Source: an uncultured Acidobacteriia bacterium
GTDB lineage: Bacteria; Acidobacteriota; Terriglobia; Bryobacterales; Bryobacteraceae
DNA: 64,000 nt
Direction: 5' to 3'
NCBI GenBank assembly: GCA_903851195.1
Contig: CAINNJ010000057.1
Coordinates: 1-64,000 of the forward strand
A program made the position numbers and the translations under genes. Of this stretch, positions 1-64,000 are shown one piece after another (the first letter of the stretch is position 1; each line of letters opens with the position of its first letter). The notes under the pieces were generated by a model, which ran no database searches, was not told where the DNA came from, and worked only from the letters and a program-made list of their open reading frames with translations.

Positions 1-330
1 CTCCCGAATTCCGAGCCCCTTCCGATACGCACCCAGCGCCCCCGCCCCGTCTCCCTGCGCCACCAGCACGTCCCCAATCCTGTCGTAGCTGACCGAAAGG
101 TCGCGCTGCCACTCCGTGTTCGCCGGATCCCGCGCCGCCAGTTCCTCCCGAATTCCGAGCCCCTTCCGATACGCACCCAGCGCCCCCGCCCCGTCTCCCT
201 GCGCCACCAGCACGTCCCCAATCTTGAGAAAGCTGACCGAAAGATCGCGCTGCCACCCCGTGTTCGCCGGATCCCGCGCCGCCAGTTCCTCCCGAATTCC
301 GAGCCCCTTGCCATAGGCCTCCTTGGCAGA
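1..330. repeat. Near-identical 144-bp tandem repeats inside the TIR-TPR gene
   Basis: The motif beginning with ctcccgaattccgagcccct recurs at 1, 145 and 289, a period of exactly 144 bp (48 codons). Units one and two are almost identical at the DNA level; the third diverges after about 20 bp. The array continues past the left edge, so copy number is unknown. Near-identity of DNA, not only of protein, suggests recent unit duplication or gene conversion. It is also a place where assemblies may collapse copies. Confidence 0.85.
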
Positions 331-1368
331 GCCAAGGTCCCCGGCACTTTGAAAGACATCGCCCAAGCCATTCCGCGCGGCCACCTCGCCCCAGAGATTG
401 CCCTGCGCAACCGCGATCTCCAGCGACCGCCGGAACGCCGCCTCCGCCCCCCTCACGTCCCCGAACGAAAGCAGCGCACGTCCCAGCATCCGCGCCGTCT
501 CGGCATGTTCCGGCTCCGCCTCCAGCGCCTTCCGGTAAAACGACACCGCCTTCCCGACATCCCGCAGCAGCGCCAGATTCGCCACGTTCCGAGCCGCCTC
601 CGCGCTCCTCCCGCGCGCCTCGGCCATCACCCCCGCCTGCGCCCCGTATTCCCGCTCAAAAGCGTCTTCCGCCGCCCGCGAGTCCCCCCGCGCCAGCGCC
701 GCAAACGCCTCCGCCAGACCCGCCCGCTCCCCGACCGCAGCCTCGGCCAGCTTGCCCGTCAACTCCTCGACAGTCCGGCGCAGCCCCTCGATCTGACCCG
801 CCTGCAAATGCCTCACCTGTTCGAGTTCGGAGATTCTCCCTGCGTCCCGCAGCAGCGTATCGAGATCCGGCATCGCAACCAGCTTCGCCTCCGCGCCAAT
901 CTCCGCGATCAGCCGGCGCGTGTCATCCTCCCACCCATCCTCGGTGACGCGGCGCGCATTCCAGACCTCAAACAAAGGCCGCAACACCGCCGGCAGTCCC
1001 GCACTGTCCGGCACCCCGGCGCCTTCCACCAAAGTCGGCGCGACCGTCATCTCCCCACAAGCCAGTGCCTTCACCAGTTCGTGGCGGACCATGTCGCCGT
1101 CATCCTCGTGAAGCCGGCGCAGATTCTCCGCGTCAGCCCATCGCGGACCGATCACCGCCACGCAAACGGCACTGCGCGACAGAGCCGCCTCGATCTTGTC
1201 CCGCCATTTCCCCACCCCGATGCTGTGGACATCCCGGAACACGCGATTCCGCCCAAAGGCGATGCGCAGCCAGTCGTAAAGCCGCCCGCTCGCCCCCCGC
1301 GCATCGTCACGGCGATAGCTGATGAAGACGTGATCGCGAACCGCCGCAATACCCGGAGCGGCGCTCAT
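1..1368 (-). CDS. TIR-domain protein with tetratricopeptide repeats (C-terminus beyond left edge)
   Basis: An open frame of 456 codons without a stop runs from an ATG at 1368 to the window edge. Residues 1-140 resemble a TIR_2 domain: the start reads HVFISYRRDD, followed by RLYDWL and a VFRDV strand. A linker rich in Leu/Glu follows, and then TPR-like helices from about residue 250. The last part is made of nearly identical 48-residue units (period 144 bp at plus-strand positions 1, 145 and 289) with the pattern GDVLVAQGD, GALGAYRKGL, IREELAARDP, WQRDLSV. TIR domains in bacteria are protein-interaction modules or NAD-consuming enzymes. Pairing with TPRs is common in signalling and in defence-like proteins of acidobacteria and cyanobacteria. 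Whether this one is an enzyme cannot be decided here. A GAGGG-type ribosome site lies just upstream of the start. Domain assignment is fairly sure, role unknown. Confidence 0.85.
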   Translation of the reverse strand, partial: MSAAPGIAAVRDHVFISYRRDDARGASGRLYDWLRIAFGRNRVFRDVHSIGVGKWRDKIEAALSRSAVCVAVIGPRWADAENLRRLHEDDGDMVRHELVKALACGEMTVAPTLVEGAGVPDSAGLPAVLRPLFEVWNARRVTEDGWEDDTRRLIAEIGAEAKLVAMPDLDTLLRDAGRISELEQVRHLQAGQIEGLRRTVEELTGKLAEAAVGERAGLAEAFAALARGDSRAAEDAFEREYGAQAGVMAEARGRSAEAARNVANLALLRDVGKAVSFYRKALEAEPEHAETARMLGRALLSFGDVRGAEAAFRRSLEIAVAQGNLWGEVAARNGLGDVFQSAGDLGSAKEAYGKGLGIREELAARDPANTGWQRDLSVSFLKIGDVLVAQGDGAGALGAYRKGLGIREELAARDPANTEWQRDLSVSYDRIGDVLVAQGDGAGALGAYRKGLGIRE

Positions 1369-1457
1369 CGACCACCCTCATCCGCACCCGCAAAAGCCCG
1401 CCAGCGACTCAACGAAACCGTGATCACGCAAACATAGTAGTACGTTCCGTCACATCG

Positions 1458-1604
1458 TTACAGGTCGCCCGACTCCCACTCTGCAAGCTCACTCTCCGAC
1501 ATCGGCTCAAAGAACGCGTCCGTCAGTTCGAACTCGCCCTTAGAAATCCCCAACTCCCGCTTCTTCGGCACATCGCTCGCGTCATCCTCATTCGTGGTCA
1601 CCAT
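1458..1604 (-). CDS. Small acidic protein, 48 residues, unknown function
   Basis: The ATG at 1604 has an AGGAGG ribosome site nine bases upstream, so this start is preferred over the longer frame from 1682. The product is strongly acidic (for example NEDD near the N-terminus and a C-terminus ending SELAEWESGDL), with no signal peptide, no cysteine and no recognisable domain. It lies 89 bp upstream of the TIR-TPR gene on the same strand and could be co-transcribed with it. I do not recognise the family. Possible roles are a partner or inhibitor of the TIR protein, but that is only a guess from position. Confidence 0.6.
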   Translation of the reverse strand: MVTTNEDDASDVPKKRELGISKGEFELTDAFFEPMSESELAEWESGDL

Positions 1605-1773
1605 AATCCAAACTCCTCCTGTTCCAGCGTAACGCCCCGAAGAAACCTCAGTAACCACCCAGCCAAAAAATCTTAACCCCAATCCCCCCAGCCAATTACC
1701 TCACCAACCACCCCCCACCCCCAACGCATTCCCGCCCGCCTCCATGCTACTTCTTCCACCGAGGAGCCCCAAA

Positions 1774-2478
1774 ATGCCCGCCACCCAAAAACAACTCGAC
1801 GCCAACCGCCGCAACGCCCAAAAATCCACTGGCCCCAAAACCCCGGAAGGAAAGGCCCGAGCCTCTCTCAACGCCTGGCGCCACGGCCTCACCGGCCAGG
1901 TCGCCACTCTGCCCGAAGAAGACCGCGACGCCTTCCAGAAATTCACCCGCGAAATCCGCCTCGCCTACCACCCCGAAGGCGCCCTCGAAACGCAAATCGC
2001 CCAGGCCATCGCCGAAGACGAATGGCGTCTCAGCCGCGCCCGCGCCATCGAAAACAACGTCCTCGCCCTCGGCCACTCCACCCCGGACGCCGACGTCATC
2101 GCCGAAAACACCCAGATCCACGCCGCCTTTACCCAGGCCCGCACCTTCTGGCGCAACCCCGAAAAATTCGCCCTCCTCTCCATCTACGAACAGCGCATCT
2201 CCCGCACCATACAGCGCAACGAAGCCCGCCTTTACGCCCTCCAGGCCGAACGCAAAGCCGCCCTCGAACAGGCCCTCGAAGAAGCCCGCCTCCTCGCCGA
2301 ACTCGCCGAATCCCAATCCGAACCCCACGAAAACACCCTCCCCAGTGGCTTCGCTTTTTCACTCCCCGACTTCCTCCAAAAACTCGACCGCCACCGCCGC
2401 CTCCACCGCGCCCGAAACCCCGAACCACCCCTCAAATCCCGCGGCCAGGCCGCTCCCCTGCTCCAACGCGCTGCCTGA
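1774..2478 (+). CDS. Conserved acidobacterial/planctomycete protein of unknown function
   Basis: A protein of 234 residues if started at the ATG at 1774, which has GAGGAG eight bases upstream; the frame opens earlier at 1744 without a ribosome site. Its N-terminus reads [18 protein letters not shown] followed by [10 protein letters not shown]. This motif is recurrent in a multi-copy uncharacterised family of acidobacteria and planctomycetes. The middle is long amphipathic helix rich in Ala, Glu and Arg (residues 60-190); the C-terminus is basic and proline-rich. No signal peptide or catalytic motif is visible. It stands alone upstream of the iorAB genes on the same strand. Codons end mostly in C, as in iorAB. 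Confidence 0.75.
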
Positions 2479-2596
2479 CGCCCCAACCCCGGGAGACAGA
2501 TATACTAGGTCCGGCCCCCCAAAAGCCAAAACTATCCCGACCACCCCCGATTCGCCGCGTGCGTTTCGATATATATTTGTTAACGGAGCGAAACTG

Positions 2597-3094
2597 ATGG
2601 CCTTCAAACTGAACGTGAATGGGCAAACCCGCACGGTCGACGTACCGGGTGACATGCCCCTCCTGTGGGTCCTGCGCGATGTCCTCGACCTCAAAGGCAC
2701 TAAATACGGATGCGGCGTCGGCCAGTGTGCCGCCTGCACCGTCCACCTCAACGGCAAAGCGATCTACGCCTGCCTCACCCCTGTGTCCTCCGTCGGCACA
2801 CAGGCCGTCACCACCCTCGAAGGACTCTCCGCCGACGGCACCCACCCCGTCCAGATCGCCTGGCAGGACATCGACGTGCCCCAGTGCGGTTACTGCCAGG
2901 CCGGCCAGATGATGTCCGCCGCCGCCCTGCTCGCCAAAACCCCCAAACCCACCGACAAAGATATCGACGCCGCCATGAACCGCAACCTCTGCCGCTGCGG
3001 CACCTATGTCCGCATCCGCAAAGCCGTCCACAAAGCGGCCGAGCTCACCACCAGCGCCTCTGCCCGCACCGTGCAGACCGCCAGCAAAGAATAG
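2597..3094 (+). CDS. iorA: Isoquinoline 1-oxidoreductase-type small subunit, two [2Fe-2S] clusters
   Basis: A protein of 165 residues, of usual length for the CoxS/IorA iron-sulphur subunits of the xanthine-oxidase superfamily. The plant-type [2Fe-2S] site uses Cys39, Cys44, Cys47 and Cys59 (motif CGVGQCAAC). The second, alpha-helical [2Fe-2S] site uses Cys97, Cys100, Cys132 and Cys134 (QCGYCQAGQ and LCRCGTY). The subunit passes electrons from the molybdenum centre of the partner encoded 24 bp downstream to an outside acceptor. The ATG at 2597 is chosen because the ferredoxin fold starts there and a GGAG lies nine bases upstream; the frame is open further upstream without homology. An A/T-rich stretch at 2570-2581 may hold the promoter. 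The natural substrate, an aldehyde or N-heterocycle, is not predictable. Confidence 0.92.
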
Positions 3095-3118
3095 CCCCAG
3101 GGAAAAGGAGACGCACCC

Positions 3119-5365
3119 ATGAAAACTCAACTCAATCGCCGTTCTTTCCTCAAGGTCAGCGCAGCCGCCGGTGGCGGAGTCCTCCTCAGCTTTGAGGCCC
3201 CCGAACTCCTCGCCCAGGGCCGCGGCGGAGCCCCTGCCCCGCCCCCCCAGGTCAGCGCCTTCATCACCGTAGCGCCCAATAACATCGTCACCATCGTTTC
3301 CAAGAACCCCGAAGTCGGCCAGGGCGTCCGCAACATGCTCCCCATGATGATTGCCGACGAACTCGACGTCGACTGGAAGAACGTCCGCCTCGAACAGGCC
3401 GATTTCGACGACACCAAATACGTCGGCCAGTCCGCCGGCGGCAGCACCGCGACGCCCAACAACTGGAATCCCATGCGCCAGGTCGGCGCCGCCGGCCGCG
3501 CCATGTTCGTCTCCGCCGCCGCCAAATCGTGGAACGTCCCCGCCTCGGAACTCACCACCAGCTCCGGCAAAGTCCTCCACGCGTCTTCGAACAAGAGCAT
3601 CACCTATGGCGAACTCGCCCCGAAACTCGTGGGCATGCCGACCCCGGACTTCTCCACCCTCAAACTCAAAGATCCGTCCGAATACAAGATCATCGGCACC
3701 TCCCACCAGGCCTATGATCTCCACCAGATCGTCCTCGGCAAGCCGATCTTCGGCATCGACGTCACCACGCCCGGCATGCTCTACGCCGTCTTCGAAAAGT
3801 GCGGCGTCTTCGGCGGCAAAGTCGTCTCCAGCAACATCGAAGACATCAAAAAGATGCCCGGCATCAAGCAGGCGTTCGTCATCGAACGCCCGCCCGTCAC
3901 CGACCCCGTCATCCCCCGCGATCCCGGCCTCGAAAACGGCATCGCCATCCTCGGCGAAACCTGGTGGCATGCCCAGTCCGCGCGCAAAAAGCTCGTCGTG
4001 AAGTGGGAGGAAGGTCCCCGCGCCACCGACTCCAGCACCGCCCACGCCGCCAAAGCCGCCGAGATGATCGCCGGCACACCCCAGCGCTCCCTCCGTAACG
4101 ATGGCGATGCCGAAGGCGCCCTCAAGAGCGCCGCGAAGGTTGTCGAAGCGACCTACTCCTATCCGCACATCGCCCACGCCCCGCTCGAACCCCAGAACTG
4201 CACCGCTATCTTCAAAGACGGCAAAGTCGAGCTCTGGACCAACAGCCAGACCCCCGGCGGCGGCCGTCAGCTCGTTGCCGACACCCTCGGCATCACCACG
4301 AAGGACGTGAAGGTGCACATGGTCCGCGGCGGCGGCGGCTTCGGCCGGCGGCTCACCAACGACTATATGGTGGAAGCGGCCTACATCGCCAAACAGGCCG
4401 GCGTCCCCGTGAAGCTCCTCTGGAGCCGCGAAGACGACATGACCCACGATTACTACCGTCCCGGCGGCTGGCAGCACCTCCAGGCCGGCGTCGACGCCAA
4501 CGGCAAAATCGTTGCCTGGAAGAACCACTTCGTCAGCTTCGGAGTCGGCGATACCTTCGCTCAGTCCGCCGCCATGGGACCGACGGAATTCCCCCAGCGC
4601 TTCGTCCCCAACTACTCCCTGCAGGCCTCCGTCCAGCCCTTGGGCATCCGGACCGGCGCCCTCCGCGCCCCCTCCAGCAACGCGTTCGCCTTCGTCATCC
4701 AGTCCTTCATCGATGAACTCGCGCACGCCGCCGGCAAAGACCCCGTGGCCTTCCGCCTCGAACTGCTAGATTCCGCCATCCCCCAGCCCGCGCCTCCCGC
4801 CGGCGGTGGTGGACGGGGCGGCTTCGCGCCTCCCGGACTCAACCCCGACCGCATGAAGAGCGTCGTCAAACTCGTCGCCGAACGCTCCGGCTGGGGCAAA
4901 ACCACTCTTCCGAAGGGCTCGGCCCTCGGCATCGGCTTCCACTTCAGCCACCAGGGCTACTTCGCCGAAGTCGCGCAGGTGAAGGTGGACGCCGCCAACA
5001 AGGTCCGCATTGAGAAGGTCTGGGTCGTCGGCGACGTCGGCAGCCAGATCATCAACCCCAGCGGCGCCGAGAACCTCTCCCAGGGCGCCGTGGTCGACGG
5101 CATCTCCGAAATGTTCTCCCAGGAGATCACGGTCGAAAAGGGCCGCGTCGTCCAGACCAACTACGACAAACACGGCATGGTCCGGCTGGCCCAAACGCCG
5201 CCCGAGATCGACATCCACTACCTGAAGTCCACGTTCTCCCCGACCGGCATCGGCGAACCGGCTCTCCCGCCGATCCTGCCCGCCGTCGCCAACGCCATCT
5301 TCAGCGCCACCGGCAAACGCGTCCGCTCGCTGCCGTTCTCCAAGTCCGGCTTCACGCTCGCGTAA
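3119..5365 (+). CDS. iorB: Isoquinoline 1-oxidoreductase-type large subunit, molybdopterin-binding, Tat-exported
   Basis: A protein of 748 residues with a twin-arginine signal (NRRSFLKV at the N-terminus, then an Ala/Gly-rich stretch, cleavage near ELLAQG). This matches periplasmic IorB-type subunits, which bind molybdenum cytosine dinucleotide. Visible family signatures are NPEVGQGV near residue 60, a Gly-rich MVRGGGGFGRR near residue 405 in the cofactor-binding region, and IDELAHAAGKDP further on. It follows the iron-sulphur subunit by 24 bp, with a GGAAAAGGAG ribosome site. Together they form a molybdenum hydroxylase that hydroxylates an aldehyde or aromatic N-heterocycle with water as oxygen donor. 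No separate FAD subunit is encoded nearby, which is normal for the Ior type; electrons probably go to a cytochrome. Confidence 0.93.
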   Translation: MKTQLNRRSFLKVSAAAGGGVLLSFEAPELLAQGRGGAPAPPPQVSAFITVAPNNIVTIVSKNPEVGQGVRNMLPMMIADELDVDWKNVRLEQADFDDTKYVGQSAGGSTATPNNWNPMRQVGAAGRAMFVSAAAKSWNVPASELTTSSGKVLHASSNKSITYGELAPKLVGMPTPDFSTLKLKDPSEYKIIGTSHQAYDLHQIVLGKPIFGIDVTTPGMLYAVFEKCGVFGGKVVSSNIEDIKKMPGIKQAFVIERPPVTDPVIPRDPGLENGIAILGETWWHAQSARKKLVVKWEEGPRATDSSTAHAAKAAEMIAGTPQRSLRNDGDAEGALKSAAKVVEATYSYPHIAHAPLEPQNCTAIFKDGKVELWTNSQTPGGGRQLVADTLGITTKDVKVHMVRGGGGFGRRLTNDYMVEAAYIAKQAGVPVKLLWSREDDMTHDYYRPGGWQHLQAGVDANGKIVAWKNHFVSFGVGDTFAQSAAMGPTEFPQRFVPNYSLQASVQPLGIRTGALRAPSSNAFAFVIQSFIDELAHAAGKDPVAFRLELLDSAIPQPAPPAGGGGRGGFAPPGLNPDRMKSVVKLVAERSGWGKTTLPKGSALGIGFHFSHQGYFAEVAQVKVDAANKVRIEKVWVVGDVGSQIINPSGAENLSQGAVVDGISEMFSQEITVEKGRVVQTNYDKHGMVRLAQTPPEIDIHYLKSTFSPTGIGEPALPPILPAVANAIFSATGKRVRSLPFSKSGFTLA

Positions 5366-6102
5366 TGCGGCTCGCAGCCGCTCTCATTCTTCTGGTCACC
5401 CACCTTCTGGTTACCCACGCGGCGTTCGCTCAGGACGAACGCCGCGTGGCGTCTCCGGATGGCAGTATCGAGTTCCACCTGTTCATCAATGGACAGCCCG
5501 AAAGCAACCTTTCGCGCCTCGCTTATCAGGTGCGCGTGAAGGGTAAGGTGTTGATCGACACCTCGTACCTCGGCCTCGATATCTACGAACAGGAGCCTCT
5601 CCTGGGCGAGACCGTCGGCCTTCTCTCGGAAGCCCGCACGCAGGGTTCCGATTACCAGTCGTTCACCGGTCGTTATATGCAGAACGGCTCCCTCGGACGC
5701 CGCCTCGATGTCGAGGTCCGCGTCTCCAACGAAGGCGTCGCCTTCCGCTACGTCATCGGCCGCGCCGCCGGCATGGAACGCGTCTTCGTCGCCGACGAAG
5801 CGACGGAGTTCGACCTCCCACACGACCCGAAGGCGGACCTGCAACTCCCCTTCGTCACCGAGCAACCCGGCGTCGGCTGGGTCGCCCTCGCGGAAGTCCC
5901 GCTGCCGGGCTTCCCTGTAATGCACTTAGTGCGGGATGAGAAGATCCTGCTCACGCGTCTGGCCCGCCACGGGGGGTTGCCGGACATCGTACTGGACGCC
6001 AATCCGCCCGTCGTCTGTCCCTGGCGGTTGGTGCTCATCGGACCGGACCGGCAATCCGTCCTCAGCTCTTTGACATCAGCCACGCGCGCATGGCTGCGGT
6101 GA
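5365..6102 (+). CDS. Secreted protein made only of a GH97 N-terminal-like domain
   Basis: A protein of 245 residues with a signal peptide containing a short internal duplication (LLVTHLLVTH). The rest matches the beta-sandwich N-terminal domain of glycoside hydrolase family 97: VASPDGSIEF, then VSNEGVAFRYVI, then VADEATEFDLPHD, LPFVTE, PGFPVMHLV and finally CPWRLVLIG. In full GH97 enzymes (about 650 residues) a catalytic barrel follows directly; here a stop comes 20 residues after the domain ends. Its start overlaps the iorB stop by one base (TAATG), so translation may be coupled. The last 41 bp overlap the convergent hydrolase gene. It is either a truncated GH97 gene or a stand-alone sugar-binding domain; I lean towards truncation. 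Confidence 0.7.
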   Translation: MRLAAALILLVTHLLVTHAAFAQDERRVASPDGSIEFHLFINGQPESNLSRLAYQVRVKGKVLIDTSYLGLDIYEQEPLLGETVGLLSEARTQGSDYQSFTGRYMQNGSLGRRLDVEVRVSNEGVAFRYVIGRAAGMERVFVADEATEFDLPHDPKADLQLPFVTEQPGVGWVALAEVPLPGFPVMHLVRDEKILLTRLARHGGLPDIVLDANPPVVCPWRLVLIGPDRQSVLSSLTSATRAWLR

Positions 6103-6766
6103 CCGCTTCCGGGCGCTCCATCGTCGCCATGTGCCCGCACTCCGGAATCACCGCCAGCGTGCTCCCCGGAATGGCCTCGGACATCGCCCGATGCACCGCC
6201 GGCGGACTCCACCCGTCCTGCTCCCCCGTCAGCAGCAGCGCCGGACACCGCACGCCGGCGACCACGTCCCGGGCGTCCGGACGGTTCAGCAGCGCCGTGA
6301 TCTGCGCTTCCTGAATGGCCGGACTCTTGCGCTCGAACATGCGCAGGATGGTCTCGACTAGTTCCGCGTCGTCCATCCGCCCCGGCTGCAGCATCGGAGG
6401 CAGCCACTGCATTCCCATCGCGCGCATGCCGTCGCGCCGCGCGATCTCAAGCAACGCATACCGGCCCTTCTCTTCCCCCGGAACCCGCGGCGTACAGGCC
6501 GTATCGAAGAGCGCGAGATGCGACACCCGCTCCGGCGCCGTCCGGTAGACTTCGAGCGCCACTCGCCCGCCCATCGAGTGCCCGGCCAGCGCGAACCGCT
6601 CCGGCGCGTCCCGCAGCACCAGTTCCGCCATGTCGCGGATCGAGTCGAGCGCCCCGTAGTCGGCGACACGGCATTCGGCGGTGTCGCGCAGCCCGGCGAT
6701 CTGCGGTTGCCATACCGTCTCGTCGCAAAGCAGCCCGGGAAGGAGTACCAGTTGTAAGCGGTCCAA
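6062..6766 (-). CDS. Alpha/beta-fold hydrolase
   Basis: A protein of 234 residues with the classic hydrolase plan. An oxyanion-type HG-like loop is replaced by LPGLLCDE near the N-terminus, the nucleophile elbow reads GHSMGG, an Asp-containing turn reads GEQDGWSP, and a late His reads ECGHMATMERP. These give a Ser-Asp-His triad. The family includes esterases, lactonases and MhpC-like C-C hydrolases, and the substrate cannot be told. The best start is a TTG at 6766, ten bases after the stop of the hybrid kinase, so it is probably the last gene of that run and translationally coupled. Its 3' end overlaps the convergent GH97-like gene by 41 bp, in opposite orientation. Confidence 0.85.
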   Translation of the reverse strand: MDRLQLVLLPGLLCDETVWQPQIAGLRDTAECRVADYGALDSIRDMAELVLRDAPERFALAGHSMGGRVALEVYRTAPERVSHLALFDTACTPRVPGEEKGRYALLEIARRDGMRAMGMQWLPPMLQPGRMDDAELVETILRMFERKSPAIQEAQITALLNRPDARDVVAGVRCPALLLTGEQDGWSPPAVHRAMSEAIPGSTLAVIPECGHMATMERPEAVTAAMRAWLMSKS

Positions 6767-6775
6767 GCTGTTAGA

Positions 6776-8698
6776 TTACCTGACCGGCAGCGAGTCCAGC
6801 ACCGCCTTGACGCGGTTCGCGAGGTGCGCGGAGGTGAACGGCTTCGACACCAGGCCGGCGATCTCGAACGAGTCGAGTTGCCGATACACTTCCTGCTCAC
6901 TGTAGCCGCTGCAGATGACCACCGGCACCGTGAACCCGGCGTTGCGCATGCGCGCCAGCACCTCCCGGCCGTTCATGCCGGGCATGCCCAGATCGAGCAG
7001 CACGAGCGAGATCCCGCCCGCCTGTTCCCGGAGGATGGCGAGTCCTGTCTCGCCGTCCGGCGCGCAGAGAACCCGGACCCCGGCACGCTCCAGCGTCACC
7101 CGGACGATCTCCAGGACGAGCTGCTCGTCGTCGATGATCAGCACCGTCCCGCCGATCCCCTCGCTCGCCGCCGCCGTCACGCGGCGCGAACCGGCCGTCC
7201 GCTCGGGCCCGGCCACCGCCGCCGCAAGCGGCAGGAAGACCCGGAAGGTGCTGCCCTTCCCCGGTACGCTGTCGACCGTAATGAAGCCGCCGCTGCTTCG
7301 CACGATGCCCTGGACGGCCGCCAGACCAAGGCCGCGTCCGGTGAACTTGGTGGTAAAGAAAGGATCGAAGATCCGGGCTTTGGTCTCGTCGTCCATGCCC
7401 GAGCCGTTGTCCTGAACGTCGAGTACCACGTACGAACCGGCGTCCTCGCTGCGGTAGGCGCGCACCACCACGCTGCCGCCGCGGTTCTCCGGAATCGCCT
7501 CCACGCCGTTGAAGATCAGGTTCATCACCACCTGCTGCATCTGGCCGGAATCGGTGTGCACCCGGGGCAGATCGCCCGGCAGATCCAGATGGATGTCCAC
7601 GTTCCGGGGCACGGACGCCCGGATCAGTTCACAGGTCTGCGGCACCAGCGCGGCCAGATCCACCGGCTCCACGTGGAACCGGCCTTTCCCCGCGTAAGCG
7701 AGCATCTGCCGCGTCAGATGAGCGGCTCGCTCGCTGGCCTGCATGACGCTCGTCAGCATCGCCTGCGTGGGATGCTCCGGCGGCAACACGTCCGCGACAT
7801 AACTGGCGCCGCCCAGAATCCCGACAAGGAGGTTATTGAAGTCATGCGCGATACCGCCCGCCAGCAGTCCGATGCTTTCCCACTTCTGCCGTTGCTGCAG
7901 CGCCCGCTCGGCCTCCTTCTGGTTCTCGACGTCCGTCGACGTGCCGAGCCACTTGACCAGACCGCCCTCATACTCCATGGGGACCGCGCGCGCCAGATGC
8001 CACCGATACGCCCCGTCGCTCGCGCGCCGCAGACGGTGCTCCACTTCGAACACCGTGTGCTGCGCCACGGCGAGGTCCCAGAGATCGCGGGAGCGCTCGA
8101 AGTCGTCCGGATGCAGCAGTTCCTGCCAGTTCCGGTGGGAGCCGGGCGTCAGGCCGGTGTACTCCACCCAGCGCCGGTTGACGTGCTCCAGTTTGCCGTC
8201 GTTGTCGGATGTCCACACCAGCTGCGGCATCGCTTCGAGCAGCGTGTGATAGAGCCGTTCGCGGGCCGCGAGCGCAATCTGGCCCTGTTCGAACTGCTGC
8301 TGCAACCGGTGCTTTCCAATGGCGGCGGAGATCGCGTGATCGAGAATATCGCCGACCGTCTCGCTCTTGGCGACGTAGTCGGTAGCGCCGAGTTTCATCG
8401 CCTGCACGGCGACGCGCTCGCTGGAAATCCCCGTGAGCATGACAATCGGACAGGGCAGAGTTCCGCCCTGATTGCGGGCCGCGAGCAGGAACTCGAGGCC
8501 CGTCATATCCGGCATCATGAAGTCGAGCAGAAGGCAGTCGGGATTGATCTGCCGGCAGAGTTCGAGACCCTTGCGGCCGTTCTCCGCCTCGATCAGTTCA
8601 TACTTGCGCCCGGGCGTGCTCAGGAGCGAGAGCCGATACAGTTCCCGGTCCGCGGGATTGTCTTCGACGACCAGCAGTTTTATGCGCTCAGCCTGCAC
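6776..8698 (-). CDS. Hybrid sensor histidine kinase: REC-PAS-HisKA-HATPase-REC
   Basis: A soluble protein of 640 residues. Residues 7-130 form a receiver domain with phosphoacceptor Asp59 (LLLDFMMP). Residues 150-265 form a PAS/PAC sensor (PQLVWTSDNDG, LHPDDF). The HisKA box (GGIAHDFNNLL) supplies the phosphorylated His near residue 288. An HATPase domain with DNGSGMD and GRGLGLAAVQGI follows. Residues 515-636 form a second receiver (LVLLDLGMPGMNG, conserved Lys in VSKPF). There is no membrane segment, so the signal is cytoplasmic. The GTG start at 8698 has AGAGGAG close upstream. No DNA-binding response regulator is adjacent; output may go through phosphotransfer to a distant partner. Confidence 0.93.
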   Translation of the reverse strand: MQAERIKLLVVEDNPADRELYRLSLLSTPGRKYELIEAENGRKGLELCRQINPDCLLLDFMMPDMTGLEFLLAARNQGGTLPCPIVMLTGISSERVAVQAMKLGATDYVAKSETVGDILDHAISAAIGKHRLQQQFEQGQIALAARERLYHTLLEAMPQLVWTSDNDGKLEHVNRRWVEYTGLTPGSHRNWQELLHPDDFERSRDLWDLAVAQHTVFEVEHRLRRASDGAYRWHLARAVPMEYEGGLVKWLGTSTDVENQKEAERALQQRQKWESIGLLAGGIAHDFNNLLVGILGGASYVADVLPPEHPTQAMLTSVMQASERAAHLTRQMLAYAGKGRFHVEPVDLAALVPQTCELIRASVPRNVDIHLDLPGDLPRVHTDSGQMQQVVMNLIFNGVEAIPENRGGSVVVRAYRSEDAGSYVVLDVQDNGSGMDDETKARIFDPFFTTKFTGRGLGLAAVQGIVRSSGGFITVDSVPGKGSTFRVFLPLAAAVAGPERTAGSRRVTAAASEGIGGTVLIIDDEQLVLEIVRVTLERAGVRVLCAPDGETGLAILREQAGGISLVLLDLGMPGMNGREVLARMRNAGFTVPVVICSGYSEQEVYRQLDSFEIAGLVSKPFTSAHLANRVKAVLDSLPVR

Positions 8699-8767
8699 CC
8701 ACTCCTCTTTGAAAGCGTCGCCATCGGTTTCCCTTTACCTTACTACGCAGGCATCGGGCCAGGGAGA

Positions 8768-9673
8768 CTATTGCTTGCCTTCTTTGGCGTGCAGTTCGTC
8801 GAGCTTCTTCTTCAGATACTCCTGGTATTCCTTCTTCAGCGCGGGATCCCGGGGCGTGGTGTAAATATCGCTCGACTTGTACTTACTGGTCTCGTGAAGG
8901 AACTTGTCCTGCGTCCAGTCGTCGTGGATATGCAGCGTTTCCGAGTTGGTGAGGATCTTCTGCACCAGATGCGGCGGCACGAAGTAGACGCCTTCGCGGT
9001 CGCCGAAAACAACGTCGCCAGGCAGCACGGTCGCCTGCCCGATGCGGATCGGAACATTGATGCCGGTGATCATCACTTCCTGCGAGATCGGCGTGGGATG
9101 AACGCCGCGGAAGTAAGCGCCCATGTCGAGCGGGAAGATGCCATCGAGATCGCGGATCGCGCCATCCACCACCATGCCGCGATGCGTCACCGCATTGATA
9201 TACGTGGCCAGGTTGTCGCCCACCAGCGTGCCGCCCTCGATTTTGCCGAAGATATCGGCCACCAGGACGTCGCCTTCCTGCAACATGTCGAGCGCCCGCT
9301 GATTGCCGTTGTCGCGCAGGCCCTTCGCTTTCGCGTCGGCCTCGTTGGGTCCTTTGATGTCGGGCCGGGTGGGCATGAACTGAACCGTGAAGGCGCGGCC
9401 GATGAGCTTCTTCTCCGGGTGGAGAATGCGGAAATCGCCTTCGTACTGATTCTTGTAACCCTCACCCGGAAGGACGGCCCAGATCTCCTCGGCGGAGAGG
9501 CCGTCCATCTTCTTCATCGACTTCTCATCCACCGTGGGCCGGCCGTCGGGGAAGCGCTCCCCCTTCCAGCTCTCGGTGTACTTCATCAGTTGTTCGCGCG
9601 TCAGGGTGGCCACCTGCGCGGAAGCGGAGGCGCATGCTGCCAGCAGGAGAACGCCGGCGATCTTTCTGCTCAT
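8768..9673 (-). CDS. Secreted RraA-like (dimethylmenaquinone methyltransferase-like) protein
   Basis: A protein of 301 residues from the ATG at 9673; a TTG six bases earlier is less likely. The N-terminus is an export signal with a possible lipobox (LAAC, Cys14) or a signal peptidase I site after ASA. The body belongs to the RraA / HMG-aldolase fold family: GDNLATYINAVTHRG, then VVDGAIRDLDGI with the Arg-Asp pair that binds metal and substrate in the aldolases, then LPGDVVFGDREGVYFVP. The family includes 4-hydroxy-4-methyl-2-oxoglutarate aldolases and RNase E inhibitors; older annotations as a menaquinone methyltransferase are wrong. An exported version is common in acidobacteria and its substrate is unknown. 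It lies 18 bp after pgk. Confidence 0.85.
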   Translation of the reverse strand: MSRKIAGVLLLAACASASAQVATLTREQLMKYTESWKGERFPDGRPTVDEKSMKKMDGLSAEEIWAVLPGEGYKNQYEGDFRILHPEKKLIGRAFTVQFMPTRPDIKGPNEADAKAKGLRDNGNQRALDMLQEGDVLVADIFGKIEGGTLVGDNLATYINAVTHRGMVVDGAIRDLDGIFPLDMGAYFRGVHPTPISQEVMITGINVPIRIGQATVLPGDVVFGDREGVYFVPPHLVQKILTNSETLHIHDDWTQDKFLHETSKYKSSDIYTTPRDPALKKEYQEYLKKKLDELHAKEGKQ

Positions 9674-9691
9674 GCGCAATACTCTATCGCA

Positions 9692-10861
9692 CTACTTATC
9701 GGTGAGGGCGGCGACGCCGGGCAGTTCGATGCCGGACAGGAATTCGAGCGACGCGCCGCCACCCGTGGAGACGTGCGTGATCTTGCTGGTGACGCCGGCG
9801 CTCTTGATCGCCTTCTCGGAATCGCCGCCGCCCACCACGGAAATGGCCCCGGAAGCCGCCACGGCTTTGGCGAGCGACACGGTCCCGTGGTCGAAGGGCG
9901 GCATCTCGAACACGCCCATCGGGCCGTTCCAGATGATGGTCTTCGCGGAAGCGATGATGCCTTCGTACTCGGCGATCGTCTTCTCGCCGATATCGAGCGC
10001 CATCTTGTCGGCGGGAATCTCCGTGACGGTCTCGTGCTCGGCGCCCGCCTTGAACTCGGCCGAAACGACGTGATCCACAGGCAGAACCAGTTTGTCGCCG
10101 TATTCAGCGAGCAGTCTGGCGGCGAGTTCGACCTTGTCGTCCTCGACCAGAGATTTGCCCGTCGCGTGGCCCTGCGACTTCAGGAACGTATAGGCCATGG
10201 CGCCGCCGATCAGAACCTTATCCACGACCTTCGCGAGGTTCTCGATCACCTCGATCTTGTCGGACACTTTCGCCCCGCCAAGGATAGCCACGCAGGGACG
10301 TTCCGGCGTGGTGGTGGCCATGCCGAGATACTTCAGCTCCTGGTCCATCAGAAGTCCGGCGGCCGCCTGGCTGACATATTGGATCATGCCGACCGTGGAC
10401 GCATGGGCGCGGTGGGCCGAACCGAACGCATCGTTCACGTAAACGTCACAGAGTTTCGCGAGCTTTTCGGAGAACGCCGGGTCGTTGGCTTCTTCCTCGG
10501 CGTGGAAACGCAGGTTCTCGAGGAGCAGCACTTCACCCGGTTGGGGGAGCATGGCTTCCACTTCGGGGCCGACGCAATCCGGCGCGAGTTTCACGGGCTT
10601 GCCGAGCAGTTCCTGCAGTTTCGCGGCGATCGGCTTCATGCTCATTTCGGCATTGGGCTTGCCCTTCGGGCGGCCGAGATGCGAAGCGAGAATCACGCCC
10701 GCGCCCTGTTCGAGAGCGTAATTGATGGTGGGGAGAGACGCGCGGATGCGCTTGTCGCTGGTGATCTCCTGGCCCGCGTTGGCGAGGGGCACATTGAAAT
10801 CCACGCGGATGAAGACGCGCTTGCCGGAAAGGTCGAGATCTTTGATGGAAAGTTTAGCCAT
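9692..10861 (-). CDS. pgk: Phosphoglycerate kinase
   Basis: A protein of 389 residues, full length for bacterial PGK. It converts 1,3-bisphosphoglycerate and ADP to 3-phosphoglycerate and ATP in glycolysis, and runs in reverse in gluconeogenesis. Signatures include the N-terminal [26 protein letters not shown], the hinge [14 protein letters not shown], the nucleotide loop [11 protein letters not shown] and the C-terminal [10 protein letters not shown] with STGGGASLE. It sits 52 bp downstream of the propeller-GGDEF gene and 18 bp upstream of the secreted RraA-like gene on the same strand. A gap partner is not next to it. Confidence 0.98.
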
Positions 10862-10912
10862 GAGATGAAATTCGAGCTTAGCAAAAGGGGTGGGCGTGAG
10901 GCGGGTGCCGTC

Positions 10913-13849
10913 TCAGAACGCGGCGCTGGCGATTTCGCGCAGGGGCTCGACCCGATTCCGTCCGTTCCGTTTCGCCCGGTAGAGCGCATGGTCGGCGGCG
11001 GCGATCAGCGCATCGGGCTGCGCGTCGCGTTCCCCCGTCGCCGTGGAGAAGCCGACGCTGATCGTGAGGTAAGGCGCCACCGGGGACGCCGGGTGCGGCA
11101 GCCGGAGATCGGCGATGGCCAGACGCGCGGCCTACGCGAGACGTGCCGCGCCGTCGAAGTCGGTTTCCGGAAGGATCAGAGCGAATTCTTCCCCGCCGTA
11201 ACGCGCCGCGAGGTCCACCTGACGACGGGCGAGACGGTTGAGTTCCGCGGCGACCCGCGCCAGGCAGAGGTCGCCCTGCTGATGACCCAGCGAATCGTTG
11301 AGGGCCTTGAAATGGTCCACGTCGAGCAGCAGCAGGGAAACGGCGGAACCGGCTCTGGCCAGGCGCGCGCACTCCGCCCCCAGAGTTTCGTCGAAGACGC
11401 GGCGGTTCGCCAGACCCGTCAGGGGATCGAGGGAGGACAGGCGCAGCAGGTTTTCGTTGGCCAGCCGCAGGTCCTGCGTCCTTTCTTCGACGAGGCGCAC
11501 CAGTTCGCTTTCCCTTCGCGCCGCGCCCAGCATGCGGAATCGCAGCATAGCCACCGCTGTGAGCAGTGGCGCCAGAGCGCAAACGGCGATGAACCACCAG
11601 GCGCGGTACCACGGTGTCCGGATCTCGAACGCGAACTGGCCCGCCCCCCCGTTCCAGACGCCGTCGAGATCGCGGGCTTCCACCTCCAGTCGATAGCTTC
11701 CCGGGGCCAGTTCGGCAAACTCCAGTTCGCGTTGCGTGGTTTCTTTCCAGGCGGATTTGACCGGCCAGGCGGAATTGACAGGCGTCAGCCGATAGCGAAA
11801 GACGACCCCGCTTTGACGCGGCGCATTGAGCGCCGTGTAGCGGGCCGTGAGGGCATTGGACTGGATGTTGACCGATGGATTCGACTGCCCGGAGAGATCG
11901 AGGCGGCCCATCACGAGCCGGGTGAAGAACACCTGAAGAGGCAGGAGCGCCGCGGGGCGCGGACGCGGCCGGAAACGGGAGAGCCCGCCGCTGGTGCCGA
12001 TCCAGACCGTACCGTCCGCCTCCGCCGCGAACGCGTTCAGGTTGCAGTCGTCCCAGGCCAGACCGTCACTCGTATCGTAGTGGCCCCAACGGACACCATC
12101 CCAGATATCGACGCCCCGCTCGGTTCCGGCCCAGAGCTTTCCGGCCGCGTCGAAGCCGAGGAAATAGACGAGTCCGTTGGTGCCTGCCCGCTGGATTCCC
12201 TTCTCGACCGACAGACCTTTCGGCGTCAGGGAAATACGGTCGATTCCGCCGCCGTGGCGATAGCCAACCCAGACCTTCCCGTCCGGGCCGACGCAGACGG
12301 CAAGCACCGCCAGACCACTCAGGCCGTCGGCCTGTGTGTATTTGTTCCAGTGCCCGTCCACGTTGACGAAAAGACCTTCGGCGCTGCCCGCCCAGAGCGT
12401 GCCGTCGGCGCCCTCCGCGATCGACCAGAAGCGGGTTGCGGGCACCTCCTCAATCCGCGAAAAGGCGCGGTAAGGAGCTTTGGCCACAAACAGGCCCTTT
12501 TCGGTGGCGGCCCACACCTGTTGCCTGCGGTCGAGCCGGACGGTATAAGCGAACATGTTCGTCAGGCCCCGCGACTGGTCAAACCACTCGACCGCGCCGG
12601 TGCCTGCATGAACTCTGGCGATGCCGCGAGTCTCGGTGCCCACCCAAAGATCCCCGCCGGGCGCCTGCCTCACGCTGTGAACCGGGAAATCGACGAGGCC
12701 GGGCATGCCCTTCCAGACGATGCGGGAGTTTTGCCGGGTTCCGCAAAACAACCCCGCTTCGGTACCCGCGCAGAGCGACCCGTTCGGCCGGGGGAGAACT
12801 TCATAGACAACATCGCTGGGCAGGCCGCTCGACTCCGTGTAGCTCGTCCATTCCCGGTAGCCCTGCCAGCGAGCGAGGCCCCGGCCCGCGAGACCGATCC
12901 AGAGAGACTGCTGGCGATCCTCGAAGGCGGCGTAAACGGTGCCGTGGAGGCCGGAGGCGCCGTCGATTTTTCGCCAGCCGGTTTCGTCCCGGATGAGCAG
13001 TCCCTTCGAGGAGGGGAGCAGGATTCTCCCGTCGGAATCGACCATTGGAACAGATGCCAGAGTTTCGGGTGGAACGGGCGAGTCCGGTCGTCGAAATCTG
13101 GTTTGGCCTCGCGGCAGCTCGAAAACCCCCAGGTTTTTTCCCCGGACCCAGAGATTGCCCGCGCCGTCTTTGCGGATGACCAGCCAGGTTCCCTGGGGCA
13201 GAGCGCTGTCCGCGCCCATCACGGTTGTCCCGCTCTGGTCCATCCGGCAGAGTTGAAGGCCGCAGCCATACCAGAGGGCGTTACCATCCGGGAACACGCC
13301 GTAGGCTTCCGGGCCGGATGTGCCGGGCACCTGGGGCAGATGCCGAACGGCGAAAGACTTGCGGCCCGGTTCGAGGGAGAGTTGCACGAGGCCGGAACTG
13401 GCTCCGACGAACGTGTGGCCTTTCCCGTCGGACTGGATTCCCTGCGCCCAGTTGACGGTCACGTCGTCGTTCGGTTTTTGCCGGAGGGCAAGTTTTTCGA
13501 AATGGTTGCCATTGAGGTTATAGAGACCAAAATCCCCGCCGACGAGCAGGGATCCGTCCGGCGCATCTCCAAAGGCGACGCCCGAGTTGGCGGGAATTCC
13601 CTGGGAAGGGCCAAAGGCCTCGAAACGTTCGCCGTCGAAACGAAACAGACCGTTTTCCGTGCTGACCCAGACGAAGCCGGTGCGGTCCTGGTAAATCTGC
13701 CGGACCGCGAGATTGGTGAGCCCTTCGGCGACGCCGAGATAGCGGAAATGGTAGTCCTGCGCCCGTGTCACCGGGCAGGCAAAAAGGAATGCCAGGACGG
13801 CAAAGGTTCGCGCGCCGGAACGCCGGCGAGAACTCAGAACCGGAGGCAA
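10913..13849 (-). pseudogene. Two-component-type propeller / Y_Y_Y / GGDEF diguanylate cyclase with an in-frame TAG
   Basis: Reading from a TTG at 13849 (GAGG seven bases upstream, in-frame TGA just before), the frame gives a signal peptide and about 14 blades of ligand-regulated propeller (repeats such as DRTGFVWVSTENGLFRF). A Y_Y_Y domain lies near residues 690-755, then one membrane helix (residues 757-778) and a GGDEF domain with an intact GGEEF active site at residues 885-889. The frame stops at a TAG at plus-strand 11132-11134. The same frame then continues without shift for 72 codons to a TGA at 10913-10915. That stretch encodes the missing end of the GGDEF fold, including LTISVGFSTATG and ADHALYRAKRNGRNRV. 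So one base change (probably GAG to TAG) or a sequencing error splits an otherwise intact cyclic-di-GMP synthase. If the stop is real, the cyclase lacks its last strands and is probably inactive. Confidence 0.85.
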
Positions 13850-14002
13850 CCACGGACCTCACGCAGCGTTGGGGAGAGGATCTGGCCGGTGAACGGCACG
13901 GTGCCTGTAGTTTACGACACAACTTGACGATCTGGTTAGAGATTCCGTTCCGGTGCAGGCGGCGCCGCCGCCGGGAGCGGACCTATATGATGGTGGATCC
14001 TC

Positions 14003-15730
14003 ATGTCGCACAAGAAAAAACCTGAAGACCTCCGCAGTTTTCGCTGGTTCGGCCCGGACAATATGCGGGGGTTCAGCCACCGGTCGCGGATGAAACAGCT
14101 GGGATTCCGGCAGGAGGACTTCACGGGGCGGCCGGTGATCGCGATCGTCAACACCTGGAGCGAGATCAACCCGTGTCATGCGCATCTGCGGGAGCGCGCG
14201 GAGGCGGTGAAGAAGGGCGTCTGGAAGGCGGGTGGCTTTCCGGTGGAGATCCCCGCGTTTTCCGTCAGCGAGACGTACGCGAAACCGAGTCCCATGCTGT
14301 ATAGAAATCTGCTCTCGATGGACACGGAAGAGTCCCTGCGGAGTTTGCCGGTGGATGGCGCGGTGCTGATGGGCGGCTGCGACAAGACAACGCCGGGGCT
14401 GCTGATGGGCGCGATCAGCATGGATTTGCCGGCCATCTATCTGCCCGCCGGACCGATGCTGCGCGGCAACTGGAACGGGCAGCCGCTGGGGAGCGGGACC
14501 GACCTGTGGAAGTTCTGGACGGAGCGCTGCGCCGGCACGATCACGGAAGACGACTGGATCGGTATCGAGAACGGCATCGCGCGGTCGCCCGGGTTCTGCA
14601 TGACGATGGGCACGGCGGCGACGATGACGGCGGTGGCGGAGGCGCTGGGCTTTACGCTGCCGGGCGCGTCGTCCATACCGGCCACCGATTCGAACCATGT
14701 GCGGATGGCGATAAACTGCGGGGAGCGGGCGGTCGAGATGGTGTGGGACGACTGGAAGCCGTCGGACTTTCTGACGCTGCAGTCGTTTGAGAACGCGATT
14801 GCGGTGGATATGGCGATCGGGGGGTCGACGAACGCGTTCATTCATCTGGCGGCGCTGGCGGGGCGGTGCGGGCTGAAGCTGGAAATGAACACGTTCGACG
14901 AGATTGCGCGGCGGGTGCCGGTGGTGGCGGATATCCGGCCTTCGGGGCGATTCCTGATGGAGGACTTCTTCTATGCGGGCGGACTGCGGGCGCTGATGAG
15001 TGAGATGAAAGACCTGCTGCACCTGGATGCCCTGACCGTGAACGGGGCGACGGTGGGGGCGAATCTGGAGGGGGCGCGGGTGCTGAATCCGGAGGTCATC
15101 CGGCCGCGCGAGAAGGCGCTGGTGGAGAGCGGCGGGACGGCGGTGCTGTACGGAAATCTGTGTCCGGACGGAGCGGTGATCAAGACTTCCGCGGCGAGCC
15201 CGGCGTTGCTGCGGCACACGGGTCCGGCGGTGGTGTTCAAAGACTATAACGACATGGACGCGCGGATTAACCGGGACGATCTGAATGTGACGGCGGATTC
15301 GGTGCTGGTGCTGCAGAACGCGGGACCGCTGGGCGGGCCGGGCATGCCGGAGTGGGGAATGCTGCCGATTCCGAAGAAGCTGCTGCCGGCCGGGGTGCGC
15401 GATATGGTGCGGATTTCCGACGCGCGGATGAGCGGGACGGCTTACGGGACGTGCGTGCTGCATGTGTCGCCGGAGAGTTTCGTGGGCGGGCCGCTGGCGC
15501 TGGTGCGGGAGGGCGATCTGATCTCGCTCGACGTGGAGAAGCGGCGGCTGGATCTGCTGGTGCCGGATGAGGAACTGGCGGCGCGGCGGGCCGCGTGGGT
15601 CAAGCCGGCGCCGAAGTATGCGCGCGGTTATATGGCTCTTTATGCCGAGCGGGTGACCCAGGCGCATCGGGGCTGCGATTTCGATTTTCTGGATCAGAAA
15701 CTTCCGACGCCGGAGCCGGAAATTCACTAA
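14003..15730 (+). CDS. IlvD/Edd-family sugar-acid dehydratase (L-arabinonate dehydratase-like)
   Basis: A protein of 575 residues. The three cysteines expected to hold the iron-sulphur cluster in this family are present at Cys58 (INPCHAHL), Cys126 (GGCDKTTP) and Cys199 (GFCMTMGTA). The length, the N-terminal SFRWFG and the GGSTNAFIHL motif fit the aldonic-acid branch (L-arabinonate, D-xylonate or D-galactonate dehydratases) better than dihydroxy-acid dehydratase or 6-phosphogluconate dehydratase. It removes water from a sugar acid to give a 2-keto-3-deoxy acid. The enolase-superfamily gene 2.4 kb further on would act on similar substrates, so this may be a sugar-acid locus. The exact substrate is not predictable. 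The ATG at 14003 follows a weak GGTGGA site. Confidence 0.9.
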   Translation: MSHKKKPEDLRSFRWFGPDNMRGFSHRSRMKQLGFRQEDFTGRPVIAIVNTWSEINPCHAHLRERAEAVKKGVWKAGGFPVEIPAFSVSETYAKPSPMLYRNLLSMDTEESLRSLPVDGAVLMGGCDKTTPGLLMGAISMDLPAIYLPAGPMLRGNWNGQPLGSGTDLWKFWTERCAGTITEDDWIGIENGIARSPGFCMTMGTAATMTAVAEALGFTLPGASSIPATDSNHVRMAINCGERAVEMVWDDWKPSDFLTLQSFENAIAVDMAIGGSTNAFIHLAALAGRCGLKLEMNTFDEIARRVPVVADIRPSGRFLMEDFFYAGGLRALMSEMKDLLHLDALTVNGATVGANLEGARVLNPEVIRPREKALVESGGTAVLYGNLCPDGAVIKTSAASPALLRHTGPAVVFKDYNDMDARINRDDLNVTADSVLVLQNAGPLGGPGMPEWGMLPIPKKLLPAGVRDMVRISDARMSGTAYGTCVLHVSPESFVGGPLALVREGDLISLDVEKRRLDLLVPDEELAARRAAWVKPAPKYARGYMALYAERVTQAHRGCDFDFLDQKLPTPEPEIH

Positions 15731-15762
15731 AACTCTCGCGGCTCTCTGCCGATAAGAGGTTT

Positions 15763-16386
15763 GTGAGCATCTCTCTTCAGTCGGTTCTGAGTCAGGCGCT
15801 GCAGGGCGCGGGTTTGACGTCCGTCGCTTCGGGCGGGTTGTCAGGTGTGGTTTCGGGCCTGAGTTCGGGCGGGAACAGCGTGGCAGCGGCCGGGCCGGTT
15901 TCGGATAGCCCGCAGTTATCGCCGCTGGCGAAGTTGCTGAGTACGCTGCAACAGTTGCAGCAGTCGGACCCGGCGAAGTATCAGCAGGTGACGCAGCAGA
16001 TTGCGGCCAACCTGACGACGGCGGCCAATACGGCGACTTCGCAGGGGAATACGGCGGCGGCGAGCCGGCTGACGCAACTGGCGACGGACTTTGGGAATGC
16101 TTCGAAGACGGGGCAGTTGCCGGATATTCAGAATCTGGCGAAGGCGGTGGGCCACGGCGGCGGGCACCACCATCACGCTCGCCCGGCGGGAGCGGATCCG
16201 GACGGGGACGGGAGTTCGGGCGCGGCGTCCGGCAGCAGTGCCGGCGGGGCTTTGAGTGCGCTCCTGTCGGCTTTGCGGGCGCAGAACGCACAGGGAGATT
16301 CTTCCGCGTCTCCGTCGGGCGGTGATGGTCTGAATCCCCTGCAGATCATCGGGGATACGTTGAAGCAGGCCGGGGTGACGCTGTAA
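15763..16386 (+). CDS. Ala/Gly/Ser-rich protein with a histidine tract, unknown function
   Basis: A protein of 207 residues from a GTG at 15763. AGAGG sits only three bases upstream, a short spacing, but no other in-frame start is better. There is no signal peptide. Residues 45-120 are a Gln-rich helical region (STLQQLQQSDPAKYQQV) ending in LATDFGNASKTGQLPDIQNL. A metal-binding-looking tract GHGGGHHHH follows, then a Gly/Ser-rich linker and a short amphipathic C-terminus. Similar proteins of unknown role occur in acidobacteria. It lies 32 bp after the dehydratase but has no evident link to it. Function unknown. Confidence 0.6.
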   Translation: MSISLQSVLSQALQGAGLTSVASGGLSGVVSGLSSGGNSVAAAGPVSDSPQLSPLAKLLSTLQQLQQSDPAKYQQVTQQIAANLTTAANTATSQGNTAAASRLTQLATDFGNASKTGQLPDIQNLAKAVGHGGGHHHHARPAGADPDGDGSSGAASGSSAGGALSALLSALRAQNAQGDSSASPSGGDGLNPLQIIGDTLKQAGVTL

Positions 16387-16445
16387 TGTCACTCCGTAAT
16401 TGAGAGCGGCTGGACGGGCGCATACAATGGCTCGGGGAGATTTGC

Positions 16446-17723
16446 ATGACTCGACCGTTGTCCCGGCGTGGATTCGTGGGAGCTTTGGCTGCTTCGCCCT
16501 TGTTAGGGGCGCCCTTATGGGCGCCGGAAAAGGTGTGGGCGGCGGAAAAGAAAAGATACAAGATCCACGACGTGCAGTGCATGGTGCTCACGGGGCCTCG
16601 CACGTACGTGCTGGTGAAGGTCACGGCGGACGACGGGACTTACGGGATCGCGGAGGCGTACGGGACTCCGGCGATCGGGACGAAGGAACAGATCCTCGAA
16701 CTGAAGCCGTTTCTGGTGGGCAAGGATCCGCTGGAGATCGACACCCTCTACACGACGATGGGGGAGGGCGGGAAGAGTCTCAGCGGGACGCGGACGGATG
16801 GCTCGGCGCATAACCTGATGCGCGCGGCCAGCGGCATCGAGATGGCGTTGTGGGATCTCGCGGGTAAACTGCTGGGGCAACCCGTCACGACGCTGCTGGG
16901 CGGGAAGTTTCGGGAGAAGGTGCGGGTCTACGATCACGAGGCGCCGCGCAACATGCTCGATAAGGCGTCGTGCCGGGAATGGGCGGCGAAGGTGAAGGCG
17001 GACAAGAGCGGCTTCACGGCGCATAAGTTCGGCTTTCCGCATACCAGTCAGGCCGAGGACAAAGGCCGGGATACGGGGAATCGCACGCTGTCCACCAAAG
17101 AGGTGATGCAGCTGGGCAAGGGCTTCGAGAACTGCCGGGAGGCGGTGGGCTGGGATCACGACATCATGGTCCATTGCCACTGGGAGTATGACCTGCGGAC
17201 GGCGATCCAGATCGCGGAGGCGGTGGCGCCGATCAAGCCGCTGTGGCTGGAGGATCCGTTGTCGGTGGACTACACGGATTCGTGGAAGCGCCTGGTGGCG
17301 AGTTCGCGGGTGCCGATCTGCACGGGCGAGAACCTGGAGCGGCGGCAGGGGTTCAAGGATTTCATCCTGAACCAGGGGGCGGATATTCTGAATCCCGATC
17401 TGCGGAACAGCGGCGGGTTCCTCGAGACGAAGCGGATTGCGGACATGGCGGATGTCTTCGGGCTGCCGATCTCCACGCACAACACCGGGAGTCAACTGCA
17501 TACGTGGGCGACGTGCCAGTGGGCGGGGTCGATCCGGGACTACATGACGTGCGAGACGGTGACCGGAACCGGCGGGTGGATGGATCAGTTGCTGGTGCTG
17601 GACGGCCCGTACATCCAGGACGGATTTATTCGCGTCAATACGACGAAGACGGGGCTCGGGGTGGATCTGAATCCCGATACCGTGAAGGCCCACCTGGCTC
17701 CCGGGGAAACCTGGTGGGCCTGA
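16446..17723 (+). CDS. Tat-exported enolase-superfamily enzyme (mandelate racemase / galactonate dehydratase-like)
   Basis: A protein of 425 residues with a twin-arginine-type signal (SRRGFVGAL, cleavage near WAAEK). The enolase-superfamily plan is clear. A capping domain lies at residues 36-145 (ending LWDLAGK, then LLGG), followed by a barrel with carboxylate ligands Glu269 (WLEDPLS) and Glu295 (CTGENL), and His345 in STHNTG. The strand that normally carries the first metal Asp reads VHCHWEYD, so His243 stands where Asp is usual while His245 aligns with the catalytic base; this may define a subgroup. The likely reaction is dehydration or epimerisation of a sugar acid in the periplasm. The start is the ATG at 16446 with GGGAGA upstream. 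Confidence 0.87.
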   Translation: MTRPLSRRGFVGALAASPLLGAPLWAPEKVWAAEKKRYKIHDVQCMVLTGPRTYVLVKVTADDGTYGIAEAYGTPAIGTKEQILELKPFLVGKDPLEIDTLYTTMGEGGKSLSGTRTDGSAHNLMRAASGIEMALWDLAGKLLGQPVTTLLGGKFREKVRVYDHEAPRNMLDKASCREWAAKVKADKSGFTAHKFGFPHTSQAEDKGRDTGNRTLSTKEVMQLGKGFENCREAVGWDHDIMVHCHWEYDLRTAIQIAEAVAPIKPLWLEDPLSVDYTDSWKRLVASSRVPICTGENLERRQGFKDFILNQGADILNPDLRNSGGFLETKRIADMADVFGLPISTHNTGSQLHTWATCQWAGSIRDYMTCETVTGTGGWMDQLLVLDGPYIQDGFIRVNTTKTGLGVDLNPDTVKAHLAPGETWWA

Positions 17724-17738
17724 GCGGCGCGGACCGGT

Positions 17739-18965
17739 TTACGGGTTGAGCCGGGAGACCTGATCGATAACGTATTTGCCCTCCACCGGTTTCTCTTTCG
17801 ACCAGTCGTGATAGATGTGGCAAGTGGAGCAACTGGCGCCGGCCGAGGCGCTGCCCGCCGCGTGGCACTGGCGGCAGACGCCGATGCCGGGCAGCAGGAC
17901 GTCCGCCGCAACCGTGCTGGTGGCGGCTTTCGCGTGGCAGGAGGCGCAGGTCAGTTCTTTGTGCGCGGAGTGATCGAAGGATCCCTTCGTAAACCAGCGG
18001 GCCGGTATGGCGGTGGGTGTGACGGCGGCTGTAGCGAAGCCTTGCGGGGCGGTGAACGTGTGGCAGCGGGTGCAGGTCTCTTCGAGGAGTTTCTTTTCCG
18101 CCGCGGCGACTTTGAAATCGACCCAGGCTTTGGCGGAGCCAGGCGCGCCGTCCTTACCCAGATCGCCGGGATGGGCGGCGATGTACTGCGTGAACTGAGC
18201 CTGGACGAACGGATGGACCACCTCGGGCTTGTCGTGCGGAGCGAGTTCGGTCAGCTTGTCGTCGATGGTGAGCGCGTGGCAGGGAAGACAGACCCCGGCA
18301 TAGGTGGGAATGGTGATGAGCGCGTGGGAGGATACGCGGCCGCCGCCTTTCGAGAGGTGTTGCGAGGCGGGCTGAGCGGTCTCGGCAGGGGCATGGCAGT
18401 CCGCGCATTTCTGGCTGAGTTCGCCGACGTGCTTCTGGTGATTGAAACGAAGGCCGGTCGCATCTTTGCTCGAGGCCTTCTTCGCAAATTCCGGGTGGTT
18501 CGCGAAGCTGTCGATTTTCGCGGCTACCGCGGGGACGCCGGTTTTCGTATGGAGATTCGCGTGGCACTGCAGACAGCCCGCGTCGATGCCGGCACTCAGG
18601 CGGACGTCGCCGCGGTGTTCGACATGGCAGGAGACGCAGGCCGGATTGAACGTTGCGGAGGCCTGGTGGACCGGGCCATCGTGACAGGCGGCGCACTGGC
18701 GGTCGTCGACCTTCTTGCCGATGCCGGCGCTGTCGCCGTGGCAGACGGCGCACTTCTTGCCGAGAAAAGCGTGAGCGGGCGTCAGCGCGCCCGAGGTGTA
18801 CGGCGTCTGGTTGCGGGCAACCGCGTAGATCCCGAGCCAGAGAAGGGCCACGAGAACCCCGGCGACGGTGAGGATCCGCCGCCACAGGGGGATGGGATAG
18901 AGCCGTTTCAGGTAGGTCCGATCCACCCTCTGGCCCAGATTTTTCGTCGTTCGGATGCGTGCCAT
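17739..18965 (-). CDS. Membrane-anchored 10-haem c-type cytochrome
   Basis: A protein of 408 residues with one N-terminal transmembrane helix (ILTVAGVLVALLWLGIYAVA, residues 31-50) and no clear cleavage site, then a periplasmic part. It has ten CxxCH haem-binding motifs (CAVCH, CAACH, CVSCH, CLQCH, CADCH, CLPCH, CTRCH, CASCH, CRQCH, CSTCH). The pattern resembles NapC/NrfB-like and cytochrome c3-type chains that wire electrons from the inner membrane into the periplasm. It is the last gene of a four-gene minus-strand operon that starts with the NuoE-NuoF fusion, 16 bp after the b-type membrane protein. Likely role: to take electrons from that protein and pass them to the cytochromes encoded by the divergent operon (inference). 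Confidence 0.92.
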   Translation of the reverse strand: MARIRTTKNLGQRVDRTYLKRLYPIPLWRRILTVAGVLVALLWLGIYAVARNQTPYTSGALTPAHAFLGKKCAVCHGDSAGIGKKVDDRQCAACHDGPVHQASATFNPACVSCHVEHRGDVRLSAGIDAGCLQCHANLHTKTGVPAVAAKIDSFANHPEFAKKASSKDATGLRFNHQKHVGELSQKCADCHAPAETAQPASQHLSKGGGRVSSHALITIPTYAGVCLPCHALTIDDKLTELAPHDKPEVVHPFVQAQFTQYIAAHPGDLGKDGAPGSAKAWVDFKVAAAEKKLLEETCTRCHTFTAPQGFATAAVTPTAIPARWFTKGSFDHSAHKELTCASCHAKAATSTVAADVLLPGIGVCRQCHAAGSASAGASCSTCHIYHDWSKEKPVEGKYVIDQVSRLNP

Positions 18966-18981
18966 GGTTCCGGAGTTGCCT

Positions 18982-19884
18982 TTAGTAGTGGATCGCGACG
19001 AAGGCGTGAATACCGCCCAGCACGAGCAGGGTGACGGAAAGAGGAACGTGCACGAGCAGCCAGCCGTGCAGCAGCAGATACAGCTTGCGCTGGATGATCA
19101 GCTGGCGTTCCTCTTCGAAGATGCTTTCGAGGTCGGAGAGGGCTTCGTGGACGGAAGGAGGCGACTGGCGGCGCAGAGCGTCGAACCACGCGCTCGCTTT
19201 CGCGCGACTGGAAAGGGGGGAAGAGCGGTTGCCTTCGGGATCGCGGAGGAAAGGCACCATGCCGGAGCGGTAGACGTGCAGCAGGTTGGCGCGCTGGACT
19301 TCGGTCAGGTCCGACGGGGAATCTTCCGCCACCGCGACGGCTGCGGGCGTGGAGTGGCTCGCGACGGCGGGGAGATTTGCGGGAACGGCGCAAAGGGAAT
19401 CGACGATGGCGCCGGCCTCCTCGAAGAGCATTTCGCGGACGTGCGGGATCTGCTCATAGATGGTTTCGAGATGGACGACCTGCGTCATGCGTTTGGGAAT
19501 GAAGTGCTGCAGAAGAGCGCCGGTGATGCCGCTGAGGACGACAACGGTCAGGAGGATGGCCAGAACCAGGGTCAGGGGACCCCGGGCACGGAAACCGGCG
19601 TGCAGCAGGAGGATGGGCAGGCTGAGGGCGCCGAGCCAGAGATGGCCGCGCATCCAGACCTGAGCGCGGCCGATGCGCCAGAGGGGCACACGCTTGCGCG
19701 CGCCCAGCAGACCGGCGAAGAGCATCATGCCGTAGCCGAGCACTCCGTAACAGAGGCCGGGCCAGGTGTTCCCCGCGGGTCCGCCGGGGTAGAAGAGCTG
19801 GTAAGGGATGTAGGCCAGAAGGGCAACGAGCAGAATAGAAACCGTCGCGACGGCCCAGGGGCGGTGGGACTGATCGATTCGCAT
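18982..19884 (-). CDS. Polytopic membrane protein, probable b-type haem subunit
   Basis: A protein of 300 residues with about five transmembrane helices: residues 11-30, 44-60, 80-96, 103-125 and 270-300. Histidines are well placed for haem coordination inside or at the ends of helices (GHLWLGAL, LLLHAGF, LLLHGWLLVHVPLS, GGIHAFVAIHY). A soluble helical loop of about 130 residues is inserted between helices four and five. This suits a cytochrome b561 / ferric-reductase-like subunit moving electrons across the membrane between the polyferredoxin (cytoplasm) and the 10-haem cytochrome (periplasm), whose genes flank it at 3 and 16 bp. I cannot assign a named family, so the haem assignment is inferred from the His pattern. 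Confidence 0.72.
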   Translation of the reverse strand: MRIDQSHRPWAVATVSILLVALLAYIPYQLFYPGGPAGNTWPGLCYGVLGYGMMLFAGLLGARKRVPLWRIGRAQVWMRGHLWLGALSLPILLLHAGFRARGPLTLVLAILLTVVVLSGITGALLQHFIPKRMTQVVHLETIYEQIPHVREMLFEEAGAIVDSLCAVPANLPAVASHSTPAAVAVAEDSPSDLTEVQRANLLHVYRSGMVPFLRDPEGNRSSPLSSRAKASAWFDALRRQSPPSVHEALSDLESIFEEERQLIIQRKLYLLLHGWLLVHVPLSVTLLVLGGIHAFVAIHY

Positions 19885-19887
19885 GGC

Positions 19888-22053
19888 TTAGCGCCGGCCT
19901 CCGTGAGGAACGTCCGGAGCGGCGAACGGACCGGAGTCGATCGAGGGACTGATCAGGTCCCGGAAGAAGTCGTTGGGATCGACGCGTTTGGCCGCGTCGT
20001 GCGGGCAGGCGTAGACACAACTGGGCTCGGGAAGATTCTGACAGAGATCGCAGGACGTGGCTTTGCGTTTGGCGAGTGCGGCTTTGGGCGCGCCGGTTTC
20101 CGGGACCGCGTGCATGGTGATGTTCCCGAAGGGGCAGTTCCGGGCGCAGAGACCGCAGCCGACGCACCAATCTTCAATCACGGTTTCGAGGGAGTTGCGG
20201 CGGCGGATGGCGCCGACCGGGCAGCCAATCATGCAGAGCGGGTCGCGGCAGTGGCGGCAGGAGGTGGGCACCAGGTATTTATCGAAGCGCAGACCTTCGC
20301 GGACGAGGCGGGTGACGCCTTCGTGGGCGTCGGAACAGGCGCGGACGCACTGGTCGCAGCGGGTACACTTCTCCAGATCGATGACGAGAAGGCTGTTGGC
20401 TTCCATCAGGCCCTGGCCGAGGAATTTCTCGAGCGACATGGCGGAGACGGCGGCCGAGTGGCGCTGGTTGTGGAGTTCGCGCTCGGTGGCCACCTTCTTC
20501 AGATTGAACGCGATATCGGGGAAGCCGGCGAGCATTTCCTGAAACGCTTCGGCGTCGATGCGAACGACTTCGACGTTATCGAGCGCGGTGACGGTAAACG
20601 CATAGGTACCGCGCAGAATGAGGCCGATCTCGCCGAAATGGCCGCCTTTGCCCTGGTAGGCGAGCACGAGGTCGCCTCCGGCGTGCTCTTCCACCATCTT
20701 GACGAAACCGATGCGCACGAGGAAGAAGTAGCGCGCGGTTTCGCCCTGCCGGCAGAGAACCTCGCCGCGGGAGTAACGGACGAGTTCGACGCGCCGCGAG
20801 AGATTCTCGATGAATTCCGGGCTGAGGGAGGAGAAGACGGAGACGGTCCGGAGGTGGTCTTCGAGGGCGCGCTTGCGGTAGTTCTTCTCGATTTCGGCGC
20901 GCAGGGTTTTGTTCCGCTGGATGACGTCGAGGACGTTGCGGAGCATTTCGAGCATGACGCAATCGGTCTTCGCGCGGACGGTGGCCGAGCGCGGGTAGAG
21001 GTTCATGCAGGTCATCTCGCCGAAGATGTCGCCCTGACCCAGGCGGGCGACGGGGTTGTCGAGCGAGAGATCGACGACGGAGTCGATGGGGATATTACCG
21101 CCGTTTTGTGCCGGGGAGCCAGGCTTCTTTTTGGGCGAGAAGACGTGCGCGAACATTTCAAAGAGGCTGGGAGCCTCTTTGGCCGTCTCCTTTTTCGAAG
21201 ACATGGAGGAGAGGAAGACTTCGACCTCGCCTTCGAGGATGTAGAAGGCGGTGGAACCGTAGTCGCCTTCGCGGCAGATGACTTCACCGGCTTTGAAGTG
21301 ACGGCGGATGACGGCGTTCTTGTTGAGATCGAGGAAAGTTCCGGAGACCTTCTGAAAGAAGGGCAGGGTTTTGAGCTCTTCGACGCCGACGGGATCGCCG
21401 CCGGGAAGCACGGTGCGGACCACGCTTTTGTTCGTGAGGGCGCCGGTGGGGCAGGAGACCATGCACTCGCCGCAACTGACGCAGGACGAGTTCCCCATGG
21501 GACGGTTCAGATCGAAGGCGATACCCGCGTTGTAGCCTTTGCCGCCGCGGCCGAGGACGTTGTTCTGGCGAATTTCGTCGCAGCCCCGGATGCAGCGATC
21601 GCAGAGAATACAGGCTTCGTGGTCGACGGAGATGACGAGAGAAGAGTCGTCCTGGCCGCGGGGCGAGACGCGTTTGCTGAAGCGGGGGGCGACGATGCCT
21701 TCGGCGGCGGCCTGGGTTTCCAGTTCGCAATCGCCGCTGACGCGCTGGCGGGCGCAGGGGCTCGGGTGATCCGAAAGGAGCAGTTCGAGGATCATGCGGC
21801 GGTGTTTCTTCACCTTGTCGCTGGCGGTGAAGACCTTCATCCCGTTTTCGGCGGGGCGAACGCAGGAAGCCTGCAGGACTTTGTCGCCGCAATCCACCGT
21901 GCAGACGCGGCAGACGCCGATGGGCCGTTCGTTCTGGGCGTGACACAGGACGGGGATGGCGATGCCGTGCAGGCGGGCGGCATCGAAAACGGAGGTCCCT
22001 TCCTCGACTGTTACCGGTTTGTCGTCGATGGTGAGTTCAAGAGTCTTCATCAA
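19888..22053 (-). CDS. Polyferredoxin with two embedded cyclic-nucleotide-binding domains (NuoG-like N-terminus, DmsB/HycB-like C-terminus)
   Basis: A protein of 721 residues. Residues 1-80 are a NuoG/HydA-type [2Fe-2S] ferredoxin (Cys37, Cys48, Cys51, Cys64). Next comes the His-Cys cluster region (HPSPCARQ to GDCELE) with His96, Cys100 and Cys109, where the Cys normally three residues after the first is Gln103. Two [4Fe-4S] sites follow (Cys148/151/154/158 and Cys191/194/197/201). Residues 240-385 are a cNMP-binding fold with a good phosphate cassette (FGEMTCM, PRSATV) and a 50-residue insert; residues 405-520 are a second one lacking the cassette Arg. The C-terminus has four [4Fe-4S] sites of the DmsB/HycB type (from Cys563 to Cys683). 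It should carry electrons from the NuoEF-like diaphorase, whose stop it overlaps by 4 bp, towards the membrane subunit, possibly under cyclic-nucleotide control. No signal peptide, so cytoplasmic. Confidence 0.92.
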   Translation of the reverse strand: MMKTLELTIDDKPVTVEEGTSVFDAARLHGIAIPVLCHAQNERPIGVCRVCTVDCGDKVLQASCVRPAENGMKVFTASDKVKKHRRMILELLLSDHPSPCARQRVSGDCELETQAAAEGIVAPRFSKRVSPRGQDDSSLVISVDHEACILCDRCIRGCDEIRQNNVLGRGGKGYNAGIAFDLNRPMGNSSCVSCGECMVSCPTGALTNKSVVRTVLPGGDPVGVEELKTLPFFQKVSGTFLDLNKNAVIRRHFKAGEVICREGDYGSTAFYILEGEVEVFLSSMSSKKETAKEAPSLFEMFAHVFSPKKKPGSPAQNGGNIPIDSVVDLSLDNPVARLGQGDIFGEMTCMNLYPRSATVRAKTDCVMLEMLRNVLDVIQRNKTLRAEIEKNYRKRALEDHLRTVSVFSSLSPEFIENLSRRVELVRYSRGEVLCRQGETARYFFLVRIGFVKMVEEHAGGDLVLAYQGKGGHFGEIGLILRGTYAFTVTALDNVEVVRIDAEAFQEMLAGFPDIAFNLKKVATERELHNQRHSAAVSAMSLEKFLGQGLMEANSLLVIDLEKCTRCDQCVRACSDAHEGVTRLVREGLRFDKYLVPTSCRHCRDPLCMIGCPVGAIRRRNSLETVIEDWCVGCGLCARNCPFGNITMHAVPETGAPKAALAKRKATSCDLCQNLPEPSCVYACPHDAAKRVDPNDFFRDLISPSIDSGPFAAPDVPHGGRR

Positions 22054-23762
22054 ACGGCTTGTCCTTGTGCCCGGGCAGAGGCGATGGGGCAGACGCCGGC
22101 CGGGCAGTTTTTATGAAGAACGTGGGCGTCGATCTCTTCGCGAAAGTGTTTGAAGGCGGTGGTGATGGGGTAAGGCACGAACTGGCCGAGGCCGCAGATG
22201 GAAGTTTGCTCCATGGTTTCGGCGAGGTCGGCGACGAGTTGCAGGTCGGAGGGCGCGCCTTTGCCGCGGGTCCAGCCGACGAGGATATCCACAAGTTTTT
22301 GCGAACCGACACGGCAGGGCACACATTTTCCGCAGGACTCATTGCGGAAAAAGATGATGGCGTTGAGGGTCATGTCGAGGATGCAGCGGGAGTCGTCGAC
22401 GACGACGATAGCGCCGGAGCCGAGCATGGTGCCGGCGGCGCGCATGGACTTGAAATCGAGATGGGTATCCCGGAACTTGTCGAACGGGATAAAACCGGAG
22501 GCGGCGCCGGAGGGAGAGAAGGCTTTCACGGTGCGGCCGGGGGCGGGGCCGCCCGCGAGGCCGAGGATGGCTTCGGAGACGGGAATGCCCATGGGGATCT
22601 CGAAGGCGCCGGGGCGCTGGACATCGCCGGAGACGCCGATAAACTTGAGGCCGGCGGCGCCGTCGCGGCCCTGGGCTTTAAACCAGGCCACGCCGTTGGC
22701 GAGAATCTGCGGGACGTTGGCGAATGTTTCGACATTGTTCAGAGCCGTCGGTTTACCCCACAAACCTACAGTGGCGGAATTCGGCGGTTTGTTACGGGGC
22801 TCGGCGCGTTTGCCTTCAATGGCTTCGAGCTGCGCGCTGCCTTCGCCGCAGATGTAGCCGCCGGGACTGACGAAGATGTCGAGGTGAAACGAGAGATCGG
22901 TGCCGAGGATACTCTCGCCGAGGAGACCGTCGCGGCGGCACTGGTCGATTTCGGCGCGGAGGATGGCTTCCTGCTCCTTGTACTCATGCCGAATGTAGAG
23001 GAAGCCCTTTTTGGCGCCGCAGACGAGAGCACCGACGATCATGCCCTCAATGACCAGGTGGGGCAGGTGGGTCATGATGAAGCGATCCTTGATGGTGCCG
23101 GGCTCGCTTTCGTCGGCGTTACAGACCAGATACTTTTCGTCGCCGCGCGCCTTTTTGACCACATCCCACTTGATGCTGGTGGGGAAGCCCGCACCGCCCA
23201 TGCCGCCGAGGCCGGCGTCCTTGAGGGTGGTGATGACACCGTCGAAATCCCGGGAGGCGACGAGGGCGCGGAGGGCGGAATACCGTTCTGGTACGCTTTC
23301 GCCGTTCCGGACCCGATAGGGGTCGGCCAGAAGTGTGACGGGTTGGTGTTCGAAGGCGGGAACGGGCAGGTCAATGTTTGCGAGTTTGGCCTGGATGTGA
23401 GTCTCGGCCAGTTCCGTTGAGACGTTCCGGAATACCACCTCATTCAGCGTGAGGGCAGGGGCGGAGTCGCACTGTCCGAGGCAGGAGCGGCGATGGATCT
23501 CGACGGCGCGTTTGCCCATTTTGGCGAACTTCTGTTCCAGATCGGAACACAAGGTGTCCGCGCCGCGGAGGTGGCATGCCATATCGGTGCAGACTTCGAC
23601 GACGGCCTGAGCAGGCGGCGTGAGGCGGAACTCGGGATAGAACTCAGCGACTCCGTTGATCTTATATAGAGGTATCTCCTGTTTTTTCGATAGTTCCAGC
23701 ATCTGATCCGGGGGAAGATACCCGAACCGATGCTGGATTTCCCTCATATCGTCGAACAGCAT
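22050..23762 (-). CDS. NuoE-NuoF fusion: NADH-binding diaphorase subunit
   Basis: A protein of 570 residues from the ATG at 23762; the frame opens at 23813 but the NuoE fold begins with RFGYLPPDQM here. Residues 1-130 are a short NuoE thioredoxin-like domain with [2Fe-2S] ligands Cys58, Cys63, Cys94 and Cys98. The rest is NuoF: GGMGGAGFPTSIKW (FMN and NADH site), ADESEPGTIKDR, PGGYICGEGSA, and the [4Fe-4S] motif ESCGKCVPCR followed by SICGLGQ. Such fusions serve as the NAD(P)H-oxidising module of hydrogenases, formate dehydrogenases and complex I-like enzymes. None of their catalytic partners is encoded nearby; its partners here are the polyferredoxin (4-bp overlap), a b-type protein and cytochromes. 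Confidence 0.93.
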   Translation of the reverse strand: MLFDDMREIQHRFGYLPPDQMLELSKKQEIPLYKINGVAEFYPEFRLTPPAQAVVEVCTDMACHLRGADTLCSDLEQKFAKMGKRAVEIHRRSCLGQCDSAPALTLNEVVFRNVSTELAETHIQAKLANIDLPVPAFEHQPVTLLADPYRVRNGESVPERYSALRALVASRDFDGVITTLKDAGLGGMGGAGFPTSIKWDVVKKARGDEKYLVCNADESEPGTIKDRFIMTHLPHLVIEGMIVGALVCGAKKGFLYIRHEYKEQEAILRAEIDQCRRDGLLGESILGTDLSFHLDIFVSPGGYICGEGSAQLEAIEGKRAEPRNKPPNSATVGLWGKPTALNNVETFANVPQILANGVAWFKAQGRDGAAGLKFIGVSGDVQRPGAFEIPMGIPVSEAILGLAGGPAPGRTVKAFSPSGAASGFIPFDKFRDTHLDFKSMRAAGTMLGSGAIVVVDDSRCILDMTLNAIIFFRNESCGKCVPCRVGSQKLVDILVGWTRGKGAPSDLQLVADLAETMEQTSICGLGQFVPYPITTAFKHFREEIDAHVLHKNCPAGVCPIASARAQGQAV

Positions 23763-23898
23763 ACCCACCGCCTTTAACGTGCAACTGATGTCAGGGTACC
23801 AGGATAAGGCCACGGAAGGCCAGAGAAAAACGAGTGTGGAGAAACGTTTTTTCTCTTTACATCACTACTAACTATCGGCTCATACTGTTAGAAGTCGG

Positions 23899-26046
23899 AT
23901 GAATCAAACGATGCAAAAACGTTACGCAGTTGTTATCGCGCTGGCCATCACCGCCGCGGGACTGGCGGCACAGACCAGGGTCCGGAACAATCCGGAAGTC
24001 CCTTTGAAGGCACAGGAAATTCAACCTCCCACCAACTGTCTGCCGTGTCATCAGCGGCAGTTCGACGAGCTGCGCAGTTCGGTGAAATCGGGCTACCGGA
24101 ACGTGAGTCCGCTGTTCAACGGGCTGGAGACTTCGGCCAATCTGATCACGGGCGGACTGCTGCGACCGGTGTACGGCGACAGCACGAAGAAGCTGGCGGA
24201 CGGCTCGCCGTTCAACACGAACATGTTCACGACTCCGGTTCTGAAGGACGGTTTGCAGTTGCGCGCGGGTTTCTGTTTCACCTGTCATGCGGCGAATGTC
24301 GAGCGTCTGGGGGAGGATCCCTCGAAGCGCGAAATTCCCGAAATTCCGACCGGCGCGGCGTTCCGCCCGGACCTGTTCCGGCCTTTGCGCGACTATCACT
24401 TTGTCGACGGGGTAACCGGGAAGCAGGTTTTACCGGAGACGATCGGCGGACCGCCGCCGGCCGGATCGAAGCCGTCTCTTTCGACGGCGGGGATCAGCTG
24501 CGACTTCTGCCACAATGTGGGCGGGCCCGATCTGAACCGCAGCTTTAAGCGGGACAGTTTCGCCAATACGAGCCTGGTGATTAACAGTTCGATCGAGAAA
24601 GTCGGGCCCTTTCCGTTCCCGGTGAACGCGAAGAATCAGTTCCATGTTTCGAGCAACGACCAGGGCAAAATCGCCTTTATCCGGAGTTCGGCCTTCTGCA
24701 ATGCGTGTCACGATGTCCGGCTGCCGGGCGGCGGCCCGGGCGATCTGCAGAACTACGAGTACAACGTCAATTCGCCGTCCTTGCCCTTCTTCCGGCTGGA
24801 GAATCTGAGCACGGAGTGGCAGACGGGGGCGTACAACAGCACGAACAATCCGTTCGGAAAAGTAGTGCGGTGCCAGGACTGCCACATGTCGACGTTTCCT
24901 TTCGGGGGCGACTCCACTTATCAGGTGGGCAATCTGAAGATCACGAGCGCGACGCCGGGTGTTTTTGCCCAGAACTATGCGGCGGTGCCCGGTATTTCGA
25001 CCGACGAGGGGTACCAGTTGCCGAAGAGGGCGGTAGTGGATCACCACTTTACGGGCACGGATGTGCCGGTTCTGAGCGCGGCGGACCTGAAGGCGAGACT
25101 TGGCGCGGATTATCCGGATCCGTACGAGCCGGGCGTGGACGAGTACGGGATACCGAAGGCGCTGGCGACGCGGCGGCAGAAGCTGCTGGAGAACGCGGCG
25201 CGCATCGATGTGGCGAAGACGGATCCGCAGGCGGCTTTGGGCAAGGAGATGGTGGTGCGTCTGGACGCGGTGAGTCTGACGGGGCACCGGTATCCGGCAG
25301 GGTTCTCGCAGGAACGGACGGCCTACGTGCAGCTGCAGGTGACGGACGATAACGGTTTTATGCTGTACCAGTCCGGCTATCTGGTGGATAAGCCGCATCC
25401 GGACACCGGGGAGATGAAGCCCGACGGGAACCTGGACGATGAAGATAACGAGCATATCCATGCGGTTGTGGATGGCGGTCACGCGGTGCCGGTGGGCAGT
25501 TACGTGGCGGGGGCGACGAACAACGGGTCGAAGAACCTGGTGTTCGAGCTGGGGCCGGACAACGGGCCGGACGACCGGGTGTACTCGGGGATCGATCAGG
25601 GTTTGGTGCTGTTCCGGAACGAACTGACGGTGATCTACCTGCCGGGCACGCAGATCGGGCGCAACGGGGCGGACGGCAAGCCGCTGGTGGCGCAGACGCC
25701 TCATTACGAAGAGACGTTCAACGCGGCGACGGCGAACACGGTGGACAATTACCGGTCGCTGCAGCCGCTGGTACCGCGGCAGTTCCGCTATCGGTTCACA
25801 CTGCCGACGCAGGCGGAACTGGACGAGATGGGCGTGACGCTGAAAGCGCCGCTGCATGTGCGGGCGGTGGTTCACGATGAGCACTTCCCGCCGGTGTTCG
25901 TGCGCTATCTGGCGAAGACGACGGGGCCGAACGGGCCGGGCGGGGATAAGCAACTGGTCACGGAGGCGACGATCGATCAACTGCTGAAGACGAATAGAAA
26001 CCTGGCTGCTTCGGAAACGACGGTCAGTCTGGCAGGTGCGAAATGA
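23899..26046 (+). CDS. Exported 5-haem cytochrome c family protein
   Basis: A protein of 715 residues with a signal peptide ending near GLAAQT. Five CxxCH motifs are spread over the first half (CLPCH, CFTCH, CDFCH, CNACH, CQDCH), with spacing resembling catalytic multihaem proteins of the cytochrome c554 / octahaem group rather than a dense electron wire. The C-terminal 300 residues have no haem motif and look like beta-sandwich (HRYPAGFSQERTAYVQLQV). It is the first gene of the plus-strand operon, divergent from the NuoEF operon with a 136-bp shared upstream region. It could be a terminal reductase or a periplasmic electron carrier; the substrate cannot be told from sequence. Confidence 0.88.
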   Translation: MNQTMQKRYAVVIALAITAAGLAAQTRVRNNPEVPLKAQEIQPPTNCLPCHQRQFDELRSSVKSGYRNVSPLFNGLETSANLITGGLLRPVYGDSTKKLADGSPFNTNMFTTPVLKDGLQLRAGFCFTCHAANVERLGEDPSKREIPEIPTGAAFRPDLFRPLRDYHFVDGVTGKQVLPETIGGPPPAGSKPSLSTAGISCDFCHNVGGPDLNRSFKRDSFANTSLVINSSIEKVGPFPFPVNAKNQFHVSSNDQGKIAFIRSSAFCNACHDVRLPGGGPGDLQNYEYNVNSPSLPFFRLENLSTEWQTGAYNSTNNPFGKVVRCQDCHMSTFPFGGDSTYQVGNLKITSATPGVFAQNYAAVPGISTDEGYQLPKRAVVDHHFTGTDVPVLSAADLKARLGADYPDPYEPGVDEYGIPKALATRRQKLLENAARIDVAKTDPQAALGKEMVVRLDAVSLTGHRYPAGFSQERTAYVQLQVTDDNGFMLYQSGYLVDKPHPDTGEMKPDGNLDDEDNEHIHAVVDGGHAVPVGSYVAGATNNGSKNLVFELGPDNGPDDRVYSGIDQGLVLFRNELTVIYLPGTQIGRNGADGKPLVAQTPHYEETFNAATANTVDNYRSLQPLVPRQFRYRFTLPTQAELDEMGVTLKAPLHVRAVVHDEHFPPVFVRYLAKTTGPNGPGGDKQLVTEATIDQLLKTNRNLAASETTVSLAGAK

Positions 26047-26873
26047 AGATGCAGAACATGGTCAGGATTGCGTTGTTCATTCTGGGGGGGGCCGTTTCGG
26101 CGGCCGCCCAGGGTGTGACCGGAGCCGTGACGACCGGCGACGGACCCTACGTTCCGGGCGTGACGTATCAGGCGGACAATCCGAATTATCTGAACCGGAA
26201 TCCGTTCAATTTCGAAGGCCGGGTGGACTGGAATCTGCTGAAGATCACGACGCCTTCGAGCATGTGGGAGTTCGTGCAGAGAGGCATTCACAATCAGGAC
26301 GATCTGGAAGACATTCCGGCGGCGATCGCGGATTACCAGAAAGCTCTGTCGATGAACAGCCTGAGCAACGGCACCTGTCAGATTTTCCGGACGGCGCCGC
26401 CGGTTTCGCCGAATGTCAATCCGGCGCCGTGCATGTTCACGCCGCGGCTGCGGCTGGCGCACCTGATTATCGAAGACACGCCGGACGTGGCGATCGGCCT
26501 TTATGAGGAAGTGCTGCAGATCGACGCGTTGCGGCTGGGCGTGAATGCGCTGATCGCCGAGGCCTGGGAGGTCAAGGCGAAGAACGCGGCGGACGCGGCC
26601 TCCAAAGAGGCGTTTCTCGAAAAGGCGATCGAGGCCTATGAGAAAGAACTACAGCTTTCGCCCGTTACCGCCGATTACACAGCATTGACGGGCGACAAAG
26701 CGAACAACGCGCACGTTCACTGGGCTCTGTCGGAGATTTACGCCGAACAGGGTAATCAGGCCAAACAGGCGGAGGAACTGCAGGCCTATCTGGACGCGAC
26801 GCAGTGGCACAGCGACACTTATGCGTGGCGAATCCAGCTGGCGAAAGTGCGGCTCGCGCGGTTAGGTCATTAA
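26043..26873 (+). CDS. Exported TPR-like protein of the cytochrome operon
   Basis: A protein of 276 residues with a signal peptide (MVRIALFILGGAVSAAAQ region). It starts inside the stop of the 5-haem cytochrome (4-bp ATGA overlap), so translation is coupled. The mature part is helical with TPR-like pairs (AIADYQKALSMN, AIEAYEKELQLSP, AEQGNQAKQAEELQAYLDA) and two cysteines at TCQIF and APCMF that could form a disulphide. TPR proteins in cytochrome loci often act in cytochrome or complex assembly, which is the likely role here, but no specific family is recognised. Confidence 0.8.
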   Translation: MKMQNMVRIALFILGGAVSAAAQGVTGAVTTGDGPYVPGVTYQADNPNYLNRNPFNFEGRVDWNLLKITTPSSMWEFVQRGIHNQDDLEDIPAAIADYQKALSMNSLSNGTCQIFRTAPPVSPNVNPAPCMFTPRLRLAHLIIEDTPDVAIGLYEEVLQIDALRLGVNALIAEAWEVKAKNAADAASKEAFLEKAIEAYEKELQLSPVTADYTALTGDKANNAHVHWALSEIYAEQGNQAKQAEELQAYLDATQWHSDTYAWRIQLAKVRLARLGH

Positions 26874-26968
26874 AGCGTTCCATTTTGCTCAGAACAGTTG
26901 GAAGAAGCGCCGCAGTGTTGTACAAATAGGTCTGAAGATTCAGTATGAGTAAAAAGGTCTGACACGGA

Positions 26969-28579
26969 ATGTCCCGACTATCTGTTTTTTGTCCCAGCGG
27001 TTTCTGTTTGACTCTTCTTTTGGCCGCCGGCGGCATGCAGGCGCAAACGGCCAAACCGGCGGAGCGTCCGCAGGACATCGGAGCAGCGTGGGACCAACTG
27101 ATCGCGGGGCCGATCGCCGCGGCGCCGGCCGACCCCGCCCTGGTTCCGGTTCAAAGCACGACAAAGACGAGCGATGTCGGGGATTTCCTGAATCACTTCT
27201 TCTTCGAGACCCGGACGAATTACGAGCGGTTCCAGACGAATTTCACGGGCAATCCGACGTATTCCGGCGTGATCAATGCGCCGGACACCGGGACGTTCAA
27301 TCCGGCGGGCATACCGTCGACAGCGGCGTTTCAGCCGGGGTCGAACCGGGTGGAATCCTTTATCAGCACGGGCACGCGGGGTTATGGCTCGGACCGCGTG
27401 AACACGCATTTCTCTCTGCGATACCGGCAGGACATCAACAAGGTTCGGATCGGATCGCCGGCCGAAAACGTGGTGGAGACGTCGTACGGGAGCCGGCTCT
27501 GGGAGTTTCTGGATGCCACGGTCGAGATCAACAGTAAGCCCACCGACGGCGCGCTGGCGGGCAGTTCGCTGCAGTTCGGGCGGCTGAACGTTTACGGGGC
27601 GGAACTGGCGTCCTTCGACGGCGTATCGGTTTCTTTCAATAAGCCCGGCTACGATCTGACCCTGTTCGGGGGGCGGCGGTTTTCTTTCTTTTCCGATCCG
27701 CGGCAGCGCGGCATCGGGGGAGCGAATCTGAATATTAAAATCAATCCGACGACTTCGGTGGAACTCGAGACGCTCTGGTATATCAAGGGGTCGAACCGGG
27801 TGATCGTGCGAAAGCGGCTGAACGACCGCTGGGTAGTGCGCTCTTCCCTGCGCGCTTACGGCGGCGCTCCGGTGGATTTCGACGCTTTCGGGATCTACAG
27901 TTCCCGAAGCGGGCGGGACACGCTGCGGTTCGGATTTTTTCAGAAACTGACGGATAAAGACTACACGTTCGATTACACGTCCGACGTGAAAGATCTGGCG
28001 GCGAAGAATCCGCTGTACCGGCTGTATCTGGGACCCATTTCGCAGTATTCGCAGCTCAACGCGGAAGCCCACCGGCAGATTCTGGGCAATCTGCGGGCCG
28101 GCGCGGCGTTCGTGGTGCGACGGCTGAACAACCGGATCAACGAAGGGCCGTACGACACCTCATTCGAGGATTACCGGTTCAACGGCCAGTACTTCCCGTT
28201 CCGGAAGATCGAGACGTTTTTCGAGTATCACCAGCGGAATTCCGACCGGCTGAGTCCGCTCAGCGTGACGACGCTGGACAATCTGAGCTCGACGGGCGAG
28301 ACGAGCGTGAAGGATCTGACGGGCGAAATCCGCCGGGCGTTCGGCGAGGGCAAATACAGTCTGAGCGGGGGCGTCTATTACCGGCGCATCAGCATGCAGG
28401 ACGCGTTTTTCTATCTCAACAATCTGCACCGGAGCGGTCTGCTGGGCAGTGCGTGGGTGCGGCTGGACAGCCGAACCCGCGCCTACTTCGACTACAGTCT
28501 GGACAACGACTTTTACCTGTTCCGGCCGGATCTGAAGAATTCTCAGGTTTTCCGGCTGGGCGTGAACTGGAAGTACTGA
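26969..28579 (+). CDS. Predicted outer-membrane beta-barrel (porin-like) protein
   Basis: A protein of 536 residues with a signal peptide (LLLAAGGMQAQ). From about residue 65 it is a regular alternation of short amphipathic strands with aromatic girdles (TNYERFQTNF, HFSLRYRQDI, YDLTLFGGRRFSFF, FFEYHQRN, YSLSGGVYYRRI, AYFDYSLDNDFYLF). It ends in the aromatic C-terminal signature NWKY typical of outer-membrane barrels. Strand density suggests 20 or more strands, similar in kind to the MtrB/PioB barrels that sheathe multihaem cytochromes, though the N-terminal CXXC of MtrB is not seen. It sits between a 5-haem and a 15-haem cytochrome gene, the arrangement of a porin-cytochrome conduit. A 95-bp gap upstream may hold its own promoter. 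Confidence 0.82.
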   Translation: MSRLSVFCPSGFCLTLLLAAGGMQAQTAKPAERPQDIGAAWDQLIAGPIAAAPADPALVPVQSTTKTSDVGDFLNHFFFETRTNYERFQTNFTGNPTYSGVINAPDTGTFNPAGIPSTAAFQPGSNRVESFISTGTRGYGSDRVNTHFSLRYRQDINKVRIGSPAENVVETSYGSRLWEFLDATVEINSKPTDGALAGSSLQFGRLNVYGAELASFDGVSVSFNKPGYDLTLFGGRRFSFFSDPRQRGIGGANLNIKINPTTSVELETLWYIKGSNRVIVRKRLNDRWVVRSSLRAYGGAPVDFDAFGIYSSRSGRDTLRFGFFQKLTDKDYTFDYTSDVKDLAAKNPLYRLYLGPISQYSQLNAEAHRQILGNLRAGAAFVVRRLNNRINEGPYDTSFEDYRFNGQYFPFRKIETFFEYHQRNSDRLSPLSVTTLDNLSSTGETSVKDLTGEIRRAFGEGKYSLSGGVYYRRISMQDAFFYLNNLHRSGLLGSAWVRLDSRTRAYFDYSLDNDFYLFRPDLKNSQVFRLGVNWKY

Positions 28580-28590
28580 GCCAGGCGACC

Positions 28591-29991
28591 ATGAAAAATC
28601 CTTTGTCACGTTCCACGATCCTTCTGTCTCTCGCCGTTACGGCCTGTTCGCTGTTGGCGCAAAAGCCCGCGGCGACTCCCTCGGGCGCCGCGAAACCCGA
28701 GTTTTTCGTGCATGCTTTCCATAAAGACAAACTGGGCGGCACGCTCGATTGCGGTCTCTGCCATGTCGCGGTGAAGGAAGGCTCGGTCACCCTGAAACGG
28801 CCGGGGCACGACCAGTGCATGACCTGCCACAGCGACGATTTCACCAAAGAGCTGAAGCCGGTGGTCTGCGAACAGTGCCACAAGACGTTTCCGCCGACCA
28901 GTTCGGAAGATCTGCTGCCCTTTCCGAGATATCAGGGGACGCGGGCGGTGCTGTTCGAGTTCTCGCACGCCAAACACGTGGATCAGAAGGCGCGCGTGGA
29001 TGCGAAAACCGGGTTCCGGGCCGACTGCACCTTTTGCCATAAGTTCGATGCCAAGGGTGTTTTCGCGTCGTTCCCGGGCCATGAGCAGTGCGCGACGTGC
29101 CATGCCAAACCCGGCATGAAACCGCAGTTGACGGCCGCCCTGACGGCCGAGGATTGCAGGGGATGCCATACGCCGGAGGAAATTGAGAACCCCGGCTTCA
29201 CCGAGGCCCGGCGTTTTGCCAATGGCCGGCAGACGGTGAACGGCAAATACATCAACATCTCCTTCTCGCACCTGCCGCATTTCAAGGCGAAAGAGCAGTT
29301 CGGAGTGAACTGCACGACGTGCCATTACGAGATTCCGCACAGCACGAGCGTGACGACTCTGTCCCTGCCGAAGATGCTCGATTGCGTGCAGTGTCACGAT
29401 TCGGCGAGGGCCGTGAACGCGAAGTTCCGGATGGGGAACTGCCAGACGTGCCACTCCGATACGGTGGCGGCGACGGCCGTGCCGAACAGCCACACGCGCA
29501 ACGTGAAGCCGGATTTCCATACGGAAGCGTTCCGCCGGGAGCACGCTTCGGAGGCGGCGGCGCCGAATGCAAAATGCGCCGTTTGCCATCTGAACGTGAC
29601 GCCGTCGGTCACGGCCAAAGTGCAGTGCGACGGTTGCCATCAGGTGATGCGTCCGGTGAACCATACGTCCCGCTGGAAAGACGATCTGCACGGAAAATAC
29701 GCCGCGCTCGACAGAACGGAATGCGCGACCTGCCACACGGCCGCCTACTGCAGCGACTGTCACAATGAACTGCCGAGGAGCCATCAGCCGCTGCCGCTGT
29801 TCAAGGCCGGCGGACACGCACTGCCGGCGCAACTCGACGTGCGGTCATGCCTGACGTGCCATACGTTCCAGAACACGTGTTCGGAGTGCCATGTGAACAA
29901 GATCGCGCAGAATCAGGGGCCGCAACCGGTGATCGTCGCGAAGGCGGCGCCGGCGAGGTCCGGGGTGGATCTGGTGGCGCTGTTCCGGTAG
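28591..29991 (+). CDS. 15-haem c-type cytochrome, possible lipoprotein
   Basis: A protein of 466 residues with fifteen CxxCH motifs, about one per 31 residues, a density typical of electron-wire cytochromes. The start is the ATG at 28591, 11 bp after the barrel gene; the frame is open upstream inside that gene but without a signal sequence. The N-terminus is an export signal ending in LAVTACSLLAQ. VTAC fits a lipobox with Cys19, so the protein may be lipid-anchored and displayed at the outer membrane, though signal peptidase I cleavage after LLA is also possible. The last haems are clustered (CATCH, CSDCH, CLTCH, CSECH). In context it is a candidate terminal partner of the barrel for moving electrons across the outer membrane. 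Confidence 0.92.
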   Translation: MKNPLSRSTILLSLAVTACSLLAQKPAATPSGAAKPEFFVHAFHKDKLGGTLDCGLCHVAVKEGSVTLKRPGHDQCMTCHSDDFTKELKPVVCEQCHKTFPPTSSEDLLPFPRYQGTRAVLFEFSHAKHVDQKARVDAKTGFRADCTFCHKFDAKGVFASFPGHEQCATCHAKPGMKPQLTAALTAEDCRGCHTPEEIENPGFTEARRFANGRQTVNGKYINISFSHLPHFKAKEQFGVNCTTCHYEIPHSTSVTTLSLPKMLDCVQCHDSARAVNAKFRMGNCQTCHSDTVAATAVPNSHTRNVKPDFHTEAFRREHASEAAAPNAKCAVCHLNVTPSVTAKVQCDGCHQVMRPVNHTSRWKDDLHGKYAALDRTECATCHTAAYCSDCHNELPRSHQPLPLFKAGGHALPAQLDVRSCLTCHTFQNTCSECHVNKIAQNQGPQPVIVAKAAPARSGVDLVALFR

Positions 29992-29998
29992 ACGCCAT

Positions 29999-30039
29999 AA
30001 AAAACGGCCCGCGCTGCTCACACAGCGCGGGCCGTTTTT
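29999..30039 (+). terminator. Strong intrinsic terminator after the cytochrome operon (bidirectional)
   Basis: A perfect inverted repeat with a 12-bp GC-rich stem (CGGCCCGCGCTG pairing with CAGCGCGGGCCG) and a six-base loop, flanked by A's on the left and T's on the right. It works in both directions. It lies 8 bp after the 15-haem gene and also at the end of the convergent monohaem cytochrome gene. Confidence 0.93.
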
Positions 30040-30060
30040 GTTCGGTGCCGGATTTCTCTA

Positions 30061-30381
30061 CTATTTGAGGGAGTGAATGTAGGCGATCAGATTGTCGAGA
30101 TCCGCGCCCGCCACGCCGGCGATCGGTTTCATCTTCCCGGCGCCCTTTGCGACCGCGCCCTTGATGGCATCGTCGCTGGCGTCGGCGAGCGGTTTAATGG
30201 TCACGCCCATTGCCTTGGCAATGGCGGGATTCCCTTCCCCTTTGGGGCCGTGGCAGCTCTTGCACTTGGCATAAACGGCTGCGCCGGCGGCCGCATCGGC
30301 AGCAAAGGCTCCGGCGGGCAGAGAGATGGCCGCGCCGCAGATGAGGCCAGCTGAAATGAGATTACGAAGTTTGAATTTCAT
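30061..30381 (-). CDS. Small monohaem class I cytochrome c
   Basis: A protein of 106 residues with a signal peptide (cleavage near GAFAAD), one CKSCH haem site (Cys40, Cys43, His44) and a Met ligand in GAGKMKPI. The ATG at 30381 has AAGGA upstream; the longer frame to 30471 is not needed. Such proteins are soluble periplasmic electron shuttles. It converges on the multihaem operon across a shared terminator, so it may carry electrons between the cytochrome b-c complex at 34-36 kb and other acceptors (inference). Confidence 0.9.
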   Translation of the reverse strand: MKFKLRNLISAGLICGAAISLPAGAFAADAAAGAAVYAKCKSCHGPKGEGNPAIAKAMGVTIKPLADASDDAIKGAVAKGAGKMKPIAGVAGADLDNLIAYIHSLK

Positions 30382-30519
30382 GGATCTGTTCCTTGTCCGA
30401 GCTGACAGACAGCCCCGGCGATAATTGATTCTCGCTACCTCATCATGGGATTGACAGACTATCCGTGTCAAGACAGAGTGTGCAACCGGGTGATTAAAAA
30501 TGGTTCAGCCAGGGAATAT

Positions 30520-31626
30520 ATGTCGATAGGGTCAGAAGGCATTACGAGTTTTATTCAGACGCTGGTGGAGTGCGAGTCGCCCAGCGATTCTCCCGCGGAC
30601 CTGCGACGTTTCATGGAACTGTTCGCGGATTCGCTGCAGGGGGAGGCCACCTGCAAGATGGCGGGGACGCACCTGCTCTGCAAGTTCCGGCTGCCGGGCC
30701 GCAAGAAGCAGGGCCAGGTGATGGCGCTGGGGCACGGGGATACCGTGTGGCCGCTGGGAACGCTGCGGACGATGCCGTTCCGATCGGCCGAGGGGCGACT
30801 ATGGGGTCCGGGAGTGCTCGATATGAAGGCGGGTCTGGCGATCTTTGTCCACGCGATGCGGGTGGTGCGGGAAAGGGATATCGCCCTGCCGCATGAGGTG
30901 CTGCTGCAGATCAATTCGGACGAAGAGACGGGCAGCGCGACATCGCGACAGTTGACGGAAGAGAATGCAAGACGCAGCAAGGCAGTGCTGGTGCTGGAGC
31001 CGGGCACGGGGCTCACGGGGAAACTGAAGACATCGCGCAAGGGGATCGGCGATTATTGGGTCCGGGTGCGCGGGGTGGCGTCGCACGCCGGGGTGGATTT
31101 CGAGAAGGGCGCGAGCGCGGTGGTGGAACTGGCGCGGCAGATCGGGGTGATCGCGGGGTTCACGGACGTGGCGCGCGGGGTGACGGTGAATCCGGGGACG
31201 GTGAGCGGAGGGACGCGGTCCAACGTGATCGCGGAAAGCGCCGAAGCGCATGTGGATATACGGGTTCCGAAGCTGCGCGACAGTGTCCGGCTGGAGCGGC
31301 AGTTCCGGGCGCTGCGGCCGTTCGACAAGCGGTGTTCGGTGGAGGTGAGCGGCGGGTTGAACCGGCCTCCGATGGAGCGGTCGAAGGGGGTGGCAGCGCT
31401 GTTCCGGCTGGCGCGGGCGGCTGCGGCGGAGGTGGAGGTGGAACTGGAGGAATCGGCAACGGGCGGCGGGTCGGACGGGAACTTTACGGCGGCGCTGGGG
31501 GTGCCGACGCTGGACGGGCTGGGGGCGGTGGGCGAAGGGGCACATGCGGCGCACGAATCGATTCTGACGGACAGGATCGAAGACAGGATCGAGTTGCTGG
31601 CGCGGCTCGTGGCGCGGATTCCTTGA
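30520..31626 (+). CDS. M20-family metallopeptidase (glutamate carboxypeptidase-like)
   Basis: A protein of 368 residues from the ATG at 30520 (AGGGA just upstream); the frame is open from 30445 without a ribosome site. Metal and catalytic residues of M20 peptidases are visible: HGDTVWPLG (His and Asp), GPGVLDMKAG (bridging Asp), DEETGS (catalytic Glu pair), EPGTG, the dimerisation-domain SHAG, and the late His in HAAHES. The closest pattern is the CPG2-like group that removes C-terminal glutamate or splits acyl-amino acids. There is no signal peptide, so it is cytoplasmic. Its stop overlaps the start of the next gene by four bases. Confidence 0.9.
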   Translation: MSIGSEGITSFIQTLVECESPSDSPADLRRFMELFADSLQGEATCKMAGTHLLCKFRLPGRKKQGQVMALGHGDTVWPLGTLRTMPFRSAEGRLWGPGVLDMKAGLAIFVHAMRVVRERDIALPHEVLLQINSDEETGSATSRQLTEENARRSKAVLVLEPGTGLTGKLKTSRKGIGDYWVRVRGVASHAGVDFEKGASAVVELARQIGVIAGFTDVARGVTVNPGTVSGGTRSNVIAESAEAHVDIRVPKLRDSVRLERQFRALRPFDKRCSVEVSGGLNRPPMERSKGVAALFRLARAAAAEVEVELEESATGGGSDGNFTAALGVPTLDGLGAVGEGAHAAHESILTDRIEDRIELLARLVARIP

Positions 31627-32666
31627 GACGGCAGGCGCGGGTGGTGGTGGTGGGCGGCGGTCTGGCGGGGCACCGGATTGCGTGGGCGCTACAGGGGGAA
31701 GCGGAGGTCACGCTGATCGATCCGAAGGATTACTTCGAGGTTCCGATGGCCGCGCCGCGGATGCTTGTGGAGCCGGCCAGGAGCGACGACGCGATTCTGC
31801 CGTTCGCGGAGTTTCTGCCGCGCGTCCGGCATGTGCTGGGGAAGGCGAGCGAGATTCGGCCGGAGTTCGTGCGGGTGGGCGAGGCGGAGATCCCGTTCGA
31901 TTACCTGGTGGTGGCGACGGGCGCGGGGTATGCGGACGATCTGGTGAAACCGCATGCGGGTTCGGCAGTGGAACGGCGCGCGCATTTTCGGCATTGGGCG
32001 GGGCGGATTCGCGAGGCGAAAGAGATTCTGATCGTCGGGGGCGGTCCGGTGGGTGTGGAACTGGCCGGGGAGATTCTGGAGGACCTGCCGGGGAAGAAGG
32101 TGACGCTGATGCACAGCGGTCCGGCGCTGCTGCCGCTGTTGCGGGGGAAGCCGCCGGCGTACGCGCTGTCGTTCCTCCGGGAGCGAGGGGCGGAAGTCCG
32201 GTTGAACGAACAGGTCACGGCGGCGCGGAAGGAGCGGGCGGAGGTGGTGCTGTGGTGCGCGGGGTACCGGATCGACACGGGATATCTGCGGGGATTTCCG
32301 GGAAACGTTCTGGATTCTCATGGCCAGGTCCTGGTGGACGCGGAGTTGCGGATGGCGGGGTCGCGGAATATCTTCGTGGCGGGGGATATCACGGCGCTGC
32401 CGGAGCCGAAGCTGGGGATCTGGGCGGGCCGGCATGCGGCGGTGGTGATCGCGAATATTCGCTGTCTGCTGCGGGGGAAGGCGGGGCTACGGACGTACCG
32501 GCCCGCGACGGGCAACCGGATGATGCTGGTGACGCTGGGGCGGAATCACGGAACCGGACATATTCCGCTGGGGGATTTCACGAACTCGTGGTTTGCGCGG
32601 CGGGTGAAGTCGCGGGATATGTTTATCGGGCGGTACCGGAAAGCGGTGGGGCTCGCGGTCCGTTAG
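31623..32666 (+). CDS. FAD-dependent NADH dehydrogenase-like (NDH-2 / AIFM2-type) flavoprotein
   Basis: A protein of 347 residues from a TTG at 31623 that overlaps the peptidase stop (TTGA). Two Rossmann motifs are seen: VVVVGGGLAGHRIA for FAD near the N-terminus and EILIVGGGPVGVELAGEI for NAD(P)H in the middle. VATGAGY and the late FAD-contacting NIFVAGDITALPEPKLGIWAG complete the fold. This is the AIFM2/FSP1 and NDH-2-like group, which reduces quinones with NAD(P)H. The short C-terminus lacks a clear membrane helix, so attachment is uncertain. It ends 3 bp into the convergent DUF1634 gene. Confidence 0.87.
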   Translation: MRRQARVVVVGGGLAGHRIAWALQGEAEVTLIDPKDYFEVPMAAPRMLVEPARSDDAILPFAEFLPRVRHVLGKASEIRPEFVRVGEAEIPFDYLVVATGAGYADDLVKPHAGSAVERRAHFRHWAGRIREAKEILIVGGGPVGVELAGEILEDLPGKKVTLMHSGPALLPLLRGKPPAYALSFLRERGAEVRLNEQVTAARKERAEVVLWCAGYRIDTGYLRGFPGNVLDSHGQVLVDAELRMAGSRNIFVAGDITALPEPKLGIWAGRHAAVVIANIRCLLRGKAGLRTYRPATGNRMMLVTLGRNHGTGHIPLGDFTNSWFARRVKSRDMFIGRYRKAVGLAVR

Positions 32667-33043
32667 AAAGTTCCTCGGAGGGACCAGAGCAGCAAGAGCA
32701 GGACCACGGCGCTGATGCCGGTGTAGAGCCAGTCGCGTTCGAGGAAGAACGCGACGATGGCGAAGGCGACGCGGAGCACGGGGGTCGCGATCATGACGAG
32801 GACGCCGAACTGCATGAGGGCGGCGGGGTCGAGGTGGCGCGCGCCGTGCCAGATGCCGGCGAGGCTGGTGAGGGCGAGCGGGACGGAGTGGAATTTACTG
32901 TAGGTGACCGGTTCCCTGCCCTGCCGCGCGAGATAGAGGATGCCGCCGGTGAGCATGCAGGCCGCGGCGAGGGCGACGCCGGCGTGGAGGAGGCGGCTGA
33001 CGCCGAGTTCGAGGTCGTTGTCGTTATCGCTGGTGGGAGCCAT
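32663..33043 (-). CDS. DUF1634 family membrane protein
   Basis: A protein of 126 residues with three transmembrane helices: residues 18-38, 80-98 and 105-122. Its first base overlaps the stop of the TauE/SafE gene, a pairing known from many bacteria and archaea where DUF1634 proteins sit next to TSUP exporters. It may be an accessory subunit of that exporter. No catalytic residues are visible. Confidence 0.85.
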   Translation of the reverse strand: MAPTSDNDNDLELGVSRLLHAGVALAAACMLTGGILYLARQGREPVTYSKFHSVPLALTSLAGIWHGARHLDPAALMQFGVLVMIATPVLRVAFAIVAFFLERDWLYTGISAVVLLLLLWSLRGTF

Positions 33044-33882
33044 CAGATCCTCTTCGACAGGCCGTTCCAGATCATCTCGGCGGCGAGGACGAGGAGGACG
33101 CTGCGAAAGACCTGGCGCAGGATGGAGACCCTGGCGCGGAGGAGGAATTTCGAGCCGGCGAGCGCTCCGGCGAGGACGCCAAGCATGACCGGCATCGCGA
33201 GGCCGGGACTAATGTAGCCGCGCACCAGGTAGACGCCGGCGCTGGCGGCGGCGGTGACGCCGATCATGAAGTTGCTGGTTGTCGTGGAGACTTTGAAGGG
33301 GAGGCCCATGGCGCGGTCCATGGCCAGGACTTTGGCGGCGCCGGAGCCGATGCCGAGGAGTCCGGAGAGGGCTCCGGCGGCGGTCATGAGGGCAAAGCCG
33401 AGGGGGACGCGGCGGGCTTCATAGAAACACGCTGCGCCGTTTGAGGGGAAGGAACCGTTCAGGCGAAGCCAGGCGCCGAGGGAATCGCCGGCGGGGAGTT
33501 CGGACTGGCAGGCGGGGTCGGCGGCGGAGGCTCCGAAGGCCGACCAGAGCAGGGTGATTCCGAAGATGACGGCGAGCGCGGAGGTGGGCACGTGCATGGC
33601 GGCGGCCGCGCCCATGAGGGCTCCGGAAGCGGTGGCCATTTCGAGGAAAAGGCCGATGCGCACGTTCGAGTAGCCTTCGCGCACATAGGCGGAGGCGGCG
33701 CCGGAGGAGGTGGCGATCACGGAGATCAGCGAGGCGCCCATGGCGTAGCGCATGTCGACGCCGAACACGAGGGTGAGAAGGGGGACGATGATGATGCCGC
33801 CGCCGAGTCCGGTGAGGGAGCCCAGGAAGCCGGCGCCGAGCGAGCCTGCGAAAACGAGAGCACTGAATTCCGCGGCGTTCAT
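33043..33882 (-). CDS. TauE/SafE-family (TSUP) anion exporter
   Basis: A protein of 279 residues with about eight membrane helices in two similar halves, each opening with a Gly-rich motif (GAGFLGSLTGLGGGIIIVPLL in the first half, GALSGLLGIGSGAAKVLAM in the second). TSUP proteins export sulphite, sulphonates or related organic anions. It is co-directional and overlapping with the DUF1634 gene. A large inverted repeat lies upstream at 33902-33981. Confidence 0.92.
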   Translation of the reverse strand: MNAAEFSALVFAGSLGAGFLGSLTGLGGGIIIVPLLTLVFGVDMRYAMGASLISVIATSSGAASAYVREGYSNVRIGLFLEMATASGALMGAAAAMHVPTSALAVIFGITLLWSAFGASAADPACQSELPAGDSLGAWLRLNGSFPSNGAACFYEARRVPLGFALMTAAGALSGLLGIGSGAAKVLAMDRAMGLPFKVSTTTSNFMIGVTAAASAGVYLVRGYISPGLAMPVMLGVLAGALAGSKFLLRARVSILRQVFRSVLLVLAAEMIWNGLSKRI

Positions 33883-33901
33883 GATCCTCTCTTGAGAAAC
33901 C

Positions 33902-33981
33902 GCTCGGGTTGCAGCCGTCGGGCGCGGCTGAACGGGTGGTTGCTCGGCATAACGGCGCCGCGCCCGACGGCTCCCGAGCTT
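33902..33981. repeat. Large imperfect inverted repeat between divergent operons
   Basis: GCTCGGG and GCCGTCGGGCGCGGC on the left pair with GCCGCGCCCGACGGC and CCCGAGC on the right: a 15-bp perfect stem plus a 7-bp outer stem, separated by a five-against-one-base bulge and a 27-28-base loop. It ends next to a TTTT run. It lies between the TauE/SafE start and the Rieske gene. It could be a terminator-like or attenuating RNA fold on the plus strand, a protein-binding palindrome, or a small mobile repeat. Confidence 0.8.
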
Positions 33982-34100
33982 TTAAGGGACCACAGGAAGG
34001 CCGAAATGTACAGGAACGCGAAAAGATCGTAAAAGTTGGTACAAACACGTTCCGGATACGTCGGGGCGCAAGTGGTGTCGAATAGAATCAATAAACGGAT

Positions 34101-34649
34101 ATGTCAGAACAGCTTCCCCCGACCCACGAATGTAATCCCGCGAAAACGCCGGCGACCGCGGACGCGATGCCAAGGCGCTCCTTCCACCTGGCAGTGATTT
34201 ATATTTGCAACGCGATTATGGGGCTGGCCCTGGCGGTGCCGACCATCCTGTATCTTTTTGTGCCGCCGCGCATGCGAAAGCAGTCGGCGTTCGTGGATGC
34301 GGGGGATGTGAGTCAGTTGCCGGTGGGGACGCCGGTGGAGATGAGCTTCCAGCAGAGCCGGGTGGATGGCTGGCGCGCGCTGACGGAAAAGCGCACGGCG
34401 TGGGTGGTGAAGACGGCCGAGAACAACGTGGTGGCGTACGGTCCGCAGTGCACGCACCTGGGCTGCGCGTATCACTGGGAAGAGGGGACGAAGCAGTTCG
34501 TGTGCCCGTGCCATGCGTCGTATTTTTCGATTCAGGGGGCGGTGCTGGCGGGTCCGGCGCCGCGGCCGCTCGATCGTTACGTGACGAAGATCCAGGACAA
34601 CCGGCTGCACATCGGGCCGCTGAAAGTCTCGGAAGAAGCGAAGGGTTAG
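34101..34649 (+). CDS. Rieske [2Fe-2S] protein of a cytochrome bc-type complex
   Basis: A protein of 182 residues with an N-terminal membrane helix (residues 29-53) and a Rieske fold holding the cluster through CTHLGC (Cys117, His119) and CPCH (Cys135, His138). The two cysteines Cys122 and Cys137 can form the usual structural disulphide. It takes electrons from quinol and passes them to cytochrome c. It precedes the cytochrome b-cc gene by 9 bp, so the two form a short operon for a complex III-like enzyme. The start is the ATG at 34101. Confidence 0.95.
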   Translation: MSEQLPPTHECNPAKTPATADAMPRRSFHLAVIYICNAIMGLALAVPTILYLFVPPRMRKQSAFVDAGDVSQLPVGTPVEMSFQQSRVDGWRALTEKRTAWVVKTAENNVVAYGPQCTHLGCAYHWEEGTKQFVCPCHASYFSIQGAVLAGPAPRPLDRYVTKIQDNRLHIGPLKVSEEAKG

Positions 34650-34658
34650 GAGACCTCG

Positions 34659-36314
34659 ATGAAAGCGAAGATCGATCAGTTTATCGAGGCACTGGAGCAC
34701 CGGACCGGAATTCCGGGCGCGGTGGAGCATTTTCTGAACGAGGAGATTCCGGCCTCGAGCGGGTGGCATCAGGTATTTGGCAGCGTGGCCATGTTCCTGA
34801 TCATGATTCAGTTTTTCACCGGCATCATGCTGGCGTTTAATTACGCGCCGACGCCGGGACAGGCGTACGACAGCCTGCGTTACATCCTGACGGAAGTGAC
34901 GGCGGGCCGGCTGATGCGCGGGCTGCACCACTGGGGCGCGAGCATGATTATCGTGATCGTGGTGCTGCACATGGTGCAGGTGTTCCTGTGGGGCGCTTAT
35001 AAAAAGCCACGCGAGGGCACGTGGATTGTGGGCGTGGTTCTGCTGCTGGTGACGCTGGCTTACGGGCTGACGGGATATTTGCTGGCGTGGGATAACCGGG
35101 CGTACTGGGGCACGGTGGTGGCAACGCAGATCGGAGCGACGGTGCCGCTGGCGGGTCCTTACGTGAGCCGGTTGCTGGCGAGCACGGGCGACATCGGCGT
35201 GGTGACGTTCGCGCGGTTTTACGGGCTGCATGTGCTGCTGCTGCCGCCGGCGACGATGCTGCTGATCGGGCTGCACCTGGTACTGGTGCGGCGGCACGGG
35301 GTGGCGCCGACGGTGGGCGACGAACTGAAGCCGAAGAAGCAGTTTTATCCGGAGCAGGTTTTCAAAGACACGGTGGCGATTTTCATCGCGTTCGCGATTC
35401 TGTTCACGCTGGCGATCAGTGTCCGCGTGCCGCTGGAGCGGATGGCGGATCCGACGGACACCACGTATATTCCGCGTCCGGAATGGTATTTCCTGTTTCT
35501 GTTCCAGATGCTGAAGGTGTTCGAGGGGCCGCTCGAAGTGGTGGGCACGGTGATCCTGCCGACGGTGGCGATTCTGGCGCTGATTCTGACGCCTTTTGTG
35601 GACCGCAGCAAGCTGGTGCGGGTGCGGCAGCGGACGCTGGCGATGGGTGTGGTGGTGCTGGCGGCGATCGGATGGGGAGGGTTGACGCTGGCGGCGATCA
35701 GGAGCACGCCTCCGCAGACGGCGGCGGCTTCGATCGATTTCTCGGGTCCGGTGCAGTGGATGCAGCTGAAGCCGGCGGAGCTTTCGGGAATTCATTACTA
35801 CAAGCAGGAGAACTGCGGAGCGTGCCATAACGTGACGCAGGGCGGCGAGGCGAAGGCGGGTCCGACGCTGCTGAACACGGGGCGGCGGCACGATGCGGCG
35901 TGGCTGGTGCAGCATTTCAAGGCTCCGCAGACGCTGAATCCGGGGAGCGCGATGACGCCGGTGAATCTGAATGCGGCGCAGCTGAACGATCTGGCGGCGG
36001 CGATGCTGGCGATGACGACGGATAACGGCGATCTGATCAGCACGACGCCGGCGTTCGCGGCGGATGGCGCGGCGCTGTACCAGAAGACGTTCTGCGGGAG
36101 TTGCCATATGGTGAACGGGGTGGGCGGCAAGCTGGGTCCGGTGCTGAATGGCCTCGCGACGCGGCGCACGGAGGCGTGGACGATCGATCATTTCGTGAAT
36201 CCGCAGAAGGTGTCGCCGGGGACGCCGATGCCTGCCTACAAGTTCAGCGGGCAGGAGATGCAGGATATGGTCGCCTATCTGTTCACGCTGCCGGACAAGG
36301 CTCCGGCGCAGTAG
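34659..36314 (+). CDS. Cytochrome b fused to two c-type haem domains
   Basis: A protein of 551 residues. The N-terminal half is full-length cytochrome b with haem ligands His90/His104 and His191/His206; the second pair is 15 residues apart, the spacing of b6-type proteins. The Qo-site motif PEWY is at 274-277. Residues 355-551 form a periplasmic part with two haem c sites (CGACH at 386-390, CGSCH at 479-483), each followed by a Met ligand (AMTPVN, TPMPAYKF). This joins quinol oxidase, haem b chain and two cytochrome c domains in one chain, replacing a separate cytochrome c1. It follows the Rieske gene by 9 bp. Confidence 0.93.
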   Translation: MKAKIDQFIEALEHRTGIPGAVEHFLNEEIPASSGWHQVFGSVAMFLIMIQFFTGIMLAFNYAPTPGQAYDSLRYILTEVTAGRLMRGLHHWGASMIIVIVVLHMVQVFLWGAYKKPREGTWIVGVVLLLVTLAYGLTGYLLAWDNRAYWGTVVATQIGATVPLAGPYVSRLLASTGDIGVVTFARFYGLHVLLLPPATMLLIGLHLVLVRRHGVAPTVGDELKPKKQFYPEQVFKDTVAIFIAFAILFTLAISVRVPLERMADPTDTTYIPRPEWYFLFLFQMLKVFEGPLEVVGTVILPTVAILALILTPFVDRSKLVRVRQRTLAMGVVVLAAIGWGGLTLAAIRSTPPQTAAASIDFSGPVQWMQLKPAELSGIHYYKQENCGACHNVTQGGEAKAGPTLLNTGRRHDAAWLVQHFKAPQTLNPGSAMTPVNLNAAQLNDLAAAMLAMTTDNGDLISTTPAFAADGAALYQKTFCGSCHMVNGVGGKLGPVLNGLATRRTEAWTIDHFVNPQKVSPGTPMPAYKFSGQEMQDMVAYLFTLPDKAPAQ

Positions 36315-36317
36315 ATT

Positions 36318-37016
36318 ATGGGCGACTTTCGATGGGCCGACGACGAAGAGTTGTTCGGTTTGATGCGCGAGCATCTGTTCACGGCGGCGGTGGGAGATGT
36401 GCTGGATACGATGGGGCTGCTGCGGCAGTTTCTGCCCCCGTCGATCCAGCCGCTGGATCCGGCGATGGTGGTGGTGGGGCGCGCGATGCCGGTGCTGGAG
36501 GCGGATTACTTCGCGTATCGGGATGAGGACGGGAAGGATGATCTGAGCCGGCGTCCGTTCGGGCTGATGCTGCGCGCGCTGGACGATCTGAAGCGGAATG
36601 AGGTGTATGTCGCGACGGGCGGGACGCCGCGGTATGCGCTGTGGGGCGAACTGATGAGCACGCGGGCCGGCATTCTGGGGGCGGCTGGCGCGGTGGTGAA
36701 CGGGTATTCGCGGGATACGCGGGGGATTCTGGAGCTGGGGTTTCCGACGTTCTCGATGGGGCGGTATGCGCAGGACCAGGGGTATCGGGGGAAGGTGGTG
36801 GACTTCCGGGTCCGGGTGGAGATGGAAGGCGTGAGTATCGCGCCGGGGGATATTGTGTTCGGGGATCTGGATGGCGTGCTGGTGATTCCCCGGGCGGCGG
36901 AGGAAGAGGCGATTACGCGGGCGCTGGAGAAGGTGACGAAAGAGAGCGCTGTGCGGATTGCGATCGTGAACGGCATGAGCACGGTGGAGGCGTTCGAGAA
37001 GTTCGGGGTGATGTAG
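36318..37016 (+). CDS. RraA-family aldolase-like protein (cytoplasmic)
   Basis: A protein of 232 residues without a signal peptide. It shows the RraA / 4-hydroxy-4-methyl-2-oxoglutarate aldolase pattern: WGELMSTRAGILGAAGAVVNGYSRDT (active-site Arg-Asp) and IAPGDIVFGDLDGVLVIP. It starts 4 bp after the cytochrome b-cc stop, so it may share its transcript, but a functional link is not obvious. It is the second RraA-like protein of the window; the other is exported. Substrate unknown. Confidence 0.87.
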   Translation: MGDFRWADDEELFGLMREHLFTAAVGDVLDTMGLLRQFLPPSIQPLDPAMVVVGRAMPVLEADYFAYRDEDGKDDLSRRPFGLMLRALDDLKRNEVYVATGGTPRYALWGELMSTRAGILGAAGAVVNGYSRDTRGILELGFPTFSMGRYAQDQGYRGKVVDFRVRVEMEGVSIAPGDIVFGDLDGVLVIPRAAEEEAITRALEKVTKESAVRIAIVNGMSTVEAFEKFGVM

Positions 37017-37029
37017 GGGGTATCCTCTG

Positions 37030-37119
37030 AGGAACACGCGCACAACGGACTCGCTTCCGGCGGCCAAATCCGCCGAGTTCCTCATTCCCCTGGTGCCGCC
37101 GAAAGCGGCCTGTGCGCTT
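37030..37119. repeat. REP/MITE-like 90-bp repeat, copy A
   Basis: From AGGAACACGCGCACA to TGTGCGCTT; differs from copy B at 37452-37541 by one base. The ends carry an inverted GCGCACA / TGTGCGC. Inside are two small hairpins (CGGCGG-CCAAAT-CCGCCG and GCCGC-CGAAA-GCGGC). A TCCTCT sequence occurs on both sides, which would fit a target-site duplication. No protein is encoded. The intergenic region up to the antitoxin gene at 37155 holds nothing else visible. Confidence 0.85.
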
Positions 37120-37154
37120 TCCTCTAAACTGTGGGAAGAGGCGGTTACGCATTG

Positions 37155-37400
37155 ATGACCATAACCCTGAACGACGAACTGACCCGCCTTCTTTCCGAGG
37201 TGGTCAGTGCCGGCGGTGCCCAATCGACCGAAGAAGCGGTTGACAGGGCCGTGCGCGCGCTGCACTCATCCGCCTCCGCCGACAGACCAGTCCATCAACA
37301 GGTAGACAATCTCGCCGATCTTTTTGCGAAGTCGCCATTCCGGGGCCTTGATATGAATTTTGAGCGTGATCAGGATACGGGCCGGGATATCTCGTTGTGA
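37155..37400 (+). CDS. VapB-type antitoxin
   Basis: A protein of 81 residues. The N-terminus (MTITLNDELTRLLSEVV) looks like a ribbon-helix-helix DNA-binding domain, and the C-terminal half is polar, as expected for the toxin-binding tail. Its stop region overlaps the start of the PIN-domain gene by four bases (37397-37400), the standard antitoxin-toxin layout. The antitoxin looks intact although its toxin gene is broken. The start is the ATG at 37155. Confidence 0.78.
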   Translation: MTITLNDELTRLLSEVVSAGGAQSTEEAVDRAVRALHSSASADRPVHQQVDNLADLFAKSPFRGLDMNFERDQDTGRDISL

Positions 37401-37915
37401 ATGGTTACCTTGTCGATACGAATGTCCTTTCCGAGCTTACAAAACCTTCTAAGGAACACGCGCACAACGGACTCGCTTCCGGCGGCCAAATCCGCCGAGT
37501 TCCTCGTTCCCCTGGTGCCGCCGAAAGCGGCCTGTGCGCTTCTCCCGAGCCGCGGGTAGAAGATTTTCTTCGCCAATCCAAAGACCTTGTGTTTATCAGC
37601 GTCCTGTCTGTCTGAGAAATTCGAAAAGGTATCGCATCGCTCCCTGCAAGTAACCGACGCGCGGGACTTGAAGACTGGCTCGACAACGAAATGATGCCGT
37701 GGTTCGCGAAACGTGTCTTGCCCGTTACGCTCTCTATCGCTGAGTGCTGGGGCGATGTTGCCGCGTTGTCGAAAGCGAGAGGACGCCCCCGTCCTGTTGT
37801 GGACGCACTCCTCGGAGCCACCGCCGTCAGGCATGATTTGGTGATGGTGACCCGTAACGTCAAGGACTATGAAGACCTTGGGATCACGATCCTGAACCCG
37901 TGGGAATCCAGATAA
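37397..37915 (+). pseudogene. vapC: vapC PIN-domain toxin gene, interrupted by a repeat and by an in-frame TGA
   Basis: The frame opens like a VapC ribonuclease (GYLVDTNVLSEL with the first acidic metal ligand). It then runs into the 90-bp repeat, which adds about 31 foreign residues, and returns to toxin sequence at EPRVEDFLRQSKDLVFISVLSV. A TGA follows at 37613-37615 where a Gly codon is expected. The same frame then carries the rest of the PIN domain (EIRKGIASLP, LPVTLSIAECWGD, RPRPVVDALLGATA, LVMVTRNVKDYEDLG) to 37915. All later acidic residues are preserved. Insert and nonsense codon together imply an inactive toxin, the antitoxin being left behind. Confidence 0.87.
37452..37541. repeat. 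REP/MITE-like 90-bp repeat, copy B, inside vapC
   Basis: Identical to copy A except one base. It lies within the toxin frame between the codons for TKPS and the resumption at EPRVEDF. CTTCT is present on both sides (37446-37450 and 37539-37543). Counting one of these, the net insertion is 93 bp, a multiple of three, so the reading frame was not shifted by the insertion itself. Confidence 0.87.
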
Positions 37916-38102
37916 ATTTCTCCCGATCCCAGTGGCGCAATGGGAAATGGCATGACCCGGAGCCCGGGACGACCAATCGGACTGACGGAGCTGCTCATTC
38001 CGGTTGCGTTTGATAAGTTTGGGGTGACGCAAGGGGGCTGGTTGGTAATCGGGTTGAGATGGGGTCCCCCCCGAGCGGATAAGTATGAAAGAGAGGCTCC
38101 GG

Positions 38103-38258
38103 ATGAAAAAAGAGCAGACGGTTTCGTGCGCTCCACAACAGCCTGAAACGCCGCCTACGGAACCTGCTGTTCGAAGCATGCCGGTGGAGAATGCGAAGAA
38201 GCTGATTGGCACGACTACCGCTGAGCACGCAGGTCTGTTCCGCCGTCTGGCGAAATGA
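38103..38258 (+). CDS. Possible small protein, 51 residues
   Basis: An ATG at 38103 with GAGAGG eight bases upstream opens a frame of 51 codons with a polar, Pro/Glu-rich N-terminus and a basic end (EHAGLFRRLAK). No domain is recognised. It is short and sits in a region of gene remnants, so it may itself be a remnant. The 187 bp before it (37916-38102) contain no convincing gene. Confidence 0.35.
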   Translation: MKKEQTVSCAPQQPETPPTEPAVRSMPVENAKKLIGTTTAEHAGLFRRLAK

Positions 38259-38312
38259 CGGGGGCGACAGGCGCCGGCGACGCGGTCTTCTTCGCGCCGT
38301 CGGTCCGGCGGG

Positions 38313-39596
38313 CTACGCGGTCTGGCGAATGGGTTTCGCGGGATCGATGAAGAACCAGGCGAGCGCGCCCAGGAGGCACAGGCCCGCGGCGACGAGGAAT
38401 GAGGCGGTCCAGCCGAAGCTCTGGGCGATGAGCGGGGTGACGGTGGCGGTGAGGGCTCCGGCGAGCTGGTTGCCCATGTTCATGACACCGGACACGGAGC
38501 CGGCGGAGGTGCCGCCGATGTCGGAAGTGACGGACCAGAAGCAGCTGGCGGAGATGTAGAGGGCTCCGGCGCCGCCGGCGAGGACGACACTGGCGAGGCG
38601 CGCGTCGGCGGCCTGGGTGCCGAGGGCGACGAAGATGCCGGCGAAGGTGAGTCCGAAGATGGCGGTGCCGCAGCGGCCGGCGCGCTTGCCGAAACGGCGG
38701 GTCAGGGCGTCGGCAAGGAGTCCGCCGCCGGAGGAGCCGAGGGACATGGCGATGAAGGGGAGCATGCCGTACCAGGCGCTGGCTTTCAGGTTGAGACCGC
38801 GCACTTTCACGAGGTAGATGAAGAACCAGCTGAAGAAGATATAGGCGACGTAGCCGAAGGTGGTGTAGCTGAGGGTGAGGGCGAGGACGTTGCGGTCGCG
38901 GATGATGGCGGACCAGGCGAGCGGTTTGGGGGCGGCTGCCTGCGGGGGCAGGCCGGCTTTGATGAGGGCCTTTTCTTCCGGGGAGATCCACGGGTGTTGG
39001 GCGGGGGTGTCGCGGGTGAGCCAGAGCCAGATGGCTCCGGCGGCGAGGCCGATGGCAGCGGAGATCCAGAAGGACCAGCGCCAGCCGTAGTTGGCGATGA
39101 TGTACGAGATGAGCGGGGGCGCGACGCCGGCTCCGGCGCCGACTCCGGCGAAGATGATGCCGTTGGCGATGCCGCGTTCATGGGAGGGGAACCAGACGGC
39201 GACGAGGCGGTTGCTGGCGGGGTAGACGACGGCTTCGCCGACGCCGAGGAGGAAGCGGACGGCGAGGAGGAGGGTCAGAGAGAACGCCGCGCCCGTGGGG
39301 GCTACGGCCGTGAGGGCGGTGAAGATGGCCCACCAGACGGTGCCGAGGGCGATGACGCGGCGGGGTCCGAACTTGTCGGCAAGGCGGCCGCCGGGGGCTT
39401 GCGAGAGGGCGTAGCCGAGGACGAAGGCGCTGAAGACGTAGCCGAGCTGGATGTCGGTGAGGTGGAAGTCCTGTTCGATGCGGCTGCCGGCGATGGAGAT
39501 GTTGACGCGGTCGAGGTAGGCGATGGCGCTGATGGCGAACATCCAGAAGATGAGGATCCAGCGGAGGCGGGTGCGGAGGAAGGCGGGAAGCGGCAC
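38313..39596 (-). CDS. MFS transporter, anion:cation symporter (hexuronate/sugar-acid) type
   Basis: A protein of 427 residues with twelve membrane helices. The N-terminus (WMFAISAIAYLDRVNISIAG) and the loop GGRLADKFGPRRVI are typical of the ACS family, which includes hexuronate, galactonate and glucarate transporters. The large central loop contains the usual cytoplasmic break near TPAQHPWISPEE. A GTG at 39596 is the best start, without a strong ribosome site. It could feed the sugar-acid enzymes at 14-17 kb, although it is 20 kb away. Substrate is inferred from family only. Confidence 0.9.
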   Translation of the reverse strand: MPLPAFLRTRLRWILIFWMFAISAIAYLDRVNISIAGSRIEQDFHLTDIQLGYVFSAFVLGYALSQAPGGRLADKFGPRRVIALGTVWWAIFTALTAVAPTGAAFSLTLLLAVRFLLGVGEAVVYPASNRLVAVWFPSHERGIANGIIFAGVGAGAGVAPPLISYIIANYGWRWSFWISAAIGLAAGAIWLWLTRDTPAQHPWISPEEKALIKAGLPPQAAAPKPLAWSAIIRDRNVLALTLSYTTFGYVAYIFFSWFFIYLVKVRGLNLKASAWYGMLPFIAMSLGSSGGGLLADALTRRFGKRAGRCGTAIFGLTFAGIFVALGTQAADARLASVVLAGGAGALYISASCFWSVTSDIGGTSAGSVSGVMNMGNQLAGALTATVTPLIAQSFGWTASFLVAAGLCLLGALAWFFIDPAKPIRQTA

Positions 39597-39698
39597 TTTG
39601 GAGAGCGTATCAGGCGGGGGTTGACGGCGCGGGTATCCGTAAAAATCCTATGGACTGGCGACGATTCGGAAATCTTATGATTTTGAAATCGGCTGCAA

Positions 39699-39999
39699 TT
39701 GCCAATCAACTTTCACCCGAAGCGCGGCACGGTCCTTCTGTGCGATTTCGACGGGTTCAAGGCACCTGAAATGGTGAAAAAGAGGCATGTGGTGGTGGTT
39801 TCGCCGCGGTACCGGCGTCACACAGGGCTATGACGCGCACCGGGCATCGTGGGCCAAGGGGGATATGATCACGACGGTTTCGTTCGATCGGCTGGACAGG
39901 TTGCTCTTGTATGGCCGGTACGCGGCATCGCAGTTGAGGGCGGACGACTTCGCGGCGATTCAGAAGGCGGTGTCGATGGCGCTGCAGTTGGATTGTTGA
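39699..39999 (+). pseudogene. PemK/MazF-family toxin remnant with internal deletion and frameshift
   Basis: A TTG at 39699 opens a frame reading NFHPKRGTVLLCDF, then PEMVKKRHVVVVSPRYRRHTGL, the start of a PemK-like endoribonuclease. It ends at a TGA at 39831. Directly after this point the plus-one frame carries the C-terminal part of the same family (ASWAKGDMITTVSFDRLDRL and a final helix) to 39999. The central 40-50 residues (the usual CTVVPLSTT region) are missing. So the gene lost a middle piece and its frame. No intact antitoxin gene is next to it. Confidence 0.75.
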
Positions 40000-40016
40000 G
40001 GGGAATGTGGTAGAAT
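39988..40016 (+). promoter_or_regulatory. Candidate sigma-70-type promoter
   Basis: TTGGAT at 39988-39993 and TAGAAT at 40011-40016 with exactly 17 bases between. A start near 40023 would give a transcript ending at the terminator at 40085, with no gene between. The -10 matches the consensus in five of six bases, the -35 in three. Confidence 0.4.
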
Positions 40017-40021
40017 CAAGT

Positions 40022-40085
40022 TGCACCCGATCAATCGGGCTTGCGCAGTCTTTTTAAGGGCACTCCTCCGGGGGTGCCCTTTTTT
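40022..40085 (+). ncRNA. Candidate small RNA of about 64 nt
   Basis: The stretch between the candidate promoter and a Rho-independent terminator contains a small hairpin (CCCGA-TCAA-TCGGG at 40026-40039), a single-stranded linker and the terminator stem. No reading frame with a ribosome site fits. It could instead be the 3' end of transcription from the toxin remnant. I recognise no known RNA family. Confidence 0.35.
40056..40085 (+). terminator. Intrinsic terminator
   Basis: AAGGGCACTCC pairs with GGGGTGCCCTT around a four-base loop and is followed by a run of T's. It is oriented for the plus strand, after the toxin remnant and candidate small RNA. Confidence 0.85.
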
Positions 40086-40106
40086 CTGTTTGTGTCGCTG
40101 TCATGA

Positions 40107-40132
40107 GAAAGCCGCCCTTGCGGGCGGCTTTT
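40107..40132 (-). terminator. Hairpin terminator after pckG
   Basis: GCCGCCC-TTGC-GGGCGGC with A's on one side and T's on the other, 15 bp beyond the pckG stop. It is nearly symmetrical, so it may act in both directions. Confidence 0.75.
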
Positions 40133-40146
40133 CACGGGCGAAGCGC

Positions 40147-41985
40147 TTACAGGCGGCAGATGAGCAGTTCGCGCTCGTAGACGATTTCGGGCGGCAGGTG
40201 GTCGTGGAGGTCGATGAAGAGTTCCTCGTGGCCTATCACTTCGGCGCGCCAGGCGTCACGGTCGAAGGCCTGCAGGGCCTCAAAGTTCTCGCGGGCGAAG
40301 TCGAGGCCGTTCCACTCGATGTCTTCGAAGCGGGGCATCCAGCCGATGGGGGTTTCGCGGCCGGCGGCGCGACCGTGGGCGCGGTCGACGATCCACTTGA
40401 GGACGCGCATGTTTTCGCGGAAGCCGGGCCAGATGAATTTGCCGTCGGCGTCCTTGCGGAACCAGTTGACGTGGAAGATGCGGGGGGTGGTGCTCAGGCT
40501 GTGCTGGACTTTGAGCCAGTGCCGGAAGTAGTCGCCCATGTGGTAGCCGCAGAAGGGCAGCATGGCCATGGGATCGCGGCGGACCTTGCCGACGGCTCCG
40601 GCGGCGGCCGCGGTGGTTTCCGAGCCCATGGTGGCGCCGGTGTAGACGCCGGAACTCCAGTTGAATGCCTGATAAACGAGGGGCATGGTGGTGGCGCGGC
40701 GGCCACCGAAGATGATGGCGCTGATGGGCACGCCGTTGGGGGATTCCCAGTCCGGGTCGATGGTGGGGCACTGGGAGGCGGGAGCGGTGAAACGGGAGTT
40801 CGGGTGGGCGGCTTTGACACCGGTCTTGCCGATCTCGGGGGTCCAGGGTTTGCCCTGCCAGTCGAGGCATTCGGCGGGCGGCGTGTCCGTCATGCCTTCC
40901 CACCAGACACCGCCTTCGGGAGTGAGGGCCACGTTGGTGAAGATGGTGTTGCGTCGCAGGGTGGCCATGGCGTTCGGGTTGGTCTTGTCCGAGGTGCCGG
41001 GGGCGACGCCGAAGAAGCCGGCTTCGGGGTTGATGGCGTGGAGGCAGCCGTGTTCGTCGGCCTTGATCCAGGCGATGTCGTCGCCGATAGTCCAGACCTT
41101 CCAGCCCTCGAAACCGGCGGGGGGCACGAGCATGGCGAAGTTGGTTTTGCCGCAAGCGCTGGGGAAAGCGGCGGCGACGTAGGTCTTTTCACCTTCGGGA
41201 TTTTCCACGCCGACAATCAGCATGTGCTCGGCGAGCCAGCCTTCATCGCGGGCGATGTTGGAAGCGATGCGGAGGGCGAAGCACTTCTTGCCGAGCAGCG
41301 CATTGCCGCCGTAGCCGGATCCATAAGACCAGATTTCGCGGGATTCGGGGAAATGGACGATGTATTTCTCTTTATTGCAGGGCCACGGCACGTCGGCCTG
41401 ACCCGGTTCGAGCGGGGCGCCGACGGTGTGCATGCAGGGGACGACGCGCTTTTCGTCCTTATCGATTTCCCTGAAAACCTGGAGGCCGATGCGGGCCATG
41501 ATGCGCATGTTGACGACGACGTAGGGCGAGTCGGTCAATTGCACGCCGATCTGGGACATGGGGGAATCGATGGGGCCCATGCTGAAGGCGAGGACATACA
41601 TGGTGCGGCCGCGCATGGAGCCCTGGAAGAGGCCTTTGAGCTTGCGGCGCATTTCGTAGGGGTTGACCCAGTTGTTGGTGGGGCCGGCGCCGTCTTTCGA
41701 GAGGGAGCAGATGTAGGTGCGGTCTTCGACGCGGGCGACGTCGTTGGCGTCCGACCGGGCGTAATAGCAGCCGGGCCAGAGATCCTGATTCAGTTTCGTG
41801 AAGGTGCCGCCGGCGACCATCTGCGCGCAGAGCGCGTCGTATTCTTCCTGCGAGCCATCGACCCAGTGAATGGACTCTGGCTGGGTGAGCTGCGCCATCT
41901 TCTCCACCCACTTGCGGAGATGCTTGTTTCGGCTTAACGGGGCCGCGAGGTTACGGGGTTCTGTTTCCTGAGTGATAGTCTGCAT
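40147..41985 (-). CDS. pckG: Phosphoenolpyruvate carboxykinase (GTP)
   Basis: A protein of 612 residues, full length for the GTP-dependent enzyme, which converts oxaloacetate and GTP to phosphoenolpyruvate, GDP and CO2 in gluconeogenesis. Signatures: [20 protein letters not shown] (substrate and Mn site), the kinase loop [12 protein letters not shown] with the reactive Cys, TIGDDIAWI, and the guanine-site region IIFGGRR. It is a single-gene unit with a terminator downstream. The start is the ATG at 41985. GTP specificity is inferred from the family type. Confidence 0.98.
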
Positions 41986-42044
41986 GGGAATCGCCGGTTT
42001 GATATCAAAATAGCAGCTTGCCCGATGCGATATCCTCTGGACTG

Positions 42045-42677
42045 ATGAAACGACTGTTAACGGCGGTGTGCGCGGGTGCTTTGGCGTGCTGGGGCGGAGC
42101 GAATGCGATTTCGGCTTTCGGCCATGAGTGGACGGTGCAGGAGGCTTCGGACTGGGCCGTGGAGAACGGCGCGCTGCGGCTGAAAGTGTCGGGGGAACCG
42201 GTGGCGGGGCAGCCGCGGCGGCCGACGAAATATGCGCTGCTGAACTCGAAGCCGTATAAGAAAGTTACGGTGGAAGCGGAGATGAAGCGGGGCGGTCGCA
42301 GCCTGATTATCGTGTACGCGTATCAGGACGCGACGCACTACAATTACGCGCACATTTCGTCCGACGCGGCGGCGAAGCAGCCGGTGCATAACGGGATGTT
42401 CCATGTGTTCGGCGGGGAGCGGGTGCGGATGTCGCCGCAGGACGGGCCGGCGTCGTTCGTGGGCGAGGACTGGACTCCGGTGAAGCTGACGTGGGATGGC
42501 GAGACGGGGCGGAGTTACGTGGAAGTGAACGGGAAGCGGAACCCGAGTCTGGAAGCGGTGGATCTGAGCCTGCGGTGGGGGATGGTGGGGCTGGGGTCGT
42601 TTAATGAGACGGGGGACTTCCGGAACGTGAAGATCAGCGGGGAAGAGCGCGAGCCGGGCACCGTGGGGCAGAAGTAG
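42045..42677 (+). CDS. Exported concanavalin-like (DUF1080/LamG-type) domain protein
   Basis: A protein of 210 residues from the ATG at 42045 with a signal peptide ([18 protein letters not shown]). The mature part reads as a jelly-roll beta-sandwich ([65 protein letters not shown]). This pattern is close to 3-keto-disaccharide hydrolase / DUF1080 and laminin-G-like domains used to bind or cleave sugars. No catalytic residue can be named. It stands alone between pckG and the lepA region. Confidence 0.75.
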
Positions 42678-42722
42678 ATTCTTGCCGGCCGGCGCCCGAG
42701 GCGGTTTGTCCTGCGACAACCA

Positions 42723-42782
42723 CTACTTTTTGTCTTTCTTGGGCTTCTTCGTTTCCTTCTTGCGGTCCATACCTTTGGCCAT
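42723..42782 (-). CDS. Lysine-rich micropeptide, 19 residues
   Basis: An ATG at 42782 with GGGAG about ten bases upstream opens a 19-codon frame: MAKGMDRKKETKKPKKDKK. The opening MAKG followed by a lysine-rich tail recalls short conserved peptides found across several phyla, of unknown role. Its composition (eleven Lys/Arg) suggests binding to nucleic acid or the ribosome. It lies 64 bp downstream of lepA on the same strand. It is short, so support rests on the ribosome site and composition. Confidence 0.55.
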   Translation of the reverse strand: MAKGMDRKKETKKPKKDKK

Positions 42783-42846
42783 TTGTGTGTTCTCCCTTCA
42801 GTTATGATTATGCACTGCTGCAGCGGACATTGAGCACGTAAGGGCG

Positions 42847-44661
42847 CTAATCGTCGTCCATGGATTCGCCGACCTTCAGGACGGCGAGGAAGGCTTCCTG
42901 TGGGATTTCCACGCGGCCGACGCGCTTCATGCGCTTCTTGCCCTCTTTTTGCTTTTCGAGGAGCTTGCGTTTGCGGGAAATGTCGCCGCCGTAGCACTTC
43001 GCGATGACATTTTTGCGCATCGCGGAAATGGTCTCGCGGGCGATGATCTTGCTGCCGATGGCGGCCTGCAGGGCGATCTCGAACATCTGGCGCGGGATCA
43101 GTTTGCGCATCCGCTCGATGAGCATTTTGCCGCGCTCGAAGGCGTAGTCGCGGTGGACGATCATGCTGAGCGCGTCGACTTCTTCGCCGGCGATCAGGAT
43201 GTCGAGACGCACCATGGGCGAGACACGGTAGCCGGCCAGATGGTAGTCGAGTGAGGCGTAGCCGCGGGAGACGCTCTTCAGGCGGTCGTAGAAATCGAGC
43301 ACGATTTCGTTGAGCGGCAGTTCGTAGACGAGCATGACGCGGCCTGAGCCGATGTACTCGAATTTCTTCTGGAGACCGCGCTTATCCTCCATCAGAGCCA
43401 GGATGCCGCCGATGTATTCTTCGCGCGTGATGACCGACGCGTCGATGATGGGCTCTTCGATCTGGCTGATCTCGGTGGGGTTGGGGAAGCGGGTCGGGTT
43501 ATCGACTTCGAGGACGTCGCCTTTGGTGGTGGTGATCTTGTAGCGGACGCCGGGGGCGGTGGTGATGAGGTCGATGTTGAACTCGCGCTCAAGGCGCTCC
43601 TGCACAATTTCGAGGTGCAGCAGGCCGAGGAAGCCGCAGCGGAAACCGAAGCCGAGGGCGACGGAACTTTCGGGCTCGAAGCTGAGCGCGCTGTCGTTGA
43701 GGCGGAGTTTTTCGAGGGCGTCGCGCAGCAGGCCGTGTTCGTGGGACTCGACGGGGTAGAGGCCGGCGAACACCATGGGCTTCACTTCTTCGAAGCCGGG
43801 CAGGGGTTCGCTGTCCGTGCTGGAAGCTTCCATGATGGTGTCGCCGATTTTGGCGTCCTGCACGTTCTTGATGTTGGCGTAGACGTAGCCGACTTCGCCG
43901 GCGACGAGTTCCGGCAGCGGGATCGCTTTGGGCGACTGGTAGCCCAGGCCTTCGACGTCGAACAGTTGTCCGTTCGACCAGAGGCGGATCTTCTGGTTGA
44001 GCTTCAGCTTGCCATCGATGACGCGGGCCAGGATGATGACGCCGCGGTAGGGATCGAACCAGGAATCGAAGATGAGGGCGCGGAGCGGAGCGTCGGGATT
44101 GCCGCGGGGTGGCGGCACCTTGTTGACGATGGCTTCGAGGATCTCGTGGATGCCGATGCCCTGTTTGGCGCTGCAGAGAACGGCCTCGCTGGCGTCGAGC
44201 CCGATCATGTCCTCGATCTGCTCGCGGATGCGTTCGGGTTCGGCGGCGGGCAGGTCGATCTTATTGAGGACCGGGATAATTTCGAGGTTGTGATGGAGCG
44301 CGAGGTAGGTGTTGGCGAGAGTCTGGGCTTCGACGCCCTGGGAGGCGTCGACGACGAGCAGCGCGCCTTCACAGGCCTGCAGGCTGCGGGAGACTTCGTA
44401 GGAGAAATCGACGTGGCCAGGAGTATCGATGAGATTCAACTGGTACATGTGGCCGTTGTCGGCTTTGTAGTCGAGGCGAACGGCGTGGGCTTTGATGGTG
44501 ATGCCGCGCTCGCGCTCCAGATCCATGGAGTCGAGCACCTGCTCCATCATTTCGCGCTGCGCCAGCGCACCCGTTGTCTCCAAAAGGCGATCGGCAAGCG
44601 TGCTTTTGCCATGATCGATGTGCGCGATAATAGAGAAATTCCGTATGAATTCGGAGACCAT
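42847..44661 (-). CDS. lepA: Elongation factor 4 (LepA), ribosomal back-translocase GTPase
   Basis: A protein of 604 residues, the usual length. The start is the ATG at 44661 ([25 protein letters not shown]); the frame is open further upstream but without homology. GTPase motifs: IDHGKST (P-loop), the Ala-His-Ala switch region, DTPGHVDF and NKIDLP. EF4-specific domains follow, with [19 protein letters not shown] and the C-terminal lysine-rich [17 protein letters not shown]. It acts on stalled or mis-translocated ribosomes. It is divergent from ribH. Confidence 0.98.
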
Positions 44662-44750
44662 GCGGTAAGATGGGGGCCTGCAACAACAGTATCCCATATG
44701 CTTCAGGAAACGGCACTTAACGGCTGCCATGCGCGGCTTCAAACAGGCAG

Positions 44751-45254
44751 ATGAGCGACTCTAAATACAAAATTTTCGAAGGCGGGCTGCGGGCCGAGGG
44801 GCTGCGTTTCGCCATCCTGGTGAGCCGCTTCAACAGCTTCATTACGGACCGGTTGCTGGCCGGCGCGATCGACGGCATCGAGCGCTCCGGAGGTAAGGCC
44901 GCGGATATCGATATCGTGCGGATCCCCGGGGCGTGGGAATTTCCGCTGACGCTGAAGGCGGTGGCGGCGCGGCGCGAGCACGACGCGATTCTTTGTCTGG
45001 GCGCGGTGATCCGGGGCGATACACCACATTTCGATTACGTGGCGGGCCAGGCGGCGAGCGGGATTGCGGCGATTTCACTGGAGACTGGAATTCCGGTTGC
45101 TTTTGGAGTGCTGACCACGAACACGGTGGAGCAGGCAGTGGACCGGGCGGGAGCGAAGAGCGGCAACAAGGGCTTCGACGCGGCCATGACGGCGATCGAG
45201 ATGGCGAATCTGATGAAGCAGCTAAAACCGGCCCCTGAGCGGGCGCAAAGCTGA
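44751..45254 (+). CDS. ribH: 6,7-Dimethyl-8-ribityllumazine synthase
   Basis: A protein of 167 residues. It joins 5-amino-6-ribitylaminouracil and dihydroxybutanone phosphate in riboflavin synthesis. Family signatures: [15 protein letters not shown] (Phe stacking on the pyrimidine), [27 protein letters not shown] (catalytic His) and [17 protein letters not shown]. The nusB gene follows with a one-base overlap, a conserved arrangement. No FMN riboswitch was seen in the 89 bp upstream. Confidence 0.97.
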
Positions 45255-45688
45255 TGGCCCGGCACCGGGCGCGGCAGCAGGCGATGCAACTGTTGTTCGA
45301 GTGGGATGTGCGGCGCATTCCGCTCGAAGAGATCATGAAGGGCTATTACGAGTCCCTGCTGGTGAGCGAAGAGACGCTCGGGAAGCCGATTCGGGATGAG
45401 TTCGCGGAGGCGCTGGTGCGCGGCGTGATCAAAGAGATTCTGGTGATCGACGAGAGCATCACGAAGCACGCGGAGCACTGGAAGATTCAGCGGATGCCGA
45501 CGGTCGACAGGAACCTGCTGCGGCTGGCGGTTTACGAGATGCTGAAGACGGATACGCCGCCGGCGGTGGCGATTGACGAGTCGCTGGAACTGGCGCGGCG
45601 GTTTTCGGGCGAGGAATCGGTGCACTTCATCAATGGCGTGCTGGACGCGGTGCGCAAGGAACTGGCGGCTAAGGCGTCCGTTCGTTAG
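45254..45688 (+). CDS. nusB: Transcription antitermination factor NusB
   Basis: A protein of 144 residues of all-helical NusB type: ARHRARQQAMQLLFEWD at the start, then VIDESITKHAEHWKIQRMPTVDRNLLRLAVYEM, and AIDESLELARRF with FINGVLDAV at the end. NusB binds boxA RNA with S10 in rRNA antitermination. It overlaps the ribH stop by one base (TGATGG). Confidence 0.97.
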   Translation: MARHRARQQAMQLLFEWDVRRIPLEEIMKGYYESLLVSEETLGKPIRDEFAEALVRGVIKEILVIDESITKHAEHWKIQRMPTVDRNLLRLAVYEMLKTDTPPAVAIDESLELARRFSGEESVHFINGVLDAVRKELAAKASVR

Positions 45689-45721
45689 TCCTTCCGTTCG
45701 ATATGATGGGCGCGAGTCAGT

Positions 45722-47680
45722 ATGCGATTCGTGGCCTTACTTCTGGCGTTTTCCTCAATAATTAGTGCGAGTGAGCGCGACGCGGCCGAGTGGGTGATCC
45801 GGCAGGGTGGCCGGGTGACCATCAACGGCGAACGGCGCGCGCTGGCGCAGCTTGCGGAGCTTCCGGCAGGTGAACTGCAGCTGACCGGGATCGATCTGAT
45901 GGGGACGACGATCGATCCGAAAGAGCTGGTGCGGTTCAGCGGTTTGACCGGGCTAAAAGAGATTTTTCTGCCGGGCGCGAGCTGGACGCCGGGGGCCGGG
46001 AGCAAGCTCGACGAGAACGCGTCCCTGAAGCACCTGGCGGGGCTGAAGACGCTGGAGCGGCTGGAATTCTCCATGCATTTCCTGCCGTATTTCAATGTGA
46101 CGGACGCGGGGTTCGAGCAGATCGCCTCGCTGACACAGCTGAAAGAACTGCGGTGCACGCAATGCCGGGTGGCGAAGATGGGGCTGGCTCCGTTCGTGAA
46201 TCTGGAATCGCTGGATCTGAGCTATGCGGCGTTTGGGGACGCCGGGATGGCGAGTCTGGAGGGCATGCACGGGCTGCGGCGGCTCTATCTGCGCGACACG
46301 CTGGTGACGGATGACGGGCTGCGGCATATCGCGGGGCTGACGGGTCTGGAGGAGCTGGATCTGTACGGCACGAAGGTCACGGACGAGGGCGTCGCGTATC
46401 TGAAGGGCCTGACCAAATTGCGGAAGCTGATCCTGCTGGGCGCGCCGGTGACGGATGCGAGCGCGGCGGTGTTCGCGGGGATGCCGCGGCTCCATGAACT
46501 GAATCTGTATCGCAGTCATGTAACGAATACGGGGCTGGGGCTGCTGGCGGGTCTGAAAGAGCTCAGCACGATGGATCTGCGATACAGCCGGGTGACGGCG
46601 ACGGGCGTGGCGGCGTTCCGGGCGGCTGTGCCGGGGTGCGAGGTGGAGTTCGCGGGAATCGGCGGGGAAAGCGCGGGGAAGAAGGTCTCGGGGCCGGCGG
46701 GGACGTCGGAGAAGGCCGTGGCGGAGTGGGTGAGTTCGCTGGGCGGGAAGGTCACGATGGCCGGCGGGCATGTGCAGACCGTGTCCCTGGCGGCGACGCA
46801 CGTCAGCGATGCGCAGATGGGGTTTCTGGCTCCGCTGACGGCGATCGAGAAGCTCGATCTTTCGGCGACGGAGATCGGGGATCAGGCGCTGGTGCAGGTG
46901 AGCAAGCTGGGGTCGCTGCGGGAGCTGATTCTGAATGCGACGACGGTGGCGGATGCCGGGATCGCGCATCTGAGTGGGCTGCGGAATCTGCGGGTGCTGC
47001 GGGTGCGGAACACGCTGGTGACAGGGACGTCGATGGCTTCCCTGCAGCTGACGGAACTGGACGCGGGGGGCTCTCCGGTGTCGAATGCGGGGCTGGCGGC
47101 GGTGGTGAAGATGCAGGGGATCGAGCGGCTTTCGCTGGCGGATTCGGAGGTGACGGATACGGGGCTGCGTGAGCTGGTGAAACTGCCCGCGCTGCGCGTG
47201 CTGGATCTTTCGGCGGCGGATGTGGACGACAGCGGCTTGCCTGCGCTGGCGGCATTGACGGAACTGCGCGAACTGAAGCTGAATTACGCGCGATTCGGCG
47301 ATAAGGAGTTCCCTGCCCTGAAGACGCTGACGAAACTGGAGCGGCTGGAACTGGTGCGGACGCGGGCCGGGAAGGTGTCGATGACGGTGATCGCGGAGAT
47401 GCGGGGCTTGCGGACGCTGAATCTGGATTACACGTCGGTGGACGACAAGAGTTTTGTGGGGTTGAGCGGGTTGAGGGGGATGCAGCAGTTATCGCTCGAT
47501 TCGGCGAATGTGGGGGATGAAGCGGTGCCGGCGATCCTCGGTATGAAGGGGTTGCGAACGCTGAATCTCTATCACACGCAGGTGACGCAGGCGGGCGTGG
47601 ATCGGATCAAGGCGGCGCTGCCCGAGTGCAAGGTGCTTTGGGAGCGCGATGCGACGGCTCCGAACCGGAGGCGGACGTGA
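45722..47680 (+). CDS. Exported leucine-rich-repeat protein
   Basis: A protein of 652 residues with a signal peptide ([17 protein letters not shown]). Two blocks of about 24-residue LRRs of the 'VTDxGLxxLxxLxxLxxLxL' type occupy residues 60-310 and 360-640. Each block is introduced by the same leader motif: [17 protein letters not shown] at residue 20 and [17 protein letters not shown] near 335. So the protein is an internal duplication. LRRs of this class bind proteins; the protein is probably periplasmic or cell-surface. The next gene starts in its stop codon (GTGA). Confidence 0.85.
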
Positions 47681-48534
47681 TTCTGGCAGGTGTTTTGTTG
47701 CTGGCGGCGGCGGGCGATCCGGGCGGGTGGATTGCGCGGGCGGGCGGGGTGGCGCAGGGTGGGTTTGTGGATCTGCGGGCGAGTTGGGTGACGGATTCGG
47801 ATATCGCGCTGCTGGCGAAGATGCCGGAGTTGCGGAAGCTGGATTTGTCGCTGACGCGGATCACGGACCGGGGATTGCGGGCGCTGCGTCCGGCGGCGGG
47901 CGTGGTGGAGCTGAATCTGGCGTTCGATGAGCAGGTGGGGGATGAGGGGACGTCCGCGCTGCGGGGCTGGAAGCAGCTGGCGCGGCTGAATCTGCGGGGG
48001 ACGAAGATCACGGACGCGACGCTCGAGATGCTGGGCGGACTGACGACGCTGGAGGCGCTGGATATCGGGTATGCGCAGCTGACGGATGTGGGGCTGGATT
48101 ATTTGACTTCGCTGAGCCGGTTGACGTGGATTTCGATGGGCGGGAATAAGCTGACCGATGCCGGGCTGCAGTTTTTGCGGCAGTTGCCGCAGGTGACGTA
48201 TCTGGATATCGCGGGGACGCAGCGAACGGATTCCGGGTTGTGGTCGATTACGCTGGCCGAGCAGGGCGTGGATGCGATTGCGGGAATGGCGGAGTTGCGG
48301 GAACTGCATGCGGGCGGGACGGCGCTGTCGGTGAACGGGTTGCGTCGGCTGGCGGGATTGCCGAAGCTGGAGCGGCTGAGTTTGCAGGGGTGTAAGAAGA
48401 TCGGGCATGAGTCGGTGGGGGTGTTGACGGGGATGAAGGGGCTGCGGTGGCTGGATGTGAAGGATACCGGGCTTAGCGCGGAGGATGTGGCGGCGGTACG
48501 GGCGGGGTTGGCGGGGAGCGTGGTGCTGAATTAG
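47677..48534 (+). CDS. Second exported leucine-rich-repeat protein, coupled to the first
   Basis: A protein of 285 residues from a GTG at 47677 overlapping the previous stop by four bases, with CGGAGG upstream. A short hydrophobic N-terminus ([16 protein letters not shown]) acts as a signal. It again has the WIARAGG leader motif, followed by about nine LRRs ([40 protein letters not shown]). It looks like a shortened copy of the preceding gene. Function unknown; the two products may form a complex. Confidence 0.83.
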
Positions 48535-48546
48535 AATCAGGTCGAT

Positions 48547-48717
48547 ATGGCCCGGCATTTCATGGAATTGCGCGCGAGGATGTCCGCCGAGGCGAAGGCG
48601 GCCAGTGAGGTCGAACACGGTCGGCTCGCCGATGAGATGTCGGGCTACGAAGTTCGGGAGGCGGGAGCCTGCGAGGAAGCAAAACTCCGGGACGGAACGC
48701 CTCCGCTGCAGAGCTGA
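48547..48717 (+). pseudogene. N-terminal remnant of an XRE/HigA-type antitoxin
   Basis: An ATG at 48547 opens 56 codons. The product starts MARHFMELRARMSAEAKAASE and continues with LADEMSGYEVREAGA. This resembles the N-terminal arm of HigA-like helix-turn-helix antitoxins (pattern ARMSPE...LAEMPL.ELR.A). The helix-turn-helix itself is missing: the frame diverges and stops two bases before the 55-nt leader of the TIGR03435 gene. It is either a truncated gene or a coincidental frame; I judge a remnant somewhat more likely. Confidence 0.4.
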
Positions 48718-48718
48718 T

Positions 48719-48773
48719 ATCGACTGCACGCGCGGGCAACGCACTGCGTCTCCGGTTCAGGAGCGGAATCTCG
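48719..48773 (+). promoter_or_regulatory. 55-nt leader element, copy 1 (before the TIGR03435 gene)
   Basis: The sequence from ATCGACTGCACGC to the base before the ATG matches copy 2 at 50361-50415 in 47 of 55 positions without a gap. Both copies end with GGTTCAGGAG (ribosome site), ten more bases, and then ATGCGA. It carries the ribosome site and perhaps a promoter or translational control element. Confidence 0.75.
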
Positions 48774-50345
48774 ATGCGAAATCTCATGAAGAATTTCATG
48801 GCCTATACGCTGGTCTGTCTGTACGGCATCGGGCCAGCCGCATACTGCCAGGAGCGCTTGCACGAGGATCGATTCGAGAGTGCGGCGATTCAGGCGAGTC
48901 CTAAGTCCTTGTCGGTCAATCAAGGCATGCGGGCCGGTACGTTTAAGGGCGGACGATACATTATCAGACAGGCAACACTGCTGGATTTGATCCAGTTGGC
49001 TTACGGTGTGGAACCGGACAAAGTTCTGGGCGGACCGTCATGGCTCGAGATGAGGCGGTTCGACGTCGTTGCGCGCGCACCTTCCGGCTCACAGGCTTCG
49101 GATCTGCCGCCGATGCTGCGCAGCCTTCTCGCGGACCGCTTCAGGTTGAGCGCCCGCCGCGAGGACCGAATGACAGAGGGTTACAGCCTCGTTTCCTCGG
49201 GAACCGCGCGGCTTTCGAGAGGGGACGAATCGCAGCAAGGCGACTGTCACAGCGTTCCGGTTCGGTCGGCCGACAGAAGCGGCGAGGTCCGGTACTCCTG
49301 CCGGAATGTTGATATGGACGGGTTCGCGACTCGGCTGCGTTCCATGGCGTTGCCAGTCCTCGGGCGTCACCCTGTTGTCAACGAAACCGGTATACGGGGC
49401 CGGTGGAGTTTCGAGCTGTCTTATGCCTTGCCGGGTGGATCGAATAGTGAGGATGAGTTGCGGCAGTTTTCTATTTTCCGGGCGCTGGAGAGGCAACTCG
49501 GGCTCCGCCTCGAAAGTAAGAACGTTTCGGTCTCCGCCCTTGTAGTGGAGAGCGCAACCGATACGGCGGATCCCGCACCGACGGGGCCGGCTCCGAATCT
49601 GTTCGAGGTTGCGAGCGTGAAACGCTCAGGCCCGACGTCCCGCCTCGCAATTCAATTCCTGCCCGGGGGACGATTCGTGACCCGGAAGGCGAGCATGCGC
49701 GACCTGTTGTTTCGGGCTTTCAATTCGCGAACGAAAGAACAGTTTGCCGGAATGCCGGGCTGGGTCGACGAAGAACACTATGACATTGAAGCAGTGCTGT
49801 CAGACGGAGCGGAGCCCCCGGGTCTGGATTTGCTGTCGCCCATGGTTCATGCGCTGCTCGTTGAACGATTCAACATGAGGTATCACGAGGAACAGCGCGA
49901 CCTCACGGCATGGTCGCTGGTGACAAGCAAAACAGGAGCGCGGCCGAAGCTGAAACCATCGGACCCGGCGGCGAGAAGTTCGTGCAACACTACTCCTCCC
50001 CCGCCCGGAAAGGCAGGTCCGAGCTCGGTGCTGCTTACGTGCCGCAACATGACGGTGGCACAGTTTGCCGACCATATCCAACACTTGTCGCCAGAGATAA
50101 CGCTGCCGGTCGCCGATGAAACGGGATTGGCGGGTGTTTGGGACTTTTCGCTCACCTATAGCGCGATCGCTCTAAGAAGTCCGGAGCCAGGCCCCGAGGG
50201 GACGCCGAGCGCTTCCGACCCTTCCGGCGATCAAAGCCTGTTCGAGGCGCTCGAAAAGCAGCTCGGCCTAAAACTTGTAAAACGCGGACGCGCGTTGCCG
50301 GTGTACGTCATTGAGCATCTTGACCGCGATCCGTCAGGCAACTAA
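48774..50345 (+). CDS. TIGR03435 family protein (acidobacterial), with two copies of the domain
   Basis: A protein of 523 residues with a signal peptide (MAYTLVCLYGIGPAAYC region). The TIGR03435 pattern appears twice. Copy one (residues 25-255) has FESAAIQASPKS, LIQLAYGVEPDKVLGGPSWL, FDVVARAP, LLADRFRLSARRE and RQLGLRLESKNV. Copy two (residues 270-515) has FEVASVKRSG, LLFRAFNSRTKEQFAGMPGWV, YDIEAVLSDG, LLVERFNMRYHEEQ and EKQLGLKLVKRG. The family is greatly expanded in Solibacter-like bacteria and of unknown function; it is often linked to peptidase or regulator genes. It is preceded by the 55-nt leader shared with the next gene. Confidence 0.93.
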   Translation: MRNLMKNFMAYTLVCLYGIGPAAYCQERLHEDRFESAAIQASPKSLSVNQGMRAGTFKGGRYIIRQATLLDLIQLAYGVEPDKVLGGPSWLEMRRFDVVARAPSGSQASDLPPMLRSLLADRFRLSARREDRMTEGYSLVSSGTARLSRGDESQQGDCHSVPVRSADRSGEVRYSCRNVDMDGFATRLRSMALPVLGRHPVVNETGIRGRWSFELSYALPGGSNSEDELRQFSIFRALERQLGLRLESKNVSVSALVVESATDTADPAPTGPAPNLFEVASVKRSGPTSRLAIQFLPGGRFVTRKASMRDLLFRAFNSRTKEQFAGMPGWVDEEHYDIEAVLSDGAEPPGLDLLSPMVHALLVERFNMRYHEEQRDLTAWSLVTSKTGARPKLKPSDPAARSSCNTTPPPPGKAGPSSVLLTCRNMTVAQFADHIQHLSPEITLPVADETGLAGVWDFSLTYSAIALRSPEPGPEGTPSASDPSGDQSLFEALEKQLGLKLVKRGRALPVYVIEHLDRDPSGN

Positions 50346-50360
50346 ATTAATCCCTTCGAC

Positions 50361-50415
50361 ATCGACTGCACGCACGGGCGAAGCACAGCGTCTCAGGTTC
50401 AGGAGAGGAAACTCC
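50361..50415 (+). promoter_or_regulatory. 55-nt leader element, copy 2 (before the three-repeat protein)
   Basis: 47 of 55 bases match copy 1, with identical spacing to the start codon and the same ribosome site. Differences are scattered substitutions, so the similarity is not a recent duplication. Confidence 0.75.
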
Positions 50416-51156
50416 ATGCGACTTGCAGCCTTTGTTCTTGCCTTTACGACACTCGCTTCCGCGGAGGAACGCACCGTCGTTCTCGCGCACGATCCCACGC
50501 CGCGAGGGGTCCAGGAGATCGCCACGATCCTGCGCACCGTTGCGGATATTCCGAAACTCAGCATCGACAATACGCATTTGTCGTTCACGATGGAAGGCAG
50601 CGCGGCGCAACTGGATGGCGCGGCCTGGCTGGTTCAACAGCTCGATAAGCCTGCCGGATGGCGGCCTTCGGAACAGGAACGGGAGAATCCGTCGACCCGG
50701 GAATTCCGTTTGGCCTCCTCCGAAAAAGGGCCGATTTTACGAATTTTGTACCTGCCGGAAAATACTTCGACGCGGGGCATGCAGGAAACCCTGACGATTA
50801 TGCGTACCGTGCTCGATGTGCAGAAGATCTTCAACTATTCGTCGCAGCACGCGCTGGCGATTCGCGGCACGGCGGGTGAACTGGCGGCCGATGAGTGGCT
50901 GCTGCAGGCGCTCGAAGCGAACACGGTTTCGCCGCCGTATCCGCTGGTGGAAGGCGTTCCCGCCGATTTGGTCCGTGTGTTTCCGTTGCCGCCGGATGCG
51001 ACTTCTCCGCGGATGGCGCAACTGATCACGGCGCTGCGGTCGAAACCACTGTTTGTGCAGAAAGTGTTCACGCGCAGCGTGCCGCCCGTGATCGCCGTGC
51101 GGGGCACGGCGGCGCAACTCGATCAGGCCGAGAAGCAGATTTCAGCTTTTAAGTAA
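50416..51156 (+). CDS. Exported protein with three related repeats, possibly secretin-N/STN-like
   Basis: A protein of 246 residues from the ATG at 50416 (AGGAG upstream) with a signal peptide ending at LASAEE. Three units of about 75 residues follow the same plan: helix ([20 protein letters not shown]), strand ([23 protein letters not shown]). The second has [19 protein letters not shown] and [21 protein letters not shown]; the third has [19 protein letters not shown] and [17 protein letters not shown]. The alternation suggests a beta-alpha-beta fold like the short N-domains of secretins and TonB-dependent receptors, but this is only a fold guess. It shares its leader element with the TIGR03435 gene upstream and overlaps the convergent DUF1552 gene by 8 bp. 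Confidence 0.75.
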
Positions 51157-52485
51157 GAATGGCGCCGATCTTCTTCGTGGCCGTGGGGAACTTGCCAAGG
51201 CCCGCGCCCATGACGTCGTCGGCAACAGTCAGGTAAAGGTCGCCCGCGGTGCCCATCACCTTCGTATGCATGCCTGTGGCGAGGCGTCCGGCGTGGCCGG
51301 CGAGGATCATGGCCATGCCGCTGGCCTTGTGGGAGTTCGCTTCGGCGTGTTCATGGGTGAAGAGGACGCAGGTGTGATCGAGAACGTTGCTGTCGCCTTC
51401 GGGCGTAGCCTTGAGCTTCGCGAGTAAGTAGGCGAACTCTTCGACGTGCCACTTACAGATGTCGCGGAGGATGCGCTGGCCATCGGCGCCGTCACTGCCG
51501 GGAGCTTTGCCGTCGGCGTGCGTGTAGTCGTGATGGCGGGCGGCGGTGAGGCCGAGCCAGGGGAAGCGGGCGAGGCCCTGCCCCTTGGTGAGCATGTACG
51601 AAGCGACCCGGGTCTGGCGCGTGACCAGGGCGTGGGCGAGCAGATCGCTCTGCAATTTGGCGATTTTGGGCCAGTCCTTCATGTCGCCGTCGTAGTCGGG
51701 GGCTTCGAGGCGGCGATAGCCGGCGGCAGGCCGGCGATGGCGCGCTCCATGTCGCGGATGGCGGAAAGTTCTTCGTCGACGCGCTCGTAGTCGTCTTTGG
51801 GGATTTCCTTTTTCAGCGCGAGGGAGTCTTCGCGGACGGTGTCGAGGATGCTGCGGCGGCGGTCGATCCAGCCCTGTTCGCGCGCGCCGCAGAGGCGGTC
51901 GAAGAGCTTGTTGGGCAGCATTTCGGGAGGCAGGGGGCGGTCGAAACCGGCCCAGCTCATGTTGCGCTGGATGCTTTCTCCGAACGACTCCTGCGAGACA
52001 CCGATCTGCAGGGAGCGGAAGCGGGAGTCGCCGCCGATTTTCGAGGCGATGAGCTGATCCACGGAGGGGCCGCCCGCGCCGTGTCCGGTGAACGGGGTGC
52101 AGCTGACGATGCCGCTGATGGCCTTGTGGTGACCGTTGCCGGGGCCGGGGATAGTCGCGACAGGGTTGTCGAGGCCGGTGAGGACGTGAATGTCGTTACG
52201 GAAGGCGGCGAGGGGCGCGAGGCAGGGCGAGAGGGCGAACTCCGTGCCGGTGCCGTCGGGCATCCAGTAGCGCTCGGGAATGCCGTTGCCGTTGAACCAG
52301 AAGACGAAGCGGGATTCGATCGGGGCGGCTACTCCGGTGGTTCCGGCCGCGTAGGCGGTGCCGGTGGAGTTGAACATGCTGGCGAGCGGCGGGAGGCCGA
52401 TGCGGACGGCGGCTCCGGCTACGGTGGCTCCGCGGAGGAAGCGGCGGCGAGAGAGACGGGGGCGTTTCGTGATGATCTGCGACAT
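51149..52485 (-). pseudogene. DUF1552 protein gene with a frameshift
   Basis: From the ATG at 52485 (GAGGAG five bases upstream) the frame encodes a twin-arginine signal (SRRRFLRGA) and a DUF1552 domain ([32 protein letters not shown]). It runs to about plus-strand 51720, where it leaves the family sequence after AIAGLPP and stops at 51679. The plus-one frame continues the family at [25 protein letters not shown] and runs to 51149 ([18 protein letters not shown]-like end). One base is missing or inserted around 51715-51725. Either the gene is broken or the sequence has an error. The downstream partner is normally DUF1592, present here upstream with a 9-bp spacing. Confidence 0.87.
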
Positions 52486-52493
52486 TCGGCTCC

Positions 52494-54431
<1,938 letters not shown>

Positions 54432-54523
54432 GACCCCGATTTTATACCTGGGCAAGCAAGTCCGGCGTGGCGAGCGGGGACACGGCCTCTTACCTGCATC
54501 AACAAACCTGAGGAGTATAAATT

Positions 54524-54880
54524 GTGGAACTGGATTTTGTAAGAAGCGGCGGGTTTGCCGGACCGGCTACCCAGGTAGAAGGAAAAGTTTCGATGGCGGG
54601 AACTTCGGGCGAGGTGACCTCGGCCAATGGTTACAGCCGCAAACTGAGCGTGGATGAAACGACCAAACTGCAGGCCATGGCAACGGCTGCGGTGAAGCAG
54701 AAGGCCGCCGCGAATGGTCCGGGGGATTTGCGGGACGGCTTTCAGTACGATGTGACGTTCACCGGCGCGGACGGGACAAAACAATCGGTAGTGACACATG
54801 GAGAGACGGACGTTACAGGCATTTTCAGCTGGGTCAGGACGGAGTGCGACAAGATATGGAAGTTTCGTACCGGTAGTTAG
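54524..54880 (+). CDS. Emfourin-type inhibitor of M4 peptidases
   Basis: A protein of 118 residues from a GTG at 54524 with AGGAG upstream. It matches the emfourin family, small proteins that inhibit protealysin-like M4 peptidases and are encoded next to them. Features: N-terminal [13 protein letters not shown], central [28 protein letters not shown], and the ending [14 protein letters not shown]. It lies 80 bp upstream of the M4 peptidase gene, the usual inhibitor-peptidase operon. No signal peptide. Confidence 0.85.
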
Positions 54881-54960
54881 AAGAAGCGCACCGGAAAAAA
54901 GAAATAACCATTGATCCCGGAGTGATTAAAACTTACTATCTGTGCTGAGGTGTTACTAAG

Positions 54961-56061
54961 ATGCACAGACATTCGATCTTTTGCGTTCTTCCGCCGCATA
55001 TCCTGTATGAGATAGCGAAGAACGGTAACCAGGCGGAGCGCGAAGCGGCGCTGGCCACTCTCGATACCGACCATTCTCATCGCGCCGAACGCGCTTCGTT
55101 CTCGATGCTGGGCGGGCTGAAAGGCCCGGCCGTTCGCGCCCTTGAAATGGACGCCACAGGCACGTTACCGCTGAAGCGCAGAACGGTTTACAACTGCAAT
55201 CACGGCACCACCCTGCCAGGAACTCTGGTGCGGGCGGAAGGCCAGCCGCCGTCGGTGGATGCAACGGTGAATCGGGCATATGACGGATTGGGAAGCACGT
55301 TCGACTTTTATCTGGGGGCGTACCAGCGGAATTCGATCGATAACAAGGGCCTGCCGCTGATCGCCTCCGTGCATTACAACCAGAAGTACAACAATGCGTT
55401 CTGGAACGGGCATCAGATGGTGTTCGGCGACGGGGACGGCGTAATTTTCAACGATTTTACGCTGCCTCTGGATGTGATCGGTCACGAACTCACACACGGA
55501 GTAACCGGCAGTGAAGCGAATCTTACTTATCTGAATCAATCGGGCGCGTTGAACGAGTCGATCTCGGATGTGTTCGGCGTGCTGGTGAAGCAGTACAGCC
55601 TGAAGCAGACGGCCGACAGGGCGGACTGGCTGATTGGCGCGGGTCTGCTGGCGCCGAAGATCAAGGGCGTAGCTTTGCGATCGATGAAGGCGCCGGGTAC
55701 GGCCTACGACGATCCGCTGCTGGGCAAAGATCCGCAGCCGGCCGATATGGCCCATTTTGTAAACACGACCGGCGATAATGGCGGGGTCCATATTAATTCG
55801 GGCATTCCGAACCATGCGTTTTATCTGGTGGCGACGAAGATCGGCGGATTTGCGTGGCTGAAGGCGGGGCAGATCTGGTATAACACGCTGCTCGACCACA
55901 ATCTGAAGCAGTCGGCGAATTTCTCGGCGTTCGCGAATCTTACCATCAAGAATGCGACGACGCTTTATGGATCGTCGAGCGTGGAGCGGAAGGCCGTGAT
56001 CGACGCGTGGCAGCAGGTGGGCGTAGTTACGACGCCGCTGGCGATGAGCGCGGCCGGTTAG
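54961..56061 (+). CDS. Protealysin-like M4 zinc metallopeptidase
   Basis: A protein of 366 residues without a signal peptide. The short propeptide (residues 1-45, CVLPPHILYEIAKNGN) is of protealysin type, not the long thermolysin type. Zinc ligands His175, His179 (GHELTHG) and Glu199 (NESISDVFG) and the later catalytic His (GGVHINSGIPNHAFY) are all present. Calcium-site Asp/Glu residues (HYNQKYNNAFWNG, FGDGDG) are conserved. Protealysins are intracellular or non-classically exported and are controlled by the inhibitor encoded upstream. The ATG at 54961 is used. Confidence 0.95.
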   Translation: MHRHSIFCVLPPHILYEIAKNGNQAEREAALATLDTDHSHRAERASFSMLGGLKGPAVRALEMDATGTLPLKRRTVYNCNHGTTLPGTLVRAEGQPPSVDATVNRAYDGLGSTFDFYLGAYQRNSIDNKGLPLIASVHYNQKYNNAFWNGHQMVFGDGDGVIFNDFTLPLDVIGHELTHGVTGSEANLTYLNQSGALNESISDVFGVLVKQYSLKQTADRADWLIGAGLLAPKIKGVALRSMKAPGTAYDDPLLGKDPQPADMAHFVNTTGDNGGVHINSGIPNHAFYLVATKIGGFAWLKAGQIWYNTLLDHNLKQSANFSAFANLTIKNATTLYGSSSVERKAVIDAWQQVGVVTTPLAMSAAG

Positions 56062-56541
56062 TCAGTGTTGTGAATGCGGCCCGGGCGCTGCCGTTGCGGC
56101 GGGCGCCCGGGTTCCCTCCAGAAGTTCCCGGCGGATCCGGACCCAGGCCGGAAAGAGCGCCGGGTCGCCCAGCCAGACGAGCAGCCATTCGGCCATTTCG
56201 GTCTTTAAGCGTCTTTTCTCTTCCGATACCGCGGGATTTTTCGCGGCCCCTTTGGCGCGTTCTTTGGCGCGAATGACGGTGGCGCGCGCGAAACGGCGAA
56301 GATCTTCGCGGCGGACGTAGACATCGCTCATGGCGATCAGAGAGGCTTCCAGTTCGCCGAGCGTGTGCTGCCGGATGCCGGACCAGGGCGGGTCCACCGG
56401 TATTTCCAGGGACTGCAGATCTTCCGGCGTCAGATTCGGTATGGCGGCGCGGAGTTGCGTCCACTCGGCGTCGCGGATGCGCGGCCAGGCGTGCCGGCCG
56501 GCGATTTCCAGCAGCCTAGTTCTTTTCGTGACGCGTGGCAC
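56062..56541 (-). CDS. Hypothetical helical protein downstream of mltG
   Basis: A protein of 159 residues from a GTG at 56541 that overlaps the mltG end by 26 bp. It is mostly charged helix (LRRFARATVIRAKERAKGAAK, EEKRRLKTEMAEWLLVWLGD) with a Pro/Ala-rich, histidine-ending tail. No signal, membrane segment or known domain. It may be co-transcribed with mltG and ruvX. A shorter start after the mltG stop is possible. Confidence 0.6.
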   Translation of the reverse strand: MPRVTKRTRLLEIAGRHAWPRIRDAEWTQLRAAIPNLTPEDLQSLEIPVDPPWSGIRQHTLGELEASLIAMSDVYVRREDLRRFARATVIRAKERAKGAAKNPAVSEEKRRLKTEMAEWLLVWLGDPALFPAWVRIRRELLEGTRAPAATAAPGPHSQH

Positions 56542-57517
56542 GGAGGTACTGCGCGACGGCTGCGGTGTGGGCCCGCAGGGAGTCCGAGAAGTTGTGGCCG
56601 CCCGTGCCGTCGGCTCTGGCGACGAAGAACAGGTAGGGCGTTTCGGCGGGTTCCAGAGCGGCGCGAATGGAACTGAGGCCGGGATTGGCGATGGGCCCCG
56701 GGGGCAGGCCCGGATGCTGGTAAGTGTTGTACGGGCTGGGGTTGTCGAGGTCGGACCGGTGGATGACGCCGCGGTAGCGGTCTTCGAGCAGGGCGGCGTA
56801 GACGGTGGTGGGGTCGCAGTCGAGCTTCATGCCGAGCCGGAGCCGGTTCTGGAAGACTGAGGCGACTTTCGGTCGTTCCTCGGGAAGGCGGGCCTCCCGC
56901 TCGACCAGCGAGGCGAGAGTGATGGTGCGGTGCGGATTCGCGTGGCCTTTGAGCGACTGCCACTGCGCGCGGAATTCGCCGGTCATCTGTCGGCAGATCT
57001 GCTGCGCGGTGGTGCGGCGATAGACGCGGTATTTGTTGGGGAACAGATAGCCTTCGAGGGTCTGGGCCTGCGGGTCGAGATCGAGAATCAGGGCGGGATT
57101 GCGGGCGGCGGCGAGGAAGGTTGCGGCTTTCATGGTCCCGAGCTTTTCGACGGCAGCGGCGATGTCGAACATGTTGTAACCCTCGGGGATGAGGAGTTCC
57201 ATGTAGTAGATGTCGCCGCGGGCGATGCGGTTGTAGACGTCGAGCGCGGAGGCCGATTTCTGGAAGCGATATTCGCCTGCCTGGAGGTTGGTGCCGCGGC
57301 GGAAGAGGCGCGCGGCGAGGAAGAGCCAGGGTTGCTGCACGACGCCCTTTTCGGCGAGAGTACGCGCCATTTCGCTGGTGCTGGTGCCGTGGGGGAATTC
57401 CACGAAGACGGGTTCGGAGAAGCTGCTGTACGGCTGGTTCAGACGGTAGAAGACGTAGCCACCGGCGGCCGCGGCGAGCACGGCGGTGAAGACGATCAGG
57501 CGGAAGAGGGCTTTCAA
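56516..57517 (-). CDS. mltG: Endolytic murein transglycosylase MltG
   Basis: A protein of 333 residues with one N-terminal membrane helix (residues 7-25), a LysM-like subdomain (SEMARTLAEKGVV) and the YceG catalytic domain with the Glu of LASLVEREA. Motifs TLEGYLFPNKYRVYR, KVASVFQNRLRLGMKLDCDPTTVYA and SPYNTYQHPGLPPGPIANPGLSSI are typical. It cuts nascent peptidoglycan strands and sets their length. It overlaps the ruvX stop by four bases, a common pairing. Confidence 0.97.
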   Translation of the reverse strand: MKALFRLIVFTAVLAAAAGGYVFYRLNQPYSSFSEPVFVEFPHGTSTSEMARTLAEKGVVQQPWLFLAARLFRRGTNLQAGEYRFQKSASALDVYNRIARGDIYYMELLIPEGYNMFDIAAAVEKLGTMKAATFLAAARNPALILDLDPQAQTLEGYLFPNKYRVYRRTTAQQICRQMTGEFRAQWQSLKGHANPHRTITLASLVEREARLPEERPKVASVFQNRLRLGMKLDCDPTTVYAALLEDRYRGVIHRSDLDNPSPYNTYQHPGLPPGPIANPGLSSIRAALEPAETPYLFFVARADGTGGHNFSDSLRAHTAAVAQYLRATRHEKN

Positions 57518-57975
57518 GAGAGAGGCTCCAGGCCGGCGGCGGCGAGGCGCAGCGAATCGAGGTGGCTTTGGAGGAGAATCACGGCGGACAACATGTCGAT
57601 GGTGGGCTTGCGTTGTTTGTTGGCGATGCCGGCGCCGCGGATGGTGCGCTCGGCTTCGCGGCTGGTCCAGCGTTCGTCGCGGAATTCGATGGGGAGCCCG
57701 GTCTTACGTTCCAGTTCGACGGCGAATTCGCGGGTGTAGTCGCCCTGGCGGCTGGCGTCGCCGCTCATGTGGAGGGGGTCGCCCAGGAGGAAGCGGGTGA
57801 CGCCGCGTTCCACGGCGAGGCGGCGCAGAGTTTCGATGTCTTCGCGGCGGCCGCGTCGTTCGATGGTTTCGAGGCCCTGGGCGGTGAAACCCAGTTCGTC
57901 GCTGATCGCCAGCCCGATCCGCTTGCGGCCGAGATCGAGAGCGAGGATTCTCTCCTGTTTCGCCGGAGTGCTCAC
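57514..57975 (-). CDS. ruvX: Putative pre-16S rRNA nuclease / Holliday junction resolvase-like YqgF (RuvX)
   Basis: A protein of 153 residues from a GTG at 57975; the frame continues upstream to 58560 but homology starts here. RNase H-like fold: LALDLGRKRIGLAISDELG (metal Asp), LLGDPLHMSGD and FRDERWTSREAERTI, then KQRKPTIDMLSAVILLQSHLD. The family completes 16S rRNA 5' ends and was earlier proposed as a junction resolvase. It precedes mltG with a 4-bp ATGA overlap. Confidence 0.95.
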   Translation of the reverse strand: MSTPAKQERILALDLGRKRIGLAISDELGFTAQGLETIERRGRREDIETLRRLAVERGVTRFLLGDPLHMSGDASRQGDYTREFAVELERKTGLPIEFRDERWTSREAERTIRGAGIANKQRKPTIDMLSAVILLQSHLDSLRLAAAGLEPLS

Positions 57976-58044
57976 GATTCGATTGTAGAGCGGGCGGGCG
58001 GCTTTGCGCCTGGGCGGGGCCTTTCGGCTTGTTAGGATCAGCTT

Positions 58045-58572
58045 ATGCCTCCCCATGAACTGGAACACCCGGCGCTCGATCAACTGGCCGCCACACCCGA
58101 AATTCTGCGGATTCTGATGGCCAGCGTTTCCGATGAGATGGCGCTGCGAAAGCCGGCTCCGGACCGCTGGAGTCTGGCCGAAGTGCTGGAGCACCTGTCG
58201 CATACCGAAGGGCACGTGTTTCGGGCGCGTCTCGATCTGATGCTCGCGAAGGACGGGGCGGAACTGGAACCGTACGACGAAAAGGCGTTCGATGCCGAGG
58301 GCGTTTATTCGGGGAACGATCCGGAAGAGAGTTTCGCGCACTGGGAAGAGCAGCGCGAGGCGGCGGTGGAACTGATCCGGACGCTGGATGCGACGAAACT
58401 GACGCGCACCGGGCGTCATCCGGAACTGGGCGTCGTCACGGTGGAGCAGTTGCTGAACAACTGGGTTTGCCATGACTTGGGGCATGTGCGGCAGATCGCG
58501 GAACTGGTGCGGGCGCAGTCGTTCGCGCCGGAAGCGGGACCGTTTCAGAAGTATTATCATCTGAAGCCGTAA
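58045..58572 (+). CDS. DinB-family (DinB_2) metal-dependent protein
   Basis: A protein of 175 residues of the four-helix DinB fold: RWSLAEVLEHLSHTEGH with a metal-ligand His, GVYSGNDPEESFAHWEEQR, and VTVEQLLNNWVCHDLGHVRQI with two more His ligands. Members include thiol-dependent transferases such as those using bacillithiol or mycothiol, and many uncharacterised proteins. It converges on the large unknown protein gene. Substrate unknown. Confidence 0.9.
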   Translation: MPPHELEHPALDQLAATPEILRILMASVSDEMALRKPAPDRWSLAEVLEHLSHTEGHVFRARLDLMLAKDGAELEPYDEKAFDAEGVYSGNDPEESFAHWEEQREAAVELIRTLDATKLTRTGRHPELGVVTVEQLLNNWVCHDLGHVRQIAELVRAQSFAPEAGPFQKYYHLKP

Positions 58573-58601
58573 CGCTTCCGGCGGGTTTTTGGGGATGCGG
58601 T

Positions 58602-60749
58602 TTAGTCGCCCGCGACGCTGGCGACAAGCAGAGCCGGCGGGTGGTTGCTGAAGATGGTCCGGCTGTTCCAGGTCGCTTCAAAGACGGGCGAAGGATTGCC
58701 CGGAGTGTGTCCGGCCAGAGTGGCCATCACGCAAAGCGGGAAGGCGCCTTCGAAGACGGAACGGGTCTTGTGGGTGGCACCGTCGAGCGCCAGCGCAAGG
58801 GCATTGCGTTGTTTCATGAAGGCAGGGTTCGCCGTCGGGTCGCCCTGTACGTCTCTGCCGACCGCGATCGTTTTAGCCAGCACCGGGCCGACTTGGGCGA
58901 GGGCTTCGGCCCACTCGGTGATGAGAAGCCAATCGGATGAGAACGGGGGGGCGATGATGGCGGGATTTTTATCCATTTCCTGCCATTTTTCGTCCGACTG
59001 CAGCGCGACGATTCGTTTGTGATCGGTGGAATCCTGCGGATTTAACAGGGCGGCGAGAACATTCCGGCCGGTGATCTTGAGATCCGGAGCGGTTCTCGGC
59101 TTCAGGGTGGCGATATCCGAGAAGAAAAAGCGCAGGACATCCTCGTTCGAATAGTCGCAGGAGCCCTCAAAACGGGCGTGCTTCACATGGCCGCCGACGG
59201 GCGGCAGTCCGGCCTTGACACTGAGCGGCACGACGCCCAGTGACTGGCCTCCGTTGAGTTCCTTCAGCGCGTCGGCGTAGGCTATCGACTCGTGGTAATC
59301 GAAATAAGCCTGTCTGGATTTGAATACCGGGCTCACGCCGATGCCTGTCAGCAAACCCTTGTACACGGCGGTGGCGAGGAAGCTTTCCCAGGAGGCCCGC
59401 AGAAGACGGTCGCGGTCCGCCGCAAGGGGCGTGGAGGCGGTAGTAATGCGGGTTGCATTGAGGGTGTCGGTAATGACGACCGAGCCGCTGGCGGGCTCTG
59501 TAATAACCTTCATCCTCCTCAGGAAACTGGCGACGCTGCTTGAGTTATAGATGCCCAGAACGCTGACGTTAATCGACGCTTTCGTCTGCACCGTTTGCTC
59601 GACGACATCGCGCAGGCGGCGCGCATTTTTAAGTCTGCCGAGATCTGTCCAGTCGCCCAGCAGGGCTTTGCCGACCGCGTCTTTCGTGGCCTGATCCGGA
59701 GCGGTGACGTCGATGTCGAAGACGACGGCGGCCTCGTCAAAGTCCGCGGCCGAGCAGGCGGCGTTGAGCGAAACGGAAAGACTCCGGTCGATGCTGTCGT
59801 TCAGCACCTGGCTGATTTTCGCGAAGTCGCCGGCCGGCAGATCACCTTTATCGATGCCTGGCGAAACGGCGGTGAAGAAGGCACTGATCAGGTCTGTGTC
59901 GCCCAGGTTGGCGCCCAGGCCGGCGCCGGCGGAGAAAGACGCTTTGAGAGTGCTGCCACGTTTTCGGAAGAGGCCGAGGTGCAGCGCGTCCGCCGAGACT
60001 CTGCGGAAACGGACCTGGAATTCCGAAGTCAGCGCAACGCTGCCTTTCACGGCGAGCGTCAGTGCAGGATTCAGGGCAACGTCGGCGTTGAAGGGAAGTG
60101 TGGCGTCCGCCAGGCTGAGTTGATTCACGGCGAGAGGCAGGGACCACGAACCACCGAATTTGGCGGTACCGGAGACGTCGTTCGTCTGGATCACGCCCTC
60201 CGGCAGGCTGAGGACATCGTCCGCGGAGACGGGAATCCGGAAAGAACGGAGAGCCTTTTCGAAGGCCTGGGTCAGGGTTGTCGTGGCGGCGTCCGCTGCC
60301 GGGATGAGCAGGAAAGTGGTGAAGGTGGGTGCGCTGGATGCCTCAAAGCTGACGCCGAAACCCTGCGGCAAGGGAACGCCGACTTTGGCGTCCAGTAAGG
60401 TGTCGAGTTCGAAGGAGATCCAGCATTCGCCCTTGCCGACGGTGACGTCGGTATCGAAATCGTCACTCCCGAAGAGGGGTGAATCCGCTTCGCGGGCGAC
60501 AGCGACGATGGAGTTGACGCTGGCTTTGATCCCGAGTGACGTGCCTTCGATCGGCACGAAGGATTTCCCGAAGGTGCTGGAGAATTTCGCGCTTTGAAAG
60601 CCGGACTCGTTTACGGGCGTGCGAAAGAAAGCAACGACCTTCGATGCGGCGGTGGAAAGGGACCGCAGATCGCGCAACGCGAGAAAACTGCCGTCCGCAA
60701 CGTTGATCTCTATGGATTCGGTGAAATCGCCAATCGTAATGTCCGGCAT
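58602..60749 (-). CDS. Large protein of unknown function, 715 residues
   Basis: No domain is recognised. There is no signal peptide and only three cysteines. The composition is beta-rich with long runs of Ser/Thr/Val/Ala, and several stretches look like amphipathic strands (NVADGSFLALRDLRSL, FQVRFRRVSADALHLGLF, KASINVSVLGIYNSS). A probable structural break lies near residue 480, where more helical sequence begins (YFDYHESIAYADALKELNG). The start is an ATG at 60749; the 92 bp upstream are A/T-rich around 60800 and may hold the promoter. It stands alone. It could be a structural or adhesive component secreted without a classical signal, but there is no direct support. Confidence 0.8.
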   Translation of the reverse strand: MPDITIGDFTESIEINVADGSFLALRDLRSLSTAASKVVAFFRTPVNESGFQSAKFSSTFGKSFVPIEGTSLGIKASVNSIVAVAREADSPLFGSDDFDTDVTVGKGECWISFELDTLLDAKVGVPLPQGFGVSFEASSAPTFTTFLLIPAADAATTTLTQAFEKALRSFRIPVSADDVLSLPEGVIQTNDVSGTAKFGGSWSLPLAVNQLSLADATLPFNADVALNPALTLAVKGSVALTSEFQVRFRRVSADALHLGLFRKRGSTLKASFSAGAGLGANLGDTDLISAFFTAVSPGIDKGDLPAGDFAKISQVLNDSIDRSLSVSLNAACSAADFDEAAVVFDIDVTAPDQATKDAVGKALLGDWTDLGRLKNARRLRDVVEQTVQTKASINVSVLGIYNSSSVASFLRRMKVITEPASGSVVITDTLNATRITTASTPLAADRDRLLRASWESFLATAVYKGLLTGIGVSPVFKSRQAYFDYHESIAYADALKELNGGQSLGVVPLSVKAGLPPVGGHVKHARFEGSCDYSNEDVLRFFFSDIATLKPRTAPDLKITGRNVLAALLNPQDSTDHKRIVALQSDEKWQEMDKNPAIIAPPFSSDWLLITEWAEALAQVGPVLAKTIAVGRDVQGDPTANPAFMKQRNALALALDGATHKTRSVFEGAFPLCVMATLAGHTPGNPSPVFEATWNSRTIFSNHPPALLVASVAGD

Positions 60750-60841
60750 GTGGAGTTCATCCTGAGCGCGGTATGCCTCGCGGCGAGGCGGCGCGCTCTA
60801 TATTATGAACTCATAACGGCCGGCGAGTGTAAGACACCCCG

Positions 60842-61108
60842 TCAGGCCACGACTTCGTCGACGTAGCACCAGAGCCAGCCTTCGCCGGGCTCGATGGACT
60901 GCACGACCGGATGCTCGGTGGCGTGGAAATGTTTGGTGGCGTGCTTGTTCTTCGAGGAATCGCAGCAGCCCACATGGCCGCAGGTGCGGCAGAGGCGCAG
61001 GTGAACCCAGCTGTCGCCGGTTTTCAGGCATTCTTCACAGCCGTTGGAGTGCGGGGTCACCGGAGGGATTTTCCCCTCGCGGACTTGTTTCAGATGAGTA
61101 CACTTCAT
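60842..61108 (-). CDS. UBP-type zinc-finger protein
   Basis: A protein of 88 residues with the zf-UBP pattern: CTHL at the start, GCEECLKTGDSWVHLRLCRTCGHVGCCDSSKNKHATKHFHATEHPV, ending WLWCYVDEV. Cys and His residues at positions 3, 5, 24, 27, 40, 43, 48 and the later His cluster would bind two or three zinc ions. In eukaryotes this fold binds the ubiquitin tail; bacterial single-domain versions are common but of unknown target. It overlaps the histidine kinase gene by 74 bp and may be translated from the same message. Confidence 0.92.
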   Translation of the reverse strand: MKCTHLKQVREGKIPPVTPHSNGCEECLKTGDSWVHLRLCRTCGHVGCCDSSKNKHATKHFHATEHPVVQSIEPGEGWLWCYVDEVVA

Positions 61109-62531
61109 GGTCGCTCCTTTTCTGGACGAGTTGCTGTTTGACAGGCAGGCGGACTTCGAACCGGGTGTCGCCGGGCACCGATTCCACGTCGATGGTTCCC
61201 CGGTGCCGGTTCACGATAATGCGGCGGGCAGTTTCGAGGCCAAGTCCCGTTCCTTCGCCCGCCGGTTTGCTGGTAACGAACGGTTCGAAGAGATGCTCGC
61301 GGATCTCCGGCGGGATACCGCCGCCTGTATCCCCAATGGTTACAATCACCTGGTCGCCGGCGAGGGCGGTGCGGACAGTCAGAATTCCCGGGGAGGAAGC
61401 TTTGCCGTCCGGGCCCGTCATGGCGTCGAGGGCGTTGCTGATGAGGTTGGTCCACACCTGATTCAGTTCGCCGGGAAAGGCGGGGATTTTCGGAATGGAC
61501 CGGTCGTAGTCGCGGTGCACTTCGATGCCGCCTTTGGTGCGGTGGGCGAAGATTTTGAGCGTGCTGTCGAGGCCGATGTGCAGGTCCACTTCCTGGAACT
61601 TTGCCTGGTCCATATAGCTGTACTGCTTCATGGCGAGGACGAGGTCGGAGATGCGGGAGGAGGCGGATTCGAGTTCTTTCGCGAGCTGGTTGGTGGTCAG
61701 GTCGGCTTCGAGCCAGGTGAGCGCGGCGGCGAGGGCGTCTGCGGTGAGTTTGCCCGACAGGCCGGTCAGACACTGTTTCGTCATGCCGGCGCCGACGAGG
61801 CCCGGCGCCATCTCCCAGGCGTCATTGATGCCGTTCTGTTCGAGCCATTCGGTCATGGCTTCTTCGAGGTCGCTGCGGTCGAGCGGGGAGAGGACTTCGG
61901 GGTCGGCGGCGTGCTCGCGAACGTACTGCTGCATCTGCTCGAGGGCGACACGCTGGGAGGAATCGATGCGGCAATCGTACTGCATACCCAGCGAAGACAC
62001 GCGGGAGACGGCCGCGCGCAAGGCTTTCACGGTACGCACCATAGCGGCGGCGGGGTTGTTCAGTTCGTGCGCGAGGCTGGCCGCGATCTTGCCGAGGGCC
62101 GCCATCTTTTCCTGCTGGACCATGGTGACGCCCACTTCGCGGGTGCGGGCCACGAAGGCTTTGAGAACGGGGGCGGCGAGGTCCGGGCACTCGGCGAGCA
62201 TGCGGCGGAACTGGCCGGGGGAGAAGCGGACGACGCGGGCAGGTCCGTCGGCGTAACCGGTCGCGATGGCGGGAGAGCCGGTCAGCAGGGAGATCTCACC
62301 GGTGAACTGACCCTCTTCGTGCACGACGAGGAGGACATCCTCCTGGCCAATGCGTTTGGTAACGCGGATGCGGCCGCTCAGCACGACGTAGAAGGGGTAT
62401 TCGAGGTCGCCCTGGGTGAAGATGACCTCTCCGTCCCTGAGCTCGACCTCATCGCCTTCGGCGCACATCTCGCGGATCTTCTCCACGCTGAGCCGCGGGA
62501 ACATGGAGGCCTGGTTGGGGTCGTGCAGCAT
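61035..62531 (-). CDS. Cytoplasmic sensor histidine kinase with N-terminal cNMP-binding-type domain
   Basis: A protein of 498 residues. Residues 10-125 form a CRP-like sensor (GEVIFTQGDLEYPFYVVLSGRI, FTGEISLLTGSPAIATGYA). The usual phosphate-cassette Arg is not obvious, so the ligand may not be a cyclic nucleotide. HisKA follows with His155 (SLAHELNNPAA), a helical linker, and the HATPase domain (NLISNALDAM, DTGGGIPPE, GTGLGLETARRI). The C-terminal 24 residues read into the UBP gene. It begins 6 bp after the TrxR-like gene and is probably its signalling partner. Confidence 0.93.
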   Translation of the reverse strand: MLHDPNQASMFPRLSVEKIREMCAEGDEVELRDGEVIFTQGDLEYPFYVVLSGRIRVTKRIGQEDVLLVVHEEGQFTGEISLLTGSPAIATGYADGPARVVRFSPGQFRRMLAECPDLAAPVLKAFVARTREVGVTMVQQEKMAALGKIAASLAHELNNPAAAMVRTVKALRAAVSRVSSLGMQYDCRIDSSQRVALEQMQQYVREHAADPEVLSPLDRSDLEEAMTEWLEQNGINDAWEMAPGLVGAGMTKQCLTGLSGKLTADALAAALTWLEADLTTNQLAKELESASSRISDLVLAMKQYSYMDQAKFQEVDLHIGLDSTLKIFAHRTKGGIEVHRDYDRSIPKIPAFPGELNQVWTNLISNALDAMTGPDGKASSPGILTVRTALAGDQVIVTIGDTGGGIPPEIREHLFEPFVTSKPAGEGTGLGLETARRIIVNRHRGTIDVESVPGDTRFEVRLPVKQQLVQKRSDHEVYSSETSPRGENPSGDPALQRL

Positions 62532-62536
62532 GAGCC

Positions 62537-64000
62537 TTACTTTACCTTTTCCAGGTACTGGTGAACCATCTGGACGACAACGGAGCCTTCGCCGACACCG
62601 GAAGCGACGCGCTTAACGGAGGCGTGGCGGGTGTCGCCGGCGGCGAAGACACCCGGAACGCCGGTTTCAAAGAGGTATGGATCGCGGTCGAGGGGCCAGC
62701 CTTTGGGGCGGGCGGAATCGGGGGAGAGTGCCGGTCCGGTGAGGATGAAACCGCGCTCGTCCATGGGGAGTACACCCTTCAGCCATTCGGTGCGGGGGAA
62801 AGCGCCAATAAAGATGAAGAGGCCGCTGACGCCGAGGCGCTGCACTTCGTTCTTGTCCCGCTGCCGGATGGAAACCTCTTCGAGGTGGGTGTCGCCGTGG
62901 GCTTCGATGACCTCGGAATTGGTCCAGACCTCGATGTTGGGGGTATGCTCGATCTGGTCGATGAGGTAATGCGACATCGACTTGCCGAGGGAGTCGCCAC
63001 GGACGGCCATGATGACACGGCGGGCGTGTTTGGAGAAGTACATGGCGGCTTGGCCGGCGGAGTTGGCACCGCCGACGATGACGATGGCCTGGTCGCGGCA
63101 GGATTCGGCTTCCGTCATGGCGGCGCCATAATAGACACCCGCTCCGCTGAGACGATCGACACCGGGGACGTCGAGGGTGCGCCAGGAAAGTCCCGTGGAG
63201 ATAAGGACCGCGAAGGCGCTGATGCTGCTGCCGTCGGACAGGGTGACGGAGCGATAAGGGCCTTCAATGGAAAGGCACTTCACTTCCTGCGGATTGATCA
63301 TCTCGACATGGAATTTGCGGGCTTGGGCGACGGCGCGCTGGGCGAGTTCACCGCCGCTGATGCCGGAGGGGAAGCCGAGGTAATTCTCGATACGGGAACT
63401 CATGCCGGCCTGGCCGCCGGGGGCTTCGCGCTCGATCAGGACGGTATCGAGGCCTTCGGACGCCCCGTAGACCGCGGCGGCGAGGCCGGCAGGGCCGGCG
63501 CCGACGATGATGAAGTCGTAGAAAGGCTTTTCGGAGGTGGTGCGAAGACCGAGTTTGTTGGCGATATCCGTGATGCCGGGGCGCACCAGATGTTTACCGT
63601 CTTCGAAGACGACGATGGGGTATTCCTTTGACGAACCGAGGTTTTCGAGCAGATCGCAAGTGGCTTTGTCCTTGCCCTCGATGTCCATCCACTGGAAAGG
63701 AATGCGGTTCCGCGCCATGAAGTCGCGCAGTTCGTGGGCCTGCGGGGACCAACGGGTGCCGAGAAGACGGATACCGCTGTAGGGCGGGCGGTAGTCGGCC
63801 ATCCAATCGGAGAGGAGGTCGTCGAGAATGGGGTAGAGGTTTTCTTCAGGCGGCGACCAGGGTTTCAGGAGGTAGAAATCCGTCCGGGCGGAGTTGATGG
63901 CCTCAATGGCGGCGTTGGTGTCGGCGTAGGCGGTCAGGAGAACGCGTTTGGCGCGGGGGAAGATTTTGGCGCCTTCGGTGAGGAATTCGGTGCCCTGCAT
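62537..64000 (-). CDS. Response-regulator / thioredoxin-fold / TrxR-like flavoprotein (N-terminus beyond right edge)
   Basis: At least 487 residues; the window begins inside a receiver domain (VLLTAYAD and the conserved Lys of YLLKPW), so the Met at the edge is internal. Residues 75-155 look like a glutaredoxin/thioredoxin fold without an active CxxC (SPQAHELRDFM). Residues 160-487 are a thioredoxin-reductase-like FAD domain (IIVGAGPAGLAAA, VIVGGANSAGQAA, VFAAGDTR). At the place of the redox-active CATC the sequence reads YYGAAM (291-295), so a disulphide-based reductase cycle is not possible. It may act as a flavin-based sensor or oxidoreductase tied to the kinase encoded 6 bp downstream. 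Confidence 0.9.
   Translation of the reverse strand: MQGTEFLTEGAKIFPRAKRVLLTAYADTNAAIEAINSARTDFYLLKPWSPPEENLYPILDDLLSDWMADYRPPYSGIRLLGTRWSPQAHELRDFMARNRIPFQWMDIEGKDKATCDLLENLGSSKEYPIVVFEDGKHLVRPGITDIANKLGLRTTSEKPFYDFIIVGAGPAGLAAAVYGASEGLDTVLIEREAPGGQAGMSSRIENYLGFPSGISGGELAQRAVAQARKFHVEMINPQEVKCLSIEGPYRSVTLSDGSSISAFAVLISTGLSWRTLDVPGVDRLSGAGVYYGAAMTEAESCRDQAIVIVGGANSAGQAAMYFSKHARRVIMAVRGDSLGKSMSHYLIDQIEHTPNIEVWTNSEVIEAHGDTHLEEVSIRQRDKNEVQRLGVSGLFIFIGAFPRTEWLKGVLPMDERGFILTGPALSPDSARPKGWPLDRDPYLFETGVPGVFAAGDTRHASVKRVASGVGEGSVVVQMVHQYLEKVK

Follow-up and report, generated by a model that had tools for sequence, protein, structure and literature searches.

The two divergent operons described here probably form a dedicated line that exports electrons from NAD(P)H to the cell exterior and bypasses the quinone pool. 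They lie in a 64,000-nucleotide stretch of a Bryobacteraceae contig, referred to as the window. All eight genes were found where a preliminary description of this DNA had placed them (Table 1), and its figure of 30 haem c sites was borne out by CXXCH counts (10 in P0002, 5 in P0006 and 15 in P0009; none in the remaining five proteins). Gene starts called for some adjustment: the 15-haem gene begins at 28591, and NuoEF probably starts near 23762 rather than at the GTG at 23813, because alignments of relatives to P0005 begin at residue 17–19. No promoter-like site was seen in the intergenic stretch, and promoter and terminator scans gave chance-level results.

Table 1. Features of the divergent operons (window positions)
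Feature	Position	Strand	Remarks
cyt10 (P0002), decahaem c-type cytochrome, N-terminally membrane-anchored	17739..18965	-	10 CXXCH; hydrophobic segment 25-44; Cytochrome_C7
bmem (P0003), five-helix membrane protein, likely dihaem cytochrome b	18982..19884	-	invariant H81, H95, H279, H293; confident model
cNMPfd (P0004), HoxU/NuoG-like (~1-216), two cNMP-binding domains (~220-530), DmsB-like (~555-690)	19888..22053	-	
NuoE-NuoF fusion (P0005), NAD(P)H dehydrogenase flavoprotein module	22050..23813	-	probable start near 23762
intergenic stretch separating the divergent operons	23814..23898	.	
cyt5 (P0006), presumed exported pentahaem cytochrome, long haem-free C-terminal part	23899..26046	+	5 CXXCH; N-terminal hydrophobic segment
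TPR protein (P0007), presumed exported	26043..26873	+	weak TPR matches below cut-off (Pfam)
predicted outer-membrane beta-barrel (P0008)	26969..28579	+	N-terminal hydrophobic segment; C-terminus SQVFRLGVNWKY; strand scan z = 2.3
cyt15 (P0009), presumed exported 15-haem cytochrome	28591..29991	+	15 CXXCH; signal peptide judged by eye

The Pfam domains of P0005 (2Fe-2S_thioredx, Complex1_51K, SLBB and NADH_4Fe-4S) confirm it as a NuoE–NuoF fusion. The cysteines of clusters N1a and N3 are conserved in all 58 aligned NuoEF sequences, residues of the FMN/NADH site are kept in 50–58 of the 58 at most positions, and nearly all FMN-site glycines are conserved. Position 325 of NuoF is Glu in 53 of the 58, Gln in three and Gly in two (the window and L057); Gly is also found in L148. 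A Glu at this position presumably disfavours NADPH in complex I, a role for which a literature search returned no paper, and one HydB chain has Ser at the equivalent position; no claim of NADPH preference is therefore made from Gly325. The nine window proteins scanned with Pfam included no subunit of a hydrogenase, formate dehydrogenase or complex I, in agreement with the earlier remark that the usual partners of NuoEF are missing from the locus. A second NuoF with an adjoining NuoG-like gene, presumably part of complex I, lies on another contig (C33) of the same genome.

For cNMPfd, Pfam gave Fer2_4 and Fer4 domains, two cNMP_binding regions (listed as three stretches and taken as two) and then further Fer4 domains, as expected for the polyferredoxin with two cNMP folds that had been proposed. 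Its first ~216 residues align with the N-termini of [FeFe] hydrogenase A6, HoxU and NuoG (NCBIfam), and HydA and formate dehydrogenase chains are matched only within the first 238 residues. Ligands of the HoxU N1b cluster and of both [4Fe-4S] clusters are conserved in 64/64 sequences. At the N5-type site the histidine is present in 62 of these and the first and last cysteines in 61 each; the second cysteine occurs in none (Gln in 50, Glu in six, His in four, and Asp, Asn, Gly and Ser in one each). Four [4Fe-4S] sites were found in the DmsB-like domain. Both cNMP domains carry the Glu and Arg of the phosphate-binding cassette (E346 in 64/64 and R355 in 63/64; E475 in 64/64 and R484 in 61/64, with Tyr for R484 in the window and L148).

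The spread of the inner unit was followed across 99 loci, after 10 duplicates and two loci with no labelled cNMPfd (L050 and L053) had been left out. Alignment A1 used 21 of 25 matches, leaving out two with an internal stop and two that match the HoxU part alone; the tree has 98 rows, and some of its 'short' rows (L114, L132) end at a contig edge. In all 65 HoxU-bearing loci whose upstream sequence reaches at least 1.7 kb, NuoEF stands directly upstream on the same strand, separated by more than 200 bases in two. It does so in none of the 19 loci with as much upstream sequence in which tblastn gave no HoxU match. All these loci are related to one another, and the counts are thus of non-independent events. 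An FHA-domain flavoprotein is found in 8 of the 99 loci, none of them with NuoEF, and the remaining HoxU-less loci have neither of the two and no known input in view. Where the sequence continues for at least 2.5 kb downstream (89 loci), tblastn detected bmem in 84 cases and cyt10 in 85. Apart from cyt10, a gene with four or more haem motifs accompanies 59 of the 64 inner units flanked by at least 5 kb on each side, as compared with 2 of 20 control stretches drawn from nine genomes; the five exceptions are L044, L045, L106, L110 and L112. The titles of the sequence records place the inner unit in Acidobacteriota, Planctomycetota, Rokubacteria and Wallbacteria; one culturable bacterium that has NuoEF, cNMPfd, bmem and cyt10 is Granulicella aggregans M8UP14 (L107). 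Both of its ends vary and are interchangeable.

The membrane step would fall to bmem and cyt10. H81, H95, H279 and H293 of bmem are invariant in 81/81 sequences, window included, and lie on helices 3 and 5 with HX13H spacing, which we take to resemble that of bc1 and NOX. Alignment A2 comprised 45 of 57 listed relatives plus P0003. The AlphaFold model is helical (pLDDT 90.3). bmem has no Pfam or NCBIfam match and no credible PDB sequence relative; a Foldseek search gave a best E of 0.065, with b561 at 0.49, and no relative by sequence or fold was found among the known dihaem cytochrome b families (bc1, NarI, b561, ferric reductase). The b-type assignment of the preliminary description, although no family match backs it, is supported by the invariant histidines and the confident helical model, and bmem is likely, from sequence and model, a dihaem b wire of a kind with no known relative. 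The membrane-anchored 10-haem cytochrome stood as described, with ten motifs in 81 of 86 cyt10 relatives, nine in four and six in one. Neither P0002 nor P0003 matches NapC/NirT (PF03264) in Pfam.

On the opposite strand the genes are as first described, and the barrel is predicted from the hydrophobic segment, the aromatic residues at the C-terminus and a home-made strand scan that gave a weak signal; in the same scan two other presumed barrels scored 0.9 and 1.5 and non-barrels up to 0.8. P0008 has no Pfam match up to E 0.01 and no PDB match up to E 1, hence no homology to MtrB, PioB or OmbB by either search, and its AlphaFold model (P0008 plus one relative; pLDDT 26.7) has no usable fold. 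Type A and type C barrels have no detectable homology (hhalign probability 0.3%), and PDB searches with the barrels and the pentahaem protein gave nothing useful. One weak PDB match (E 2.2e-4) and weak NCBIfam matches to QrcA and HmcA were obtained for cyt15, whose hydrophobic segment falls below the threshold of the hydrophobic-segment scan. The cyt15 relatives of L148, L149 and L159 all have 15 CXXCH. Relatives of cyt5 are found in the same three loci and, at ~24%, in L043, L046, L047, L050, L052 and L053. The multihaem cytochromes share their operon with the predicted barrel, gene order is the same in L148 and L159 (where the TPR gene again sits between cyt5 and the barrel), and export is presumed by eye or from hydrophobic segments.

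In a sample of 14 genomes of the genus, three carry both operons on one contig and 11 carry neither. The gene set is kept at 49–86% identity in two relatives; in one, L149, it is rearranged but complete, the pentahaem and TPR genes lying on the strand of the inner operon. Outside the window clade the operons are uncoupled: the inner operon adjoins other cytochrome sets, and the conduit stands without it in a distant genome (G210, locus L159). For joint conservation across related genomes, the check proposed in the preliminary description, the outcome is thus mixed, and inner unit and conduit are two separable modules. LVIVD is missing from the window clade, which sits within a group of the tree where the nine other rows all have LVIVD genes, tetrahaem genes or both; in this clade the conduit has replaced another cytochrome set.

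Read from the sequence, the gene set, cofactor motifs, invariant histidines, NuoEF–HoxU pairing and recurrent multihaem neighbours suggest the following path, in which the proteins would act as a complex. NuoEF would oxidise NAD(P)H in the cytoplasm and pass electrons to the HoxU-like clusters and, past the two cyclic-nucleotide-type domains, which might gate the flow, to the four [4Fe-4S] clusters further along that polypeptide. From there a cytoplasmic-side haem b of bmem, presumably held by H81 and H279, would be reduced, and electrons would cross the membrane to a periplasmic-side haem (H95/H293) and on to the anchored cyt10. The 15-haem cytochrome would take over from cyt10 and, with the barrel, carry electrons across the outer membrane, where the pentahaem cytochrome and an external acceptor (a shuttle, humics, Fe(III) or Mn(IV)) would receive them. 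With the quinone pool bypassed, the line would serve to reoxidise the NAD(P)H that sugar breakdown yields during oxygen shortage. The route from NAD(P)H to the outside, already favoured in the preliminary description, remains the preferred interpretation, and the strict pairing of NuoEF with HoxU, the invariant histidines and the multihaem neighbours of most relatives add to its support; direction and acceptor we infer. Flow from NADH to a higher-potential outside acceptor should be downhill in both redox and membrane potential, and the Fe(III) reduction coupled to sugar fermentation in Paludibaculum (Bryobacterales), according to the available text of PMC8407742, also speaks for export. Against the export line count the predicted nature of the barrel, the 19 HoxU-less loci without NuoEF, the five of 64 loci without a further multihaem gene, the missing N5-type cysteine, the 11 of 14 absences in the genus, and a reaction of bmem with quinone, which may still take place.

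A rather unlikely alternative sees in the inner operon an NAD(P)H dehydrogenase whose electrons reach quinone or acceptors in the periplasm by way of bmem and cyt10, with a separate, quinol-fed conduit merely next to it. Quinone-reactive membrane subunits are the usual partners to which DmsB-type Fe-S proteins pass electrons, and the conduit can be fed otherwise since it stands without the inner unit in G210. Elsewhere in the window's genome a contig encodes a NapC/NirT-type membrane protein with five haem motifs; this and the lone conduit of G210 weigh against the export line as well. In G140 a distant barrel adjoins an NDH-2/cNMP fusion and a NapC-type protein, an arrangement that also fits a separate conduit. 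The joint presence or absence of the operons in the genus, their completeness in the rearranged L149, the multihaem genes next to most inner units and the near-constant cyt10 all argue the other way. Very doubtful is inward flow, in which an extracellular donor (Fe(II), humics or partner cells) would reduce NAD(P)+ by way of this chain. Homologues of CymA and CbcL/MtrH/MtoC are present in Fe(III) reducers as well as in Fe(II) oxidisers, and such routes can accordingly operate in either direction (available text of PMC6295460), but the flow would be uphill in redox and membrane potential for all save very low-potential donors, unless bmem is proton-coupled. We give hardly any weight to a bifurcating NuoF-type flavin, sending one NAD(P)H electron down to a low-potential carrier and one up to the cytochrome line. 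Among the closest solved relatives of the NuoF part are indeed subunits of the HydB type from bifurcating hydrogenases (8a6t, 7q4v) and a subunit B from a NiFe hydrogenase (7t2r), and each cysteine of their C-terminal CPAxxC motif is kept in 53/58; HydB chains, however, run some 40–60 residues past the match, where P0005 ends, and no ferredoxin partner was seen. A chance neighbourhood of unrelated redox genes would suit the absence of the locus from 11 genus members and is highly improbable given its preservation in two relatives, one rearranged, and the excess of multihaem neighbours over controls.

More speculatively, and possible rather than probable, the cNMP polyferredoxin, a new dihaem b family and the decahaem anchor may form a quinone-independent transmembrane socket shared by several phyla, into which varied NAD(P)H flavoproteins and outer-membrane cytochrome sets would plug, with a cyclic nucleotide in the electron path switching export. 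If the export line is real, soil bacteria could dump sugar-derived electrons on minerals or humics without quinone, starting from NAD(P)H. Fermentation-coupled iron reduction in Bryobacterales could then be explained in part, bmem would represent a new dihaem b family, and a second messenger might act as a switch within the electron path.

The gene set had not been recognised as a described respiratory complex, and the literature search likewise found no description of the NuoEF/cNMP/b-type unit, no paper linking LVIVD with a multiheme cytochrome and none joining cyclic nucleotide-binding, multiheme and ferredoxin. Hmc/Qrc-type transmembrane redox complexes of sulfate reducers combine Fe-S, membrane and multihaem c subunits in one operon, as the window does; the window differs in having no NrfD-type subunit among the nine proteins scanned, an additional NAD(P)H dehydrogenase and cNMP domains, and a bmem unmatched in the families searched. 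With the flavin-based extracellular electron transfer of Listeria, a Gram-positive, quinone-based system with its own Ndh2 and no multihaem cytochromes, the window would share the idea of setting aside an NADH dehydrogenase for electron transfer to the outside. Like the HoxEFU, HydBC and NuoEFG diaphorases, the window has NuoE, NuoF and HoxU-like parts with N1a, N3, N1b and two [4Fe-4S] sites; it differs in that the proteins scanned include no partner from a hydrogenase, formate dehydrogenase or complex I, that its HoxU part is fused to cNMP and DmsB-like domains, and that its N5-type site is one cysteine short. Porin-cytochrome complexes include MtrCAB, OmbB-OmaB-OmcB and ExtABCD. These, and the clusters in the available texts of PMC5615132 (Verrucomicrobia) and PMC13264449 (karst MAGs), resemble the window in joining a multihaem cytochrome operon to a predicted barrel, whereas P0008 lacks detectable homology to known porins in Pfam and PDB searches and comes with 15 + 5 haems and a TPR protein. 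Acidobacterial porin-cytochrome clusters, some adjoining ferredoxin-NADP reductases, are already in print: Acidobacteriota are among the cluster-bearing MAGs of PMC13264449, whose first group of 11 clusters has a large decahaem cytochrome and a porin of ~20 strands, with a ferredoxin-NADP reductase gene near seven. NuoEF, a cNMP polyferredoxin and a b-type subunit, all present in the window, are not named in the cluster description available from that paper. For extracellular electron transfer in bacteria, the available text of PMC6295460 names three families at the inner membrane, CymA, CbcL/MtrH/MtoC and ImcH. They share with the window the role of inner-membrane entry to an extracellular route; all three exchange electrons with the quinone pool, whereas entry in the window would be from NAD(P)H through Fe-S clusters and haem b.

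All eight genes of the preliminary description are present at its coordinates in the two divergent operons, and its 30 haem c sites were recovered as CXXCH motifs (10 + 5 + 15). By Pfam and NCBIfam, P0005 is a NuoE–NuoF fusion (NuoEF), and the "polyferredoxin" P0004 (cNMPfd) begins with a domain of the HoxU/NuoG/HydA type, continues with two cNMP-binding domains and ends in a DmsB-like one. An alignment of 21 sequences shows all 16 cluster cysteines of this last domain to be invariant. The make-up of P0004 is that of a diaphorase subunit fused via cNMP domains to a DmsB-type subunit. The inner operon also encodes a membrane protein assigned to no family by either database (bmem) and an anchored decahaem protein (cyt10); products of the divergent operon, the conduit, are pentahaem, TPR, barrel-like and 15-haem proteins.

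For pairing of these genes, 99 non-duplicate loci were searched by tblastn, with at least 1.7 kb of upstream sequence required. NuoEF lies upstream on the same strand in 65/65 HoxU-bearing loci, the gap to cNMPfd exceeding 200 bases in two, and was matched in 0/19 loci whose cNMPfd is without the HoxU domain. An alternative flavoprotein with Pyr_redox_2, FHA and Fer2 domains, like that of locus L046, was found in 8 of the 99 loci, none of the eight having NuoEF as well. The occurrence of NuoEF in HoxU loci and of the FHA flavoprotein in eight loci without NuoEF indicates that the cytoplasmic input to the inner unit is exchangeable. Downstream, where at least 2.5 kb was available, bmem was found in 84/89 loci and cyt10 in 85/89. 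Both were missed in L044, L106 and L120, and bmem alone in L040 and L096; cyt10 alone was missed in L043, yet a decahaem gene is present at that place.

The N1a and N3 cysteines of NuoEF are kept in 58/58 sequences, and the HoxU N1b and two 4Fe-4S ligand sets in 64/64 cNMPfd sequences. At the N5-type His-Cys3 site (P0004 residues 96–109) the second cysteine is absent from all 64 full-length sequences, 50 having Gln, which implies either an unusual ligand or a lost cluster. The phosphate cassette of cNMP domain 1 retains Glu in 64/64 and Arg in 63/64; the Arg of domain 2 is kept in 61/64, the window's own sequence being without it. For bmem, H81, H95, H279 and H293 are invariant in 81/81 sequences, distant branch included. 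Its structure model (pLDDT 90.3, pTM 0.80) has helices at 5–31, 41–65, 74–96, 103–136 and 243–299, and the stretch from 143 to 240 contains additional ones. Helix 3 carries one pair of the histidines, 14 residues apart, and the last helix the other, an arrangement that would fit two stacked b haems; the arginine richness of loop 62–76 suggests that this loop faces the cytoplasm. No convincing relative of bmem was found by sequence (Pfam, NCBIfam, PDB) or by fold (Foldseek).

cNMPfd was matched in 25/396 sampled genomes of the phylum (E ≤ 1e-60), 23 matching the cNMP/Fe-S core and two the HoxU part only; matches were near full length in 5 of the 25, the window's own included. A named-genome scan kept at least 80 loci. 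Among the matches listed, titles comprised Acidobacteriota and subgroups, Planctomycetota, Rokubacteria and Wallbacteria, with one locus each titled Actinobacteria and Rhodanobacteraceae, and Granulicella aggregans M8UP14 was the only named cultured strain. In a tree (98 rows, quick method, SH-aLRT support only), the Rhodanobacteraceae-titled L104 falls among Acidobacteriaceae and the Actinobacteria-titled L096 beside Rokubacteria, reflecting either misbinned contigs or transfer.

Features of the window and related loci
Feature	Location	Strand	Remark
NuoEF, cNMPfd, bmem, cyt10 (inner unit)	window 17739-23813	-	
Pentahaem, TPR, barrel, 15-haem (conduit)	window 23899-29991	+	
Small monohaem cytochrome c	window 30061-30471	-	just past 15-haem gene, opposite strand
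Histidine kinase, N-terminal cNMP domain	window 61035-62531	-	
Thioredoxin-reductase-like protein	window 62537-64000	-	adjoins cNMP histidine kinase; N-terminus weakly matches response-regulator model
Outer set A: pentahaem, TPR, barrel, 15-haem	window, L148, L057/L149		
Outer set B: tetrahaem C554-type and/or 9-10-haem LVIVD-repeat protein			LVIVD protein ~1240 residues
Outer set C: pentahaem, ~540-residue protein, octahaem			L043, L046, L047, L052; with FHA flavoprotein
LVIVD nine-haem protein, ~1240 residues	L032 4851-8567 and relatives		common beside inner unit
Distant barrel row of genome G140	L160 261-4912		

Three outer cytochrome sets were observed near the inner unit. Among 64 loci flanked on both sides by 5 kb or more, 54 carry one or both set B genes, often with a protein of 700–800 residues (barrel-like C-terminus in the one inspected). 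Multihaem proteins with LVIVD repeats are also found close to two distant relatives, L041 and L042. An extra gene with at least four CXXCH besides cyt10 was present in 59/64 loci, which are related and hence not 59 independent events, versus 2/20 control stretches (~20 kb, arbitrary points, 9 of the same genomes); in no locus did the count depend solely on a decahaem gene that had no label and could itself be cyt10.

Conservation of the two operons together, a check set by the preliminary description, holds in part. Across 150 genomes of the order, cNMPfd was found in 11 (E ≤ 1e-100) and the barrel in 3 (E ≤ 1e-10). Those three genomes belong to the window's genus and carry cNMPfd and barrel on a single contig; cNMPfd, barrel and pentahaem protein are all absent from the remaining 11 genus members sampled. 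In L149, TPR and pentahaem genes share the strand of NuoEF–cNMPfd–bmem–cyt10, barrel and 15-haem genes being on the opposite one. However, genome G210 carries the complete four-gene conduit without the inner unit, which, with a distant barrel (28%) in G140, argues against a strict tie. In the tree the window groups with L148 and L056 (100), then L057 (98), then L058 (95). This clade sits in a group of 13 rows (100), and the other nine of these have set B genes; the LVIVD protein is absent (E 1e-20) from the window's genome, G446 and G524 (83% complete). Since the window's clade is nested among set B carriers and itself lacks LVIVD, the conduit was apparently exchanged while the inner unit stayed.

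The window's genome contains another NuoF, accompanied by a NuoG-like gene, as well as three haem-copper oxidase matches and one NapC/NirT-type match. This gene content suggests that the organism respires oxygen and is perhaps facultative. Paludibaculum, which shares the order Bryobacterales with the nearest titled relatives, is reported to couple Fe(III) reduction to sugar fermentation (PMC8407742).

In the text of the open-licence literature searched, neither the NuoEF–HoxU/cNMP/dihaem-b unit nor exchange of both its ends was met, nor, in that literature, "LVIVD" together with "multiheme cytochrome". The closest solved relatives of NuoF are hydrogenase B subunits, several of them from bifurcating enzymes. 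In G140, the barrel stands in a row with an NDH-2/cNMP fusion, a further, small protein with a cNMP domain and a tetrahaem protein of NapC type. Here again an NADH dehydrogenase and a cNMP domain stand together with a conduit, in what looks like a quinone-based analogue. Porin–cytochrome clusters of Acidobacteria are already published, as PMC7399161 and PMC13264449 report; the latter places a ferredoxin–NADP reductase near 7/11 clusters of one group, and these reductase-linked clusters may overlap the FHA-flavoprotein type seen here.
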